Of a stretch of DNA of 52,307 nt, positions 1 to 52,307 are shown piece after piece. This DNA comes from a virus. Every line of letters begins with the position of its first letter. Position 1 is the first letter of the stretch. The notes beneath the pieces are model-generated. The model made no database searches, was not told the DNA's origin, and saw only the letters and a program-made list of their open reading frames with translations. A program made the translations under genes and the position numbers. The stretch is taken from positions 1-52,307 of the IMG/VR virus record IMGVR_UViG_3300034980_000365. One strand, given 5' to 3'.

Positions 1-1
1 C

Positions 2-775
2 CTCGCTATATTTTGGTAAAATTCCCCAATCCTGAATTTGTCCAAGCACAGCGGCATTTTGTTCATCAATACTTAGAGAAGCATTATCAAGCACACAATC
101 ATACTTATCAATAAATTCACTGGCTTTTTCACTATCATGGGAATCTTCTGATTCTGAGTTCCTGGTAAAGTAAATAACCTTACCGCCATTGTCGTGGACT
201 TCATCAATTTCGTTTTCAAACCGGCAGTCGCCAATTAGTGTCAGTTCGGGGGTTTCTGCTTTAATCTGATTCATGGTAGCATCTATCCAAACTCTATCAT
301 GAATCCTTCGGCAGATGTTTGTGCCATAAAATTGCATAAACTCGCGAGCAGTCATATACCCACCTGGATCTAAACCTCTTTGTCCATCGTTTGAAACATT
401 ATCCCACAGAATATCGGTCAGGCTGTTCTTTTCTTCTTCAGTACCAAAGCACTGTTCTTTTGTAAGACCAAATAAACTCATACAGACTCGCTTTAGCGGG
501 TCCGCGAAGTTGTAAGCTTTTACAAAAGACCAAAAGGTGCTTGACGCATAATTTATAAACGTGTCATTTTCTTGTGTTAGATCAAACACACCCATTGACT
601 CAAACTCTTTGTCGTTTTCATCTCTATACAATGCATTGACTACAAGGTCGCCATTTTCACTAATATCAAACTTTTTGATGAAGCCGTGACGTTTCATTTC
701 ATAACCGTGAATGAAATTAACGGCTGTGGTTTTCCCACTTTGTTTTTTACCGGAAAAGGCTACGATGTTCGTCAT
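2..775 (-). CDS. Deoxynucleoside monophosphate kinase, T4 gp1-like (3' end cut by window edge)
   Basis: Predicted cytoplasmic kinase that phosphorylates dNMPs to dNDPs for phage DNA synthesis. My translation from the ATG at 775 is open to the window edge, about 258 residues. A Walker A motif GKKQSGKT lies at residues 9-16, and later segments (DPLKRVC, GDCRFENEI, FTRNSES) fit the adenylate-kinase-like fold of T4 gp1, which is about 240 residues, so little is missing. The ATG overlaps the primase stop by one base (TGATG), implying translational coupling. It belongs with the other nucleotide genes at 8-11 kb and 21-22 kb. The kinase fold is secure from the P-loop; the exact substrate is by family resemblance. 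Confidence 0.8.
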   Translation of the reverse strand, partial: MTNIVAFSGKKQSGKTTAVNFIHGYEMKRHGFIKKFDISENGDLVVNALYRDENDKEFESMGVFDLTQENDTFINYASSTFWSFVKAYNFADPLKRVCMSLFGLTKEQCFGTEEEKNSLTDILWDNVSNDGQRGLDPGGYMTAREFMQFYGTNICRRIHDRVWIDATMNQIKAETPELTLIGDCRFENEIDEVHDNGGKVIYFTRNSESEDSHDSEKASEFIDKYDCVLDNASLSIDEQNAAVLGQIQDWGILPKYSE

Positions 776-1878
776 CAACAATATCCTTGAATTTGCGGCT
801 TGATCATTTCATCTACTTCTTTTATCGTCAAATCACCTATGTCATTAGAAGGCATGGTAATCTGGATGATATTGAAAATTTTACTGTACTTATCTACAAT
901 ACTCTTAATTCCTCTTTGTCCTGCTTCATCACCGTCTAAAGCAAGAATGACATTATCTACCGAAGCTTCCTCCAGCAGAATCGACTGTTGCTCTGTCATC
1001 TTACAACCAAACAGACCCACACAGTTCATTATATCTGATTCGTACATCCTAAGTACGTCACCTTGTCCCTCAACCAAAATAATTGAGCGATTTTTCTTTA
1101 TGTGGGAAAAAGCTTTGCCGTAACCATACAGAGAATTACCGCTATGAAAACCTTTTGAATTTATCCATTTCTTGGCTGGATTCTCTTCAATTGATCTTCC
1201 GACAGCACCGACCATGCTCGTGTTGGTTCTGTCGTACACCGGAAAAACCGTTCTGTTGAACATGGGTTTTTGGGGCGAGCTACAAAATCCCACATCGAAT
1301 TCCTTTAGCACCTCAGCGGAAAATCCTCTCTTCAAATAATATGGGCAGGGAATTTCCAGCCCCATCTTGACAACTTCTCTAGAACAGATTAAAGTCTCTT
1401 CTTTGTTCTCATGGAAAATCTTGGTTATTAAGTCTTGGTTGTCAGTCAGATCTAGATTTGTTTCATATCCTTCAATGAACTGATTTATGTAATTGACAGT
1501 CTTTTGAAATGATACGTCTTCGTCTAGGCGTTTTTCTAACATAGCTCTAACAAATCCTATCATGTCATTATTATGGTCTTCATGACATTTTCTGGAATTG
1601 CAAAACCAAGAGCCAAAATAATTACATGTCTTATCTACGTTGATATTAAAGGCAAATGCATTATCACCATCATGAATGGGACATGGACCCACCAGTTTAT
1701 CGTTCAACAAAAATAGATTGTCAATATTGAAAGACTCTAGAATCTTTTCTATATTAGCCGCCGCCTTCTTGTTGATTGCTATCTTCTGGCTCTGCGTTAG
1801 CAAAACCCTCGTCCCTCTCTGCCCTTTGACGTTGGACTTCTCTAATTGTACCGAGTTCTTCAATCTTTGATACCTCAC
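775..1878 (-). CDS. DnaG-type DNA primase
   Basis: Makes RNA primers at the phage replication fork with the adjacent helicase. An N-terminal CHC2-type zinc site is visible (C66, H69, C93, C98), followed by a Toprim domain with the catalytic glutamate in VEGQGD (E270) and the metal-binding DGDEAG (D315, D317). At 367 residues it is shorter than bacterial DnaG (about 580) and lacks the C-terminal helicase-binding domain, as is common in phages. The longest reading starts at GTG 1878 and overlaps the helicase end by 125 bases. An in-frame TTG at 1803, preceded by a purine-rich GGGACGAGGG, would shorten the overlap and remove residues outside the zinc domain. The start is therefore uncertain. Confidence 0.9.
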   Translation of the reverse strand: MRYQRLKNSVQLEKSNVKGQRGTRVLLTQSQKIAINKKAAANIEKILESFNIDNLFLLNDKLVGPCPIHDGDNAFAFNINVDKTCNYFGSWFCNSRKCHEDHNNDMIGFVRAMLEKRLDEDVSFQKTVNYINQFIEGYETNLDLTDNQDLITKIFHENKEETLICSREVVKMGLEIPCPYYLKRGFSAEVLKEFDVGFCSSPQKPMFNRTVFPVYDRTNTSMVGAVGRSIEENPAKKWINSKGFHSGNSLYGYGKAFSHIKKNRSIILVEGQGDVLRMYESDIMNCVGLFGCKMTEQQSILLEEASVDNVILALDGDEAGQRGIKSIVDKYSKIFNIIQITMPSNDIGDLTIKEVDEMIKPQIQGYC

Positions 1879-3244
1879 CTAACATGTTCATACATATGTA
1901 GCCGTTTTCCAAACCCGGCCCGTGTCTACTAACTACTGGTATTAGTTTTCTGTTTCCTCCTACAGTAGCACCGCCATCTGCCGCGATCTCTTCTTCTGTT
2001 TTGTGCTTAAAAATAGAAAAAGATGTACAGAGCCAAATTAATCTGTCCGAACCAGAAACAGCGTCTTCTGTTTCTTTAGTAATTCCGTCGCGGTTCAATT
2101 GGACAAAAGACAGGCACGGTACATCATATTCTACACAGAAATTATGCAGTTGTGTAATTTGAAAACCTAAAGCTTGAAATTCCGCCAGATTATTATTGAT
2201 ACTTTCAGATGACATCAACTTCAAGTAGTCATAGATAATCAAGCAATCTTTCATTCTGCCATTTTCATCATACCCTACCTCTTTTAAAAGCCATCTACGT
2301 GCTATTGATAAGGTCTCTTCAAATGGCCTGCCGGAAATATTAATATAGTGAAATGGTGTAGCTTTTAACTTCTGAGCGGCATCATCAACTTTTTCAATTT
2401 TGTCTTCAGTGTCAGTAAATCTGCTGCTGGAGATATCATTGATGGGGATGTCGCTGATATTAGCTAGAAGACGGTTCCAGTGATCTTCAGTATTCATCTC
2501 AGTATCTAAAACCAGAACCGGAATTTCTCTAGTAGCTACTGATAAAGCAATATTATCCGCGATTGTACTTTTACCGGCTTTAGCTCTTGCCCCAATCAAG
2601 TCTACACACTGACGACGCAAACCACCCCCAATGGCTTTATCAAAAGTTGGGTATCCCGTGCTAATTCCGGGGTCTTTTACTTCGTTCTTTTTAAGGTTTT
2701 CAACATATTCAGATAAGTTTTTACCAATCAGTTGGGGTGTACTTCTATCTTCCCGAATGTACTTTAAAGCAATATTTTGTATTTTATTTTCTGGTACAGC
2801 CAGAATTTCAGACATGTTTTCATCACCATCAACCTGACCAAGCTCCAAATAGATGGTGCGAAGTTCTTCTTGAATTTCTCTTGAAAATTGAAGCCTGCGT
2901 ATTTTAACTGCGTGATTTCTGACATTCTCAAGCTCAACATTGTAATGCATCAAATGCTTGATGTGCTTAAGAACTTCTGCTCGTTCTATGTATTCATATA
3001 GATCTAACTGTTTAGCTGATGAAAGAATAGACGTTAGGTCAACTTTAGTTGATGTTGTCAATAATTTTTCTAAACATTTATAAATCACCTTGTTGTGATC
3101 TACAGTAAAGGTTTCTTCATTGATCAACGACTGAACATCAACATAAGCGTCTATCCCGTGTCTCATAATCCCAGAAATTACAGCTTTCTCAGAAGCCGTA
3201 TTACTTACTGTTGGGACACTTTTCTCCGAGTTTGATGAGTTCAC
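1754..3244 (-). CDS. DnaB-type replicative DNA helicase
   Basis: Hexameric RecA-fold helicase that unwinds DNA 5'-3' at the fork. It has an N-terminal helical domain of the DnaB type (residues about 15-110), Walker A GARAKAGKS (218-226), the H1a-like LDTEM (247-250), Walker B LIIYDYLKLM (about 335-344) and the DnaB H3/H4 element SFVQLNRD (379-386). Length 496 is normal for phage DnaB-like helicases. The acidic, Gln/Gly-rich tail (EPEDSNQQEGGG) encodes the overlap with the primase. The start overlaps the end of the upstream gene by 44 bases. Confidence 0.93.
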   Translation of the reverse strand: MNSSNSEKSVPTVSNTASEKAVISGIMRHGIDAYVDVQSLINEETFTVDHNKVIYKCLEKLLTTSTKVDLTSILSSAKQLDLYEYIERAEVLKHIKHLMHYNVELENVRNHAVKIRRLQFSREIQEELRTIYLELGQVDGDENMSEILAVPENKIQNIALKYIREDRSTPQLIGKNLSEYVENLKKNEVKDPGISTGYPTFDKAIGGGLRRQCVDLIGARAKAGKSTIADNIALSVATREIPVLVLDTEMNTEDHWNRLLANISDIPINDISSSRFTDTEDKIEKVDDAAQKLKATPFHYINISGRPFEETLSIARRWLLKEVGYDENGRMKDCLIIYDYLKLMSSESINNNLAEFQALGFQITQLHNFCVEYDVPCLSFVQLNRDGITKETEDAVSGSDRLIWLCTSFSIFKHKTEEEIAADGGATVGGNRKLIPVVSRHGPGLENGYICMNMLGEVSKIEELGTIREVQRQRAERDEGFANAEPEDSNQQEGGG

Positions 3245-3656
3245 AGTGATACGGATCTCTCTTAAATTGTGGATGAATTGTTATATTTTTTTTACAGTCC
3301 TGACAAAACACCTCAACATCTGTGTACGGTTTTCTTTTTCTTTCTACAGGTTTGATATCATCATCTACTGTATTGTAACCATCTTCTTTGTCCTCGTCAA
3401 GACCAGGATCAAAATTATTCACAAATTCTTTTTTTTCGCTTTCTACTTTATTTAGATTCATAGCAAATTCCATATCAAGAAGTTGCACATTTTCTGGTTC
3501 GGGTGTGTAAGTTTCTTCTATTGGTACTGATGCGGTAGATACGACAGGAAAACTAATTTCCTCACCCGTCAACAATATATAAGATTCTTCAATGAGACTT
3601 TGGTTACTGGTCTCGATTCCTTCTTTTAGCTTTTGTAGGGCTTGCAATAGTTTCAT
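3201..3656 (-). CDS. Unknown protein with C-terminal zinc-ribbon-like segment
   Basis: A 151-residue protein of no recognised family. The middle is acidic and probably disordered (DEDKEDGYNTVDDD). The last about 40 residues carry CQDC followed by further cysteines (HCELIKLGEKC), which suggests a small zinc-binding module. It sits between the helicase and an unknown gene in the replication block and overlaps both (44 bases with the helicase, 4 with the next), so a replication accessory role such as helicase loading is conceivable but not shown. Confidence 0.6.
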   Translation of the reverse strand: MKLLQALQKLKEGIETSNQSLIEESYILLTGEEISFPVVSTASVPIEETYTPEPENVQLLDMEFAMNLNKVESEKKEFVNNFDPGLDEDKEDGYNTVDDDIKPVERKRKPYTDVEVFCQDCKKNITIHPQFKRDPYHCELIKLGEKCPNSK

Positions 3657-4150
3657 TTAGTCCTCGCTAATTGATAAAGAATATCTATAATCTTTTTAAT
3701 AGAATAGAATTTATCATCATAGAGTTGAATTGTAGTTTCTATCTTCCTTAATAGTTCTCTAATTTTATGAACAATTTCATATTTTTCACAAATGATTTGC
3801 TCTTTAGTTTCTTTTGTGGTATACTGAGGAAACGATTCTGTCGCTAAATAATGATTTAAGGCATCCAAAAAAGCAGCTTTAACAAACGACATTTTTGCTT
3901 TTTCTTCATTGAAATAACTTGTAAGTTTACTGAGGTGGGTTGTTATTACATAGGAATGGTGTAAAACATCTTCCCCGCTCATTTCTGCCATTTGACCTCG
4001 TGTTAGATTAAGTGATTCACAAACCACCGGATTGATATCAACTAGATCTAAGTGCTTAGACATCTCATACTGTTTGATAAAACTTTCAATTTGTTCCAGA
4101 AGCTCTTGTTCTTCTCCAGTAACATTTATTCTTTTACTAAGTCTTTCCAT
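3653..4150 (-). CDS. Unknown helical protein in replication block
   Basis: 165 residues, predicted mostly alpha-helical and charged, with no motif I recognise. It overlaps the genes on both sides (4 and 25 bases), so it is co-translated with the Vsr-like nuclease upstream and the zinc-segment protein downstream. It could be a helicase loader or ssDNA-binding mediator judging only by position between the recombinase and helicase. No sequence support for that was seen. Confidence 0.55.
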   Translation of the reverse strand: MERLSKRINVTGEEQELLEQIESFIKQYEMSKHLDLVDINPVVCESLNLTRGQMAEMSGEDVLHHSYVITTHLSKLTSYFNEEKAKMSFVKAAFLDALNHYLATESFPQYTTKETKEQIICEKYEIVHKIRELLRKIETTIQLYDDKFYSIKKIIDILYQLARTK

Positions 4151-4536
4151 TTGTCTTCTTTATTATAGGGTAGTATGACAATTTTTATTTCGTTTAGTTC
4201 GCACCATTCTATTTTCTGCTTGTCTCTTTTTTTAGATTTGTAAAAATCAGCTTTTGTTTTGTGAAAGAAACTACAGAACTTATAATGCTGTTCACCATGT
4301 ACTTCTACTATGAGATATTCTTTTGGTATGAAAAAATCAGCATATAAAGAACCGGTGTTTACGGTGTTTGAACCGGGGAGAAAGACCTCTTCAAACCTTG
4401 GTTGATACGGAAAAATTTTAGAGAGCAATTTTCTAGCTCGAAGATGGTATTGAGACTTTTTTTGTCTTCTTGATCTAGATTTGCTTTTGGAGAAATTTAC
4501 TGTATAATCATTTCCATCTAAACCAATAACATTCAT
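4126..4536 (-). CDS. Vsr/DUF559-like PD-(D/E)XK-type endonuclease
   Basis: Putative DNA endonuclease. The first 40 residues are basic (SKSKSRSRRQKK). The core has YADFFIP (D67) followed by IVEVHGEQHY (E78, H80), then a lysine-rich helix with DKQK and the closing strand IVILPY. This D...ExH arrangement with a following R/K-rich helix is typical of Vsr-like and DUF559-like members of the restriction-endonuclease fold. It overlaps the RecA-like gene by 4 bases, which suggests a role in recombination-dependent replication or nick processing (inference). Confidence 0.65.
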   Translation of the reverse strand: MNVIGLDGNDYTVNFSKSKSRSRRQKKSQYHLRARKLLSKIFPYQPRFEEVFLPGSNTVNTGSLYADFFIPKEYLIVEVHGEQHYKFCSFFHKTKADFYKSKKRDKQKIEWCELNEIKIVILPYNKEDKWKDLVKE

Positions 4537-5561
4537 TCCAAAAACTCTTTCATTTCTTCTTGTAGAATTTTCATAACTTTAGGATTGGCCTCTAAATATT
4601 TATACAAATTAGCCTGACCTTGGAACTTGTATTTCTTTTCGTCCCATTCTTTATCATGTTTCTCCATGAATGCACAAGTATACCATGCTCCAGATTTATC
4701 AATAACATTAAAATCATCAGCCAACATGATTAGCTCTTGTACAAAGTCAAGGCCCTTGTTGTATCGAAAGTAACTAGTGGCATCTGTTCCACTTGCTCCT
4801 AAAGAAGAGGTGGCAATCTCCCATTCTATAATCTGCCCAATCTTTCTATCACTTTCCAACCAAGGTTTACTTCTTTTAACTTGAATAACCGTGTCAGTCT
4901 GGTATTGTATCTTGATACCGCCATCTGGTAAGTTCTTTTTACCAAAGCCGCTGGTGTTGGCAATCAGGTGTGATATCATAACCACAATAGTTTTGGACCT
5001 TGGAATAACCTGTCCCATACGTCGGGTGAAATCACCCATGATCTTAGGTAGCCCAGCACGACGCTCACCATTAACCATAGTTTGTAGGTCGCGTGACGGT
5101 ATTAGACTGGAGACCGAGTCAATAATAACCACAGCACCTTCGTTTTCCGGTTTTTGAATCAGAATCTCTATGATACTTAAAAATTCTTCTGCACTTAAAA
5201 TTCTATCTTCCGGAGCATGGACAATATCCATAGCCTCAAGATTGAGACCCATGATGCCCACTAGATTATGCGTCTTCAACCGCCCTTCGCCGTCCAGATA
5301 GATCACCTTCCTGCCCTCTTTTTGAGCATTGGCGGCGATTTGAAGGACCGTAGAGGTTTTGCCGGTTTTAGGCAGACCAATAACCGTCAACCAAGACCCT
5401 TCTTGAACTCCACCATTTAAAGCAAAATCTAAAGCAGGGCAGATTGGCAGAGTTTTTAACTTCTGTTTCTCTTCAAGTATTTCACTACCTTTTGATATAC
5501 ATTTTCCCAGTTCCTTTGTAAGCTTCTTAAGACCGTCTTCTTTTTCTTTAACCTTTGCCAT
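4533..5561 (-). CDS. RecA/UvsX-type recombinase
   Basis: ATP-dependent strand-exchange protein for recombination and repair of phage DNA. Walker A GLPKTGKTS lies at 62-70 and Walker B VVIIDSVSSL has its aspartate at 148. A RecA L2-like region with KKNLPDGG follows, then VIQVKRS and the C-terminal RYNKGLDFVQELIMLA helix. It is 342 residues, close to bacterial RecA. The start codon lies one base upstream of the previous gene's stop region, so the genes are nearly contiguous. Neighbouring nuclease, helicase and primase genes make one replication-recombination operon. Confidence 0.92.
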   Translation of the reverse strand: MAKVKEKEDGLKKLTKELGKCISKGSEILEEKQKLKTLPICPALDFALNGGVQEGSWLTVIGLPKTGKTSTVLQIAANAQKEGRKVIYLDGEGRLKTHNLVGIMGLNLEAMDIVHAPEDRILSAEEFLSIIEILIQKPENEGAVVIIDSVSSLIPSRDLQTMVNGERRAGLPKIMGDFTRRMGQVIPRSKTIVVMISHLIANTSGFGKKNLPDGGIKIQYQTDTVIQVKRSKPWLESDRKIGQIIEWEIATSSLGASGTDATSYFRYNKGLDFVQELIMLADDFNVIDKSGAWYTCAFMEKHDKEWDEKKYKFQGQANLYKYLEANPKVMKILQEEMKEFLE

Positions 5562-5975
5562 CTATAATTCACTCCATAGATTCTTTTTGCCGAATGGTTT
5601 TCTTGTTCCTGACGTTTCTACTTCAGTTGGTACAAACTCTTGTTCTGTCAACTTTTCATATTTTTCAATAATTGGTATTAGCTTTTTGTTTGTATACGAT
5701 AGCACATATTTTGCTTCTGGAGAATCAATAGCTTTAGATATTGCAATCATAGAATACTTTTGTAGTAATCTATTTGCGGCTATTACCTGACCTGTGTATG
5801 ATCCTTTGTATTTGGGCAGATTCCAAAAGTTTCGCGGAAGTGCGCCTTCATTACTAACATTAGCTCTTTTTTGAAATATCTTTTCACAAAGTCTATTTCC
5901 ATCATCAATTTTTGCCTCTTCGCCTTCTTTTTTAGAAAAGGCATCAAATTTACTATCGTATTTTTTTAATGGCAT
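5562..5975 (-). CDS. Unknown protein upstream of recA-like gene
   Basis: 137 residues, basic ends and a helical centre (YTGQVIAANRLLQKYS, KLIPIIEKYEKL). No family recognised. Its stop directly abuts the recA-like start, so the two are co-expressed. The start overlaps the upstream coiled-coil protein by 23 bases. Confidence 0.55.
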   Translation of the reverse strand: MPLKKYDSKFDAFSKKEGEEAKIDDGNRLCEKIFQKRANVSNEGALPRNFWNLPKYKGSYTGQVIAANRLLQKYSMIAISKAIDSPEAKYVLSYTNKKLIPIIEKYEKLTEQEFVPTEVETSGTRKPFGKKNLWSEL

Positions 5976-6294
5976 TTTGATAATACTTACTTTTCAAACC
6001 TGCGCCTTTGGTTGCATCTCCCTGCATTGAAGCAGCCTGCGTCATGCTGACCGCACCATGTTTCTCATTCTTTATCATGAAATCATCGGTGGTCGTTGGT
6101 TTTTCTTGTTGTTCTTCTTCTTCTTCTTTTTTTTGCTCCCTTTTGATCTTCTTCTGATATCTATCAATGACGGCTTCCGGAATTCCCAACTCTATCGCTA
6201 AACTTTTTGCCTCTGTGTCTAAATGGTTATCTATATAGAATTTTTCCAATTTAGTCATTCTATATCTTGTATTCGCTGCTTTTTTCTTAGCCAT
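5953..6294 (-). CDS. Unknown small protein with charged coiled coil
   Basis: 113 residues. Residues about 10-50 look like a helix-turn-helix-type helical pair (YRMTKLEKFYIDNH, SLAIELGIPEAVIDRY), reminiscent of a DNA-binding head. A Lys/Glu-rich stretch (KKIKREQKKEEEEEQQEK) follows, probably a coiled coil or a disordered linker. The role is unknown; a DNA-binding or adaptor function is only a guess from the helical pair. Confidence 0.55.
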   Translation of the reverse strand: MAKKKAANTRYRMTKLEKFYIDNHLDTEAKSLAIELGIPEAVIDRYQKKIKREQKKEEEEEQQEKPTTTDDFMIKNEKHGAVSMTQAASMQGDATKGAGLKSKYYQNAIKKIR

Positions 6295-6607
6295 TTTGTT
6301 TCCTCTGGGCTATTACTAGAAATCTTATATCTCTTGTTTTAAGATATTTTATGTAAGACTTTAAACATTCAGGACTTACTTTTTTAAATGAGCATTCGTC
6401 CAACTTTCGACGAGAGCAATCGTTTCCCCAAGGATCAATCATATTATTCATTCTAAATAATACGTAGTGACTTAAAACATCAATTTGATCTGATTTTTTA
6501 GACACAGTTTTGGCGAAACATTTCTCATCATCTAAACATTCTTTTCCTTTATCGTTATAGAATGTTTCAAAATATGTTACAGGTTTGAAGAATTCATCCA
6601 TTGTCAA
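6287..6607 (-). CDS. Unknown cysteine-containing small protein
   Basis: 106 residues with five dispersed cysteines (ECLDDEKC, NDCSRR, DECSF, PECLK), possibly metal-binding or partly disulfide-bonded. No family recognised. It overlaps the FmdB-like gene by 14 bases and the following gene by 8. Confidence 0.5.
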   Translation of the reverse strand: MTMDEFFKPVTYFETFYNDKGKECLDDEKCFAKTVSKKSDQIDVLSHYVLFRMNNMIDPWGNDCSRRKLDECSFKKVSPECLKSYIKYLKTRDIRFLVIAQRKQNG

Positions 6608-6935
6608 TATACCTATCTTTTTGCTCGCCAGTCATTTTTGCTATGCTTTTTAATTCTTGCCTATGTTCTTTCAGACCTTTATCTACCTGTTCATTTTTTA
6701 TAGCGTCTTTTTCTGATACGCCGTAGCTCCCCATCTTTTTACTGTTTCTATCAGCTAGTTGGCCTAATGTAGTTGGTTCGCCCCTTACAAATCCAAGAAG
6801 TCCACCAGATAAGATTCTATTAAGTGTCATCTTTGTGCATTTTGGACACTTCTTTTTAGGCTGTTCGTTTATTCCTTGGGACACATCTTCCCATAAAAAT
6901 CCACAGTTCGTACAAGAGTAATCATATGTTGGCAT
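6594..6935 (-). CDS. FmdB-family zinc-ribbon protein
   Basis: Starts with the FmdB-type zinc ribbon MPTYDYSCTNCG...KKKCPKC, two CxxC knuckles about 20 residues apart, as in the putative regulatory FmdB domain. The C-terminal 60 residues are charged and helical. Such proteins are common in phages, where their partner is unknown; roles in transcription or assembly have been suggested for the wider fold. Length is 113 residues. Confidence 0.7.
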   Translation of the reverse strand: MPTYDYSCTNCGFLWEDVSQGINEQPKKKCPKCTKMTLNRILSGGLLGFVRGEPTTLGQLADRNSKKMGSYGVSEKDAIKNEQVDKGLKEHRQELKSIAKMTGEQKDRYIDNG

Positions 6936-7298
6936 TTATTGACCACCTAAGAAATAATCATTCATATATAAAAATAACCATACCTGAAAAGTAAATACAC
7001 CAAATGTAACTCTATGTACATTAAGTTTAGTTTTTTCTTTACCAAGTAAGAACGCATTTTGTAGAACACCTAAAACAATAACAGTTCCAGCTACTTTACA
7101 ACCAATAAACAATGAAACGTCACCACCAGCAATTTTGATCAAATATCTACCAAAAGGGTTTTCTTCCATCGTGGGTAGGCTTCTGCTGAATTTTATTGCA
7201 TAGTACACATCTATAGCAGAAATAAAACCAATCAGATACCACATCAAATTGAAGGTATATATTAAAGTGGGTGTTCTTCTGTTGTTGTAATTTCGCAC
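6936..7298 (-). CDS. Small inner-membrane protein, three predicted TM segments
   Basis: 120 residues with three hydrophobic stretches: LIYTFNLMWYLIGFISAIDV, GDVSLFIGCKVAGTVIVLGV and TFGVFTFQVWLFLYM. The start is GTG at 7298, preceded by AAGG ten bases upstream, inside the previous gene (37-base overlap). No family assigned. A holin is conceivable for a small three-TM phage protein, but its position among small early-type genes does not support that strongly. Confidence 0.55.
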   Translation of the reverse strand: MRNYNNRRTPTLIYTFNLMWYLIGFISAIDVYYAIKFSRSLPTMEENPFGRYLIKIAGGDVSLFIGCKVAGTVIVLGVLQNAFLLGKEKTKLNVHRVTFGVFTFQVWLFLYMNDYFLGGQ

Positions 7299-7477
7299 TC
7301 TATTACCTTAATATCAGCGAACTTTAATTTTTCTCCTCTAGGTTTACGATTATTCCTATGTTTAACTATATTCTTTGCCGCAGTTTTTGCAGTACCTAAA
7401 GTTTTATAACACCAAGTCTTATTATATGTGACAATTTCATTACCGTCTTTATCTCTAACGAAGTATATCTTGTTCAT
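7262..7477 (-). CDS. Unknown small basic protein
   Basis: 71 residues, beta-strand-like opening (KIYFVRDKDGNEIVTYN) and a basic helix (TAAKNIVKHRNNRKPRGEK). Overlaps the end of phoH by 23 bases and the membrane-protein gene by 37, indicating coupled translation. Function not recognised. Confidence 0.5.
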   Translation of the reverse strand: MNKIYFVRDKDGNEIVTYNKTWCYKTLGTAKTAAKNIVKHRNNRKPRGEKLKFADIKVIECEITTTEEHPL

Positions 7478-8138
7478 CTTCTAAAGCCATTAATACGGAT
7501 TTGATGATTGAGTTTCTTTGAATATCACCATGAGTGAATTCACAGATTCCAACACCACCAATATCGCCAAGCTTAGAAATACAAATCTTCAAACCACTAC
7601 CATCCTTTAAATCTGTTTGTTTTACATCACCATTGATGATAACTTTACTATCTTCACCAATCCTAGTAATAAACATCTTAATTTGATCTAAAGTACAATT
7701 CTGTGCTTCGTCAAGGATCATATATGAGTTATGAAAACTTGCACCCCTCATTAATTCAAGAGGCTCAAACTTTATTATATCCTCCTGAAGTAATCTATTG
7801 AACCTTTCATTGCCAAGAAAGAACTTTAAATTTTCCTCCATCGGCTTTAAATATGGCTTAACTTTATCTCCAACTTCACCGGGAACTGCTCCAAGATTTT
7901 TCCCGGCACAAACTAAAGGTCTAGTTACAATTATCTGTGACGTTTTATTTTGCATCAAATGTTCAGCAGCAATACCCGCCGCAACAAAACTTTTACCAGT
8001 TCCTGATGGTCCAAAACAAAACGTAATATCATTGTCTACAATAGAAAGTATATATTCTTTTTGATTCTTAGTCTTAGCTGTTAATGATTTTGTTTTATAT
8101 TCTTTTAAAGTTTCTGTCGTCTTCTTGACTCTCTTCAT
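7455..8138 (-). CDS. phoH: PhoH-family P-loop ATPase
   Basis: Cytoplasmic ATPase of the PhoH family, common in environmental phages and related to the PhoH C-terminal RNA helicase-like domain. Walker A GPSGTGKS is at residues 43-50 and Walker B YMILDEAQNCT follows, with conserved IIVTRPLV and INGDVKQTDL segments. I place the start at the ATG at 8138, just after the dUTPase stop, with AGGTAG as ribosome site. An upstream in-frame ATG at 8174 would add 12 residues that only repeat the HQV sequence encoded by the dUTPase tail. Its role in phages is unsettled; regulation by phosphate cannot be judged here. Confidence 0.88.
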   Translation of the reverse strand: MKRVKKTTETLKEYKTKSLTAKTKNQKEYILSIVDNDITFCFGPSGTGKSFVAAGIAAEHLMQNKTSQIIVTRPLVCAGKNLGAVPGEVGDKVKPYLKPMEENLKFFLGNERFNRLLQEDIIKFEPLELMRGASFHNSYMILDEAQNCTLDQIKMFITRIGEDSKVIINGDVKQTDLKDGSGLKICISKLGDIGGVGICEFTHGDIQRNSIIKSVLMALEDEQDILR

Positions 8139-8139
8139 A

Positions 8140-8631
8140 TTATCTACCTGATGAACCAAAACCTGATGAACCACGGCTAGTGCCGTCCAGTTCCTCAGCT
8201 TCTATCAAGTCGAAGTGTGGTACTTCTTGAAATAGAATCTGCGCAATCCTGTCGCCTTTAGCTATAAGATAAGTATTGTTTACATCTCCACCAAAATAGG
8301 CAATGTGGCTACGACTATTAGATAAAGCTACTCTTACTTCTCCCCTATAACTAGAGTCAACAACTCCTGCGTGACGGTGTATCCCTTTACTACCAAGTCC
8401 CGATCTGTCCCATATCAACCCCGCATAACCATCTGGAATCGCAAAGGCAATACCGGTGCTGATCAATTTTGTTTCTTCTGGACAAATTGTCATATCCTCA
8501 TCTGCATATAAATCATATCCAGCATCTGTTTTTCTAGATTTCGTGGGTATTGTGGCGCTTTCTGTCAAGCGTTTTACCGAAATTCTCATACCATTTGTCT
8601 TGAAGATACTGTCCACAATATTGTTCCTCAT
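8140..8631 (-). CDS. dut: dUTP diphosphatase (dUTPase)
   Basis: Hydrolyses dUTP to dUMP, keeping uracil out of phage DNA and supplying ThyX. All five trimeric-dUTPase motifs are visible: DAGYDLYADED (1), DRSGLGSKG (2), GVVDSSYRGEV (3), KGDRIAQILF (4) and the glycine-rich tail RGSSGFGSSGR (5). Length is 163. The start ATG overlaps the ribonucleotide reductase stop (ATGA). A later ATG would give a more typical N-terminus (MRISVKRL), so about 15 residues of the start are uncertain. Confidence 0.93.
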   Translation of the reverse strand: MRNNIVDSIFKTNGMRISVKRLTESATIPTKSRKTDAGYDLYADEDMTICPEETKLISTGIAFAIPDGYAGLIWDRSGLGSKGIHRHAGVVDSSYRGEVRVALSNSRSHIAYFGGDVNNTYLIAKGDRIAQILFQEVPHFDLIEAEELDGTSRGSSGFGSSGR

Positions 8632-10835
8632 AATTTAGTTATCTCACAAACACCACCAGCACAAGCTGACTCACCCTCAAAATTTGTATTGTCGTCTTTT
8701 TCAAAAACCTTTTTAAAATCAACGTCTACATATTCTTTTTTTAGCTCCGTCCACAATTTGTAATTGTAGACATCTTTCATACAGTAGGTAAGATTTCTAT
8801 TTTCTGAATCAAAATATTTTGTTGAAAACTTTTTGCATCTTTTGATCCAGTCTTTTTTAGCCTGACCTTTTGGATGTTTACCAATACCAAGTAAACTATC
8901 ACAAGCAGCCCATAGATTGTCTTCCCATAATTGTAAAGCAACTTCTATCAAACCTCCTACAAAAATTGCCCCATCGCCATAATGTGATACTATTTTACTT
9001 GGAAGATATATAGCGGTAAATGGTGCTTGGGGGTAGTCTTTATCACCTGTGACTGGGAGAAGAGAAATACCGCAAAACCACTTTCTGTTTTTATAGATAA
9101 AGTCTTCTACTTCTTCCCACTCATCGGCACGCACATTAATTGTATTACTGACATTATGAATCAGCCAAGGCTGGGTACATAAGCTCTTATTTGTTCCAGT
9201 AGACACCCAATTTTGTTGAGTAGATTTAACAGATTTCAAAAGCTCAATGGCGTCAATTTGGTTTTTAGTTTTTGATCCGGCAGGAACTTCAATACAAAAT
9301 GAAATAACATCATCTGTATCATTAGCCGACCAAACAGATTCTTCACAAGCTCTTGGATTAATTTCCTTGAAATACTTATAGATTTCTTCCATCTTATTAG
9401 CTTGTACACGCCTGATGTAGCGTTTAGCGTGGTGCGGGTGAATTCCGCTAGATGTGCCTAAAATACAACTCGCCGTACCTTCCGGTTTGACGCAAGTGCA
9501 TCGCGCTGCTTGACCTATGCCAATTTTTTGAGCTATTTCCTTATTGATCTGCTTAACTCGTTTTGCGGCTTCTTTCTGAAGCAATGGAGATAAACATATT
9601 TCATGTTGTTGCATAATGCCAGTCATGGACACACCAATGAGAGCCTCCCTCTCAATAATGTCTTTACTGGTATTTTCTAAATATCCAACATCAGTAAAAC
9701 CAGCTTGTAAAGTACCAATGATAGCCGCCGCTTTTGCCGCATCATAAAAATCCACTTCGTCTTCAATTTTGGAGCAGTTGATAGTAGATAGATTACAAGC
9801 CTGCCAACCAGACTTTCCGGTCTTTTCACAAACAGGCCAAAATGAGATCTCGACACAAGGATTAACTAAAAGCTCAGTGCTATCAGACCAAACAAAACCT
9901 GGCTCGCCAAATTCCTTTACAGATTTCATTAGTTCTGAGAATTGTTCCGTAGTTGTCTCATCACGTACTAATAAAGCGGAATTGTTGCTACGTCCTCGCT
10001 GCGGATTTTCTTTTAGCCAGTTACCAGTTTTAGCTTGGGCCATTTCCGTATCATCTGGTGAGAACACCGCGATAGTAGCCGACCTTCTAACACCACCAGA
10101 AATAACGGCGTCAGCACTGTGCATTACAATATCATAGCACTGAATTGGCTTTAAGCGTTTTTGCTCCTGCATACCGTTGTCCAGAACTTCTCTTATCTTA
10201 CCAAGAGCTTGTTTTAATGGTTCTGGTCCGGGAGCTTTACCACCATGTGATAGTGGTGTACCAGCTTTTCTAATTTCGCTATAATCAAAACTGATATTGC
10301 GTCCACAATATTGATCAGCGGTGTGGCAGTTGTCTTGCCAGTGCGGTTTTTTGGTATTGAAGTAAGACCCGACTAAAACACCAACCGCTTCAGACCAACC
10401 TTCAATTGAATCTGCTATGATCCACTTGCGTGACCCATCTTTTTCTTTTACTAGGGTTGGTAGATTTTTTACATGGTGACTTTGTACAGAAAAGCCTGTG
10501 CCACACCCGCAGAGGAGAAGATACATACATTCTTGAAAGAATCGCGGCCTATCACAAAAGGAGGAGATGCAATTAAACATTCGCATATTGTGTTTCAGAA
10601 TGGGGTCGCCGCCAAATTGCAAAGCTCTTTGTGACCCCAGTACACGACGCTTTCGCATCATTTCATACGCCCACTCAATGTCCTCATGAACATCCGGACA
10701 GTCAGCGTATTTTTTCAACATCATTTGTTTTACACGGTCAACTGTCTCATTCCAAACTTCTCTTCTATTTTTTTTAGGTAGATGGCGAGCATATTTAGAT
10801 ACAAAAGTATAATCTTGAAGGGATTTAAGTGACAT
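8628..10835 (-). CDS. Class II (B12-dependent) monomeric ribonucleotide reductase
   Basis: Reduces ribonucleotides to deoxyribonucleotides using adenosylcobalamin. The 735-residue size and order fit the monomeric Lactobacillus-type class II enzyme. Seen in order: FNCISS with the first redox cysteine C89; the active-site loop NPCVEI (C327, E329); QACNLSTINC (C347); SGIHPHHAKRYIRR; and a C-terminal shuttle pair CAGGVC at 725-730 that re-reduces the active site. It probably depends on host cobalamin and thioredoxin. It forms an overlapping chain with dut and phoH and lies 8 bases downstream of dCMP deaminase. Confidence 0.93.
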   Translation of the reverse strand: MSLKSLQDYTFVSKYARHLPKKNRREVWNETVDRVKQMMLKKYADCPDVHEDIEWAYEMMRKRRVLGSQRALQFGGDPILKHNMRMFNCISSFCDRPRFFQECMYLLLCGCGTGFSVQSHHVKNLPTLVKEKDGSRKWIIADSIEGWSEAVGVLVGSYFNTKKPHWQDNCHTADQYCGRNISFDYSEIRKAGTPLSHGGKAPGPEPLKQALGKIREVLDNGMQEQKRLKPIQCYDIVMHSADAVISGGVRRSATIAVFSPDDTEMAQAKTGNWLKENPQRGRSNNSALLVRDETTTEQFSELMKSVKEFGEPGFVWSDSTELLVNPCVEISFWPVCEKTGKSGWQACNLSTINCSKIEDEVDFYDAAKAAAIIGTLQAGFTDVGYLENTSKDIIEREALIGVSMTGIMQQHEICLSPLLQKEAAKRVKQINKEIAQKIGIGQAARCTCVKPEGTASCILGTSSGIHPHHAKRYIRRVQANKMEEIYKYFKEINPRACEESVWSANDTDDVISFCIEVPAGSKTKNQIDAIELLKSVKSTQQNWVSTGTNKSLCTQPWLIHNVSNTINVRADEWEEVEDFIYKNRKWFCGISLLPVTGDKDYPQAPFTAIYLPSKIVSHYGDGAIFVGGLIEVALQLWEDNLWAACDSLLGIGKHPKGQAKKDWIKRCKKFSTKYFDSENRNLTYCMKDVYNYKLWTELKKEYVDVDFKKVFEKDDNTNFEGESACAGGVCEITKL

Positions 10836-10843
10836 ACTGGCTT

Positions 10844-11353
10844 CTAATTTAGGTATGAAAAGAATTTCTTGTTATTCTTGACCAAGTCCATTAAGTCATC
10901 TATACCAAAATCAATGTATGTGATTTTCAAACCATTCATCAACAGAATCTGCAACAGTTCATTCTCTTCATCACTATAATTTTTAATTTTGGCTAGTTCC
11001 TCAACATTTATACAACTCTTTGGAACATACCAGTCTCGAATATTATTTTGCCACAAAAGTTTAGCACAGTTTAAACACGGCATCCTCGTGACATAAATTT
11101 TTGCTTTTTCTGGTTTTAGAGTCAAGTTCGAGACGGCATTCGTCTCGGCGTGGACCATATACTTGTACTTGCCGGGACGAGTTCTGTCAAGATCATTATC
11201 AGAAATTTCGGAACAAAAACCATTATATCCTCTGGCAATCTCCTTTTTCTCAGAATTCACAATTATTGCGCCAACTTTTGACTCTTCGTCGTGACTTCTA
11301 AAAGACGAAAGAAAAGCAGAAGCCATAAAAGTTTCATCCCAACCAGGTCTCAT
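10844..11353 (-). CDS. dCMP deaminase
   Basis: Zinc deaminase converting dCMP to dUMP, the ThyX substrate. The zinc site is complete: HAE at 68-70 and PCLNC with C93 and C96. Surrounding MASAFLSSFRSHDEESKVGA and RGYNGF match the deoxycytidylate deaminase family. The start at 11353 overlaps the previous stop by one base. With RNR, dUTPase, ThyX and dNMP kinase it gives the phage its own dTTP route. Confidence 0.9.
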   Translation of the reverse strand: MRPGWDETFMASAFLSSFRSHDEESKVGAIIVNSEKKEIARGYNGFCSEISDNDLDRTRPGKYKYMVHAETNAVSNLTLKPEKAKIYVTRMPCLNCAKLLWQNNIRDWYVPKSCINVEELAKIKNYSDEENELLQILLMNGLKITYIDFGIDDLMDLVKNNKKFFSYLN

Positions 11354-11604
11354 TATCTATTTCCTCTAGAGATATTCAAAACCCTATACTGTTCAGTATA
11401 TTCGTGTCCATTTACAATAAGTTGTCTATTATTATATTTTTTAATAAAATCTTTTTCTTCTTCAGAAAGATGCTCACCTTTGGCGAGACTAGATAATTTC
11501 TTTAAAGAAAAACCTAAAACTTTATTCATTAGGGGGTCTTTTAAAAATCCTAAAATAGTTCCTATTGACCCCCCAAAACCCATTGAGATAATAAGGGATG
11601 TCAT
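11353..11604 (-). CDS. Unknown small protein with hydrophobic N-terminus
   Basis: 83 residues. A glycine-rich hydrophobic N-terminus (LIISMGFGGSIGTILGFL) could be a membrane segment and is followed by a charged helical part. Notably the phrase ...LGFSLKKL resembles the glycine-rich membrane-proximal tail of the neighbouring protease (GFLANRAMKKLGI), so the two may share a membrane or virion context. No family recognised. Confidence 0.5.
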   Translation of the reverse strand: MTSLIISMGFGGSIGTILGFLKDPLMNKVLGFSLKKLSSLAKGEHLSEEEKDFIKKYNNRQLIVNGHEYTEQYRVLNISRGNR

Positions 11605-11612
11605 AATAACTC

Positions 11613-13460
11613 CTATGCTTTAGGATTTGTAGTTAAAGTTTCTTTCTTTTCCTCCGCTTTAATTCCCAGTTTTTTCATAGCTCTGTTAGCTAAAAATCCT
11701 TTTATACCACCAGTAGCCTGACCAGCACCAACTAAAGCAAGAAGTCCAGCAATTAGTCGTTGGAAAATACTTCTTTCTTCATCATTTTCATCTTGAGTCT
11801 TTTTAAGCTCCTCAATTGCTGGTCCAAGATTTTCAAGGACACCAGATGTAATTTCATCTTTAGAAGGGACCACGATACTAGCCACATTACCCTTCAAACC
11901 GCCAAGTTGTTCTTTAACACCCGCTAGAATTTCTTCCTTGAGTGAAAAGTCTTTGTTGACGCCTTGGTCAGTGACTTTCATAGCTTCAGTAATTTTTAGA
12001 TAAGACTTTTTATGCACCCGCTCAAAAACAATTTCGACTGGAGTATCTTCTGGAATCTTATCTTTAATAGTCTTTTCAATCTTACCAGCAATTAAACCTT
12101 TTAGACCTAAACTTTGCTTTTTGATCAATACTATCACGTAAAGCGGATCGGGGTCTACACCAGCGGCTTCTGTAAATGCGGCGTATCTATTAGGTTCAGT
12201 TCTTTCTGGAACAAATATTAGGTTGGCTTTACCATCTAGAAGTTCTTCATTAGCTCTATTAAGTGGACCTCTAATAGCTTTTAAAGCAATCCTAGCGGCA
12301 ACGTCCCTTGAATAACCACTTAATACTTTTTTTACAGAAATAATTATTGAGACATTTTCCCAATCAATTTCTTCTGATGGTACTGGAGCTATTTCTTCTT
12401 CAGCACCAGGGGCTGGAGGCACATCAGATCCCTCATCTGGTGGTAGCGGTGTAAAATTTGGGTCTGGAATTGGAGTCGGAGTCGGAGGCTCATCGATAAT
12501 TTCACCACCTGGTCCGTTACCAAATAGTAGAACCCCAATACCTTTAAATACGCTTCCAATAAATCCAAATAGTGAAATTCTTCGTCCTGAAGTGTAACCT
12601 GTTTGATATTGATCAGTACCTCTTACCCAAATAGTGGGGAGCCCCGGAATATCATTTCCAGTTTTGGATCTAAACTCGTTAACTAAGTTTTTGTTTGACC
12701 AACCACTATTATCATTTTTAACCTTTATGACATTTAACCCTCTAGCCTTAAATTCTGAATCAGGTACTTCATTTGCTAGAGTTTGACAGCTAGAACACCA
12801 ATCCGCAGTAAAAATAACTACATCTCGTTTAGCTTTAGGGGTGGCTTTAGGTGGGCCTCGTGACCCATGAACTTTCTGTTTTGATTTTTCTAAAGCCGTT
12901 TTAATCAACCCCCACCCACCAAAATAAGAATTATTGCTATTGAGGGGTTCGTCTACAGCCTGTGCAATACCAACAATTTCACCAGATTCATTAATTAGTG
13001 GACCACCGGAATTACCCGGAGAAATTCGCATCTTAACCCTATTGAATGTCTCACCATCACCAGGCTGAACAGTTCCATATGTGACGGCATAATTTCCACC
13101 AGGGTATCCTATAGTATGAACAAGTGAACCAATATAAGGAGCTTTATCAGCTAACTTAAACGAAACATATGGCTTATTACCAACTGACGATATGTAATAA
13201 ACAATTGGACCATCATTTTTGTCTGTGACATAAACCAGTTCGGCTTGTTTTGAAGTTTTTCCATCTTTAGATTTTAGCAACAGAGTTTTTCCTAAGCCAG
13301 ATAAGCAATGTTTAGCGGTTACAATATAGTTCCCATCCATCATAAATCCGGTACACCCCGGCAGTTTCAAGACTCTAGAATCAGTTCTAATTACTTGTGC
13401 TGTTTGAGCTTGTGCATTAAAGCAGAATAATGCAACGATAGTAGCGAATAGTAGTCTCAT
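11613..13460 (-). CDS. Exported trypsin-like protease fused to a thioredoxin-like domain
   Basis: 615 residues in several parts. A Sec signal peptide MRLLFATIVALFCFNAQAQ leads. A trypsin/HtrA-like domain follows, with TAKHC (H51), a candidate Asp at D83 and the nucleophile motif SPGNSGGP (S151). A thioredoxin-like domain has VVIFTADWCSSC (C222xxC225). Then come a Pro-rich acidic linker (about 325-355), a mixed domain of about 180 residues with no recognised family, and a glycine-rich hydrophobic stretch near residues 560-590 that may span the membrane. It should act outside the cytoplasm. An HtrA-like PDZ domain is absent. What it cleaves is unknown; superinfection exclusion, receptor processing or virion maturation are all possible. 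Confidence 0.75.
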   Translation of the reverse strand: MRLLFATIVALFCFNAQAQTAQVIRTDSRVLKLPGCTGFMMDGNYIVTAKHCLSGLGKTLLLKSKDGKTSKQAELVYVTDKNDGPIVYYISSVGNKPYVSFKLADKAPYIGSLVHTIGYPGGNYAVTYGTVQPGDGETFNRVKMRISPGNSGGPLINESGEIVGIAQAVDEPLNSNNSYFGGWGLIKTALEKSKQKVHGSRGPPKATPKAKRDVVIFTADWCSSCQTLANEVPDSEFKARGLNVIKVKNDNSGWSNKNLVNEFRSKTGNDIPGLPTIWVRGTDQYQTGYTSGRRISLFGFIGSVFKGIGVLLFGNGPGGEIIDEPPTPTPIPDPNFTPLPPDEGSDVPPAPGAEEEIAPVPSEEIDWENVSIIISVKKVLSGYSRDVAARIALKAIRGPLNRANEELLDGKANLIFVPERTEPNRYAAFTEAAGVDPDPLYVIVLIKKQSLGLKGLIAGKIEKTIKDKIPEDTPVEIVFERVHKKSYLKITEAMKVTDQGVNKDFSLKEEILAGVKEQLGGLKGNVASIVVPSKDEITSGVLENLGPAIEELKKTQDENDEERSIFQRLIAGLLALVGAGQATGGIKGFLANRAMKKLGIKAEEKKETLTTNPKA

Positions 13461-13481
13461 TTTATAGTTCCCTATTTTGAG

Positions 13482-14096
13482 TTATGTTCCGTCTATTGTA
13501 AAAAGGTACTGAATTAGTGGACTCCTAGCTAGATCAGCAGGAGAAACCCTGTCATCTGCCAAATAGGGAACGGGGTCCATATAGTTCCGTCTCAAAGCCA
13601 CGGTAACGGCTGTGGAGCATACTTTCGCTTTTGCTACTTCGTCGTCGTTTACATTCTGTTTAAAGAGTCTAGCACCCGGAATAAAACGTAAAAACATTTT
13701 CCATATGTTATTCCAACCGTAGGGCTGACCCGTCCATTTAATTATATCCTCGGTCATCGCCTTAGCGACAGATTCATCATAGTTTTTTTCAATTAATTTC
13801 ATTTCTCCGTTTTCATCTATTTCTTCATAAGAAATAGATTTTGCTGGACGAAAAACATCAATACTCAAAGGTGCGCCATCAACTTGACTTTTTAGAGAAA
13901 CTGACCGACCTCCCATAAATTCCCTAAATTCTACACATTCTAGAATGTCTCCATCTTTATGAGCTAAAGCAACGTGACTGTGCAAACCGCCAGTATATCT
14001 TTTAATCAAAAATCCAATTACACCAGACCCACGAAATAAAAGTACATCACCTTCCTGAATTAAGTCCTTAGCCTGGTCATATTTGACTAAGATCAT
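13482..14096 (-). CDS. Permuted NlpC/P60-like cysteine hydrolase (YiiX/YebB-like)
   Basis: 204 residues. Pattern of the circularly permuted papain-like family: GDVLLFRGSG near the start, then LHSHVAL giving the histidine (H41), and the nucleophile late, in KVCSTAVTVAL (C160). WTGQPYGWNNIW between them is typical of this family. Members cleave peptide or amide bonds in cell walls or lipids. It lies between the exported protease and a small membrane protein, which suggests an envelope role, possibly lysis. No signal peptide is visible. Confidence 0.72.
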   Translation of the reverse strand: MILVKYDQAKDLIQEGDVLLFRGSGVIGFLIKRYTGGLHSHVALAHKDGDILECVEFREFMGGRSVSLKSQVDGAPLSIDVFRPAKSISYEEIDENGEMKLIEKNYDESVAKAMTEDIIKWTGQPYGWNNIWKMFLRFIPGARLFKQNVNDDEVAKAKVCSTAVTVALRRNYMDPVPYLADDRVSPADLARSPLIQYLFTIDGT

Positions 14097-14411
14097 TTAG
14101 TTCTCCAGTTTCTTTTCTATTCTCTCTAAGATATCGGCAATCCTTGTTTGATCATTAACAATCCTCTGCATAGCGTCTTTCATATCCTTCTGAGTTTGAC
14201 CCCAACTTCTGGGAACATAAACTAAAGGAATACCATCTAAATCCTTTTCTTTAGTGATATGGTACACATGGTTTAATTTTGCTCTCTCGTCTTCAGTTAA
14301 TGTAGAATGTTGTGGCATAAACTTAAGTAAAAGAATTTCACAAATTTTACCAAAAGCAACAATTACAAAACCAATAAGAGCTAATGTTGGAATTTGGACA
14401 ATAGCATCCAT
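14097..14411 (-). CDS. Small membrane-anchored protein with coiled-coil tail
   Basis: A hydrophobic N-terminal segment (IVQIPTLALIGFVIVAFGKI) leads into charged helices ending ERIEKKLEN. I start it at ATG 14411, preceded by AAGG eight bases upstream. The longer reading from 14453 would begin inside the stem of a terminator-like hairpin. One TM plus cytoplasmic or periplasmic helix is like phage spanin or holin-associated proteins, but no family is recognised. The stop abuts the hydrolase start. Confidence 0.55.
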   Translation of the reverse strand: MDAIVQIPTLALIGFVIVAFGKICEILLLKFMPQHSTLTEDERAKLNHVYHITKEKDLDGIPLVYVPRSWGQTQKDMKDAMQRIVNDQTRIADILERIEKKLEN

Positions 14412-14423
14412 AAAATTAACCTT

Positions 14424-14459
14424 AAAAATAAGCAGCCCCACAAGAAAACTCATGGGGCT
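14424..14459 (-). terminator. Intrinsic terminator after the Thr/Ala-rich gene
   Basis: On the minus strand AGCCCCA (from 14459) pairs perfectly with TGGGGCT (ending 14434) across a 12-base spacer and is followed by GCTTATTTTT. It lies immediately downstream of the gene ending at 14476, in the right orientation. It would set a transcription boundary inside the 11-17 kb region. Confidence 0.65.
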
Positions 14460-14475
14460 ACTTTAAACACTTAAA

Positions 14476-15096
14476 TTAACCACCAGTTTTTTCTTTGTAG
14501 TCATCCTGTTTAGCATCAAGTGCGCCAAACATGTAAGTCAGTTCGCCAGGAACTGCTCGTGTACCAACCGCGCCATCAGGTACGGCAGTAGCAGAACCAG
14601 TAGCAGGATCAAGGAAGTTAGCAACATTCATAGCTGTAGGGGCTGTACTCCAGTTTGTGCGTTGGGCAGAAATCCCAAGTGGTTGCCAGAATCGTGCAGC
14701 AAAAGCTGTGAGAGTTTTACCTCCAATTGGCTTGACAGAAGCTCTGTCACCATCTCTAACACCTTCATGACCATTAAGAGTCAACGCCGTACTAGTGCTG
14801 TTGTTAATCTTGTTATTGGCCTGATTGCCAATAAAAATGAAAGCTGACTGATCATAAGCGAAAGTACCAGTAGCAGCACCTTTAGCTTCTATTGTAGAAG
14901 CAGTATCTTTAGGTGCAGTTCGCCTATCAACACCATCAGTACCTTGTGTTTTAAGATCAAAAACCTTGGTAATAGCACTGCCAGTTGTAACGGTAGTAGC
15001 ACTCGTGATGCCAATAGCTACGCCACCAATTTTTTCTGTTGGTGTAGTATCTGTGTTATCAGTTGTACTAAGCTTATAAGTTGAAGGAATAGTCAT
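14476..15096 (-). CDS. Thr/Ala/Gly-rich protein, candidate virion protein
   Basis: 206 residues, very rich in Thr, Ala, Gly and Asn, with no Cys and a low-complexity beta-like composition (ITSATTVTTGSAITKVFDL, AATGTFAYDQSAFIFIG). That composition is typical of capsid decoration or tail-surface proteins, but no family is recognised. It appears to be its own unit, with about 76 non-coding bases upstream, a GGAG ribosome site and a terminator just downstream, consistent with high expression. Virion location is inference. Confidence 0.5.
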   Translation of the reverse strand: MTIPSTYKLSTTDNTDTTPTEKIGGVAIGITSATTVTTGSAITKVFDLKTQGTDGVDRRTAPKDTASTIEAKGAATGTFAYDQSAFIFIGNQANNKINNSTSTALTLNGHEGVRDGDRASVKPIGGKTLTAFAARFWQPLGISAQRTNWSTAPTAMNVANFLDPATGSATAVPDGAVGTRAVPGELTYMFGALDAKQDDYKEKTGG

Positions 15097-15172
15097 TATT
15101 TTTCTCCATGACTGAGCCTTCTGTCCTATGTCATCCTGAAATAAAAGTCCCGTTCCTACATATATTACACCA

Positions 15173-15796
15173 TTAAGCTACATCTTCTGACTTTATTACT
15201 GTAAAGTCTTTGTCTTTTGTGAATTTAGCCAATTTTATATCATATTCCTGATCGTTATCCTCATCCGTCATGATATAATCAATGAATCCGTCTTTACTGT
15301 AGAAAATGGCCCATCTTTTAGAATCCATCAACTGTGATTGAATTAGACCAAGAATTTCTTCGTCTTGATAATTTGAAACTGTTTCAGAATTTGTATCTAA
15401 TGACTTCTGGATCTCTTCTCTAACATCTCTAAATGAGAAAAGCTTCGCCACCCCAATAAAAAATCTATATCTAGATATAACTCTAAAAGCTTCAATACCT
15501 GGAACCTCTTCTATTTTAGCACATAATCCATTTGTAATATCAAAATTTGTATGTCCCACCCAACAGTCAAACATGCTTGATGGTCTCATCGGATCATCTA
15601 TGCTGAATACGCCTAAAGGGGTTCGAACTTTTGGAGCAGGAAAACCTCCAATACCAAACATTTGAGCTTCTAAATTTGGTATCTCTTCTTCTTCAAATGA
15701 AGAAAATGTTAAATCTTCTGGTTTTTCTGGTTCTGGATGATCGTCCTGTAAAAATTCTGCTTCGTCCCACTTTTCCCATGCTATTTTACGGCTCAT
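15173..15796 (-). CDS. Unknown acidic protein
   Basis: 207 residues. Acidic, proline-containing N-terminus (DDHPEPEKPEDLTFSSFEEEE), then a mixed alpha/beta domain (PGIEAFRVISRYRFFIGVAKLF). Ends acidic. No family recognised. It sits in the putative structural region, 11 bases downstream of a small unknown gene. Confidence 0.5.
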   Translation of the reverse strand: MSRKIAWEKWDEAEFLQDDHPEPEKPEDLTFSSFEEEEIPNLEAQMFGIGGFPAPKVRTPLGVFSIDDPMRPSSMFDCWVGHTNFDITNGLCAKIEEVPGIEAFRVISRYRFFIGVAKLFSFRDVREEIQKSLDTNSETVSNYQDEEILGLIQSQLMDSKRWAIFYSKDGFIDYIMTDEDNDQEYDIKLAKFTKDKDFTVIKSEDVA

Positions 15797-15807
15797 ATCA
15801 AACCTTT

Positions 15808-16113
15808 CTAAACTTGAAATTCTGACGGTTTGATTACAGACCTTTCTGACAATTCACTCAAATTATCTTGTGACACCTTCATTAAAGTTGTCATAAAATG
15901 TTCTTTTGTCTCTTCATTGTCTATATTCTGTAATATAAGGCTTATGACTTTATCCGAAATAGCTCCGGAAACTATCATGATTATCATTTGTAAAAAGATG
16001 TCAATATCTTCTATACGAAACTCACAACTAACATCTTCTTCACCTTTATTTACATAAAATTTAATATAATCTGTACATGTAATATCAGATTCAACTAAAT
16101 CTGAATTAAACAA
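15808..16113 (-). CDS. Unknown small protein
   Basis: 101 residues with a hydrophobic helix (IFLQMIIMIVSGAISDKVISL) that could be membrane-associated or a buried core helix. Otherwise acidic. No family recognised. Short gaps of 11 and 22 bases to its neighbours indicate the same transcript. Confidence 0.5.
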   Translation of the reverse strand: MFNSDLVESDITCTDYIKFYVNKGEEDVSCEFRIEDIDIFLQMIIMIVSGAISDKVISLILQNIDNEETKEHFMTTLMKVSQDNLSELSERSVIKPSEFQV

Positions 16114-16135
16114 TGATTTAAAATTATGTAAAAAT

Positions 16136-16576
16136 TTAATTGTCTTTATCCTCTAATTTATCGATTTTATCCATCAATAATTTAAGTTGATGATCTTGTT
16201 GGTCAACTTCTTGCTTGATAACCTGTTCTTGACCATTAAAAGATTCAATTACAGTATTACCACCAACACTACCACCCATAACCAAAGCTATTACACAGCC
16301 AATATTTTTGGGGTTCAACATTTTCAAAACTTTTTTAGCACTTTCCACTTCTTCAATAAGATCTTCTACTGAAGTAACTCTCGCTTTAAGTTCTGAGGCT
16401 TTGTTTTTTAATTCATCTAGTTCAACAGAAATTTTAACTAAGTCATCTTTTGATTCTTCATTTTTTTCTATTCTATCTTCTAAATTTCTACAAAAGGTTT
16501 GTAGCTTACCAATAGAAACAGCTATTGATACAGGATCATTACCGTCAGAACTCCAACCCAAAGTTGAACCGCTCAT
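16136..16576 (-). CDS. Coiled-coil protein with one predicted membrane segment
   Basis: 146 residues. A long heptad-like coiled coil (about 20-85, e.g. KISVELDELKNKASELKARV) precedes a Gly-rich hydrophobic stretch (IGCVIALVMGGSVGG), then a second short charged helix. N-out/C-in topology cannot be decided. Similar architecture occurs in phage baseplate or spanin-like proteins, but no family match is claimed. The ribosome site AAAAGGTG lies in a small inverted repeat (16581-16597). Confidence 0.5.
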   Translation of the reverse strand: MSGSTLGWSSDGNDPVSIAVSIGKLQTFCRNLEDRIEKNEESKDDLVKISVELDELKNKASELKARVTSVEDLIEEVESAKKVLKMLNPKNIGCVIALVMGGSVGGNTVIESFNGQEQVIKQEVDQQDHQLKLLMDKIDKLEDKDN

Positions 16577-16617
16577 ATTGACACACCTTTTAAAGGGGTG
16601 AGGTATGTCCTAAGATA

Positions 16618-16884
16618 TCAATCCTTCTTTTTGTCTTTATTTTTCCGGTCTTTATTGTTGTCCACTATTTTTACTTCTTCAGTTGATGCTGTAATAATTT
16701 TTTCTTCAACTGGTTTACAGTTTTTTGCACACCAGTCTTCTAGATGTTTTGGTGTGGGTCCAGGCATCCACTCGCCATTGACCTCATGACCAGGAATTCT
16801 TTCTGTAAAACCCATCTGGTTACATTTCATTTGTGCTTGTTGTAGATTTGGAAACTTTAACTCTTGACATTTTTTACACAACAT
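16618..16884 (-). CDS. Small protein with a WMPG-type domain
   Basis: 88 residues. N-terminal CKKC, then a domain reading FPNLQQAQ...MGF...PGHEVNGEWMPGP...HLEDWCAKN, then a lysine-rich tail (KDRKNKDKKKD). The core parallels residues about 50-95 of the next gene (F-x-x-x-x-A...MGF/LGM...H...G...WMPG...W), so both carry the same small domain. Function unknown; probably virion-associated given its partner. Confidence 0.5.
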   Translation of the reverse strand: MLCKKCQELKFPNLQQAQMKCNQMGFTERIPGHEVNGEWMPGPTPKHLEDWCAKNCKPVEEKIITASTEEVKIVDNNKDRKNKDKKKD

Positions 16885-16892
16885 TGTTATAC

Positions 16893-17672
16893 CTATTTCA
16901 TATGATCAGTAACAGATTTTTTAGATTCCCACATTTTACAAGACCAATATCTTGCCTTCCATTTTGGACCTGGGCTATCACACTTATGCCTCGCCCTGAA
17001 ACTTTTTCTTCTAGCTGGGTCATCTCGTTTAATCTCCATGTTTGGATCACCGAAATTAACTTTGACTACATTACCTTTTTCGTTTTTAACATAAACGGAA
17101 AACTTTTTGGGTCCATCTTTTGTTCTAAAGGGTTTATTCAACTGTACTTTTCTACCTTGATATTCCGCAGCTTCTGATTTTTCTCCAATATCAATATATT
17201 CAGATCTTGCTTTTTTAACAAAGACAAGTATCTTTCCATTCTTTTTGTATGTGCCTCTTCTTGAATAATGATATAATTCACCACTCTGTGGGTCTTCATA
17301 TATAAAAACCGCCGCGTTTGACTCGTCTTCATCTTTATTTTTTTTGTAGTGATAGGGGGCTTCTGTACTGTGCTTATCATACCAGGTTTGAAACTCATCC
17401 ATATTCTTCCCAGGCATCCAAACTGTTTTTCCGTCACCTGTTTTGTGTTGATGTACATCTTTCATTCCAAGTTTTATAGCCATTTTCATAGCTTCGTCCT
17501 TAGAATCAAAAGTGTATTTATTCATGGGTCCAGCAGAATGTGCTTCTGTTTGTGACATACACACCGCTAATCGTTGCTCATATCCATATTCTTCGCGCAT
17601 CTTTGAATTGGACATACAACGTGACATGAATTCTGTTTGTGATTCATCTTGTCTTTTATTAGGAACTGGCAT
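16893..17672 (-). CDS. Multidomain phage protein with WMPG domain and basic Cys-containing tail
   Basis: 259 residues in three parts. The N-terminus MPVPNKRQDESQTEFMSRCM followed by EYGYEQRLAVC resembles the short Cys-containing module often attached to phage head proteins. A middle domain has LGMKDVHQHKTGDGKTVWMPG. The basic C-terminus has VNFGDPNMEIKRD, then a Cys-containing RARHKCDSPGPKWKARYW, a module I have seen appended to several phage structural or scaffold-type proteins. I infer a virion or assembly role; this is not demonstrated. The start overlaps the glycosyltransferase end by 14 bases. Confidence 0.55.
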   Translation of the reverse strand: MPVPNKRQDESQTEFMSRCMSNSKMREEYGYEQRLAVCMSQTEAHSAGPMNKYTFDSKDEAMKMAIKLGMKDVHQHKTGDGKTVWMPGKNMDEFQTWYDKHSTEAPYHYKKNKDEDESNAAVFIYEDPQSGELYHYSRRGTYKKNGKILVFVKKARSEYIDIGEKSEAAEYQGRKVQLNKPFRTKDGPKKFSVYVKNEKGNVVKVNFGDPNMEIKRDDPARRKSFRARHKCDSPGPKWKARYWSCKMWESKKSVTDHMK

Positions 17673-18747
17673 CTTCTAATACCTTAACTATTTTTTTGGC
17701 TGAATTTTCCCACGTAAATTCCTGCGCTGTTTTAATTCCTTCCTTATTTTCCCCTAACTCATTGTCCTGCTTCTTCTTATGAACAATTTTCATATACTCT
17801 GCAAGTTGATCAATATGCTCATCATTTAAACAGTACCAATCACCCTGCCCTGTAAAAAATTTACCGTCGTATGCTAATTCCATTTCATCAACTTCAATTA
17901 ACATACTATTATCTTGGTTGCAAAATTCAGTGTGTCCCGTACAATTTGTAGTAATAACAGATTTGCCACATGACATCATTTCCAGAAGTTCAAGGTTCCA
18001 ACCTTCTGCTCTTGCTGGAAAAACGCCACAATCCATTTCCGTCATAGTATTATACACCCCTTCCTGAGTCTCCTGACGTTTTATAAACCTAACCTTAGAG
18101 CCAAGTTCGGTATTTAAGTAGAAATCCACCCATTCTTTATGCTCATGTGGTTTTAGAAAAATATTTTCACATGACATAAATAGTTCTACATCATCATCTG
18201 AAGTGAAAGCTCTATTGAAAGCTTCAATTAAAATATCGTGACCTTTGCGCACTTCCCACTTGCCATAATTCACGAACCTTGTAGATTTGCTCTTGTTTTC
18301 ATTTGTTGCTTTAAAAGTTTGCCTATCAACTCCTAGTGGCACAACATGAACAGTTTCTTCTTTTCTATCTATATTAGACAATACTATTTGTTTCGCCCAG
18401 TCAGAACAAACAATTAAATGGTCTGGATATTCTAGATTGTGCTTTTCCACATCTGTGAATTTATTTAGCTCAAAAATAGGAAAACCTATAGTTCGGCCTT
18501 TCCCGGTAAAACCTGTCATGTCAAACTGATGCCAAATCTTCAAACACGGAGCGTCATAGTGAAAATTCAGATCAAATCTATCAGTTGATTCTTTAATGTA
18601 GTGGAATTTAGGTTCTGGAGAAAAAGTTGACCTGTGCGGAAAACAATGAGCGGATATGTCTAATAACTTACTTAATTCTTCAAATAGATAACATCCCACA
18701 TAACCATAAGATACGGTATTGAAAGGACTTATAAGATTTAATTTCAT
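17659..18747 (-). CDS. GT-B glycosyltransferase (GT4-like)
   Basis: 362 residues. The C-terminal GT-B half shows FVNYGKWEVRKGHDILIEAF, MTEMDCGVFPARAEGWNLELLEMMSCGKSVITT and a closing ENSAKKIVKVLE. The E-x7-E element (EGWNLELLEMMSCG) is the donor-binding signature of GT4-type retaining transferases. The first half gives SYGYVGCYLFEELSKL as acceptor domain. It is the only glycosyltransferase in the left part of the minus arm and probably decorates a phage protein or host glycan. Confidence 0.82.
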   Translation of the reverse strand: MKLNLISPFNTVSYGYVGCYLFEELSKLLDISAHCFPHRSTFSPEPKFHYIKESTDRFDLNFHYDAPCLKIWHQFDMTGFTGKGRTIGFPIFELNKFTDVEKHNLEYPDHLIVCSDWAKQIVLSNIDRKEETVHVVPLGVDRQTFKATNENKSKSTRFVNYGKWEVRKGHDILIEAFNRAFTSDDDVELFMSCENIFLKPHEHKEWVDFYLNTELGSKVRFIKRQETQEGVYNTMTEMDCGVFPARAEGWNLELLEMMSCGKSVITTNCTGHTEFCNQDNSMLIEVDEMELAYDGKFFTGQGDWYCLNDEHIDQLAEYMKIVHKKKQDNELGENKEGIKTAQEFTWENSAKKIVKVLEDASS

Positions 18748-19031
18748 TGTTCATAATCCGGTATGAAACCAAGTTCACTAAGATGCAGGCAGATGATAAG
18801 GGCTATGTCACTTGGTGTATCAGTAACCTTACCATCTAATGTCACTTCATCAAACGGTGCTTTTTCATACATCGACAGAGCAATCTCAAAAGCTTCTGTC
18901 AGAAATTTTTCGTTTTGTGTTTTGTCAAAGTTTCTAAGCTTACCTATAAAATGAACCGCATCGGCTTGGGTCTGCGGGTTGTCATAAAATTCTGTTACTT
19001 CATTTATGTTTGCTTCTTGTGGTTGCACCAT
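18744..19031 (-). CDS. Unknown small acidic protein
   Basis: 95 residues, acidic and helical (DAVHFIGKLRNF, SDIALIICLHLSELGF). No family recognised. It overlaps the glycosyltransferase by 4 bases and the deoxyribosyltransferase-like gene by 32, so it is co-translated with both. Confidence 0.5.
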   Translation of the reverse strand: MVQPQEANINEVTEFYDNPQTQADAVHFIGKLRNFDKTQNEKFLTEAFEIALSMYEKAPFDEVTLDGKVTDTPSDIALIICLHLSELGFIPDYEQ

Positions 19032-19575
19032 AAATATGGTCCATATCTAAAAATCTCCACCTGTTCATATGGTTAACTTCTTCGCTAGAGTTAATAAAAT
19101 AAAGGTAGGAACGTAATTCTGTCCAATTAGAGAACATCATCTCATGGGGAACGACCCCAAATAACCAATTTGGTATATTGTGTTTTCCTTGTTTGCACAT
19201 TATTAAGACAGGTTTCTTCTGATTGACAGCTAAAAATGCCTCATTGTAAGAACCCGCCATGTGTACATCTAAATCCAGATATAAAACTAAAAAATGTGCA
19301 ATATCGACCATTCTCAAGTCAATAGCACATATAGGTTTCATCATTTCTTGTATTTGATTATAGTCCTCTTTTTCTTTAAGGGCCTCAATATTTTCTCTTA
19401 TTCCTACATTTTCTACACCAAAAGAACAAGCTTTGTCACAAGGGTCTAAAATCCCAACATTCATGTTAACCAAAAAATCTTTTATTCTGTTTCGCCAGTC
19501 AGTTGCCTCCGTCCATGTTACTCGATCCATTGGGCCACTCAAGTAACATAACATGTCCTTTAATCTAGCTTTCAT
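19000..19575 (-). CDS. Nucleoside 2-deoxyribosyltransferase-like protein
   Basis: 191 residues with the family pattern: YLSGPM at the start, ATDWRNRI, LDPCDKA, the acidic segment AIDLRMVDIAHFLVLYLD and AGSYNEAFLA, where the glutamate is the expected nucleophile. Members exchange bases on deoxynucleosides, or cleave modified deoxynucleotides. In a phage it may serve nucleotide salvage or synthesis of a modified base. The C-terminus (about 30 residues) extends beyond the domain. Confidence 0.75.
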   Translation of the reverse strand: MKARLKDMLCYLSGPMDRVTWTEATDWRNRIKDFLVNMNVGILDPCDKACSFGVENVGIRENIEALKEKEDYNQIQEMMKPICAIDLRMVDIAHFLVLYLDLDVHMAGSYNEAFLAVNQKKPVLIMCKQGKHNIPNWLFGVVPHEMMFSNWTELRSYLYFINSSEEVNHMNRWRFLDMDHIYGATTRSKHK

Positions 19576-19705
19576 TCTTTTCCTTTAACTTCACAAGCTT
19601 TATAAACAACTCTGGATTATCTTGTTTGATTTTTAACCATTCTAATTTTCGCCAATAAGGTTCTATTTCTTGAATTCTATTTAATTCTTTTTGTAGATCA
19701 TCCAT
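19565..19705 (-). CDS. Unknown very small protein
   Basis: 46 residues (MDDLQKELNRIQEIEPYWRK...), highly charged helix. I use ATG 19705, preceded by GGAG ten bases upstream and overlapping the previous stop by 8 bases. The longer reading from 19780 would run through the neighbour's frame. Function unknown. Confidence 0.5.
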   Translation of the reverse strand: MDDLQKELNRIQEIEPYWRKLEWLKIKQDNPELFIKLVKLKEKNES

Positions 19706-19961
19706 TATTTTTTTTCTCCAGTTCAATAACCCACTTGACATAATCCCCCATAACATCTTCTGAAGAATAAATTTCCTCATCGGATAATATTTCTAAGGGT
19801 TGGCGATCTAAAACAAAACCTCTCTCACTAACAACAAAGTTTGTACTGATAAGTATGTCTTTATGAAATGTCATATGTAATGATTTTAAACAAGATTCAA
19901 AAGGTTCTTTACATACAACTATTTGTTTTAAATCTCCGGACTGTACATAATACTTACTCAT
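19698..19961 (-). CDS. Unknown small protein
   Basis: 87 residues, alternating strands and helices (YYVQSGDLKQIVVCKE, DILISTNFVVSERGF). No family recognised. Overlaps the deaminase-like gene by 8 bases. Confidence 0.5.
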   Translation of the reverse strand: MSKYYVQSGDLKQIVVCKEPFESCLKSLHMTFHKDILISTNFVVSERGFVLDRQPLEILSDEEIYSSEDVMGDYVKWVIELEKKNNG

Positions 19962-20370
19962 TGACTATGCCTTTATTAGTGGACCACCATATATTTTGAA
20001 GACCTATTTGGTTAAGAATGTTTTGACAATTTTCACAAGGTTTGCTGTTTTTGAGTTGACCGTCTTTGTTTATCCTAATAACCACCATAGAATAACTACG
20101 ATTAAGATGAATTTTACCCCAGCATTTTTGGATAGCATCTAATTCAGCATGAAGAAAGTTCCATTTCTTATACCTTTGAATATTGAACCTACTACCAAAG
20201 TATAAGACTTTTGCATCAGGCTTGCGTGGCTGATTCACGCCTTGAGAAATGAGCTTGTTACGCTTAAAGATAAAAGCAAAATGATAACATCTATAGCCGT
20301 TTTGAGGGTCATAGCAAGATGAAAATAAATCATGTGATATCTTTAGAGCCTTCTCCAGATTTTTTTTCAT
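19954..20370 (-). CDS. Cytidine/dCMP-deaminase-fold protein
   Basis: 138 residues. A zinc-deaminase site is visible: LHAELDAIQKC (H-A-E) and KPCENCQNILNQIG (PCxxC), the arrangement of the cytidine-deaminase superfamily. The rest (YRCYHFAFIFKRNKLISQGVNQPR) gives the first strands of that fold. It is distinct from the dCMP deaminase at 10.8-11.4 kb and shorter. Its substrate is unknown; nucleotide salvage or base modification are possible. Confidence 0.7.
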   Translation of the reverse strand: MKKNLEKALKISHDLFSSCYDPQNGYRCYHFAFIFKRNKLISQGVNQPRKPDAKVLYFGSRFNIQRYKKWNFLHAELDAIQKCWGKIHLNRSYSMVVIRINKDGQLKNSKPCENCQNILNQIGLQNIWWSTNKGIVNE

Positions 20371-20539
20371 TCCTAAACGGTTCTAATTTTTCTTGATTTT
20401 CTAACTGTAGCTTTTTAAGTTCATACCCTGTTCGCTTTTCTTCACGAATTAGTTCACGTTTTTTTCTCAACTTTAGCTTGACCTTATTAGCCCTATACTT
20501 CCGCTTCTGTTCTTTTCTTTTTTGTTTCATGTTAGTCAA
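20330..20539 (-). CDS. Unknown very basic small protein
   Basis: 69 residues, about 40% Lys/Arg in its first half (KQKRKEQKRKYRANKVKLKL), probably a single helix that could bind nucleic acid. It overlaps the deaminase-like gene by 41 bases. The composition could be incidental, but the ATGA-type spacing with its neighbour supports translation. Confidence 0.45.
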   Translation of the reverse strand: MTNMKQKRKEQKRKYRANKVKLKLRKKRELIREEKRTGYELKKLQLENQEKLEPFRNEKKSGEGSKDIT

Positions 20540-20723
20540 CCGTAGTATTAATTAGTGATTCCAATAAATCACAAAATTCCTTTAATTCGCTTGGGGTAAC
20601 TTCCTTACCTTGTTCCGCGAACATGTTTCTTATACCTGCTGGATCTTGTCTATAGTTTTCTAAAGCAATAACCAGAGATTCTCTGTTTTGTTTAATATAT
20701 TCTACAAGAGGCTTCATATCCAT
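20532..20723 (-). CDS. Unknown small protein
   Basis: 63 residues, helical and acidic (PLVEYIKQNRESLVIALENY, TPSELKEFCDLLESLI). No family recognised. Overlaps the basic protein's start by 8 bases. Confidence 0.5.
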   Translation of the reverse strand: MDMKPLVEYIKQNRESLVIALENYRQDPAGIRNMFAEQGKEVTPSELKEFCDLLESLINTTVD

Positions 20724-20726
20724 ATC

Positions 20727-20948
20727 TTAACCTTTTAATTCTCTATAGGTGGCAACCCCACCGAGCATAGCTTCTAAATAGGTTTTATCTAAAGCTAAGA
20801 AATGATAATGTTCATTATCTTGAAATCTTGTTATTGGCTTATCCCAATTAACATTCATCAAGGTGTCTTCACTAAGTTCATCTTCTACAATATCAGACCA
20901 AAGCACTTCATCTTCCTCTTTTTTAACTATCAGACGATAGTATTTCAT
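20727..20948 (-). CDS. Unknown small protein
   Basis: 73 residues, opening with a beta-like segment (KYYRLIVKKEEDEVLWS) and a helical end (LDKTYLEAMLGGVATYREL). No family recognised. Overlaps the small TM protein by 26 bases. Confidence 0.5.
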   Translation of the reverse strand: MKYYRLIVKKEEDEVLWSDIVEDELSEDTLMNVNWDKPITRFQDNEHYHFLALDKTYLEAMLGGVATYRELKG

Positions 20949-21114
20949 TTTCCAGTCTTTCTATTTTCTTTTCTAGATCATAAATTCCTAGAGCTTGTTT
21001 TTGTAAGTAGACACCAAAATAGAAAATCCCATAGAAGATGCAAAAAATAAGCATCCATCCCATAATGGTTCCCGCAAGGTGCCCAGCGGGACTATTTTTC
21101 TTTTGGCTTATCAT
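20923..21114 (-). CDS. Small single-TM protein
   Basis: 63 residues with one clear membrane segment (GTIMGWMLIFCIFYGIFYFGVYL) followed by a charged helix (YDLEKKIERLENEILSSD). A start at ATG 21114 has AAGG close by. Its start lies inside the 39-residue gene upstream. Function unknown. Confidence 0.5.
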   Translation of the reverse strand: MISQKKNSPAGHLAGTIMGWMLIFCIFYGIFYFGVYLQKQALGIYDLEKKIERLENEILSSDS

Positions 21115-21211
21115 CCTTTTTTTCCTGTGATTTCTCTAATTCCTCTAATTGTCTCATCCTACCGAGTTGATCATGTGGAATTTCTAATGACACTTTTTTG
21201 TCGTCTGGCAT
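21092..21211 (-). CDS. Very small charged protein (39 residues)
   Basis: ATG at 21211, preceded by GAGAGTAAG, with a TAG stop at 21092. Reads MPDDKKVSLEIPHDQLG then a Lys/Glu-rich helix. It sits in series with overlapping neighbours on both sides (28 bases upstream, 23 downstream), the same style as the adjacent confirmed genes. No family. Confidence 0.4.
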   Translation of the reverse strand: MPDDKKVSLEIPHDQLGRMRQLEELEKSQEKKDDKPKEK

Positions 21212-21360
21212 TGCTTACTCTCTGATTTTGCCTGAGTGTAAATTATGTTTAGCTTTTCCATAATTTCATCCCCTTTGATGGGTGAACCGTCAAACTCCCA
21301 CCAATCAAGCACTTCGTTGATATTGTCAACCAACTTGTCAAAAGTGTCTCTCTGTATCAT
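21184..21360 (-). CDS. Small acidic protein (58 residues)
   Basis: ATG at 21360 one base downstream of the ThyX stop region, TAG at 21184. Sequence MIQRDTFDKLVDNINEVLDW with a later GSPIKGDEIMEKLN has the composition of a real small helical protein. It fills the space between ThyX and the 39-residue gene. No family recognised. Confidence 0.45.
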   Translation of the reverse strand: MIQRDTFDKLVDNINEVLDWWEFDGSPIKGDEIMEKLNIIYTQAKSESKQCQTTKKCH

Positions 21361-21361
21361 T

Positions 21362-22024
21362 CTACACCTTAAATGCTTCTATAGTGTGTTTAAAAGGCTT
21401 GTCCTGCAAATTTTTAACCAGATTCAACATTTTCTCAGCTAGTTCGCGGATTTCTAACTGGGCATCTTCTTTATTTCTTAAATTTAGAAAGTGGTAAAAA
21501 CTGCGCCAGTTAAACATTATATCCGCCGTGATCTGACTGTTGTATGTTTTGAAGAATCTTGCGGACTCTTTTGCTCGCTTGCGTCCCAAGATTGGTTCAA
21601 GGTCTTCGATACATCTATGGTATAGATCATTTCCTAGCTTGGTATATTCTTTCAATGCTGACATCCAATCGTCAGCAAATATTGAATGTGTTTCATCTGA
21701 AACTTTAATACCTTTCCAATCTTCCGGCAGGAAGTATTTATCTTCCTTTAATTCTTTATACCTAGCACTCTCCGCATTGATACTCACACCAATCCTGTGC
21801 TTTAAAAGCTGAATATGAGTAGCTATATCTGTAGTTACTAGAAAATGCAACCCCGTTTTTTCAAAAGGCGTGTGATGTCCTTGTGAAGCGAGCATATGTA
21901 GCAGTTTGCCAATTCGCTCACATTTTCCTTCTGTCATCTCTCGTGACGTAGAAGTCCAGGCAGATTGGGCTATAACCTCATCAGATCCATAATGCCCCAA
22001 TAGCTCAACTTCATTCACACTCAA
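21362..22024 (-). CDS. thyX: Flavin-dependent thymidylate synthase ThyX
   Basis: Methylates dUMP to dTMP using FAD, NADPH and methylenetetrahydrofolate. At 220 residues it has HTPFEK near residue 51, the signature region KHRIGVSINAESARY (residues 75-89) and the C-terminal FLNLRNKEDAQLEIRELA block. The signature differs from the textbook RHRX7S: it starts KHR and carries one extra residue before the SxN part. The active-site S86 and R88 remain. It completes the dTTP pathway with dCMP deaminase and dUTPase. The start overlaps the previous gene by 14 bases. Confidence 0.9.
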   Translation of the reverse strand: MSVNEVELLGHYGSDEVIAQSAWTSTSREMTEGKCERIGKLLHMLASQGHHTPFEKTGLHFLVTTDIATHIQLLKHRIGVSINAESARYKELKEDKYFLPEDWKGIKVSDETHSIFADDWMSALKEYTKLGNDLYHRCIEDLEPILGRKRAKESARFFKTYNSQITADIMFNWRSFYHFLNLRNKEDAQLEIRELAEKMLNLVKNLQDKPFKHTIEAFKV

Positions 22025-22505
22025 TACCTCCGAAAAAATCCATTTGTGACAATAATTTTTCTTGATTTCTATGTTTTAATAGCTTTTTTTCAAGATTCTT
22101 CATTTGATTCAAGTGACCGAAGGTGATACTATCAACCCCGGTACGAATCTTTTTCAGATCATCAATAATCTGTTCATGACTCGTGGGAACATCATCCGTG
22201 GGAAATTCATCCTGTTCAACAAAATATTCTTCGGCTATGCTGGTTTTACCTTCTACACACTCAGGACACAAAAGATGCTCACCGCTTTTTTTGTGATTAT
22301 CTGTGTAATGACTTAGTCTTAATAATAAATCAGAAACCGCGTTATTAGTTGCAGCACCACCACCAATAGCACTCATGATTTCTGTATTCTTTTCAATTAT
22401 TTCAATCTGATTATATATTCTGTATCTGTCGGATACATTATAACCAAGATAAAATGATCCAATAATCATCACTACACAGCACAAGAAAAGCTTAAAAGTT
22501 TTCAT
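22011..22505 (-). CDS. Membrane-anchored protein with periplasmic-type domain
   Basis: About 164 residues from ATG 22505, chosen because GGGAG lies eight bases upstream; the longer form to 22532 would run into the hairpin. One N-terminal membrane segment (LFLCCVVMIIGSFYLGYNV) is followed by a soluble part with LLCPEC, then a helical C-terminus. Function unknown. Confidence 0.5.
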   Translation of the reverse strand: MKTFKLFLCCVVMIIGSFYLGYNVSDRYRIYNQIEIIEKNTEIMSAIGGGAATNNAVSDLLLRLSHYTDNHKKSGEHLLCPECVEGKTSIAEEYFVEQDEFPTDDVPTSHEQIIDDLKKIRTGVDSITFGHLNQMKNLEKKLLKHRNQEKLLSQMDFFGGIECE

Positions 22506-22527
22506 TGTATACTCCCAATATAGAAAA

Positions 22528-22602
22528 ATCACCCCATTTTGAGATGACGATATGAATCTGGATAAAACCAGATGCCGCGCTGAATCTCAAAAATGGGGTG
22601 AT
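22528..22602 (-). terminator. Long stem-loop with U-tract, probable intrinsic terminator or leader element
   Basis: Arms 22528-22545 and 22584-22602 are complementary over about 18 bases with a single-base bulge (ACCCCATTTTGAGAT pairs with its complement). An inner stem ATCTGG/CCAGAT lies at 22556-22561/22568-22573. On the minus strand TTTTTC follows immediately. It lies between two membrane-anchored genes. Confidence 0.7.
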
Positions 22603-22613
22603 CTGAAAGATAA

Positions 22614-23213
22614 CTAATCTTCTTTTGTAATCTTGGCTTTAGCCTCGTCGATAATAGCTTTAACCTTCTTGTCAAATTCCGGTTCAATTGCTTCACGCAG
22701 TTTCGCCCTACCTTTAACCAATTCAGCTTTTGTGTGAGGCGTAAGTCCTTTATCTGATACGTCCTGAATCCTTTTTCGATCCACATATTCTGGATGCTCC
22801 ACTAAACCTATATCTCGTAGTGCATCATCCATTCCTGTATGATATCCATTTTCGTAGGAAGAAGCAGAAATGTCTTCAACAGTATATTCATTCTGCGCTA
22901 AACCCTGGTAGTAACCATCATGCCATAGTTGATGGTATTCATCAGTGACTGAAGGATCTTTAATAGCAACCAGAATTCCTTCAGACCGACCTTGGTTCTT
23001 AGCCAGTTCAAGATCATTTTCATGACCGCGATTAATTAAACTATAAGTAATATCTCGCATTTGATCATCATTAATTCGATTACGTTCAGTAGATACTGTA
23101 AACAGATGTTCTAACTCACTGATTTTGGAATTCTGGTAAATTCCATAATGAATCAGCACTGAAAAAGCCAAGACAATTGTGATGTCTACAATAACCTGTG
23201 TTCGCGTATTCAT
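22614..23213 (-). CDS. Membrane-anchored protein of unknown function
   Basis: 199 residues. N-terminal membrane segment (VIVDITIVLAFSVLIHYGIY), then an acidic, mostly helical domain containing Tyr/Gly-rich GYYQGLAQNEY and SSYENGYHTGMDDALR repeats. A lysine-rich helical tail follows (KVKAIIDEAKAKI). Topology predicts most of the protein outside the cytoplasm if the N-terminus is in. No family recognised. Confidence 0.5.
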   Translation of the reverse strand: MNTRTQVIVDITIVLAFSVLIHYGIYQNSKISELEHLFTVSTERNRINDDQMRDITYSLINRGHENDLELAKNQGRSEGILVAIKDPSVTDEYHQLWHDGYYQGLAQNEYTVEDISASSYENGYHTGMDDALRDIGLVEHPEYVDRKRIQDVSDKGLTPHTKAELVKGRAKLREAIEPEFDKKVKAIIDEAKAKITKED

Positions 23214-23398
23214 TTCAATCTTTCTGTGTAGCTTTTTAAAAGTGGTAAAAGTGTAATGTCATACCATATGACAAAGTTTTTCAAAATTTCAAATTCTTTT
23301 TTCGAGATTTCATCCTCTTCTAAGTTATCGTAGTCGATAAGGTGAGACAGTATAGACCGGATGGACATATAGGGGTTTATAGTAGTACGTCGGGACAT
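23210..23398 (-). CDS. Unknown small protein
   Basis: 62 residues from ATG 23398, preceded by AGGA about a dozen bases upstream. The reading to 23455 is not favoured, as it adds only residues encoded over the signal-peptide gene. Helical, acidic middle (DYDNLEEDEISKKEFEILKN). It overlaps the 3' end of that gene by 74 bases in another frame, which is unusually long here. Function unknown. Confidence 0.4.
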   Translation of the reverse strand: MSRRTTINPYMSIRSILSHLIDYDNLEEDEISKKEFEILKNFVIWYDITLLPLLKSYTERLK

Positions 23399-23636
23399 AT
23401 ACAGGGTTCCTAAAAGGTGATGTAAGACCATCGTACAGAAAATCGAAAGTACCAATTACCCCTCGTCGCATGTGTTCTGGAACATTATAAGTTTTCCAAG
23501 TACGCCCACCTTTGTAGTAAGTAGTAGTCGCCGTTGCGGAATTATAACTAACATAGGTTGGTGGGTCATAAACTATCCAGTCAGCACTAGCTGATTTGGC
23601 AAATAAAAACACACACACAAATACTAGATACTTCAT
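23325..23636 (-). CDS. Exported Tyr/Pro-rich small protein
   Basis: 103 residues with a Sec signal peptide (KYLVFVCVFLFAKSASA, cleavage before DW). The mature part is rich in Tyr, Pro and Thr (PTYVSYNSATATTTYYKGG) and ends with VPTYYYKPLYVHPVYTVSP. No cysteine remains. It resembles small periplasmic or surface proteins, but no family is recognised. Confidence 0.55.
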   Translation of the reverse strand: MKYLVFVCVFLFAKSASADWIVYDPPTYVSYNSATATTTYYKGGRTWKTYNVPEHMRRGVIGTFDFLYDGLTSPFRNPVYVPTYYYKPLYVHPVYTVSPYRLR

Positions 23637-23968
23637 GAAGACCCTCCACTATTTAGAGTTCTTGACGGATTTGAAAATTCTACATTATCCGCTATGATAC
23701 AATAGTCTTGTATTTTTTTACCTTCATATTCTCTTTCTCTTAAATCTAACCTTCCAGCAATATTAATCTGCGTGCCTCTCACAACATATTGGCAACAAAT
23801 TTCACACTGCCTACCAAAACATTTTACATCGATATAAAGGGGGTTATTTCGATTTAATCTTGTAGTACCTTTAAATCGAAAAACTCCCATACTTTCTGAT
23901 AATTGTTTAAAGTCACTAATAGCAACTCCACCAACTGAAATCATATTATGATCCACAATTTTCTCCAA
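23633..23968 (-). CDS. Single-stranded DNA-binding protein-like (OB fold)
   Basis: 111 residues with the SSB pattern: GVFRFKGTTRL...IDVKCFGRQCEICCQYVVRG, then INIAGRLDLREREYEGKK and the closing strand CIIADNVEFSNPS. IAGRL...Y.G......D.VEF is the characteristic C-terminal half of bacterial SSB. The acidic C-terminal tail of SSB is missing (ends GGSS). Role: coating ssDNA at the fork. It shares a 4-base overlap with its neighbour. Confidence 0.65.
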   Translation of the reverse strand: MEKIVDHNMISVGGVAISDFKQLSESMGVFRFKGTTRLNRNNPLYIDVKCFGRQCEICCQYVVRGTQINIAGRLDLREREYEGKKIQDYCIIADNVEFSNPSRTLNSGGSS

Positions 23969-24253
23969 TTAGGTTTTTCTTTTTCGTCTAGTTCGTTTTT
24001 TTACTGGTTCTGGTTCATCAGGCGCATAATAGGTTTCGATTTGTTTTATAGCACCTTCAATTACTGGGTCAATTGAATTCTTAATACGAGATACTTCATA
24101 CGAATTCGTCTTAATGTAGTTCGGGCAGTTCAGTAACTCTACCACATCCTGATCTATCACTTGCGCTTTAGACCTAGCTTCCGGTACTGAATCTGCCCTC
24201 ACTACATATTCAACGTAACATGTTTGTATCTCTTTTACGAGATAGTGTTTCAT
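23969..24253 (-). CDS. Unknown small protein with basic tail
   Basis: 94 residues. Beta-type N-terminus (KHYLVKEIQTCYVEYVVRA), helical centre, then a strongly basic end KKRTRRKRKT likely to contact nucleic acid. It abuts the SSB-like gene (one base apart). No family recognised. Confidence 0.5.
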   Translation of the reverse strand: MKHYLVKEIQTCYVEYVVRADSVPEARSKAQVIDQDVVELLNCPNYIKTNSYEVSRIKNSIDPVIEGAIKQIETYYAPDEPEPVKKRTRRKRKT

Positions 24254-24558
24254 GACATGCCAAGAGAACTCAGAATACGACCACGTACAACCTGAGCATT
24301 GCCACGGTTAGAAGTGCATAGTACAGATGATGCTGTACCAGAACTCAGACCGAGCCGAGACGCTGCCTGGGTTGTGCCACGCTTTGTGTTGGCGTAAGTA
24401 CCAGCCCGTGTGCTCCGAGCCACAGCGGTGACTGGGTTAAAAGTCTTGCCGCGATCCGAACCGTTGCGGGCTACTCCAACGATTCGATTACCTTCATACG
24501 ACCAGTTGTATGAGTTAGTGATCTGACTCAGTGACTGGAGAAATTGTTCCTGCTTCAT
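24250..24558 (-). CDS. Unknown GC-rich, Ser/Thr/Arg-rich protein
   Basis: 102 residues from ATG 24558 (AAGGA eight bases upstream). Rich in Ser, Thr, Ala, Gly and Arg (ARSTRAGTYANTKRGTTQAA) with one aromatic cluster NSYNWSYEGN. Base composition is unlike its neighbours: 69 of the 120 bases at 24301-24420 are G or C (57.5%). No family recognised. It overlaps the upstream gene by 44 bases. Confidence 0.5.
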   Translation of the reverse strand: MKQEQFLQSLSQITNSYNWSYEGNRIVGVARNGSDRGKTFNPVTAVARSTRAGTYANTKRGTTQAASRLGLSSGTASSVLCTSNRGNAQVVRGRILSSLGMS

Positions 24559-24775
24559 TCTGCTGTCCTTGAAAAATTGAGATTCGCTCCTGCTGGGCAG
24601 GAGTCTTACTTGGAAAATCTGGCATATCAATACCATAGCGATCAGATATGGATTTCGTCAGCATCATAAGGTGTTGTGATTTCACGCCGTGTAAAGCTTT
24701 TTTAAGTTCGGGTGATACATCACCTAACACCTTCTGCACTGCCGAAACGTAATCTGATTTTTCCTTTATACGCAT
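24515..24775 (-). CDS. Unknown small helical protein
   Basis: 86 residues, helical (YVSAVQKVLGDVSPELKKAL, SQHLMMLTKSISDRYGIDM). No family recognised. Twelve bases separate it from the next gene upstream. Confidence 0.5.
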   Translation of the reverse strand: MRIKEKSDYVSAVQKVLGDVSPELKKALHGVKSQHLMMLTKSISDRYGIDMPDFPSKTPAQQERISIFQGQQNEAGTISPVTESDH

Positions 24776-24786
24776 AATTATATCCT

Positions 24787-25044
24787 CTATTCAAAATAGT
24801 TGGCGGGTTTTCTTCCATTTTTAATAAAAGTTTGAGCAACTTTTTCTTTTTCGGTTAGTTTTTGTTCACTGTACTCCTTTGTAGTTTTGTTATAATTCAT
24901 ATGATAAAGCCAACAGTCATAATCAGATCCAGATAGATCTCTACCAGTCAGCGGGTCTTTGGCTAGTTCCCACCGTCTGGTGTACAACTCAATCCTTTTT
25001 TCTTTTTCAGCGAGATACTGTTCCGCAGGAGTTAAATTTTCCAT
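24787..25044 (-). CDS. Unknown small protein
   Basis: 85 residues from ATG 25044, which has AAAGGAA in the right place; the longer reading from 25083 nearly reaches the tRNA. Charged and helical (TPAEQYLAEKEKRIELYTRR), with WLYHMNYNKTTKEY. It lies 43 bases downstream of tRNA-Ile and is probably on the same transcript. Function unknown. Confidence 0.5.
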   Translation of the reverse strand: MENLTPAEQYLAEKEKRIELYTRRWELAKDPLTGRDLSGSDYDCWLYHMNYNKTTKEYSEQKLTEKEKVAQTFIKNGRKPANYFE

Positions 25045-25086
25045 AATTTTTTCCTTTATGAGGACCGGGTCTCCGGAATGCAATCA

Positions 25087-25159
25087 TCCGGCAGGTGGGA
25101 ATCGAACCCACGACCAGCACTTTATAAGAATGCGACTCTAACCACTGAGCTACTGCCGG
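25087..25159 (-). tRNA. tRNA-Ile (anticodon UAU)
   Basis: A cloverleaf folds on the minus strand: acceptor CCGGCAG/CTGCCGG (7 pairs), D stem GCTC/GAGT, anticodon stem GCATT/AGTGC around loop CTTATAA, T stem GTGGG/CCCAC around TTCGATT, discriminator A. The anticodon is TAT (25126-25124), which reads AUA. CCA is not encoded. It follows a consensus promoter about 90 bases upstream. Confidence 0.92.
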
Positions 25160-25244
25160 TGACAGCGGTTGGCATCCTAATTACCCATCGCCTTTTATCC
25201 TAGATAAACGAACTCTTAGGATGAGCAGTACAGTCTCCGAACAT

Positions 25245-25273
25245 ACTGTAACATATTATTCTGCGGATGTCAA
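25245..25273 (-). promoter_or_regulatory. Sigma70-type promoter for tRNA-Ile
   Basis: On the minus strand TTGACA (25273-25268), 17-base spacer, TACAGT (25250-25245). It fires toward the tRNA and the genes below it. The leader between contains a small inverted repeat ATCCTA/TAGGAT (25197-25202 and 25217-25222), possibly a processing site. The -35 sits inside the 3' end of the nuclease-like gene. It is the best bacterial-type promoter I found on the minus arm. Confidence 0.7.
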
Positions 25274-25813
25274 GACCAATTTCTGAATATTTTCCAATTC
25301 ATTTTTTTTCACAATGTAATTTACTGGTCCAGATTTTCCGGTTCTACTATTTTTTATTGGGTCGCTTGGCTTACGATTTTTTAATGTGGCTTTATCGACC
25401 CATCCCCACACACGAACTGTTCTTTTTGTGTCATAGCTACAGCAGATAAAGATATCAGACTTCTCTAATTTGTCTTTGTCTTTTTTTGAGCCGCAGGGGA
25501 CTTTGAGCCAAGGGTTATATTGTGCCGCAGGATGAGTGGCAACTTTAATGTCTGCCTTCATACCCATAATGATCACATCATATCCTTCATCGCCGTGATC
25601 GCTGTATATGGTTTCATCTAGCGGAATATCAAGATATTTACATATTGCAACTTCACCAGCTAAACCGTAAAAATGAGATTGTTCTGAACTATCAGTAAGT
25701 TTCCCATGTCTACCGCTACCAAATTTTGATTTCTTTGCATCTCTAGCTTTTGCTAAAGATTCTACTTTTCTTATATCTGTACTACTCAGTATTATTTCTG
25801 TAAATTTATGCAT
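25256..25813 (-). CDS. PD-(D/E)XK nuclease-like protein
   Basis: 185 residues. Active-site pattern of the restriction-endonuclease fold: YGLAGEVAICKYL (E54 on the first helix), GDEGYDV (D79) and ADIKVATHP (D88-x-K90). Later strands are IFICCSYD and VRVWGWV. The N-terminus is basic (KARDAKKSKFGSGRHGK). It probably cuts or processes DNA, as related phage proteins are annotated, but the substrate is unknown. Confidence 0.65.
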   Translation of the reverse strand: MHKFTEIILSSTDIRKVESLAKARDAKKSKFGSGRHGKLTDSSEQSHFYGLAGEVAICKYLDIPLDETIYSDHGDEGYDVIIMGMKADIKVATHPAAQYNPWLKVPCGSKKDKDKLEKSDIFICCSYDTKRTVRVWGWVDKATLKNRKPSDPIKNSRTGKSGPVNYIVKKNELENIQKLVLTSAE

Positions 25814-25889
25814 GATAAATAATCATTCCTATACAGAGTAAAATAAAACTAAACACCATAACTGTTTCTAGCTTTTCCTGAAAATTCAT
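25806..25889 (-). CDS. Tiny single-TM protein (27 residues)
   Basis: ATG 25889 (overlapping the upstream stop as ATGA) to TAA at 25806, which overlaps the nuclease start by 8 bases. Reads MNFQEKLETV followed by a hydrophobic run MVFSFILLCIGMIIYHA. ATGA coupling at both ends supports translation despite the size. Function unknown. Confidence 0.4.
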   Translation of the reverse strand: MNFQEKLETVMVFSFILLCIGMIIYHA

Positions 25890-26044
25890 TTAATGTCTAA
25901 AACCTTTCTAATATTTATCAAATCCTGACCATGTAATTTTTTAAGGTGGTTATATATTTTTTCACCTTCTTTTAATTTTATAATAGCCTTCTTATGTTTG
26001 ATGTTTTTATTTTCCCAAATAAAATATGAAACTGTGTAAGTCAT
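25886..26044 (-). CDS. Unknown 52-residue basic protein
   Basis: ATG 26044 lies within one of the repeated junctions, with GGAG as ribosome site, and TGA is at 25886. Basic and helical (ENKNIKHKKAIIKLKEGEKI). It is the last gene reached through the cassette array. No family recognised. Confidence 0.45.
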   Translation of the reverse strand: MTYTVSYFIWENKNIKHKKAIIKLKEGEKIYNHLKKLHGQDLINIRKVLDIK

Positions 26045-26232
26045 TTATCAACTCCTTCAATCTCTATTTTATAAAGACCTTTTATCAAGTCCATATGCTT
26101 GCCTTCACGAATAAACCATTCTTCTGTGAGGTCTACAATGACCTCTGAAAGATCGTCAGCATAAAAAGGATGACCGGCGAACCAAGCTAGGCAATCTGCT
26201 GCTTTGTTTGAAATTTTAATTTTCTTACTCAT
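26041..26232 (-). CDS. Cassette-array small protein ending GVDK
   Basis: 63 residues (SNKAADCLAWFAGHPFYADD) ending IEGVDK, with the final codons overlapping the next gene's ribosome site and start. No family recognised. It starts in another junction at 26229. Its body shows no likeness to the YopX or MSSDE-type neighbours, so the array carries unrelated inserts. Confidence 0.55.
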   Translation of the reverse strand: MSKKIKISNKAADCLAWFAGHPFYADDLSEVIVDLTEEWFIREGKHMDLIKGLYKIEIEGVDK

Positions 26233-26420
26233 TTATCAACTCCTAAAAAATTTCTACCTGCTGTAGACCAATTTTCTATTCCCATGCAAATAACCTCGCC
26301 ACCGACCTGAATACCAATTATTCCGTCTTTGGTTACATGTATTGAGGGCGAATAAAAGTCTTCGTTGTCCTGCCTCCAAAGTTCTATATCACTATTGGCT
26401 TTAGGTTCGTCAGAACTCAT
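26229..26420 (-). CDS. Cassette-array small protein ending GVDK
   Basis: 63 residues. The start MSSDEPKAN is shared with two nearby paralogs (MSSEELKEN, MNSDELKEN), while the remainder (SIHVTKDGIIGIQVGGEVIC) is unrelated. It ends FLGVDK, encoded by a junction copy. Looks like a recombinant of a shared 5' end and a new body. Function unknown. Confidence 0.55.
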   Translation of the reverse strand: MSSDEPKANSDIELWRQDNEDFYSPSIHVTKDGIIGIQVGGEVICMGIENWSTAGRNFLGVDK

Positions 26421-26893
26421 TTATCAACTCCTTCAAAGATATTACCCACCACTTCGTAGTGATACCAGTTTGGATCATGCAGGTTTGTTATCTCATAAGG
26501 TTCCATAATGTCTCCCTCTTTTAGATTAACATCATCTCCTGTGCTTTCAAGATAAAACCCCGGATATTTGTAAGTCCCGCCATCAAATTCTCCAGTGCCA
26601 TATTTTACAACAGCATGTACGATGTAGTCTTCCATGCTATCTTTTGGAAACGAGAGAATATCCCCCTCATAAATCTCAACACCGTTCTTGTCTTTGAGTC
26701 CAGTGTATTGCATTTTCTTAAATTGTCTACGGCAACCGTAAGAATCTTCAATTAAACTTATTTCAAGACTACCATCCCCGTAATGGATAATCTCTGACTG
26801 CTCAAACCATAGTCCCGCCAAGTCTGCTAACTCTTTGGGTGAATACATCTTCTTTTCTTTTTCATCCCATCCCCGAAATTTAATATTTCTCAC
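26417..26893 (-). CDS. YopX-family protein (copy 1)
   Basis: 158 residues. YopX pattern: opening RNIKFRGWDEKEKKMYSP, middle MQYTGLKDKNGVEIYEGDIL, closing YEVVGNIFEGVDK. YopX proteins are common in phages; the role is unknown. The start is GTG, in a diverged junction at 26890. It is one of three copies here, with an insert of about 30 residues that the others lack. Confidence 0.8.
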   Translation of the reverse strand: MRNIKFRGWDEKEKKMYSPKELADLAGLWFEQSEIIHYGDGSLEISLIEDSYGCRRQFKKMQYTGLKDKNGVEIYEGDILSFPKDSMEDYIVHAVVKYGTGEFDGGTYKYPGFYLESTGDDVNLKEGDIMEPYEITNLHDPNWYHYEVVGNIFEGVDK

Positions 26894-26928
26894 TTGTTAA
26901 CTCCTAAGAAAAGTCAAGTTTAACAGTT

Positions 26929-27150
26929 TCAATGGTTTCCTTTTTCGTCACCATTGTGAATTGTGGAGTGTCCGTCAATATTCACATACCACATAATTTC
27001 ATCTTCTGTTAGATACATATCAATCGCTAAATGCTGAAACAGATATTTCCGATTTCCCAAATTCACTTCACCAATATACTGGAATCTACCTTTAATGAAT
27101 GGGGTCTTTACAAGATAGAATGTGTTCTCTTTTAGTTCTTCAGAACTCAT
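26929..27150 (-). CDS. Small cassette protein, paralog of 27912-28154
   Basis: 73 residues: MSSEELKENTFYLVKTPFIKG..RFQYIGEV..KYLFQHLAIDMYLTEDE. Residues 1-50 match the 27912-28154 product closely, with a different C-terminus. No recognised family. It starts in the junction at 27147. The 35 bases below its stop contain an out-of-use junction-like remnant. Confidence 0.6.
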   Translation of the reverse strand: MSSEELKENTFYLVKTPFIKGRFQYIGEVNLGNRKYLFQHLAIDMYLTEDEIMWYVNIDGHSTIHNGDEKGNH

Positions 27151-27512
27151 TTATCAACTCCTTCAAAGATATTACCGATTACTTCGTAATCGCTATTGGG
27201 GTTCATGGTTTCTGGATCAAAATTAAATCTAAAGCCACAAGCGTTTCCCCAGTAAAAATCTTGATCAATGTCGTCATCCCAACTCACAATCGCTGTAGAG
27301 AATCCAGACCTGACAATATCACCCTCATAAATCTCAACATCATTCTTGTCTTTAAGTCCGGTGTATTGCTGACGTTGCCAAAAGTATTTTGGAGGAATGG
27401 TGGCATAAAATTCATTTCGCATTACGGAACATAGGACTTCTTTGTCTTTAGTAATATCTTCCCAGTTCCACATGTTTGAACCATCCCATGCCCTAAACTT
27501 AATCTCTCTCAT
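27147..27512 (-). CDS. YopX-family protein (copy 2)
   Basis: 121 residues: MREIKFRAWDGSNMWNWEDI, QQYTGLKDKNDVEIYEGDIV, closing YEVIGNIFEGVDK. Start and stop both lie in exact junction copies (27509 and 27147). Copy 2 is the most canonical YopX N-terminus of the three. Confidence 0.82.
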   Translation of the reverse strand: MREIKFRAWDGSNMWNWEDITKDKEVLCSVMRNEFYATIPPKYFWQRQQYTGLKDKNDVEIYEGDIVRSGFSTAIVSWDDDIDQDFYWGNACGFRFNFDPETMNPNSDYEVIGNIFEGVDK

Positions 27513-27901
27513 TTATCAACTCCTTCAAAGATGTTCCCTATAATCTTAGCAGTAGAAAGCGATTTTCGTGTCATCAGCCATTTAACATTGTGTTCGGGCT
27601 GTACAAAATGATAGCCGTTTTCAACCCACTGAATCTCTCCATTCATTTCGGGGTACATCCATCCCTGTTCCCATAGAAGGATATCCCCCTCATAAATCTC
27701 CACCCCGTTCTTATCTTTAAGTCCAGTGTATTGCATTTTCTTAAATTGTCTACGAACACCATAAGAATCTTCAATCAGACTTATTTCCAGGCTTCCGTCT
27801 TCTGCCTGTTCAAACCATAGTCCCGGCAAGTCCGCCAATTCAACGGGAGGATACATCTTTTTCTCTTTTTCGTCCCATCCTCTAAACTTAATCTCTCTCA
27901 T
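27509..27901 (-). CDS. YopX-family protein (copy 3)
   Basis: 130 residues, very like copy 1 (REIKFRGWDEKEKKMYPP; MQYTGLKDKNGVEIYEGDIL; IIGNIFEGVDK) but without copy 1's insert. The nucleotide likeness to copy 1 is high through the middle (near 26690-26735 and 27710-27760), so the duplication is recent. Confidence 0.82.
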   Translation of the reverse strand: MREIKFRGWDEKEKKMYPPVELADLPGLWFEQAEDGSLEISLIEDSYGVRRQFKKMQYTGLKDKNGVEIYEGDILLWEQGWMYPEMNGEIQWVENGYHFVQPEHNVKWLMTRKSLSTAKIIGNIFEGVDK

Positions 27902-27911
27902 TTATCAACTC

Positions 27912-28154
27912 CTAATATCCCATATCTAAATCTTGTGCTTGTTTTGTAAGTTCATCAAGTGCTTTTTCTCGTTTATCAACTCCTACACAAGCTACTAATT
28001 CGTTTTCTGTTAAATATAGATCAGTGGCGAAACATTGAAAAAGATATTTCTTGACGCCCTGAAAATCTACTTGCCCAGTGTATTGGAATCTTCCTTTTAT
28101 GTAATTGGTCTCAATACTATACCAGATGTTTTCTTTTAGTTCGTCAGAATTCAT
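27912..28154 (-). CDS. Small cassette protein with a stop-loss extension
   Basis: 80 residues. Residues 1-56 resemble the 26929-27150 product (NSDELKENIWYSIETN, RFQYTGQV, KYLFQCFATDLYLTENE). Then GVDK is followed by 19 further residues (REKALDELTKQAQDLDMGY). A junction copy at 27969-27983 has a T-to-C change (minus strand ATGA to ACGA) that removes both the stop and the overlapping start. The extended frame ends at a TAG in the next junction. Confidence 0.65.
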   Translation of the reverse strand: MNSDELKENIWYSIETNYIKGRFQYTGQVDFQGVKKYLFQCFATDLYLTENELVACVGVDKREKALDELTKQAQDLDMGY

Positions 28155-28157
28155 TTA

Positions 28158-28817
28158 TCAACTCCTTAACTTTTCACAATATAGAATTTGCGCAATTTTC
28201 ATTTCTTCTTCTGTGTCTATATCAATATACGGACCTTTAGCAAGCCACATGGTTGAGTTAGGTGAATAAGTATAGTGATATTTACTATAGACTGCTGGAG
28301 TAGAAACCCCCATTGGGGTGACGTAGTAACACTTGGGTAAGTCCTGTGACGGCACATGCCAACTTCCCGGCCCAAAATTCATCCCCTGCATATTTTCATC
28401 TACCAAGTAATCAGCAAATTCATATACGGGGACCACTGATTCATACTGCCCTAATTTTTCTTCCGCAAAAGATAAAAAATCTTGGATGTCGTTGTACAAC
28501 CAAAAGAGTGGTGTAATACACTGCCATAAGCAAATAGGCTCATCAGGTCCAAAAGACCTAATTAAACTTTCAGATAAATCAATTACTACCTCACTCCAAT
28601 TATTTGAAGTATTATTGAGAGGTATATGATTTACGCCGTACCTTTTTATTAATTGATCAGTTTGCGTACCATCAACACAAACTAGACTTACGTGATGACC
28701 GTGTTTTAGAAAGTTTTCAACCGTTATGTCCAGTAGAGATTTACCATCAAAGAATTCCCTGACGTTCTTTTTGTGGCATCTGGAGGAATCAAATTTAAAC
28801 GGTATTATTACCTTCAT
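28158..28817 (-). CDS. CMP-sialic-acid-synthetase-like cytidylyltransferase
   Basis: 219 residues. The N-terminus VIIPFKFDSSRCHKKNVREF followed by DGKSLLDITVENFL matches the NTP-binding start of NeuA/KdsB-type enzymes, which activate sialic or related acids as CMP-sugars. Late PYIDIDTEEEMKIAQ is the family's metal-site and closing helix. It overlaps the GT29-like gene by 23 bases, so product and user are co-translated. Sialic acid itself, Kdo or a related nonulosonate are all possible substrates. No sialic acid synthase (NeuB) is in the window. Confidence 0.75.
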   Translation of the reverse strand: MKVIIPFKFDSSRCHKKNVREFFDGKSLLDITVENFLKHGHHVSLVCVDGTQTDQLIKRYGVNHIPLNNTSNNWSEVVIDLSESLIRSFGPDEPICLWQCITPLFWLYNDIQDFLSFAEEKLGQYESVVPVYEFADYLVDENMQGMNFGPGSWHVPSQDLPKCYYVTPMGVSTPAVYSKYHYTYSPNSTMWLAKGPYIDIDTEEEMKIAQILYCEKLRS

Positions 28818-29502
28818 CTAATTCCAGTATATTTATTTTATTTTGTTTGTGAAGTTTATTTAACCAAATTATATCTGTGTTAATCTCATGAGGTAATGCC
28901 ACTAGCTTTTTTTCTTTATTAGTATCCCAATAATGATAAAATTCTTCTTGCATACCATTTGACGGATGCCCAAATCCGGCTATATTGACTCTACCATAAA
29001 ACTTTCTGTAATAATCTACAACTAATGATCCATTTGTGGGAACCGTACTGAAGCCTCTTTTTTTCCATTTTTTCATACCATTAAACGAATCAATAAAATG
29101 AATTATGATACTATCATCAATAAATGGACTAATGTCTCTATAAAAGCGATGAAAGTCATAATTCAAACCAAGGAAAAGTTTAGACTTTGATAATACAACT
29201 GCGCCCTGACCTTCTTCGTTTCTTAATCTTTCAAAACAATCTTTTTTTACAATTGATTTATCTAAAGTTTTACGGTTTTCTATTTTCTTATCACAAATAG
29301 CACATACGCTGCTTCTTATAACCCATCCAGCAATCTGCCAATTTGCTATGAAAGAATGGGTTACTCTTGAACCTACATCTTTTTCAAATCCAGAAATCTG
29401 GGGCTGATTGATTCTTACAATTATATCGTGACTGTCTATCTTTTCCCCAAGACCTTTACCTGTGAGACTGTCAGCACTTCCCACAATACAGATCCTGCTC
29501 AT
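28795..29502 (-). CDS. GT29 sialyltransferase-like protein
   Basis: 235 residues. Sialyl motif L is clear at residues 4-50 (CIVGSADSL, KIDSHDIIVRIN, FEKDVGSRVTH). Motif S is VPTNGSLVVD ending in GRVNIAGFG. Motif III is FYHYWD. Motif VS reads HEINTD, i.e. H-x4-D rather than H-x4-E. It uses CMP-activated sugar, supplied by the neighbouring gene. No membrane anchor or signal is visible, unlike Golgi sialyltransferases, so it should act in the cytoplasm. Beyond these motifs the sequence is diverged. Confidence 0.8.
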   Translation of the reverse strand: MSRICIVGSADSLTGKGLGEKIDSHDIIVRINQPQISGFEKDVGSRVTHSFIANWQIAGWVIRSSVCAICDKKIENRKTLDKSIVKKDCFERLRNEEGQGAVVLSKSKLFLGLNYDFHRFYRDISPFIDDSIIIHFIDSFNGMKKWKKRGFSTVPTNGSLVVDYYRKFYGRVNIAGFGHPSNGMQEEFYHYWDTNKEKKLVALPHEINTDIIWLNKLHKQNKINILELDEGNNTV

Positions 29503-29505
29503 TTG

Positions 29506-29700
29506 TCAATTCCTACCAAGAAACTTTTTCTTAATAAACCAAAATAGTGTTCTAAAGATATTTCTGTATCTTACTTTACCGTCTTTTTCAACAAGACCAA
29601 AATGATCTAGAGAACAGTCTTCACATAAATATTCTTTGCAGATACGACACCGATAACTATCTTCATATGTTATCTGCTTACCACATTCACATTCTACCAC
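29506..29700 (-). CDS. Small zinc-finger-like protein
   Basis: 64 residues with Cys pairs ECEC, CRIC and CEDC plus a His, i.e. a RING/B-box-like zinc pattern in the first 35 residues. A hydrophobic, basic C-terminus follows (FRTLFWFIKKKFLG), perhaps membrane-associated. Function unknown. Confidence 0.5.
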   Translation of the reverse strand: MVECECGKQITYEDSYRCRICKEYLCEDCSLDHFGLVEKDGKVRYRNIFRTLFWFIKKKFLGRN

Positions 29701-29709
29701 ATAATACCC

Positions 29710-29904
29710 CTAAAATAACCCCGGTTGGTCTCTGGGTGCATACAACGTATTCAACATCAAAATAGACTGTTTAACAGAATCATTATCTGTTACATTTGCA
29801 ACTTCTTCCACCAACTCGGAGAACATTTCTTTAGCATCTTCTGGGCTGATGTAGGAGTTAACAATATCTTTGATAATTCGCGCTTCGCTATTTGTAATTG
29901 GCAT
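29710..29904 (-). CDS. Unknown small acidic protein
   Basis: 64 residues, helical (SEARIIKDIVNSYISPEDAK). No family recognised. It sits 9 bases upstream of the zinc-finger-like gene, on the same transcript. Confidence 0.5.
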   Translation of the reverse strand: MPITNSEARIIKDIVNSYISPEDAKEMFSELVEEVANVTDNDSVKQSILMLNTLYAPRDQPGLF

Positions 29905-29906
29905 TT

Positions 29907-30116
29907 TTATTTTCCATAATACTTACCAAGAATTTCGATACGATCTTCCGCATCTACGAGAGTATCTAAAGCTTCGTCTAAATTCTTATGGAAATCACCA
30001 GTAGAATGATCTCCGATACCTACGGCATTTTCAGTTAAAAGCTTCAGTGACATTAAAGCCTTGTCTCTATCTGATAAAGCTTTATTTCTTAAATAAGCCA
30101 GTGCTAATTCTTTCAT
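29907..30116 (-). CDS. Unknown small helical protein
   Basis: 69 residues, helical (ALAYLRNKALSDRDKALMSL, DEALDTLVDAEDRIEILGKY). No family recognised. It overlaps the first minus-arm gene by 4 bases. Confidence 0.5.
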   Translation of the reverse strand: MKELALAYLRNKALSDRDKALMSLKLLTENAVGIGDHSTGDFHKNLDEALDTLVDAEDRIEILGKYYGK

Positions 30117-30307
30117 AAATAAACCTTTGCCTCGTCGAGTGATAATTCATGTAAAGTAGGAATGCTATGCCCGTCGTCAAATTCGCGCATAGCGTCGTCT
30201 GCCATTTCCTTGTTAGTAAAAACTCCTACAATTCCATCAAAGCCAAAACTGTCGTTGATCAAATACACGACCCAAGCAATTTTCTTTTTTTTGAAATTCA
30301 TACTCAA
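30113..30307 (-). CDS. First gene of the minus arm, unknown small protein
   Basis: 64 residues (NFKKKKIAWVVYLINDSFGF, EMADDAMREFDDGHSIP). It resembles small stress- or host-interaction proteins only in composition; no family is recognised. It follows the divergent promoter directly, so it should be expressed early. The start is ATG 30307 or an in-frame ATG two codons later. Confidence 0.5.
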   Translation of the reverse strand: MSMNFKKKKIAWVVYLINDSFGFDGIVGVFTNKEMADDAMREFDDGHSIPTLHELSLDEAKVYL

Positions 30308-30358
30308 TCCTTTTTCAGAATTCGTGTTGACAAGAGGGTCAGAGCGTGGTAGCCTATC

Positions 30359-30431
30359 ACATTATATCGGAAGATTCAAGGGAATTTTCCAGAAATTCTG
30401 GGATTTTTCCAAAATTCTTCGGATATAATGT
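30359..30431. promoter_or_regulatory. Palindromic bidirectional promoter
   Basis: Arms ACATTATATCGGAAGA (30359-30374) and TCTTCGGATATAATGT (30416-30431) are near-perfect inverted repeats about a shared centre at 30395. Each supplies an outward TATAAT -10 box (minus 30366-30361, plus 30424-30429). A perfect 13-base palindrome CCAGAAATTCTGG (30389-30401) sits exactly at the centre. No consensus -35 is seen at 16-18 bases on either side, which suggests an activator or phage-specific factor at the central palindrome. It separates the two gene arms. Confidence 0.75.
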
Positions 30432-30435
30432 ACTG

Positions 30436-30641
30436 TCGGCTAACTGGTCGGCACGAGAAGAAGTCAGTTTGCTTCTCGCTAAAATACTGGCCTGAGATAT
30501 TGTGCCACCAAAGACGCTGATAGAGGTCAGGGACCAGGCGGAATATTAAGCTAAAGAACCTGAGACGGTAATTGTACCCCTTTTTAGGGTTGGGAGTAGT
30601 CCCGGAAATTATATTGCCAAACTGACAACTACATTTTTTTT
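30436..30641 (+). ncRNA. Predicted structured non-coding RNA with loop-3' pseudoknot
   Basis: Runs from just after the plus -10 box to a T8 tract (30634-30641), with no convincing ORF. Helices that pair by eye: CGAGAAG/CTTCTCG (30454-30460/30472-30478); CTGGTC/GACCAG (30444-30449/30532-30537); CCTGA/TCAGG (30491-30495/30527-30531); GGTAAT/ATTGCC (30567-30572/30613-30618); ACCC/GGGT (30576-30579/30587-30590) and GGGA/TCCC (30592-30595/30600-30603). The first hairpin's loop GTCAGTTTG (30463-30471) is perfectly complementary to CAAACTGAC (30618-30626). Some helices (such as GGCAC/GTGCC) conflict, so the fold is approximate. I do not recognise the family. Confidence 0.5.
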
Positions 30642-30733
30642 ATTTAATAGCGCTGGATATGCCTCTGACGCTAAATTTACAGTAAAGTATTGGTTTTGTA
30701 AGTCTTTGATAGATCAACACTTTAATATCTATT

Positions 30734-30755
30734 GCAAGTCCCGTGAGGGATTTGC
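30734..30755 (+). promoter_or_regulatory. GNRA-loop hairpin in the leader of the first plus-strand gene
   Basis: GCAAGTCCC and GGGATTTGC pair (nine pairs with one G-U) around a GTGA tetraloop. It ends five bases before the AAGGG ribosome site of the gene at 30777. It could stabilise the transcript or regulate translation. The upstream stretch 30642-30733 holds a small AGCG/CGCT stem (30649-30672) and otherwise nothing clear. Confidence 0.5.
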
Positions 30756-30776
30756 TTATAAAGGGAAAATTAGTAT

Positions 30777-31130
30777 ATGTTCCCCGGAAAACCAAAGATA
30801 GTATACAAAACTTGGGGCCGCGAGATTTGGTATGCGAATAATCAGGACAAAGATTATTGCGGCAAAGTGTTAGAGATAAATTCCGGACAGAAACTCTCTA
30901 TGCACTTTCACCTTTTAAAAGATGAAATGTTTTACGTGTTAGAAGGTGATTGCGACGTTGTTACCATAGACACCGTGCAAGCTAAAGAGATATCCTGCCA
31001 CCTATCTCCCGGTGATAGCTACCATATTAAGCAGGGATTACCTTACCGGCTTATTGCTATTACGGACTGCAAAATACTAGAAGCCAGCACATTCCATAGA
31101 GATAGTGATAGCTATAGGGTTTATAGATAA
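30777..31130 (+). CDS. Cupin-domain protein (mannose-6-P isomerase type II-like)
   Basis: 117 residues, a single cupin: GREIWYANNQDKDYCGKVLE, SMHFHLLKDEMFYVLEG (metal-site H-x-H), then DSYHIKQGLPYRLIA. It corresponds to the isomerase half of ManC-type bifunctional enzymes, without the guanylyltransferase half, and could make mannose-6-P or a related sugar phosphate. It is the first gene after the ncRNA and leads the glycan island. Confidence 0.7.
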   Translation: MFPGKPKIVYKTWGREIWYANNQDKDYCGKVLEINSGQKLSMHFHLLKDEMFYVLEGDCDVVTIDTVQAKEISCHLSPGDSYHIKQGLPYRLIAITDCKILEASTFHRDSDSYRVYR

Positions 31131-32029
31131 TGGACTTTTCATTGATAGAGGATAACGAAATATCACTTGCCGGTGATAGTGGGAAAAGTTATACGTTCAC
31201 TTTTCGATCAGATATAAAGAAGTCTGACAAATTGCCAGTACTAATGCCGACAAAGGATCACCTTGCTTTATTAAAGCATAACCTTAAAATTTTGAAAAGT
31301 TCCGGAGTTATAGAAGACATACAATTAATTATTATAGACGATAGGTCAACAGAAGATATATGTGGATTTTGTTCTTCTAATAACCTGGGCTATATAAGAA
31401 TTGATAATGATTACGGTTTTAATTATTCCGTGAGTATGAACATCGGCGCTTGGTTTCTTTATAATCTTGGATTTCACACATGTATGTTTTTAAACAATGA
31501 TTGTTATATACACAATAGAGACTTCTTAAAAGAGTTTTTAAAAAGGCATTATGATACCGAGTCTGATTTGTCTGGGATTAAATTATTGTATCCTGAGTTT
31601 AGACTGGCTTTCCACAAAAAAATTAACAAACTTATGGGTAAAGTTCAATTTGGTGGTGGGGATTTTTTTGATCGCGCAACTTTAATGCAGCCACGGCATT
31701 ACGCAAGAGGGGCATTTTCTTCACATCCCTATGCCAATAGAGATAGTGATGAACTTTTCGTAACAGGTGCTTGTAATATTGTAGACTTAGAAACCTTTAT
31801 AGAGCATGGTGGTTATAATGAGAAAATGCCAGCCTCTTACCAAGATGTATGTTTATCTTTAGAGTACAGACGTAATAATAAAAAAATTTCATACTTTGGA
31901 AAAGATATTTTCTTCTATCATGAAGAGACTTTAAGTAGACGTGGTGAGAGTCAGCTTGAAAGATATTCGCTTTTAAATTATCAAAGAATGGTGAAGGAAC
32001 TAAATAGTGAAGATATCGGCATCGTATAA
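31130..32029 (+). CDS. GT2-type glycosyltransferase
   Basis: 299 residues with a GT-A fold: LPVLMPTKDH, QLIIIDDRST, FLNNDCYI near the donor site, then LFVTGACNIVDLETFIEHGG and YQDVCLSLEY, as in GT2 rhamnosyl- and galactosyltransferase-like proteins. It overlaps the cupin stop by one base and the next gene by 23. Confidence 0.75.
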   Translation: MDFSLIEDNEISLAGDSGKSYTFTFRSDIKKSDKLPVLMPTKDHLALLKHNLKILKSSGVIEDIQLIIIDDRSTEDICGFCSSNNLGYIRIDNDYGFNYSVSMNIGAWFLYNLGFHTCMFLNNDCYIHNRDFLKEFLKRHYDTESDLSGIKLLYPEFRLAFHKKINKLMGKVQFGGGDFFDRATLMQPRHYARGAFSSHPYANRDSDELFVTGACNIVDLETFIEHGGYNEKMPASYQDVCLSLEYRRNNKKISYFGKDIFFYHEETLSRRGESQLERYSLLNYQRMVKELNSEDIGIV

Positions 32030-32780
32030 TGTATTTGACGGAGAGGAACTTTTAGAAAAATCTATTTCTTCTATAAGAGATTCGGTTGACTTTATATCAG
32101 TTGTTTATCAAACTAAATCTAATTTTGGAAACAAATGCTCACCTGACCTAGAAGGTATTTTGTATGACTTGAGAGACAAAGGCGATGTGCAGGAATTAGT
32201 AAAATACATACCTAAACTCAATTTAAAACCACATAGTAATGAGTTGATAAAAAGAAATATAGGTTTAAATTTAGCAAAACAAAATTCATGCACGCACCAT
32301 ATGTCTTTAGATTGTGATGAGTTTTACATACATAAAGAATTTGAAAAAGCAAAACAAATCATATTAGATGAAGACATAGACTGCGCCATATGTGGTATTC
32401 AATCTTACTATAAAGAACCAACAATAATAATAGATCCACCAGACCCAACACTTGTTGCGATGATATATGAAATAAATAGTTATTCAGAATTTAAACTAAA
32501 TCAAGATCTTGGATATGATAAAATCGACCCCACAAGAAGAATAAAAAGTACGAAGGTCAAGAAATTTGAAAGAGAGGAGTTGTTGATGCATCACATGAGC
32601 TATATCAGAAAAGACATAAGATCAAAAGCTGAAAATTCTTCAGCAAGGTGTAATTTTGAAAATGAAATAGATATTTTTGTTGATTACTTTAATAACTATA
32701 AAGAAGGAGACGCGATGATCCTTGGATTACCGTGCTTATATTATAAAACTAAACAATCAAAAAATATATTCGGACTATAA
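32007..32780 (+). CDS. GT2/GT92-like glycosyltransferase
   Basis: 257 residues. SASYNVFDGEELLEKSISSI and SLDCDEFYIHKEF show a nucleotide-diphosphosugar transferase, the D-x-D-like DCDEF placing it near GT2/GT92 families. The start is GTG (32007), supported by AAGGA upstream. Acceptor unknown. Confidence 0.65.
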   Translation: MKISASYNVFDGEELLEKSISSIRDSVDFISVVYQTKSNFGNKCSPDLEGILYDLRDKGDVQELVKYIPKLNLKPHSNELIKRNIGLNLAKQNSCTHHMSLDCDEFYIHKEFEKAKQIILDEDIDCAICGIQSYYKEPTIIIDPPDPTLVAMIYEINSYSEFKLNQDLGYDKIDPTRRIKSTKVKKFEREELLMHHMSYIRKDIRSKAENSSARCNFENEIDIFVDYFNNYKEGDAMILGLPCLYYKTKQSKNIFGL

Positions 32781-32781
32781 C

Positions 32782-33669
32782 ATGAAAATACTGTTTATTT
32801 CAGATTTTTCTTTGGATCATTCGCCTGGAGGCGCGCAGAGAAGTAATGACATCATAGTAAAAACCGGGGTTGAATTAAAGCATGATGTTCATAGTATGTA
32901 TCATGATAGCAACTTAAAGATTATCGATCTAATAAAACTTATTGGGGATCATAAATATGATTATATCATTTCTTCAAATTTAGAATTGTTATCAAGACAA
33001 GAAGGACTTATCGATCTACTATATATGATGCCGAATCATATTAGGTTAGAACATGATATGAACCTATATCTAGACGATGAATCAAGGTTTAAACTATTTT
33101 CTAATTGCCATAAGACGTTTTTTCTTACAGAGTATCACCATCAAAAGTTTCGTGACTTCTACGGTGACTACTTTCAAAATGTGGAAATTGTGGCCGATCC
33201 TATTGACATCTCTGTTTTCTATGATTTCGGTAAATACAGAGAGGATGTTACTCTATACACTGGATTTATGCATAATTTTAAAGGCACAAATGTATTTATA
33301 AACCACGTAAAGGAAAACCCAGGTAAAAAGTTTATAGTCGCGGGGTGGGGTCCGGATCATTTGATGAACCAGATAAAAGATTTAGAGAATGTGGAATATC
33401 TTGGGAAGATAGAGTATGAACAAATGCCCGAAGTTTACAACAGGGCGTCCTCTGTCTTTTATAAGCCTAATATGTATGAACCCTTTTGTCGGTCAGTTGG
33501 TGAGGCTATTCTCTGCGGTGTTCCAAATCTAGTTGTGAATGATATTATTGGCTGTGTTCATGAAGAATCTAGATTAGGATTTGATGAATTTAAGAGTGCG
33601 TGTAATAATGCTGCCGATAACTTTTGGGGGATTATAGAAAATGATTTCAATAGTATGCACCTATCATAA
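32782..33669 (+). CDS. GT-B glycosyltransferase (GT4-like)
   Basis: 295 residues from ATG 32782, one base after the previous stop; the longer reading to 32722 overlaps the neighbour's coding frame. GT-B features are FISDFSLDHSPGGAQRSND, VTLYTGFMHNFKG, KFIVAGWGPD and the donor loop YEPFCRSVGEAILCGVPNLV. Gene order with its GT2 neighbours indicates stepwise assembly of one glycan. Confidence 0.75.
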   Translation: MKILFISDFSLDHSPGGAQRSNDIIVKTGVELKHDVHSMYHDSNLKIIDLIKLIGDHKYDYIISSNLELLSRQEGLIDLLYMMPNHIRLEHDMNLYLDDESRFKLFSNCHKTFFLTEYHHQKFRDFYGDYFQNVEIVADPIDISVFYDFGKYREDVTLYTGFMHNFKGTNVFINHVKENPGKKFIVAGWGPDHLMNQIKDLENVEYLGKIEYEQMPEVYNRASSVFYKPNMYEPFCRSVGEAILCGVPNLVVNDIIGCVHEESRLGFDEFKSACNNAADNFWGIIENDFNSMHLS

Positions 33670-34468
33670 TAGAAAAAGTCAGTTTATTACAACCCTCAAT
33701 ACTATTAAATTTCAGATAGAGAATAGTGATTTAGAAGATGTGGAAGTTATATGCGTAAATCACAATAGTAGTGAAGAAAATAATATAGATGATTTACAAA
33801 AAGACTTTAATTTTCTAAAAGTAATAAATTTAGATACAAATACTAAAAATCCATGTATACCATACAATGTTGGTTTTAGTAATGCTGTTGGTGATAAAAT
33901 CATAATTCAAAACGCTGAATGTTGTCATATCGGAAATATCATACAAAAAACTTCTGAACGCCTTAAGGAAGACAATTACTTATCATTTGCTTGTTTTTCT
34001 GCTGATCTTATGACATCAAATTTAATAAAATCTATAATAACATCTCGTAATGAAAGTTCAGTTGAGGTTATAAAAAATAAAGTCTACTCTTTACCCCAGA
34101 CAGGCCCAGGGTTTTTAAGTAACTCTTGGTATAACCACTCTAGATTTTCGCCCAGAAATTTGCATTTTACAACAGCCATAACAAAAAATAATTTAGACAA
34201 ACTTAAGGGCTTTGACGAGAGGTACGCTATTGGGATGGACTATGATGATGACGATTTCATCATGCGTGTTAATAGATTGAATCTAGAAATAGTCAATATA
34301 GACGATCCATTCTCTGTACATCTTCACCATTCCAGTTCGTATAATAATTTTATAATTGAGGGCAAAGCATATTCCCCGAATGACTTAAGAATTATAAACC
34401 TTCACGTATTTAATAAGGCGAAGGGTGAGTCATTAGTTACCGCTGAATGGAATCATTTCTATGGCTGA
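33641..34468 (+). CDS. GT2-type glycosyltransferase
   Basis: 275 residues: ISIVCTYHNR opening, a QNAEC in place of the usual D-x-D, and LKGFDERYAIGMDYDDDDFI as in GT2/GT7-type C-termini. It overlaps the previous gene by 29 bases. The loss of the first acidic D-x-D position is unusual, but the DYDDDDF block could bind metal. Confidence 0.7.
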   Translation: MISIVCTYHNRKSQFITTLNTIKFQIENSDLEDVEVICVNHNSSEENNIDDLQKDFNFLKVINLDTNTKNPCIPYNVGFSNAVGDKIIIQNAECCHIGNIIQKTSERLKEDNYLSFACFSADLMTSNLIKSIITSRNESSVEVIKNKVYSLPQTGPGFLSNSWYNHSRFSPRNLHFTTAITKNNLDKLKGFDERYAIGMDYDDDDFIMRVNRLNLEIVNIDDPFSVHLHHSSSYNNFIIEGKAYSPNDLRIINLHVFNKAKGESLVTAEWNHFYG

Positions 34469-35318
34469 TATACCTAAAAACTTTAATGTGTTCTGGGGTG
34501 GCGGAACATTATCTTTTATGAATCTTTTGACTGTTATAAGTTTTCATGAACATAATCCAGATTGGAAAATAAATCTTTTTAGACCAAAAGTATTAAAAAG
34601 TTTTTCATCAGTATTGTGGACAACCAAAGAACAGTCTCATAAGCTAGAATGTAAAGATTATTTTAATGAGTTAGTAAATTTAGATTTTGTGGATGAAATA
34701 GAATTAGACTATGATTTTTTAAGTTATAGTTATCATCATCCAGTAATAAAGTCAGACATGGCGCGGTATAAGATAATGAGTACATATGGAGGGCTATGGT
34801 CTGATTTTGATATAATTTATTTAAATTCAGTAGATAAACTAATAAAAACCAACGACAAATGTAATTTGTTTGTTAGTTATAGTTCTTGTCGGGAAAAATA
34901 TCACAGTATAGGATTCTATATAGCCACTAAGGATAACCCATTTTTTTTAAATTTAAGTGCCGCAGTAGAAACCTATAAAGACGCAAAGGCTACAGACTAC
35001 CAGTATTTTGGCAGATTGTTTGTTGAGAGCTTTTTTAGAAACTTTGAATCCTTAAGTTTACTCGAAGGCTGTATTGCATATAATTTAAGTAGTGATATAG
35101 TCTATCCAATCAAGTATAACGATTTGTCAAAAATTACAAGTGTAGATTACGAATTAGTAAAAGAAGATAGTTTAACCGAAGACACTGTAGGAATACATTG
35201 GTTTAATGGCGGCAATTCTGTTAGGCGAAAGATTGACGAGATAGATAAAGAATATAAATCAGATAAAACCTTAATGGGATATTGTTACAATAAGTATGAA
35301 GAATATATTAACAATTAG
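34461..35318 (+). CDS. GT32-type (capsular polysaccharide-like) glycosyltransferase
   Basis: 285 residues with the sugar-transferase DXD region: VIKSDMARYKIMSTYGGLWSDFDIIYL (split over residues about 95-120). S-D-x-x-R-Y...GG-x-W-x-D-x-D is the GT32/OCH1-like and capsular polysaccharide synthesis signature. Later GIHWFNGG is also typical. It overlaps the epimerase by 23 bases. Confidence 0.72.
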   Translation: MADIPKNFNVFWGGGTLSFMNLLTVISFHEHNPDWKINLFRPKVLKSFSSVLWTTKEQSHKLECKDYFNELVNLDFVDEIELDYDFLSYSYHHPVIKSDMARYKIMSTYGGLWSDFDIIYLNSVDKLIKTNDKCNLFVSYSSCREKYHSIGFYIATKDNPFFLNLSAAVETYKDAKATDYQYFGRLFVESFFRNFESLSLLEGCIAYNLSSDIVYPIKYNDLSKITSVDYELVKEDSLTEDTVGIHWFNGGNSVRRKIDEIDKEYKSDKTLMGYCYNKYEEYINN

Positions 35319-36372
35319 TGGAATTAGACCTGACTTCATAAGAATGTCGGAGGTCTTTCGTCGATTAGATGAATGCTCCAATATAGATCATCAATTGATA
35401 CATACGGGTCAGCATTTTGATAAGATGCTATCCGATATATTCTTTGACGAATTAGATATTAGATCTCCAGATTTTAATTTAGAGATAGGTGGTCCCGGCA
35501 AGGAGCATTTTCACCAAAACGCGGAGTTGACTGTCAAACTTATAGAGCTTATAAGAAAACAAAATCTAGATCCTGATTTAATTTTATTCTTGGGTGACTC
35601 TAATTCTGTTTTGGTTGCGCCATCCTTAGCCAAAGAAGGGTATAAGGTTGGTCATATTGAAGCTGGTATGAGATCATACGATAGGAGGATGCTAGAAGAA
35701 ATAAATAGGACGGTTTGTGATCATTCTAGCGAACTATTGTTTACATATCATGATGATTATACGGAGAATTTAGTTCGTGAAGGTATACCAAGACACAAGA
35801 TATATAATGTCGGGAACACAATAGTTGAAGTTGCAAATAAGTTTAAGGAAGATATTACCAAGATAGAGAAAAAAAGAGACCACATACTGCTGGATATTCA
35901 TAGACCTGAAAATTTTAAATGCCCAAAAAGACTACAGAGAATATTTGATATTGTAAACTATCTAAGTAGAAGTTATTCAATACCATGTATTTCTTTAAGG
36001 TTTCCACGAACTTATGATTTTATATCCAAATTTGGTATAAATACACACTCTATTGAACCAGTAGAGCTTATGTCATATAAAACATATCTACAGACAGTAT
36101 ATGATTGTAAGTTTATAATTTCTGACTCAGGAACCGCTCAAGAAGAACCCGCCTTATTTAAAATACCTGTTTTAGTTCCAAGAGATTTTACTGAAAGACC
36201 TTTATCATATCATACATTTTGTTCAAGGAAGCTGTGTTTGGATAGTGCTAGTATGTCTAATGATACAATTGATTATCTAGATACTGCGGAACAAAAAATG
36301 AACCCTAAATGGTTAGGGGTTGGTGATACATCGGACAAAATAATATCTATACTGGACAATAAACTTAAATGA
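35296..36372 (+). CDS. UDP-N-acetylglucosamine 2-epimerase
   Basis: 358 residues, full WecB-type enzyme: SGIRPDFIRM, FLGDSNSVL, GHIEAGMRSYD, LEEINRTV, DIHRPEN and SDSGTAQEEPALFKIPVLV followed by RDFTERP. Family members interconvert UDP-GlcNAc and UDP-ManNAc, or hydrolyse to ManNAc for sialic acid. Given the NeuA-like and GT29-like genes on the other arm, a sialic acid precursor role is possible. The classic GTRP/GDT motifs read GIRP/GDS here. Confidence 0.85.
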   Translation: MKNILTISGIRPDFIRMSEVFRRLDECSNIDHQLIHTGQHFDKMLSDIFFDELDIRSPDFNLEIGGPGKEHFHQNAELTVKLIELIRKQNLDPDLILFLGDSNSVLVAPSLAKEGYKVGHIEAGMRSYDRRMLEEINRTVCDHSSELLFTYHDDYTENLVREGIPRHKIYNVGNTIVEVANKFKEDITKIEKKRDHILLDIHRPENFKCPKRLQRIFDIVNYLSRSYSIPCISLRFPRTYDFISKFGINTHSIEPVELMSYKTYLQTVYDCKFIISDSGTAQEEPALFKIPVLVPRDFTERPLSYHTFCSRKLCLDSASMSNDTIDYLDTAEQKMNPKWLGVGDTSDKIISILDNKLK

Positions 36373-37130
36373 CTCAAAAATCTATTAAAATAGTAGTGCC
36401 TGTATATAATTGTGAAAAGTGGATTTCTAAAACCATAACCAGTATAAAATCGCAAACACATGAAGATTTTGAATGTTGCATTATAAACGACATGTCTACA
36501 GATAATACGGCAGATGTAATACAAGATTCTATTGATCTTGATAGAAGATTTAAATTTATAGATAATACAGAAAAGAAATATGCATTGAAAAATATATATG
36601 ATGGCATTAAATTTATAAGTAGTAATGACGAAGATATTTTAACAACGGTTGATGGTGATGATTGGTTGGCTCACGATCATGTTTTGGAAACTGTATATAA
36701 TGTCTACGAATCTACCAGTTGTTTGATAACATATGGCAATTTTTGTGAATATCCCTCTCAAAAAAAACACTTGGCATTCTCTACACCATATGATCAAGAT
36801 ATTATAGATAATAACACCTTCCGGAATACAGAATGGAAAGCTTCTCATTTGAGAACTTTTAAAAAGAAATTATGGGATAGAATAGATGTAGACGACCTTA
36901 TTAATCCAAAAACAAATGAATTTTATGAAGTGGCTTGGGACTTAGCTTTTATGTATCCCATGTTGGAAATGGCAGGTAATAGAAGTGAAAATATAAGTGA
37001 AGTTTTATACATATATAATAAAGAAAATCCTTTAAGTGATATGTACATAAAAACACAAGAACAAATTTCTATTGCCGATGATATAAGAAATAAAAATAAA
37101 TATTCAAAGGTAGATTTTGATGATAAGTAA
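36369..37130 (+). CDS. GT2-type glycosyltransferase
   Basis: 253 residues with a classic GT2 A-domain: KIVVPVYNCEKWISKTITSI, CCIINDMSTDNTADVI and TVDGDDWLAHDHVLE (the D-x-D). It overlaps the epimerase stop (ATGA) and the next gene by 14 bases. Confidence 0.82.
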   Translation: MTQKSIKIVVPVYNCEKWISKTITSIKSQTHEDFECCIINDMSTDNTADVIQDSIDLDRRFKFIDNTEKKYALKNIYDGIKFISSNDEDILTTVDGDDWLAHDHVLETVYNVYESTSCLITYGNFCEYPSQKKHLAFSTPYDQDIIDNNTFRNTEWKASHLRTFKKKLWDRIDVDDLINPKTNEFYEVAWDLAFMYPMLEMAGNRSENISEVLYIYNKENPLSDMYIKTQEQISIADDIRNKNKYSKVDFDDK

Positions 37131-38358
37131 ATTGTTTAAATGGAATAGATTTGATTTACCAGCCAAATATCTATATGCTAAATTTAGACAAAATAAGATT
37201 AATTCTGATTTTGGTTTAGAAATATATAAAGAACATTTGAAGTTATGGAACGGATTTAAGGAATTTGATAACCCAAATAAAAATACATTTGAAGCTTTTA
37301 AGTTGGATTTTGATAATTTAATTGATGATATTAATTCTTTTGGATTTGATGGTGATAAGTCTAAAATTGTAATAGATGAAGATGGTTATTTAGTGAATGG
37401 TGCGCATAGAACTGTAGCTTGTGTGGTTAATAATGAAGAGGGCGTATTTCAAGTGGGGGGCGTTGGTCAAAAAGTGTGTGATCATAATATGTTTAGAAAT
37501 ATGGGCCTATCAGAATTTTATATGGACGCTATGGCATATGAACTTTCTAAATTGAATACAAATATGTTTGTAGTTTCTATATTCCCCAGAGCAGTTGGTT
37601 CTGAAAATGAAGTTGAGAATATTTTGGATGACTGTGGTAATATAGCTTACAAGAAAATTGTTAAGTTAAATCCCAATGGGGCTTTTAATTTGATGAGGCA
37701 AATGTATTATGGTGAAGAATGGGCAGGTGAGGCACATAATAATTGGCCGGGACTTAGAAGTAAAGCTTCTCTTTGTTTTACTAATGATAACCCTCTGAAA
37801 GTTTATTTAGTTGAATTTGATAATGTTGATATAGCACAAGAAACAAAATTAAAAATTAGAGATATATTTAAAATACAAAATCATTCAGTACATATTAATG
37901 ATACACACGAAGAAACTATTAGATTAGCTAGAGTTTTATTAAATGATAATAGTATTCATTTTATGAATAATTCTGATTCACCCCCATATCAAAGTTTTCA
38001 AGAACAATTAAATTATTTTAAGAATTGGATTATACAAAATGGGTTAGATATTGAAGATTATTGTGTCTCTGCTAGTTCTATATTATCTATGTATGGTCTT
38101 AGAGAGGGTTATGATTTAGATTATCTTCATAATGGTTTAGTGATACAAGGTCATAATATGGTTCATAGCCATAATGAATATGGAATTGATAAATACCATA
38201 CGCATAGAGATGATATAATTTATAATCCGTCCAATCATTTTTATTATGATGATATTAAATTCGCATCATTAGATGTTGTCAAACAACTAAAACAAAAAAG
38301 AATGGAACAAAAAGATATTAAAGATATAAAATTAATTGATGGGGTAATTAATGTTTGA
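37117..38358 (+). CDS. ParB-like plus nucleotidyltransferase-like protein of unknown function
   Basis: 413 residues, apparently two domains. Residues about 60-110 contain IDEDGYLVNGAHRTVAC, like the ParB/sulfiredoxin-type nucleotide-binding pocket. Residues about 316-338 read CVSASSILSMYGLREGYDLDYL, an S-S-x(n)-D-x-D arrangement of the nucleotidyltransferase fold (D333, D335). The central part (190-260) is unassigned. The setting in the glycan island suggests a sugar or phosphate transfer role. I do not recognise the family. Confidence 0.55.
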   Translation: MMISKLFKWNRFDLPAKYLYAKFRQNKINSDFGLEIYKEHLKLWNGFKEFDNPNKNTFEAFKLDFDNLIDDINSFGFDGDKSKIVIDEDGYLVNGAHRTVACVVNNEEGVFQVGGVGQKVCDHNMFRNMGLSEFYMDAMAYELSKLNTNMFVVSIFPRAVGSENEVENILDDCGNIAYKKIVKLNPNGAFNLMRQMYYGEEWAGEAHNNWPGLRSKASLCFTNDNPLKVYLVEFDNVDIAQETKLKIRDIFKIQNHSVHINDTHEETIRLARVLLNDNSIHFMNNSDSPPYQSFQEQLNYFKNWIIQNGLDIEDYCVSASSILSMYGLREGYDLDYLHNGLVIQGHNMVHSHNEYGIDKYHTHRDDIIYNPSNHFYYDDIKFASLDVVKQLKQKRMEQKDIKDIKLIDGVINV

Positions 38359-39118
38359 TTTAAGTAAATATGTAACTATTTCTATGACGACTCACATATT
38401 ACCATCGACTGATATAATAGAGGAATGCATTGCATCTATTCGGGATAAATTTATAGGCATAGATGATTGTAAATTTGTAATTTATTGTGATAGTAGAATA
38501 GTTGACTCAACTAAAATATCATATGTAGAAAATTTAAATAAGTTAGAAAATGTAATAGTAGAAGACATATCTCACAGTGGTTTACAATCAAATTATATTA
38601 AAGGAATAGTTGATTCTTCTACACCTTTTGTATTTTGTTGTGAACACGATTGGATTTTTCTCAGAGAAATTGATTTATCTAAACTCATAAAAACTATGTT
38701 GGAGTATGATTTTATAAATTTTGTTAGATTTAATAAAAGAGATAATAAATATGCGCATATAAATAATCCCGAAGCAGGCGATACTTATTTTTGGGAAACT
38801 TATATAGAAGATGAACCCGATGTTAAAGAACAACAACTTATGAAAACTGATGCTATTGCTACCCACCCACATATAATAAGGGTTAGTAAATTTATGAATG
38901 ATTGGTTTGATATAGCAAGTAAACCAGGGCCGATGACTGGACAAGTAGAAGTCAATCTATATAATAGATATACAAGTATTATAAAACGAGATGGTTTTAC
39001 AAAAGCACAGAAAGATTGGGGTATCTACAATTATGGTGGTAGAAATGAAAAGAAAATAATAACACACTTAGATGGAAGTAATCATTATGTAGTAAATACA
39101 TTAGACAAGGAGTTATAA
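38351..39118 (+). CDS. Putative GT-A glycosyltransferase
   Basis: 255 residues. TISMTTHILPSTDIIEECIASI opens a GT2-like fold, and FVFCCEHDWIFL may serve as the donor-metal segment in place of D-x-D. It has a MTGQVEVNLYNRYT tail region. It ends one base before the dehydratase start. Assignment rests on fold-like features only. Confidence 0.5.
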   Translation: MFDLSKYVTISMTTHILPSTDIIEECIASIRDKFIGIDDCKFVIYCDSRIVDSTKISYVENLNKLENVIVEDISHSGLQSNYIKGIVDSSTPFVFCCEHDWIFLREIDLSKLIKTMLEYDFINFVRFNKRDNKYAHINNPEAGDTYFWETYIEDEPDVKEQQLMKTDAIATHPHIIRVSKFMNDWFDIASKPGPMTGQVEVNLYNRYTSIIKRDGFTKAQKDWGIYNYGGRNEKKIITHLDGSNHYVVNTLDKEL

Positions 39119-39979
39119 ATGATTAAAATAGAAAATGGTAAAAAATATTTAGTAACTGGTGGTAGTGGATTTTTAGGTGAAGAATTAATTAAAAGAATTA
39201 TATCAAAAGGTGGTGAAGTTGTTACTATCTCAAGAGATGAAGGAAAGTTAATTAAGTTAAAACAGAAATATCCATCTATTGAAATATTAACAGGTGGTAT
39301 ATGTGATGAGTTTGATGTTCATCAGTCTATGAGTGGAGTTACTGGAATATTTCATTTAGCAGCATTTAAGCATGTTGGATTAGCAGAAACTCAATCAAGA
39401 GAATGTACTAAATCAAATGTTATAGGTTCTATTAATATTTTAGAACAAGCTGTTAATAATAATGTAGAGTTTGTATTAGGTATAAGCACTGACAAAGCTG
39501 CTCAAGTAGCAGGTGTATATGGTGCCACTAAATACATTATGGAAAAATTATTTCAACAATTTGAAAGAAATTATCCAAATACAATATTCAGAATAGTTAG
39601 ATATGGTAATGTTTTATACTCAACAGGTTCTGTTTTATGTAAATGGAAAAAACTTCTTGAAGAGGGAAAAGAAGTTGTTGTTACTGAACCAGAAGCTACA
39701 AGATATTTTTGGACAATAGAACAAGCTGTTGATTTGATAGAGCAGTGCATGTCAGAAGCTACTGATTCATATCCATTTGTACCAGAAATGAAGTCGATGA
39801 GTGTTAGAGATTTATTAACAGCTATGTCTGAAAAATATTTGTTAGAAGGAGCCGAACTTAAAATAAAAGAAATCGGTTTACAACCAGGTGAGAATTTACA
39901 TGAAAAAATATTAGAAGCCGGTAAGTATTCAAACGAAGTTGAAAGATTTACAATAGAAGAAATTAAGGGGATGATTTAA
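39119..39979 (+). CDS. UDP-GlcNAc 4,6-dehydratase-like (PseB/CapD family)
   Basis: 286 residues, extended SDR: YLVTGGSGFLGEEL (NAD-binding), HLAAFKHVGLAE, GISTDKAAQVAGVYGATKYIMEKL (catalytic Tyr-Lys) and FRIVRYGNVLYSTGSVL. Polysaccharide-biosynthesis type dehydratase/epimerase acting on UDP-GlcNAc; the PseB type leads to pseudaminic acid. Product stereochemistry cannot be decided. Confidence 0.8.
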   Translation: MIKIENGKKYLVTGGSGFLGEELIKRIISKGGEVVTISRDEGKLIKLKQKYPSIEILTGGICDEFDVHQSMSGVTGIFHLAAFKHVGLAETQSRECTKSNVIGSINILEQAVNNNVEFVLGISTDKAAQVAGVYGATKYIMEKLFQQFERNYPNTIFRIVRYGNVLYSTGSVLCKWKKLLEEGKEVVVTEPEATRYFWTIEQAVDLIEQCMSEATDSYPFVPEMKSMSVRDLLTAMSEKYLLEGAELKIKEIGLQPGENLHEKILEAGKYSNEVERFTIEEIKGMI

Positions 39980-40701
39980 TGAATATTTTGATACCAATGG
40001 CTGGAGCGGGTTCAAGATTCCAAGAGCAAGGGTATGAGTTACCAAAACCACTAATTGATGTTTGTGGTAAACCAATGATTGAAAGAGTAATTGAATCTTT
40101 AAGTAGTGAAAAAATTGAAACTAATTTTATTTTTGTAGCACAACAAGAACATCTGGATATAGGATTGAGAGATTATTTACAAGATAAAGGTTCAATAATT
40201 ACAATTAATGAAATGACTGAAGGTGCAGCTTGCACTACATTGTTAGCACACGAGCTTATTGATAGTGATTATGAATTGGTTATTGCAAATTGTGACCAAT
40301 ATTTACAATGGAGTTTTTATGATTACATAACATATTCACGATTGTATGATGGATGTTTAGTTACATTTAATTCCACTAACCCACATCATAGTTATGTCAA
40401 AGTTAAAAAATCATTAGTAACCGAAGTAGCAGAAAAAATTGTAATATCGGACAAAGCGTCTGCTGGTATTTACTATTTTAAAAAAGGTAGTGAATATGTA
40501 AAATCTGCAAACCAAATGATTGACAAGGACATTAGAACAAATAATGAATTTTATATTTGTCCTGTTTATAATGAGTTACTTGATGGTGATAGTAAGGTAT
40601 CCACTTATGAGTGTGATGTTAATAACAAACATATGTTGGGAACACCTGAAGAGTTAAGAATATTTTTAGATAAAATTGAAGATGAAGAGGTTAAGATATG
40701 A
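39979..40701 (+). CDS. Sugar-phosphate nucleotidyltransferase
   Basis: 240 residues. ILIPMAGAGSRFQEQGYELPKPL is the NTP-transferase start (G-x-G-x-R and PKP), with IDVCGKPMIERV after. Makes an NDP-sugar or a related activated alcohol. Substrate unknown. It is coupled by one base to the dehydratase and by ATGA to the SDR gene. Confidence 0.8.
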   Translation: MNILIPMAGAGSRFQEQGYELPKPLIDVCGKPMIERVIESLSSEKIETNFIFVAQQEHLDIGLRDYLQDKGSIITINEMTEGAACTTLLAHELIDSDYELVIANCDQYLQWSFYDYITYSRLYDGCLVTFNSTNPHHSYVKVKKSLVTEVAEKIVISDKASAGIYYFKKGSEYVKSANQMIDKDIRTNNEFYICPVYNELLDGDSKVSTYECDVNNKHMLGTPEELRIFLDKIEDEEVKI

Positions 40702-41363
40702 ATAAAAAAATATTAATTTTTGGTGGGGAAAGTGATATTGCTACAGCAGTCAAAGATATGAATTCTGATACTATTCAAATTCCATATAAAGAATGTGATG
40801 TTAGAGATTCTGAACAAATATCAAAATGGTTAAGAGAACATAAACCTGATGTTGTTGTTAATTGTGCTGGGGTATCAAATGTTCAATTGGTAAAAGATTC
40901 AAATATAGACAAGTGGATACAAGAGATTGATGTTAATTTAGTTGGTAGTTATAGAATAGCTAGAGAGTGTGTTCAATTAGGTATCAACACTATGATATTT
41001 ATAGCTTCGGTAGCTGGTAAGTATGGAAAACCAGAACACAGCGGCTATTGTGCTTCTAAAGGTGGAACTATATCATTGGTTCAATCTTTGGCTTTTGAGG
41101 GCTACGATGCCTATTCTATTAGTCCTGGTAGAGTGGACACCAAAATGAGAGAAATGGACTATCCAGGTGAAGACCCAAGAACAAGACTGACTACAGATGC
41201 AACAGCTTCGGTTATATTTGATTGCATTAATGGTAGATATGAACCAGGTGATAACATCATTTATCGCAAAAGAGGTTTTAGAACTTTAAGAAGAATAGAT
41301 AAAGGTCAGCCTTGGAAAAAATATTTAAATGTTCAACCATACGGAACACCGAAAGAAATATAA
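40698..41363 (+). CDS. Short-chain dehydrogenase/reductase
   Basis: 221 residues: KILIFGGESDIATAV (nucleotide-binding), VVNCAGVSN (NAG), SVAGKYGKPEHSGYCASKGG (Ser-Tyr-Lys) and SPGRVDTKM. It forms a three-gene unit with the dehydratase and nucleotidyltransferase. It probably reduces the sugar intermediate or makes the activated alcohol. Confidence 0.78.
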   Translation: MNKKILIFGGESDIATAVKDMNSDTIQIPYKECDVRDSEQISKWLREHKPDVVVNCAGVSNVQLVKDSNIDKWIQEIDVNLVGSYRIARECVQLGINTMIFIASVAGKYGKPEHSGYCASKGGTISLVQSLAFEGYDAYSISPGRVDTKMREMDYPGEDPRTRLTTDATASVIFDCINGRYEPGDNIIYRKRGFRTLRRIDKGQPWKKYLNVQPYGTPKEI

Positions 41364-42004
41364 TGAAAATAGCTGTCTGTTTACAAGGATTATCAAGTGG
41401 TAAAAACCATATAGGTCATGAGGTTAAATTTACAAATTCTTACAAATATCTAAAACAAAATATTTTAGATAATAATTCTGTGGATATTTTTCTACACACT
41501 TGGAATGAAGATTTAAATACAATTGATGAAATAACAAATATTTATAAACCAATTTCCTCAATTTTTGAAAAGCAAATCATCTTTGATGAAAATACTAAAT
41601 TACATATTACAAAAAGTCGTTGGTATTCTCATATGAAGTCTGTTGAATTAAAACAACAGTATGAAAAAGAAAATAATATTATTTATGATTTTGTAGTAGT
41701 TACTAGGTTTGATAATTGTTTTTTTATACCATTTTCATTTTCGGAATATGATAGTAATTGTTTTTATTCTTCTAATTGGGATTACCCACATAATCTTATT
41801 GGATTTTTAGATTACTGGTTTTTAGCGGATTCAAAGACAATGGATAAATTTTCAAATCTATATGATAAAATTGATGATTATTTAACATATATAGAATTAT
41901 CTAGTCATGTGTTGTCTAAACATCATGCTAATAAATTAAATTTGATACAAAAATATATTTTCAACGAACATAGTGATTTTGGACTGGAAAGACAATTAAA
42001 ATGA
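41363..42004 (+). CDS. Putative glycosyltransferase of the KIAVCLQG type
   Basis: 213 residues from ATG 41363, overlapping the SDR stop by one base; the longer reading from 41312 is over the neighbour. KIAVCLQGLSSGKNHIGHEV, VDIFLHTWNED and DFVVVTRFDNCFFI resemble a family of cytoplasmic glycan proteins sometimes annotated as glycosyltransferases. The TRFDN could be its metal site. Function not proven. Confidence 0.5.
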   Translation: MKIAVCLQGLSSGKNHIGHEVKFTNSYKYLKQNILDNNSVDIFLHTWNEDLNTIDEITNIYKPISSIFEKQIIFDENTKLHITKSRWYSHMKSVELKQQYEKENNIIYDFVVVTRFDNCFFIPFSFSEYDSNCFYSSNWDYPHNLIGFLDYWFLADSKTMDKFSNLYDKIDDYLTYIELSSHVLSKHHANKLNLIQKYIFNEHSDFGLERQLK

Positions 42005-42447
42005 TATTAATAAGTCATAGAGGAAATTTAGAGGGTAGAAATCCAGAACAAGAAAATAATCCATTATATATTTATAATGCATTAAATAAAGGTTTTGAAG
42101 TAGAAATAGATGTCTGGTATATGAATAATAGATGGTATCTTGGACATGATTCACCTGAACATGAAATAACTCTAGACTACTTAAAAAATAATAAATTTTG
42201 GTGCCATGCTAAAAATATAGACTCTTTAAATAGGATGTTAAAAGAGGGTGGCATTCATTGTTTCTGGCATCAAGAAGACGATGTGACACTAACATCTAAC
42301 GGTTTTATGTGGACCTATCCAGGTAAACCATTAACTGATAAGTCTATTTGTGTTTTACCAGAGGAAAATAATCAAATTCCTAAAAAGGGTCTTGGAATTT
42401 GTAGCGATTGCGTTGTATACTATAAAGAGATACAAATAGGAGAATAA
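42001..42447 (+). CDS. Short GDPD-like phosphodiesterase
   Basis: 148 residues. LISHRGNLEGRNP, GFEVEIDVWY and WYLGHDSPEHE give the His-Arg, Glu-x-Asp and His-Asp residues of glycerophosphodiester phosphodiesterases. At 148 residues it is half the usual TIM barrel, as in a short family I recall from marine phages and bacteria. It may hydrolyse a phosphodiester on a phospholipid or teichoic-type glycan. Confidence 0.6.
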   Translation: MILISHRGNLEGRNPEQENNPLYIYNALNKGFEVEIDVWYMNNRWYLGHDSPEHEITLDYLKNNKFWCHAKNIDSLNRMLKEGGIHCFWHQEDDVTLTSNGFMWTYPGKPLTDKSICVLPEENNQIPKKGLGICSDCVVYYKEIQIGE

Positions 42448-42449
42448 TC

Positions 42450-43310
42450 GTGAAAAAAATATATTTTGCACCAAATTGGGGGATGACATCAGAACAAATG
42501 GTTAAAGATTACTCTAAACAATCTCCAAATAACTCCGGTGTATGGAAAAATATTTCAGTTACATTTGATGTGAATGAAGCCGATTATTTGATAATACAAG
42601 ATAATTGTGATGATAATTTATTAAATGAATTTACACCAGAAAAAATAATTTATTTTTCCAGAGAAGCTTTATCGCCAGAATTAATAAACCAATATCAACC
42701 CACATCAGTTAATAGATTTTCTTTTTGGGATGGTACTGGTTATTTGTGGACTAAGTGGAATTATCCAGGGTCTTATGGTGGTATAGGTATGACATATGAT
42801 GAATTGAAATCGGAAACTGAATCACCCGTCAAGAATAAAATTATAAGTTGTATACAGACTAATAAATCTATAACTGAACTTCATAAATTAAGAAAACTTT
42901 TTATAGAAACTTATTCTAAAAAATATGAAATTGATGTTTATGGGCCTATTTCTTGCTCTAATAGTATTCTGGAGAATAACAATAAAGTCAATGCGTTAGA
43001 TGCGTATAGATATACATTCGCTTTTGATAACCAACTTCATATAAAAAATTTCGTTGGCACACAAGTTACTGATGCTTTATTGAGATGGGTTGTACCAATT
43101 TATTGTGGTGGTGGGGATTTGAATAAATATTTTCCAGAAAAATCATTTATACAAATGGATAAAAGTGATTTGAATGATATTGATAAAATGAATCATATCA
43201 TAAATAATGATGATTTTGAAAGTAGATTAAATGATATTACTGAGGCTAGAAGACTTATAATGGATAAATATAATTTATGGCCAACTATTTGGGGAATAAT
43301 AAATGGATAA
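42450..43310 (+). CDS. GT10 fucosyltransferase-like protein
   Basis: 286 residues. The family block YRYTFAFDNQLHIKNFVG then TDALLRWVVPIYCGGGD corresponds to alpha-1,3-fucosyltransferases of GT10 (YxFAFEN, TEKL, A-x-x-x-G-x-VP-x-x-x-G). Start is GTG 42450 with AGGAG upstream. Donor would be GDP-fucose; a GDP-mannose 4,6-dehydratase is 4 kb downstream. The usual acidic residue of FEN reads DN here. Confidence 0.75.
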   Translation: MKKIYFAPNWGMTSEQMVKDYSKQSPNNSGVWKNISVTFDVNEADYLIIQDNCDDNLLNEFTPEKIIYFSREALSPELINQYQPTSVNRFSFWDGTGYLWTKWNYPGSYGGIGMTYDELKSETESPVKNKIISCIQTNKSITELHKLRKLFIETYSKKYEIDVYGPISCSNSILENNNKVNALDAYRYTFAFDNQLHIKNFVGTQVTDALLRWVVPIYCGGGDLNKYFPEKSFIQMDKSDLNDIDKMNHIINNDDFESRLNDITEARRLIMDKYNLWPTIWGIING

Positions 43311-44085
43311 AATATATAGTTGTTTGTATTGTGGTTCGGAAAAATATGATATTGTTTATGAATTTAATAAATTACCAAAGTTTAAACAAATAGGTAGTAA
43401 AAAAGATATAGTTAAATGCAAAAATTGTTCATTACAATATTGTTATCCCAGAAATTCAAATGAATCAATGTTGGATGTATATGAAAATAATTATTGGCAA
43501 GAATTTCAAACAGAAGTAGGGGAACTTCAAATAAAGGATAGAATTTCTGATTTTGAATATATCTCTAAGGAGAGAATTTCTTATATAAAAAAATTTAAAA
43601 GTGGTGGAAAATTTCTTGATGTAGGATGTTCTTGTGGATTTTTAGTTAATGAAGCCAATAAAGAAGGTTTTGATGCTTATGGTATAGATTTGAATATTAA
43701 AGATATAGAAATGGGTAAAGAAACATATGGTGTGAATTTGGCTAAATCTTTTTTGGGAGATTATGAATCATATGACTTTGATGTTATAACTACTTTTAAT
43801 GTTATTGAACATGTATCAAATCCGATTAAATTGTTATTGGAAATGAATGAAAGATTGAATGATGGTGGTATATTAGTTATAGGTACACACGATGTAGATT
43901 GTAAAAATCACTTAATGGAAAAGGAAAATTGGAAACACATAATCCCAAATGAACATTTATATTTTTTTAATCAAAATACTTTAAACAAAATATGCTTTAA
44001 GACTGGTTTTGAAGTGATTTATAACAATAAACCTATTGAAAATAGTATAGTCGGTTATTATAGGAAGAGAGGACTTGATTTTTAA
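43303..44085 (+). CDS. Zinc-finger class I methyltransferase
   Basis: 260 residues. N-terminal CLYCGS...VKCKNC zinc knuckle pair, then KFLDVGCSCGFLVNEA (SAM-binding) and FDVITTFNVIEHVSNP, as in SAM-dependent sugar or methyltransfer enzymes that carry an N-terminal zinc ribbon. Possibly methylates a sugar of the glycan. It overlaps the fucosyltransferase-like gene by 8 bases. Confidence 0.75.
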   Translation: MDKIYSCLYCGSEKYDIVYEFNKLPKFKQIGSKKDIVKCKNCSLQYCYPRNSNESMLDVYENNYWQEFQTEVGELQIKDRISDFEYISKERISYIKKFKSGGKFLDVGCSCGFLVNEANKEGFDAYGIDLNIKDIEMGKETYGVNLAKSFLGDYESYDFDVITTFNVIEHVSNPIKLLLEMNERLNDGGILVIGTHDVDCKNHLMEKENWKHIIPNEHLYFFNQNTLNKICFKTGFEVIYNNKPIENSIVGYYRKRGLDF

Positions 44086-44507
44086 TGAAAAAGATATATT
44101 CAAAAGTTAAAACAGATTGTTTATTATTAACATTAAATAGAAAAGAACATATAAATACAAACAGAACAGATTTAAGTCCTGAAGAGGAATATTTACAATG
44201 TGCTACGAAAACACTTACAAAAGGCATGAAATTTAAACCTCATAGACATAATGAATTAATTAGAACTACTGACATAACGCAAGAAGCCTGGGTTTTCTTA
44301 AGTGGTAGAGTTAGAGCTAAATTTTATGATTTAGATGACTCTCTTATATTAGATACAGAATTAGGGGCTGGCGACTGTGCTATAGTTTTTAAAGCTGGAC
44401 ACGGATTTGAGGTACTGGAAGATGATACTATGATATATGAGTTTAAGACAGGTCCGTATTTTGGGCAAGAAGCTGATAAAAGTTTTATAGAGGATACAAA
44501 TGATTAA
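44085..44507 (+). CDS. Cupin-fold protein (WbuC-like)
   Basis: 140 residues. FKPHRHNELIRTTDITQEAW and ELGAGDCAIVFKAGHGFEVL give the cupin strands and the His metal ligands. WbuC-like proteins occur in O-antigen and sialic-acid loci. It overlaps the oxygenase start by 8 bases. Confidence 0.55.
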   Translation: MKKIYSKVKTDCLLLTLNRKEHINTNRTDLSPEEEYLQCATKTLTKGMKFKPHRHNELIRTTDITQEAWVFLSGRVRAKFYDLDDSLILDTELGAGDCAIVFKAGHGFEVLEDDTMIYEFKTGPYFGQEADKSFIEDTND

Positions 44508-45156
44508 ATACGATGTTAAGAAATTTCCATTTAGAAAAATGGTTAAAGACATTTTCCAAGTGGATGATTTAGAAAAAATACATACTCATTATACATATCC
44601 AACTGATATGTGTACTATGGCAGATAATTCTAATTCAATATATCATCAGAGATTTTATGATAAACTGAGAGAAGGTTGGCGTGATTTTATAAATGTATAT
44701 GAAAATTTTATTAAAGAAGTGGTAGTAGAATCTATTGATGAGGAATTTATTTTTCAGAAAACACCTACGCTCAGACTTCATTTGGTTAATAATTGGGCTA
44801 CACCAGAGTTTCATTGTGATTCACAAGATGGCTATAATCATCCAGACGGTGAGTGGAATTTCATCATACCATTGACTAAATGTTATGGAACAAATAGTGT
44901 ATGGATAGAATCAGAACCTGGTAAAGGAGATTATAAACCTGCAATTATGGATAATGGAGATTTATTAAAATTCTATGGTAATAAATGTAGACATGGAAAT
45001 AAAGTAAATAAAACAAGTAGAACAAGGGCGAGTTTTGACTTTCGTATACTACCATTAAGTAAATATAAACCAGAAAATTACACACAATCGGGAACACGAA
45101 ATATGAAATTTGAAGTAGGTTCTTATTATAAGGAGCTAGAAGGACGTGAAAGTTAA
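44500..45156 (+). CDS. 2-oxoglutarate/Fe(II) oxygenase-like protein
   Basis: 218 residues. The facial triad is visible: FHCDSQDGYNHPDGEWNF (H-x-D) and KCRHGNKVNKTSRTRASFDF (H...R), with IIPLTKCYGTNSVWIES and DNGDLLKFYG between. Similar to StrG-type oxygenases. It likely hydroxylates a sugar or glycan intermediate. Confidence 0.7.
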   Translation: MIKYDVKKFPFRKMVKDIFQVDDLEKIHTHYTYPTDMCTMADNSNSIYHQRFYDKLREGWRDFINVYENFIKEVVVESIDEEFIFQKTPTLRLHLVNNWATPEFHCDSQDGYNHPDGEWNFIIPLTKCYGTNSVWIESEPGKGDYKPAIMDNGDLLKFYGNKCRHGNKVNKTSRTRASFDFRILPLSKYKPENYTQSGTRNMKFEVGSYYKELEGRES

Positions 45157-46255
45157 TCAATTTCAACCATTTATTGGCGATGAAGAATATAAAGCAATAA
45201 AATCTTGTTTTGATAATAATTGGATAACAGAAGGTCCAAAGACTAAAGAATTTTCTGATCGGCTTTTGGAGTTAACAGGCGCAAAATATGGCGTGTTCAC
45301 ACCGAATGGAACACTAGCGTTATATCTTGGTTTAAGAGCTATTGGTGTGTGTAGTGGTGATGAAGTTATAGTCCCAAACTTTACATTTATAGCATCAGCC
45401 AACGCAGTTGAAATGTGTGGCGCTAAACCAGTATTCGTTGATATAAATAAAGATGATTTACAAATCAATATAGAAGATTGTAATAGGGTTTTAACCAATA
45501 ATACAAAGGCTATAATGCCGGTCCATATATTTGGTTTATCTGCTAATATGGATGAAGTTATGGATTTTGCTAATAAAAATAATTTAAAAGTTATTGAAGA
45601 TGCGGCTCAGGCTATTGGAATAAAATGGGGTGGTAAGCACTGTGGAACATTTGGTGATGTTGGTTGTTTTTCTTTTTTCGCAGATAAAACTATAACTACT
45701 GGCGAGGGTGGTTTCGTAACGACTAGTGATGCAGATGTATATAACAAATTATTACTTCTACGGAATCAGGGTAGATTAAATCGTGGTTCATTTGTTCACC
45801 AAGCAATAGGTTATAATTTTAGGATTACTGATATACAAGCCGCTATGGGCTTGGTTCAATTAAATAAATTGGATGATATTATTGATAGAAAATTAAATCT
45901 GTTAAAAATGTATAAAGAAAAATTAGAAGGTGTTAGTGGTATTAGAATAATAGAACCAGATTCTAAATCTAATCATATTCCATTTCGTGTAGTTTTGATG
46001 TGTGATGAACCAGCAACTGATTTGATGGATGTATTTACAGATAATGATATAGAAATACGAACTGTGTTTTACCCATTACACAAACAACCTTGTTATAAAA
46101 ATTTAGATGAGAGCCAAGATTGCATTTATGATAAAATATTTTCTAATTCAATTCACGCTTATAATCATGGCGTGTGCTTGCCATCATATCCAGAATTGGA
46201 TGAAAACCAAGTTGACTATATTTGTAATGTTATAAAGGAATATTTTAATGTATAG
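45146..46255 (+). CDS. DegT/DnrJ/EryC1-type sugar aminotransferase
   Basis: 369 residues. PLP aminotransferase pattern: ITEGPKTKEF, FTPNGTLALYLGL, VIEDAAQAIG and GCFSFFADKTITTGEGG with the PLP lysine K181. Start is GTG 45146 with AGGAC upstream. It transfers an amino group to a keto-sugar. Next to a GDP-mannose dehydratase it could make GDP-perosamine, or the amino sugar of another pathway. Confidence 0.85.
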   Translation: MKVNQFQPFIGDEEYKAIKSCFDNNWITEGPKTKEFSDRLLELTGAKYGVFTPNGTLALYLGLRAIGVCSGDEVIVPNFTFIASANAVEMCGAKPVFVDINKDDLQINIEDCNRVLTNNTKAIMPVHIFGLSANMDEVMDFANKNNLKVIEDAAQAIGIKWGGKHCGTFGDVGCFSFFADKTITTGEGGFVTTSDADVYNKLLLLRNQGRLNRGSFVHQAIGYNFRITDIQAAMGLVQLNKLDDIIDRKLNLLKMYKEKLEGVSGIRIIEPDSKSNHIPFRVVLMCDEPATDLMDVFTDNDIEIRTVFYPLHKQPCYKNLDESQDCIYDKIFSNSIHAYNHGVCLPSYPELDENQVDYICNVIKEYFNV

Positions 46256-47000
46256 CGGAAAGCTGGTAAAATATTACGATGATTTATATCATAATAAAGA
46301 TTATACTATTGAATCTACATTTATAGAAAATAATTCTAAAGTAAATAAAGTTTTAGATATAGGATGTGGTACAGGAGCCCATATAAAGAATTTATATAAA
46401 GATGGTAGAATATTTTATGGAATTGACTCCGAGCATAAAATGTTAGATATAGCAAGTATTAAGTTCAGAAATCATTCTAATGTTTTTCTTAAAGGCTGTT
46501 ATATAGAAGAATTTACAGAGGAGAAAGATTTTGATACTATTATTAGTATGTTTAATATTGTGAATCATATTTTAAACAGAAAAGATTTAGAATCATATTT
46601 CAAAACAATATCAGAATTATTATCATTTGATGGAACTTTTATATTTGATTGTTTTAATTCTGACACAGTTGTTGATGATGAAACGAGAGAGACGTTGAAG
46701 GAAATTGTTTCATCTGTAATAGGTGGAAGGTATCTCATAAAAAATAAAACCGATTTCGACTGTGATACTGGATATATGAAAATGTTTAATAATGTTAGAG
46801 TCTTTCATTTAGATGAAGAAGTAGATTCTTTTGATTACATATTAGAGCATAAGATATGGCTATCAGATTTTTTAAAAGAATTAATTGAGAAGTATAGTAT
46901 GAAGGTAGAGAAAGTAGTTTCCAATTCCGATTATAATATGGAAGCTTCTACTGATGATTTAAAAATTACATTTGTCTGTAAAAAACAGCAGGGTAGATAA
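46248..47000 (+). CDS. Class I SAM-dependent methyltransferase
   Basis: 250 residues. KVLDIGCGTGAHIKNLYKDG (motif I), YGIDSEHKML (acidic D after beta 2), DTIISMFNIVNHIL (motif IV-like) and FIFDCFN. Possibly N- or O-methylates the sugar made by the adjacent aminotransferase. It overlaps that gene by 8 bases. Confidence 0.8.
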   Translation: MYSGKLVKYYDDLYHNKDYTIESTFIENNSKVNKVLDIGCGTGAHIKNLYKDGRIFYGIDSEHKMLDIASIKFRNHSNVFLKGCYIEEFTEEKDFDTIISMFNIVNHILNRKDLESYFKTISELLSFDGTFIFDCFNSDTVVDDETRETLKEIVSSVIGGRYLIKNKTDFDCDTGYMKMFNNVRVFHLDEEVDSFDYILEHKIWLSDFLKELIEKYSMKVEKVVSNSDYNMEASTDDLKITFVCKKQQGR

Positions 47001-47001
47001 T

Positions 47002-48000
47002 ATGAAAAGAAAAGCTTTTATAACAGGAATTAACGGTCAAGATGGTAGCTATCTTGCAGAACATTTATTAGAAAAAGATTACCAGGTTTATGGAATAGTT
47101 AGACGAAATTCAGTTGCTGAGAATCAGGATAGTAGAATATATCATCTAGATAATAATTCAAATCTTAATATTGAATATGGTGACTTACTTGATGTAAGTT
47201 CATTAGAAAGAATTTTGGGAAATATTAAACCTGATGAGATATATAATATCGGCGCACAATCACATGTAAGAATTAGTTTTGATATACCACAATTTACAGT
47301 ACAGACAAATGCATTGGGTGTGTTAAATTTATTAGAAGCTTATAAATTCCATTGTCCTGAAGCTAAATTCTATCAAGCGTCATCATCTGAAATGTTTGGA
47401 AGGTCTGTTGAAGAAGATGGGTATCAGAGAGAAACTACACGAATGGAGCCAACGAGTCCTTATGGTTGTGCTAAAGTATTTGGTTATAACATAGTTAGAC
47501 ATTATAGATTCGCTTATAATCTATTCGCAGTAAATGGTATTTTATTCAATCACGAATCACCAAGACGAGGTTCAAACTTTGTAACTAGTAAGGTTGTAAA
47601 GGCCGCTGTTAAAATTAAACTGGGTTTACAAGACGGTTTAGAACTTGGTAACATGGATTCGTATCGTGATTGGGGTCATTCAAAAGATTATGTTAGAGCG
47701 ATGCATATGATCATGAATCATACAGAACCTGATGACTTTGTAGTATCTACTTGTGTTACTCATTCAGTTCGTGAAATGTGTGATTATGTATTTGGTTTAT
47801 TAGATTTAGATTATAAAGACTATGTTACACAGAATGCTAAATTTTTAAGAGCGGAAGAACTTAAATATTTAAAAGGTGATTCAACGAAATTGAGAAATAC
47901 TTTTGGGTGGGAACCTGAGTATACGTTTGAGACTATGATGAAAGAAATGACAGATCATTGGATGGAAATTTTTAAAACAGAAGCACCTAGTAAGGTCTGA
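47002..48000 (+). CDS. gmd: GDP-mannose 4,6-dehydratase
   Basis: 332 residues from ATG 47002. AFITGINGQDGSYLAEHLLE is the Gmd signature, with YNIGAQSHVRISFDIP, ASSSEMFG, SPYGCAKVFGYN (Tyr-Lys), ILFNHESPRRGSNFVT and YRDWGHSKDYV. Converts GDP-mannose to GDP-4-keto-6-deoxymannose, the branch to GDP-fucose, GDP-rhamnose or GDP-perosamine. The longer start at 46972 would lie in the methyltransferase tail. Confidence 0.93.
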   Translation: MKRKAFITGINGQDGSYLAEHLLEKDYQVYGIVRRNSVAENQDSRIYHLDNNSNLNIEYGDLLDVSSLERILGNIKPDEIYNIGAQSHVRISFDIPQFTVQTNALGVLNLLEAYKFHCPEAKFYQASSSEMFGRSVEEDGYQRETTRMEPTSPYGCAKVFGYNIVRHYRFAYNLFAVNGILFNHESPRRGSNFVTSKVVKAAVKIKLGLQDGLELGNMDSYRDWGHSKDYVRAMHMIMNHTEPDDFVVSTCVTHSVREMCDYVFGLLDLDYKDYVTQNAKFLRAEELKYLKGDSTKLRNTFGWEPEYTFETMMKEMTDHWMEIFKTEAPSKV

Positions 48001-48001
48001 T

Positions 48002-48937
48002 ATGAATATTTTACTTGTCGGCGGTGCTGGATATATAGGTGGTAAAACTACAGATACACTTATAGAGAATGGCTTAAATGTAACGGTTTATGATTCATTG
48101 GTTTATGAGGATCGTTTTTTAAAACCAGTAAATTTTATTTATGGTGATGTACGAGATACTGAAAAACTCGTTACAGCAAGTGAAAAGTTTGATGTCATCG
48201 TATTGATGGCAGCATTAGTCGGTGATCCAGCTTGTAGTATAAACTATGAACTAACAAATGAAATTAACTACGAATCTATTAAGCGATTCTGTCAAAAGGT
48301 TGACAAAAATAAACATTTAATTTTTATATCAACATGTTCTGTATATGGTGCTCAAGACGGCTTTTTGAATGAAGATAGTGATACCAACCCTTTATCATCT
48401 TACGCTACAACTAAGCTTAATGCAGAGAAGTATATTCTGGATAATGGCGGGACAGTATTTAGACTTGGTACAGTTTTTGGTGTTGGAGATAGTTATTCTA
48501 GAATCAGGATGGATTTAGTCGTTAATGTTTTAACCATGAAAGCGGTCAAGTATGGCAAGATAAATATAAACGGCGGTGAGCAGTGGAGACCTATAATAGC
48601 TGTTGAAGATATATCATACTATATATTAGAAGAATGTAATAGTAAGAATGGTGGACTTTATGTTCTTTCAAAGGAAAATGTAGTTATTAAAGATTTGGGT
48701 GAAAGAGTAGCGTCCTTGATACCGAAAACTAAAATTGAGTATAATGAAATATCATTCCAAGATGCTAGGAACTACAGAGTAGATAATTCAAAATCTTTAA
48801 ACACATTCTCGTACAGACCAAAGATAACAGTGGAGGATGAAGTTCAAAAAATCTCATCTATCATCAGAGAATCTAGAGTAAAAAATGCTGAGTCTTCACT
48901 CTATAACAATGGTCAGTATATAAAGGGTATTTTATGA
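48002..48937 (+). CDS. NAD-dependent sugar epimerase/dehydratase
   Basis: 311 residues. ILLVGGAGYIGGKTTDTL, LMAALVGDPACSIN, STCSVYGAQDGFL and SYATTKLNAEKY (Tyr-Lys). Extended SDR; within the fucose/deoxy-sugar context it could be the reductase or epimerase after Gmd, but this is not settled. It starts one base after the Gmd stop. Confidence 0.75.
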   Translation: MNILLVGGAGYIGGKTTDTLIENGLNVTVYDSLVYEDRFLKPVNFIYGDVRDTEKLVTASEKFDVIVLMAALVGDPACSINYELTNEINYESIKRFCQKVDKNKHLIFISTCSVYGAQDGFLNEDSDTNPLSSYATTKLNAEKYILDNGGTVFRLGTVFGVGDSYSRIRMDLVVNVLTMKAVKYGKININGGEQWRPIIAVEDISYYILEECNSKNGGLYVLSKENVVIKDLGERVASLIPKTKIEYNEISFQDARNYRVDNSKSLNTFSYRPKITVEDEVQKISSIIRESRVKNAESSLYNNGQYIKGIL

Positions 48938-49353
48938 TACCAAAAATAATAAATGGTGACAAATCTGTGGATGACCGTGGAATCGTGTCATACATAAATG
49001 AGTTTAAACTAAACGATGTAAAAAGATTTTATCAAATAACAAATCACAAAGTTGGTTTTGTGCGTGCTTGGCATGGTCATAGGAATGAATCTAAATTTCT
49101 TTTGTGTAATTCTGGATCGTTTAGAATTGGTGTTGTTGATTTAGAAACTGAAGAAATATATCAATTTTATTTAACTTCTACTAAACCACAAGTCTTGTTT
49201 ATTCCATCTGGTTATGCGAATGGTATACAAAATTTAACATATGAAAATCTTGTAACCGTATTTTCAACATCTTCTATAGAAGACAGTTTAGATGATGATA
49301 TTAGATTTGATTGGGATAAGTGGAATATATGGCAAATGGAGGACTTTAGATGA
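48934..49353 (+). CDS. RmlC-like sugar 3,5-epimerase/cupin
   Basis: 139 residues. SVDDRGIVSYINEF, KVGFVRAWHGHRNESKFLLC and VLFIPSGYANGIQNL follow the dTDP-sugar epimerase/cupin pattern, with H-G-H as ligand pair. It is shorter than RmlC (about 180), so it is a WxcM/RmlC-type relative. It overlaps the previous and next genes by 4 bases. Confidence 0.7.
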   Translation: MIPKIINGDKSVDDRGIVSYINEFKLNDVKRFYQITNHKVGFVRAWHGHRNESKFLLCNSGSFRIGVVDLETEEIYQFYLTSTKPQVLFIPSGYANGIQNLTYENLVTVFSTSSIEDSLDDDIRFDWDKWNIWQMEDFR

Positions 49354-50135
49354 TACATGTACTAGGAATTAATGGAATGCTTGGTAACTATGTTTACAGT
49401 TATCTAAATACACAATCCGACTGTAAGGGATACACTAGATCAGAGTTTGACGTTCTTGAAGATATTGCGGAGCTAGATAAATTAAATGTTTGCGAGAACG
49501 ATGTTGTAGTAAATTGTATAGGGGTTATAAAGCCGCAGATAGAAAAAATTGGTGAAACTAACTCGTTTATCATTAATAGTTATTTTCCAAATGTTTTAGC
49601 TGATCACTGCGAAAATAAAAAAGCAAAACTAATACACATAACAACTGACTGTGTGTATTCTGGAAAAACTGGAGATTACGATGAGAATTCATTACCTGAT
49701 GAATTCGATACTTATGGTTTAAGTAAGAAACTAGGTGAACCCAACAATTGCTGTGTTATAAGAACATCAATTATTGGGGAAGAAAAACATACCAAAAGAT
49801 CTCTATTGGAATGGATAAAGAGTAGTTCGGGTAAAGAGATAAAAGGGTTCACGGATCATTTATGGAATGGTGTAACATGTCTAGAACTATCTAAAGTAAT
49901 TCAAAAAACAATCTGTGAAGATTTGTTTTGGCGCGGCGTAAGACACATTCATTCACCAAATTCAGTTTCAAAATTTGAATTACTAAACCTTGTAAATCAA
50001 GTGTACGACCTAGATATAAAAATTGCCCCAGTTACTTCAAATAGTTGCTGTGATAGAACTTTATCTAGCATACACGATACATCATCTGAGTTATGCTCAA
50101 AAGAAATAAAAGAACAAATAAAAGAAATGGTATGA
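49350..50135 (+). CDS. RmlD-like dTDP-4-dehydrorhamnose reductase
   Basis: 261 residues. HVLGINGMLGNYVYSYLN, VVNCIGVIKPQIEKIGETNS, LIHITTDCVYSGKTGDYDEN and YGLSKKLGEPNNC (Tyr-Lys). It uses NADPH to reduce a keto-sugar nucleotide. With the RmlC-like neighbour it suggests a deoxysugar, but no RmlA/RmlB pair is complete in the window. Confidence 0.72.
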   Translation: MIHVLGINGMLGNYVYSYLNTQSDCKGYTRSEFDVLEDIAELDKLNVCENDVVVNCIGVIKPQIEKIGETNSFIINSYFPNVLADHCENKKAKLIHITTDCVYSGKTGDYDENSLPDEFDTYGLSKKLGEPNNCCVIRTSIIGEEKHTKRSLLEWIKSSSGKEIKGFTDHLWNGVTCLELSKVIQKTICEDLFWRGVRHIHSPNSVSKFELLNLVNQVYDLDIKIAPVTSNSCCDRTLSSIHDTSSELCSKEIKEQIKEMV

Positions 50136-50587
50136 TTAGAACAATTAAAAAGACAGATCTAGATAACCCCTTTAAAGGATTAATAGCTGGATGTTTTGAT
50201 ATAATCCATCCGGGTTATATAAGAATGTTTCAGGACGCAAAAACGGTTTGTGATCATTTGATAATTGCATTACAGTCCGATCCAACTATAGACAGGCCGG
50301 AAAGCAAGAATCCCCCCATATATTCTGTAGAAGAAAGACTTTTAATTATTTCAAGCATAAAGCATGTAGATGAGGTGGTTCAATATTCTACAGAAAAAGA
50401 TCTTTATGATTTATTGAAATCATTAAAAGAAAAAAAACGTATAGATGTTCGGATACTTGGCAGTGACTACATCAACAAATCTTTCACTGGAGATGACTTA
50501 CAAATACCTATTCATTTTCATAACAGGGATCATACTTGGTCTGTGTCTAATATTAGAAGACGTATCATAGAGACAACAATATCATGA
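50132..50587 (+). CDS. Cytidylyltransferase-fold protein with Gna1-like N-terminal segment
   Basis: 151 residues from ATG 50132, coupled to the preceding stop by ATGA. The fold is that of TagD/HldE nucleotidyltransferases: GLIAGCFDIIHPGYIRMF, YSVEERLLIISSIK, ILGSDY and VSNIRRRI. The HxGH motif reads HPGY, losing the second histidine. Residues 1-14 (MIRTIKKTDLDNPF) match the start of the Gna1-like gene at 51482 in both protein and codons. It activates a phosphorylated sugar or alcohol if active. Confidence 0.65.
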   Translation: MIRTIKKTDLDNPFKGLIAGCFDIIHPGYIRMFQDAKTVCDHLIIALQSDPTIDRPESKNPPIYSVEERLLIISSIKHVDEVVQYSTEKDLYDLLKSLKEKKRIDVRILGSDYINKSFTGDDLQIPIHFHNRDHTWSVSNIRRRIIETTIS

Positions 50588-51489
50588 AAGCAATAGTAAC
50601 TGGCGGTTGTGGGTTCATAGGTTCTAACCTTGTTGATTCACTTGTGGAAAAAGATGTTGAAGTTATTGTTATAGATAATGAATCGGCAGATTGTCATGAT
50701 CAGGTTTACCAGAATAATAATGCATCATATTATAAGTATGATATAAATGATTATGATTTGATAGAACCATTATTTGCAGATGTTGATTATGTGTTTCACT
50801 TAGCGGCAGAAGCCAGAATACAACCAACTATTGAAAACCCAAGACTTGCAATGCAAACAAATGTTCTTGGCACATGCAATGTTCTAGAAGCCTCTAGAAA
50901 ACATAATGTCAAAAGGGTAATGTACTCATCTACTTCTTCAGCTTATGGATTAAAGAATGATCCACCGCTTATGGAAACTATGGCTAGAGATTGTTTAAAT
51001 CCATATTCAGTTTCAAAATGTGCAGGGGAGGATTTATGCAAAATGTATCACAGTCTTTATGGACTAGAAACTGTTATATTTAGATACTTTAATGTGTATG
51101 GGGAGAGACAACCAACAAAAGGTCAATATGCGCCGGTAATTGGTATTTTTCAAAAGCAATATGCGAATGGTGAGCCGATGACCGTCGTTGGTGATGGGTT
51201 GCAGACTCGTGATTATGTTCATGTCTCAGATGTTGTAGAGGCTAATATCCTTATGGCTTTACATGAAGATAAATCTTGCTTGGGTGAAATTTTTAACGTG
51301 GGAACCGGTAACAACTATTCAGTTCTGGATATAGTGTTTATGATTGGCTCTGAAGATGCAGACTATGCACATATTCCAAATAGATCCGGTGAGGCGAGAC
51401 ATACACTAGCCGATAACAAAAAGTTAAAATCTTTTGGGTGGAATTCTAAAGTCAATCTTAAAGAATGGGCAAGGGGTAATTATGATTAG
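50584..51489 (+). CDS. GalE-like NAD-dependent UDP-sugar epimerase
   Basis: 301 residues. AIVTGGCGFIGSNLVDSLVE, FHLAAEARIQPTIENP, SSTSSAYGLKNDPPLMET and NPYSVSKCAGED (Tyr-Lys), then FRYFNVYGERQPTKGQYAPV and VVGDGLQTRDYVHV. Similar to UDP-GlcNAc C4-epimerases (WbpP-type). It overlaps the neighbours by 4 and 8 bases. Confidence 0.82.
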   Translation: MKAIVTGGCGFIGSNLVDSLVEKDVEVIVIDNESADCHDQVYQNNNASYYKYDINDYDLIEPLFADVDYVFHLAAEARIQPTIENPRLAMQTNVLGTCNVLEASRKHNVKRVMYSSTSSAYGLKNDPPLMETMARDCLNPYSVSKCAGEDLCKMYHSLYGLETVIFRYFNVYGERQPTKGQYAPVIGIFQKQYANGEPMTVVGDGLQTRDYVHVSDVVEANILMALHEDKSCLGEIFNVGTGNNYSVLDIVFMIGSEDADYAHIPNRSGEARHTLADNKKLKSFGWNSKVNLKEWARGNYD

Positions 51490-51913
51490 AGGAATAAGAA
51501 AAACAGATCTCAATAACTCTTTCTTTTCTTTATTAGCCCAACTATCTGGAGAAGTTACGTCTTACGACGTAGATCATTTATGGAATGAATACACTAAACA
51601 TTCAAACTATATTACATTTGTTGATGAGGTTAAAGAAACGGGTCAGCAGGGGAGAATAGCCGCGACATCCAGCGTGCTGATCGAGGACAAGTTTCTTCAC
51701 TGTGGTAGTCGCGTCGGTCACATCGAAGATGTTGTGGTAGACAAGGATGCTCGTGGGACTGGATTGGGTCAGAAGATTGTTCAGCACTGTATAGATTACT
51801 GTCGTGGTGCCGGTTGTTATAAAGTTATTCTAGACTGTTCAAACAAGAATGCGCCATTCTATATCAATTGTGGGATGTATCTGAGCGAAAACTGTATGAG
51901 AATAGATCTGTGA
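51482..51913 (+). CDS. Glucosamine-6-phosphate N-acetyltransferase-like (Gna1 type, GNAT)
   Basis: 143 residues from ATG 51482. Reads like Gna1: VGHIEDVVVDKDARGTGLGQ followed by KIVQHCIDYCRGAGCYKVIL and DCSNKNAPFYINCGMY, with the acetyl-CoA loop R-x-x-G-x-G as RGTGLG. It makes GlcNAc-6-P, feeding UDP-GlcNAc for the epimerases here. Gna1 is typical of eukaryotes; bacteria mainly use GlmU or GlmM routes. The central part is GC-rich: 75 of 140 bases at 51641-51780 (54%) are G or C. Confidence 0.78.
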   Translation: MIRGIRKTDLNNSFFSLLAQLSGEVTSYDVDHLWNEYTKHSNYITFVDEVKETGQQGRIAATSSVLIEDKFLHCGSRVGHIEDVVVDKDARGTGLGQKIVQHCIDYCRGAGCYKVILDCSNKNAPFYINCGMYLSENCMRIDL

Positions 51914-52307
51914 GATTTAAAACTTATGGGATAGTTTCTGGTTATTTTAACCCCGTTCATCGCGGTCATATAGACTACTTTGAAGAAGCACAAAGAAATT
52001 GTGACTACCTCTTTGCCATCATAAATAATGATGAACAGGTGAAGGTTAAAGGTTCCAAACCTTTTATGGATGAGCTTGAAAGACAGAGGATCATATCATC
52101 CATAAAGTACGTTGATGAAGCTATTGTTTCTATGGATACAGATTCGAGTGTTTCTAAGACAATAAAATTTATCACAACTATAGTAGAGAGGAAGGACGGT
52201 GATTACATTATCCGCTTCTTCAATAGTGGTGATAGAGACTCGAACAATTACAATTTTTCTGAACAGGATATTTGTGAGAAGTACGGGGTGATACCGTTCT
52301 TTCTGGA
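51910..52307 (+). CDS. Cytidylyltransferase/adenylyltransferase-fold protein (3' end cut by window edge)
   Basis: Open from GTG 51910 (GTGA overlap with the acetyltransferase stop) to the window edge, 132 codons. YGIVSGYFNPVHRGHIDYFE is the family start and has an intact HxGH (HRGH), unlike the 50132 gene. FAIINNDEQVKVKGSKPFMD, ELERQRIISSIKYVDEAI continue the fold. Relatives transfer CMP or AMP to phospho-sugars or phospho-alcohols. The remaining C-terminus is outside the window. Confidence 0.7.
   Translation, partial: MRFKTYGIVSGYFNPVHRGHIDYFEEAQRNCDYLFAIINNDEQVKVKGSKPFMDELERQRIISSIKYVDEAIVSMDTDSSVSKTIKFITTIVERKDGDYIIRFFNSGDRDSNNYNFSEQDICEKYGVIPFFL

Follow-up and report, generated by a model that had tools for sequence, protein, structure and literature searches.

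Promoter-proximal antitermination elements are known from long phage operons and from long biosynthetic operons, and EAR, a structured cis RNA in Bacillus exopolysaccharide (eps) operons, confers processive antitermination. Structured non-coding RNAs such as GOLLD and ROOL are known from phage and metagenome DNA. To our knowledge, only few RNAs alter RNA polymerase elongation on their own, and few structured RNAs have been described from uncultivated phages. The put RNA of HK022 requires no dedicated protein factor, and its effect lasts for at least 10 kb (PMC9378689). LoaP makes use of hairpins in the leaders of long antibiotic operons (PMC12691694), and structures of GOLLD and ROOL have been reported (PMC12286853). 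In this study, we analysed a window of 52,307 bases, which is the whole virus record IMGVR_UViG_3300034980_000365. Here, a region next to a divergent promoter probably gives rise to a structured, conserved RNA of about 200 nt that makes up the 5' portion of the rightward transcript's leader.

The divergent control region and its surroundings

The main genes left of about 30.3 kb are encoded on the minus strand (DNA primase, DnaB helicase, a UvsX-like recombinase, ribonucleotide reductase and a sialyltransferase), and the genes right of 30,777 are encoded on the plus strand up to the end of the record. Both gene blocks are separated by a single divergent control region (Table 1). The sialyltransferase belongs to family 29 (28795-29502, minus strand) and is located beside a possible cytidylyltransferase (28158-28817) that scored below the Pfam cut-off. 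A 69-aa protein without assigned function (29907-30116, minus strand) was detected in 493 confirmed IMG/VR stretches, and cyanophages and pelagiphages gave weak matches.

The two divergent promoters nearly mirror each other about CCAGAAATTCTGG, both strands carrying TCTTC-S-GATATAATG, and no further copy of the full palindromic promoter element was seen in the window. In a related phage contig (G005, see below) the promoter stretch 30375-30416 including the palindrome centre is kept, and the leftward TATAAT is not. A sigma-70 scan gave no full promoter at the site of the rightward promoter; therefore, its assignment rests on the -10 box together with the conserved block upstream. The plus transcript is expected to begin near 30434. 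With the first gene at 30777, this predicts a leader of about 340 nt, of which the RNA feature comprises the first ~200 nt. A GGTAGC that resembles the RfaH ops core is located upstream of the promoter; it is not conserved and was dropped.

The rightward sugar operon is co-directional over at least 21.5 kb (window 30777-52307) and reaches the end of the window. It encodes GT2/GT10 and other glycosyltransferases, nucleotide-sugar epimerases, dehydratases, a DegT aminotransferase, methyltransferases and an acetyltransferase, and it resembles a complete surface-polysaccharide locus encoded by a phage. A further leader hairpin, CAAGUCCC-GUGA-GGGAUUUG (30735-30754), lies just 5' of the cupin ribosome-binding site and has a weaker counterpart in G005.

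Table 1. Features of the divergent control region, the predicted leader RNA and the first gene of the operon.
Feature	Position	Strand	Description and basis
Divergent promoter region, near-palindromic	30359-30431	none	36-nt arms, 75% complementary; TATAAT on both strands
Operator-like palindrome centre CCAGAAATTCTGG	30389-30401		appearance of the sequence
-10 box TATAAT of the rightward promoter	30424-30429	+	sequence; no matching -35 hexamer
P0, 5' hairpin UGUCGGCU/GGUCGGCA	30434-30453	+	folding; G005 has GCC-GCAA-GGC at the equivalent position
P1, 7-bp hairpin CGAGAAG/CUUCUCG	30454-30478	+	G005 has CCAGAUG/CGUCUGG, two pairs changed on both sides
P2, GGCCUGA/UCAGG-GA-CC	30489-30535	+	closes an invariant GAUA-UGUGCCAC loop; invariant in both phages
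Invariant unpaired linker AGCUAAAGAAC-UGAGACG	30549-30567	+	both phages
3' three-way junction	30567-30618	+	P4 30567-30572/30613-30618; P5 30579-30582/30586-30589; P6 30592-30595/30600-30603
Conserved U8 tract	30634-30641	+	kept in both phages; no terminator hairpin before it
Cupin gene, first of the rightward sugar operon	30777-31130	+	ribosome-binding site AAAGGG at 30760-30765

Conservation and predicted fold of the leader RNA

The neighbouring small protein (30113-30307), used as a query, led to a relative, contig IMGVR_UViG_3300014818_000074 (G005, also L023). It carries the same small minus-strand genes, a similar divergent region and an RNA-like stretch at about 5847-6067 that ends in T8 and lies between the same flanking genes, followed by the cupin gene and sugar genes. 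Both phages harbor a tRNA-Ile with the anticodon TAT (window 25087-25159 and L023:4053-4125, both minus strand), and a NeuB-like gene was assigned by eye in G005 (L023:8511-9341). All evidence from conservation and covariation comes from two members, the window phage and G005. The core is 77% identical (108/140), which is equal to or above the 66-74% DNA identity of the flanking genes. The blocks GGCCTGAGATAnTGTGCCAC, TCAGGGACCAnGCG, AGCTAAAGAACnTGAGACG and GGTTGGGAGnAGTCCCGnAAATTA and the T8 tract are conserved in both phages, and 3' of T8 no conservation of the leader was detectable against G005, with scores little above those of shuffled sequence. A 30-aa ATG frame at 30428-30520 has no counterpart in G005, and the window phage and G005 have no reading frame in common. 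Since there is no shared frame and the gaps in the core alignment include lengths 1 and 2, the RNA region is not coding, which bears out the earlier note, made from the sequence of the window, that it holds no convincing ORF.

The other elements named in that note are present as well: the hairpin CGAGAAG/CTTCTCG at 30454-30460/30472-30478, the loop segment GTCAGTTTG (30463-30471) with its exact complement CAAACTGAC (30618-30626), and the T8 tract. A hairpin of at least 6 bp whose loop has a 9-nt complement was found in 0/2000 dinucleotide shuffles, and any 9-nt complement in 4.9% of dinucleotide shuffles. The G+C content of the RNA region is raised (0.445 versus 0.345 in the window), and its overall folding energy is unremarkable (z -1.4 and -1.3 in two runs).

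P0 and P1 form tandem 5' hairpins of differing sequence in both phages, and the 5' domain of each phage folds better than about 97% of its own shuffles; P1, including its loop, was aligned by hand. P2 is uninformative on pairing because it is invariant. Within the linker of both phages, 7 bp could form between UAAAGAA and the conserved U8, possibly as a triplex or to sequester the U tract. After removal of a 10-N scaffold gap in G005, the three-way junction P4-P6 was predicted in each phage folded alone, with 10 pairs in common (null, 4/1000 redrawn sequences). In a MAFFT alignment, 42/42 cells of P2, P4, P5 and P6 were paired and three pairs were changed on both sides; sliding of the partners cut the pairing of these helices to 29-50%. 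An additional 4-bp helix, CAGG/CCTG (CAAG/CTTG in G005), has one compensatory change and clashes with the end of P2, and the minimum-energy fold of the whole window contains neither P1 nor P4.

As to covarying base pairs across related loci, which the earlier note named as a check, the three pairs changed on both sides speak for them, whereas a column-shuffle control reached 54/500. Because only two sequences are compared, covariation support for the helices is suggestive, not decisive. The proposal that a novel structured RNA is made from this promoter is supported by the syntenic homolog in G005, the non-coding conservation, the shared 3' domain with compensatory changes, the raised G+C content and the lack of an Rfam match (see below).

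The pairing between the P1 loop and the 3' end fared differently. In the window RNA, the 9-nt pairing is compatible with an H-type pseudoknot together with P1, or with a nested long-range helix in place of P1 and P4. The nested helix is favoured over the pseudoknot by energy folding (pair probability ~0.9), and two mutually exclusive folds compete, P1 and P4 versus the long-range 9-bp helix. In G005, the sole relative compared, the loop AGAACTGAATCG is not complementary to the 3' stretch TTAAACTAGTCC, and the 9-nt pairing is impossible both as a pseudoknot and as a nested helix. Therefore, the proposed loop-3' pseudoknot is not supported by this comparison with one relative. The 9-nt pairing may be lineage-specific, or a coincidence that was noticed because it was looked for.

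With Rfam (4227 families) the RNA region gave no match at the gathering score and no relevant match at E 10; at the gathering score the sole match in the window was a tRNA-Ile elsewhere. This agrees with the earlier statement that the RNA does not fit tRNA, tmRNA, RNase P, 6S or GOLLD RNAs, and ROOL, riboswitches and ribozymes were likewise unmatched. A likeness of CTGAGA...GAACCTGA to the thiamine riboswitch was dropped because Rfam gives no match. The RNA core was not found in other IMG/VR contigs by its exact pattern or in 79 records of related phages, and gave no credible match among 50,697 phage records; across all scans two members were found, the window phage and G005. The cupin gene is also present in L002, without the RNA.

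Ten IMG/VR stretches with GTCAGTTTG...CAAACTGAC...TTTT, three of which share a contig, resembled a repeated family and were dropped; on inspection these comprise GACA-rich repeats, coding-like stretches and apparent insertion-sequence ends, all of them unrelated inverted repeats. A 138-kb viral contig, IMGVR_UViG_3300036715_002161 (L006, L008, L013), contains a long GACA-rich repeat, itself with inverted repeats inside, in at least three nearly identical copies. Matches in L055 and L052 (E 0.8-1.5) possess AGCTAAAGAA and AGTCCCGGTAATTA, lack the 5' half and were judged to be due to chance. Further, 13 matches among genome contigs are about the number given by chance and look like coding DNA.

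Possible functions of the leader RNA

From the place and shape of the RNA we infer that it acts in cis. A cis-acting 5' leader is favoured because the RNA is located at the promoter and within the leader of a polysaccharide operon that spans at least 21.5 kb. By analogy with HK022 put, we tentatively suggest RNA-encoded processive antitermination as a possible mechanism. P0 and P1 would fold during promoter escape of the polymerase, followed by the 3' junction. The folded RNA, or a protein bound to it, would then modify the elongating polymerase, which could transcribe the sugar operon to its end without premature termination. Potentially, the conserved U8 gives a pause that permits folding or loading. 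A leader acting on polymerase processivity is favoured because the known antitermination elements (put, LoaP and EAR) serve long operons. No clear excess of terminators was detected inside the sugar operon, and therefore the target could be Rho or pausing.

Alternatively, the leader might be a cis-regulatory switch (a riboswitch, protein-binding leader or attenuator), in which a ligand or protein would be recognised by the invariant P2 loop and the AGCUAAAGAAC linker, and switching between two folds would control expression of the operon. Long invariant unpaired blocks amid variable helices are typical of binding sites, and the two exclusive folds of the window RNA would suit such a switch. 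However, the alternative 9-bp helix cannot form in G005, T8 offers no terminator for attenuation and no riboswitch of Rfam matched even at E 10, and we consider a switch rather unlikely.

The T8 tract also bears on the question whether the RNA is free. The earlier note suggested a discrete RNA ending here, and such a phage RNA would act in trans. The U8 is kept in both phages, the sequence conservation ends there, and in the window RNA the 9-bp pairing joins both ends. However, a consensus terminator scan did not recognise T8 as an intrinsic terminator, as no G+C-rich stem is located directly 5' of the U tract, and a scan found no second full promoter between T8 and the operon. Because T8 lacks a terminator hairpin and the same strand runs into the operon, a discrete RNA is not supported and a leader RNA fits better; a free trans-acting RNA is therefore unlikely.

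The region could also act as a DNA element, e.g., as an origin of replication or as a site for protein binding where the genes diverge, with the RNA structure being incidental. The GC skew flips its sign at this point and the adjoining promoter palindrome is conserved. However, the skew change tracks the change of gene direction, and the differences between both phages in P4 and P5 are partly made via G-U pairs, which are better suited to RNA, so that a DNA element appears quite improbable. A ribozyme, or a leader with no role beyond shielding the 5' end of the messenger, would agree with the compact fold and its invariant unpaired 5' blocks, but is very improbable, as no ribozyme of Rfam matched and the long invariant blocks exceed the needs of simple end protection.

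Comparison with known RNA systems

Among the described systems, HK022 put resembles the antitermination leader suggested here in being a phage leader RNA beside an early promoter, with tandem hairpins and a long downstream operon (PMC9378689). In contrast to the ~200-nt window RNA with its three-way junction, put comprises ~70 nt and two stem-loops. The two 5' hairpins and the position of the window RNA fit put, whereas most of the window RNA has no put counterpart. There is also no sequence likeness in the HK022 stretch that was compared (25000-40751, which may not include both put sites), where nhmmer with a two-member profile gave a best E of 14. LoaP likewise relies on a leader hairpin that serves antitermination on very long operons (PMC12691694). 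However, there a NusG paralogue binds to a single UNCG hairpin, and no hairpin with a UNCG loop was seen in the window RNA. GOLLD and ROOL are far larger than the window RNA and had no Rfam match in the window. EAR shares with the window RNA that a structured RNA is located on a long polysaccharide operon, but EAR lies inside the operon and occurs in Bacillota, whereas the window RNA is found at the front of the operon and does not match the Rfam model of EAR.

In the most far-reaching reading, the window RNA would represent a novel class of RNA-only transcription antiterminators, unrelated in sequence to put and EAR, at the promoter of a surface-polysaccharide operon of an uncultivated phage; this assignment is doubtful at present. 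A conserved leader RNA on a surface-sugar phage operon would connect the glycan genes of phages with a new element of control. In summary, the window RNA should be assigned to neither put nor EAR, but it may work like them.
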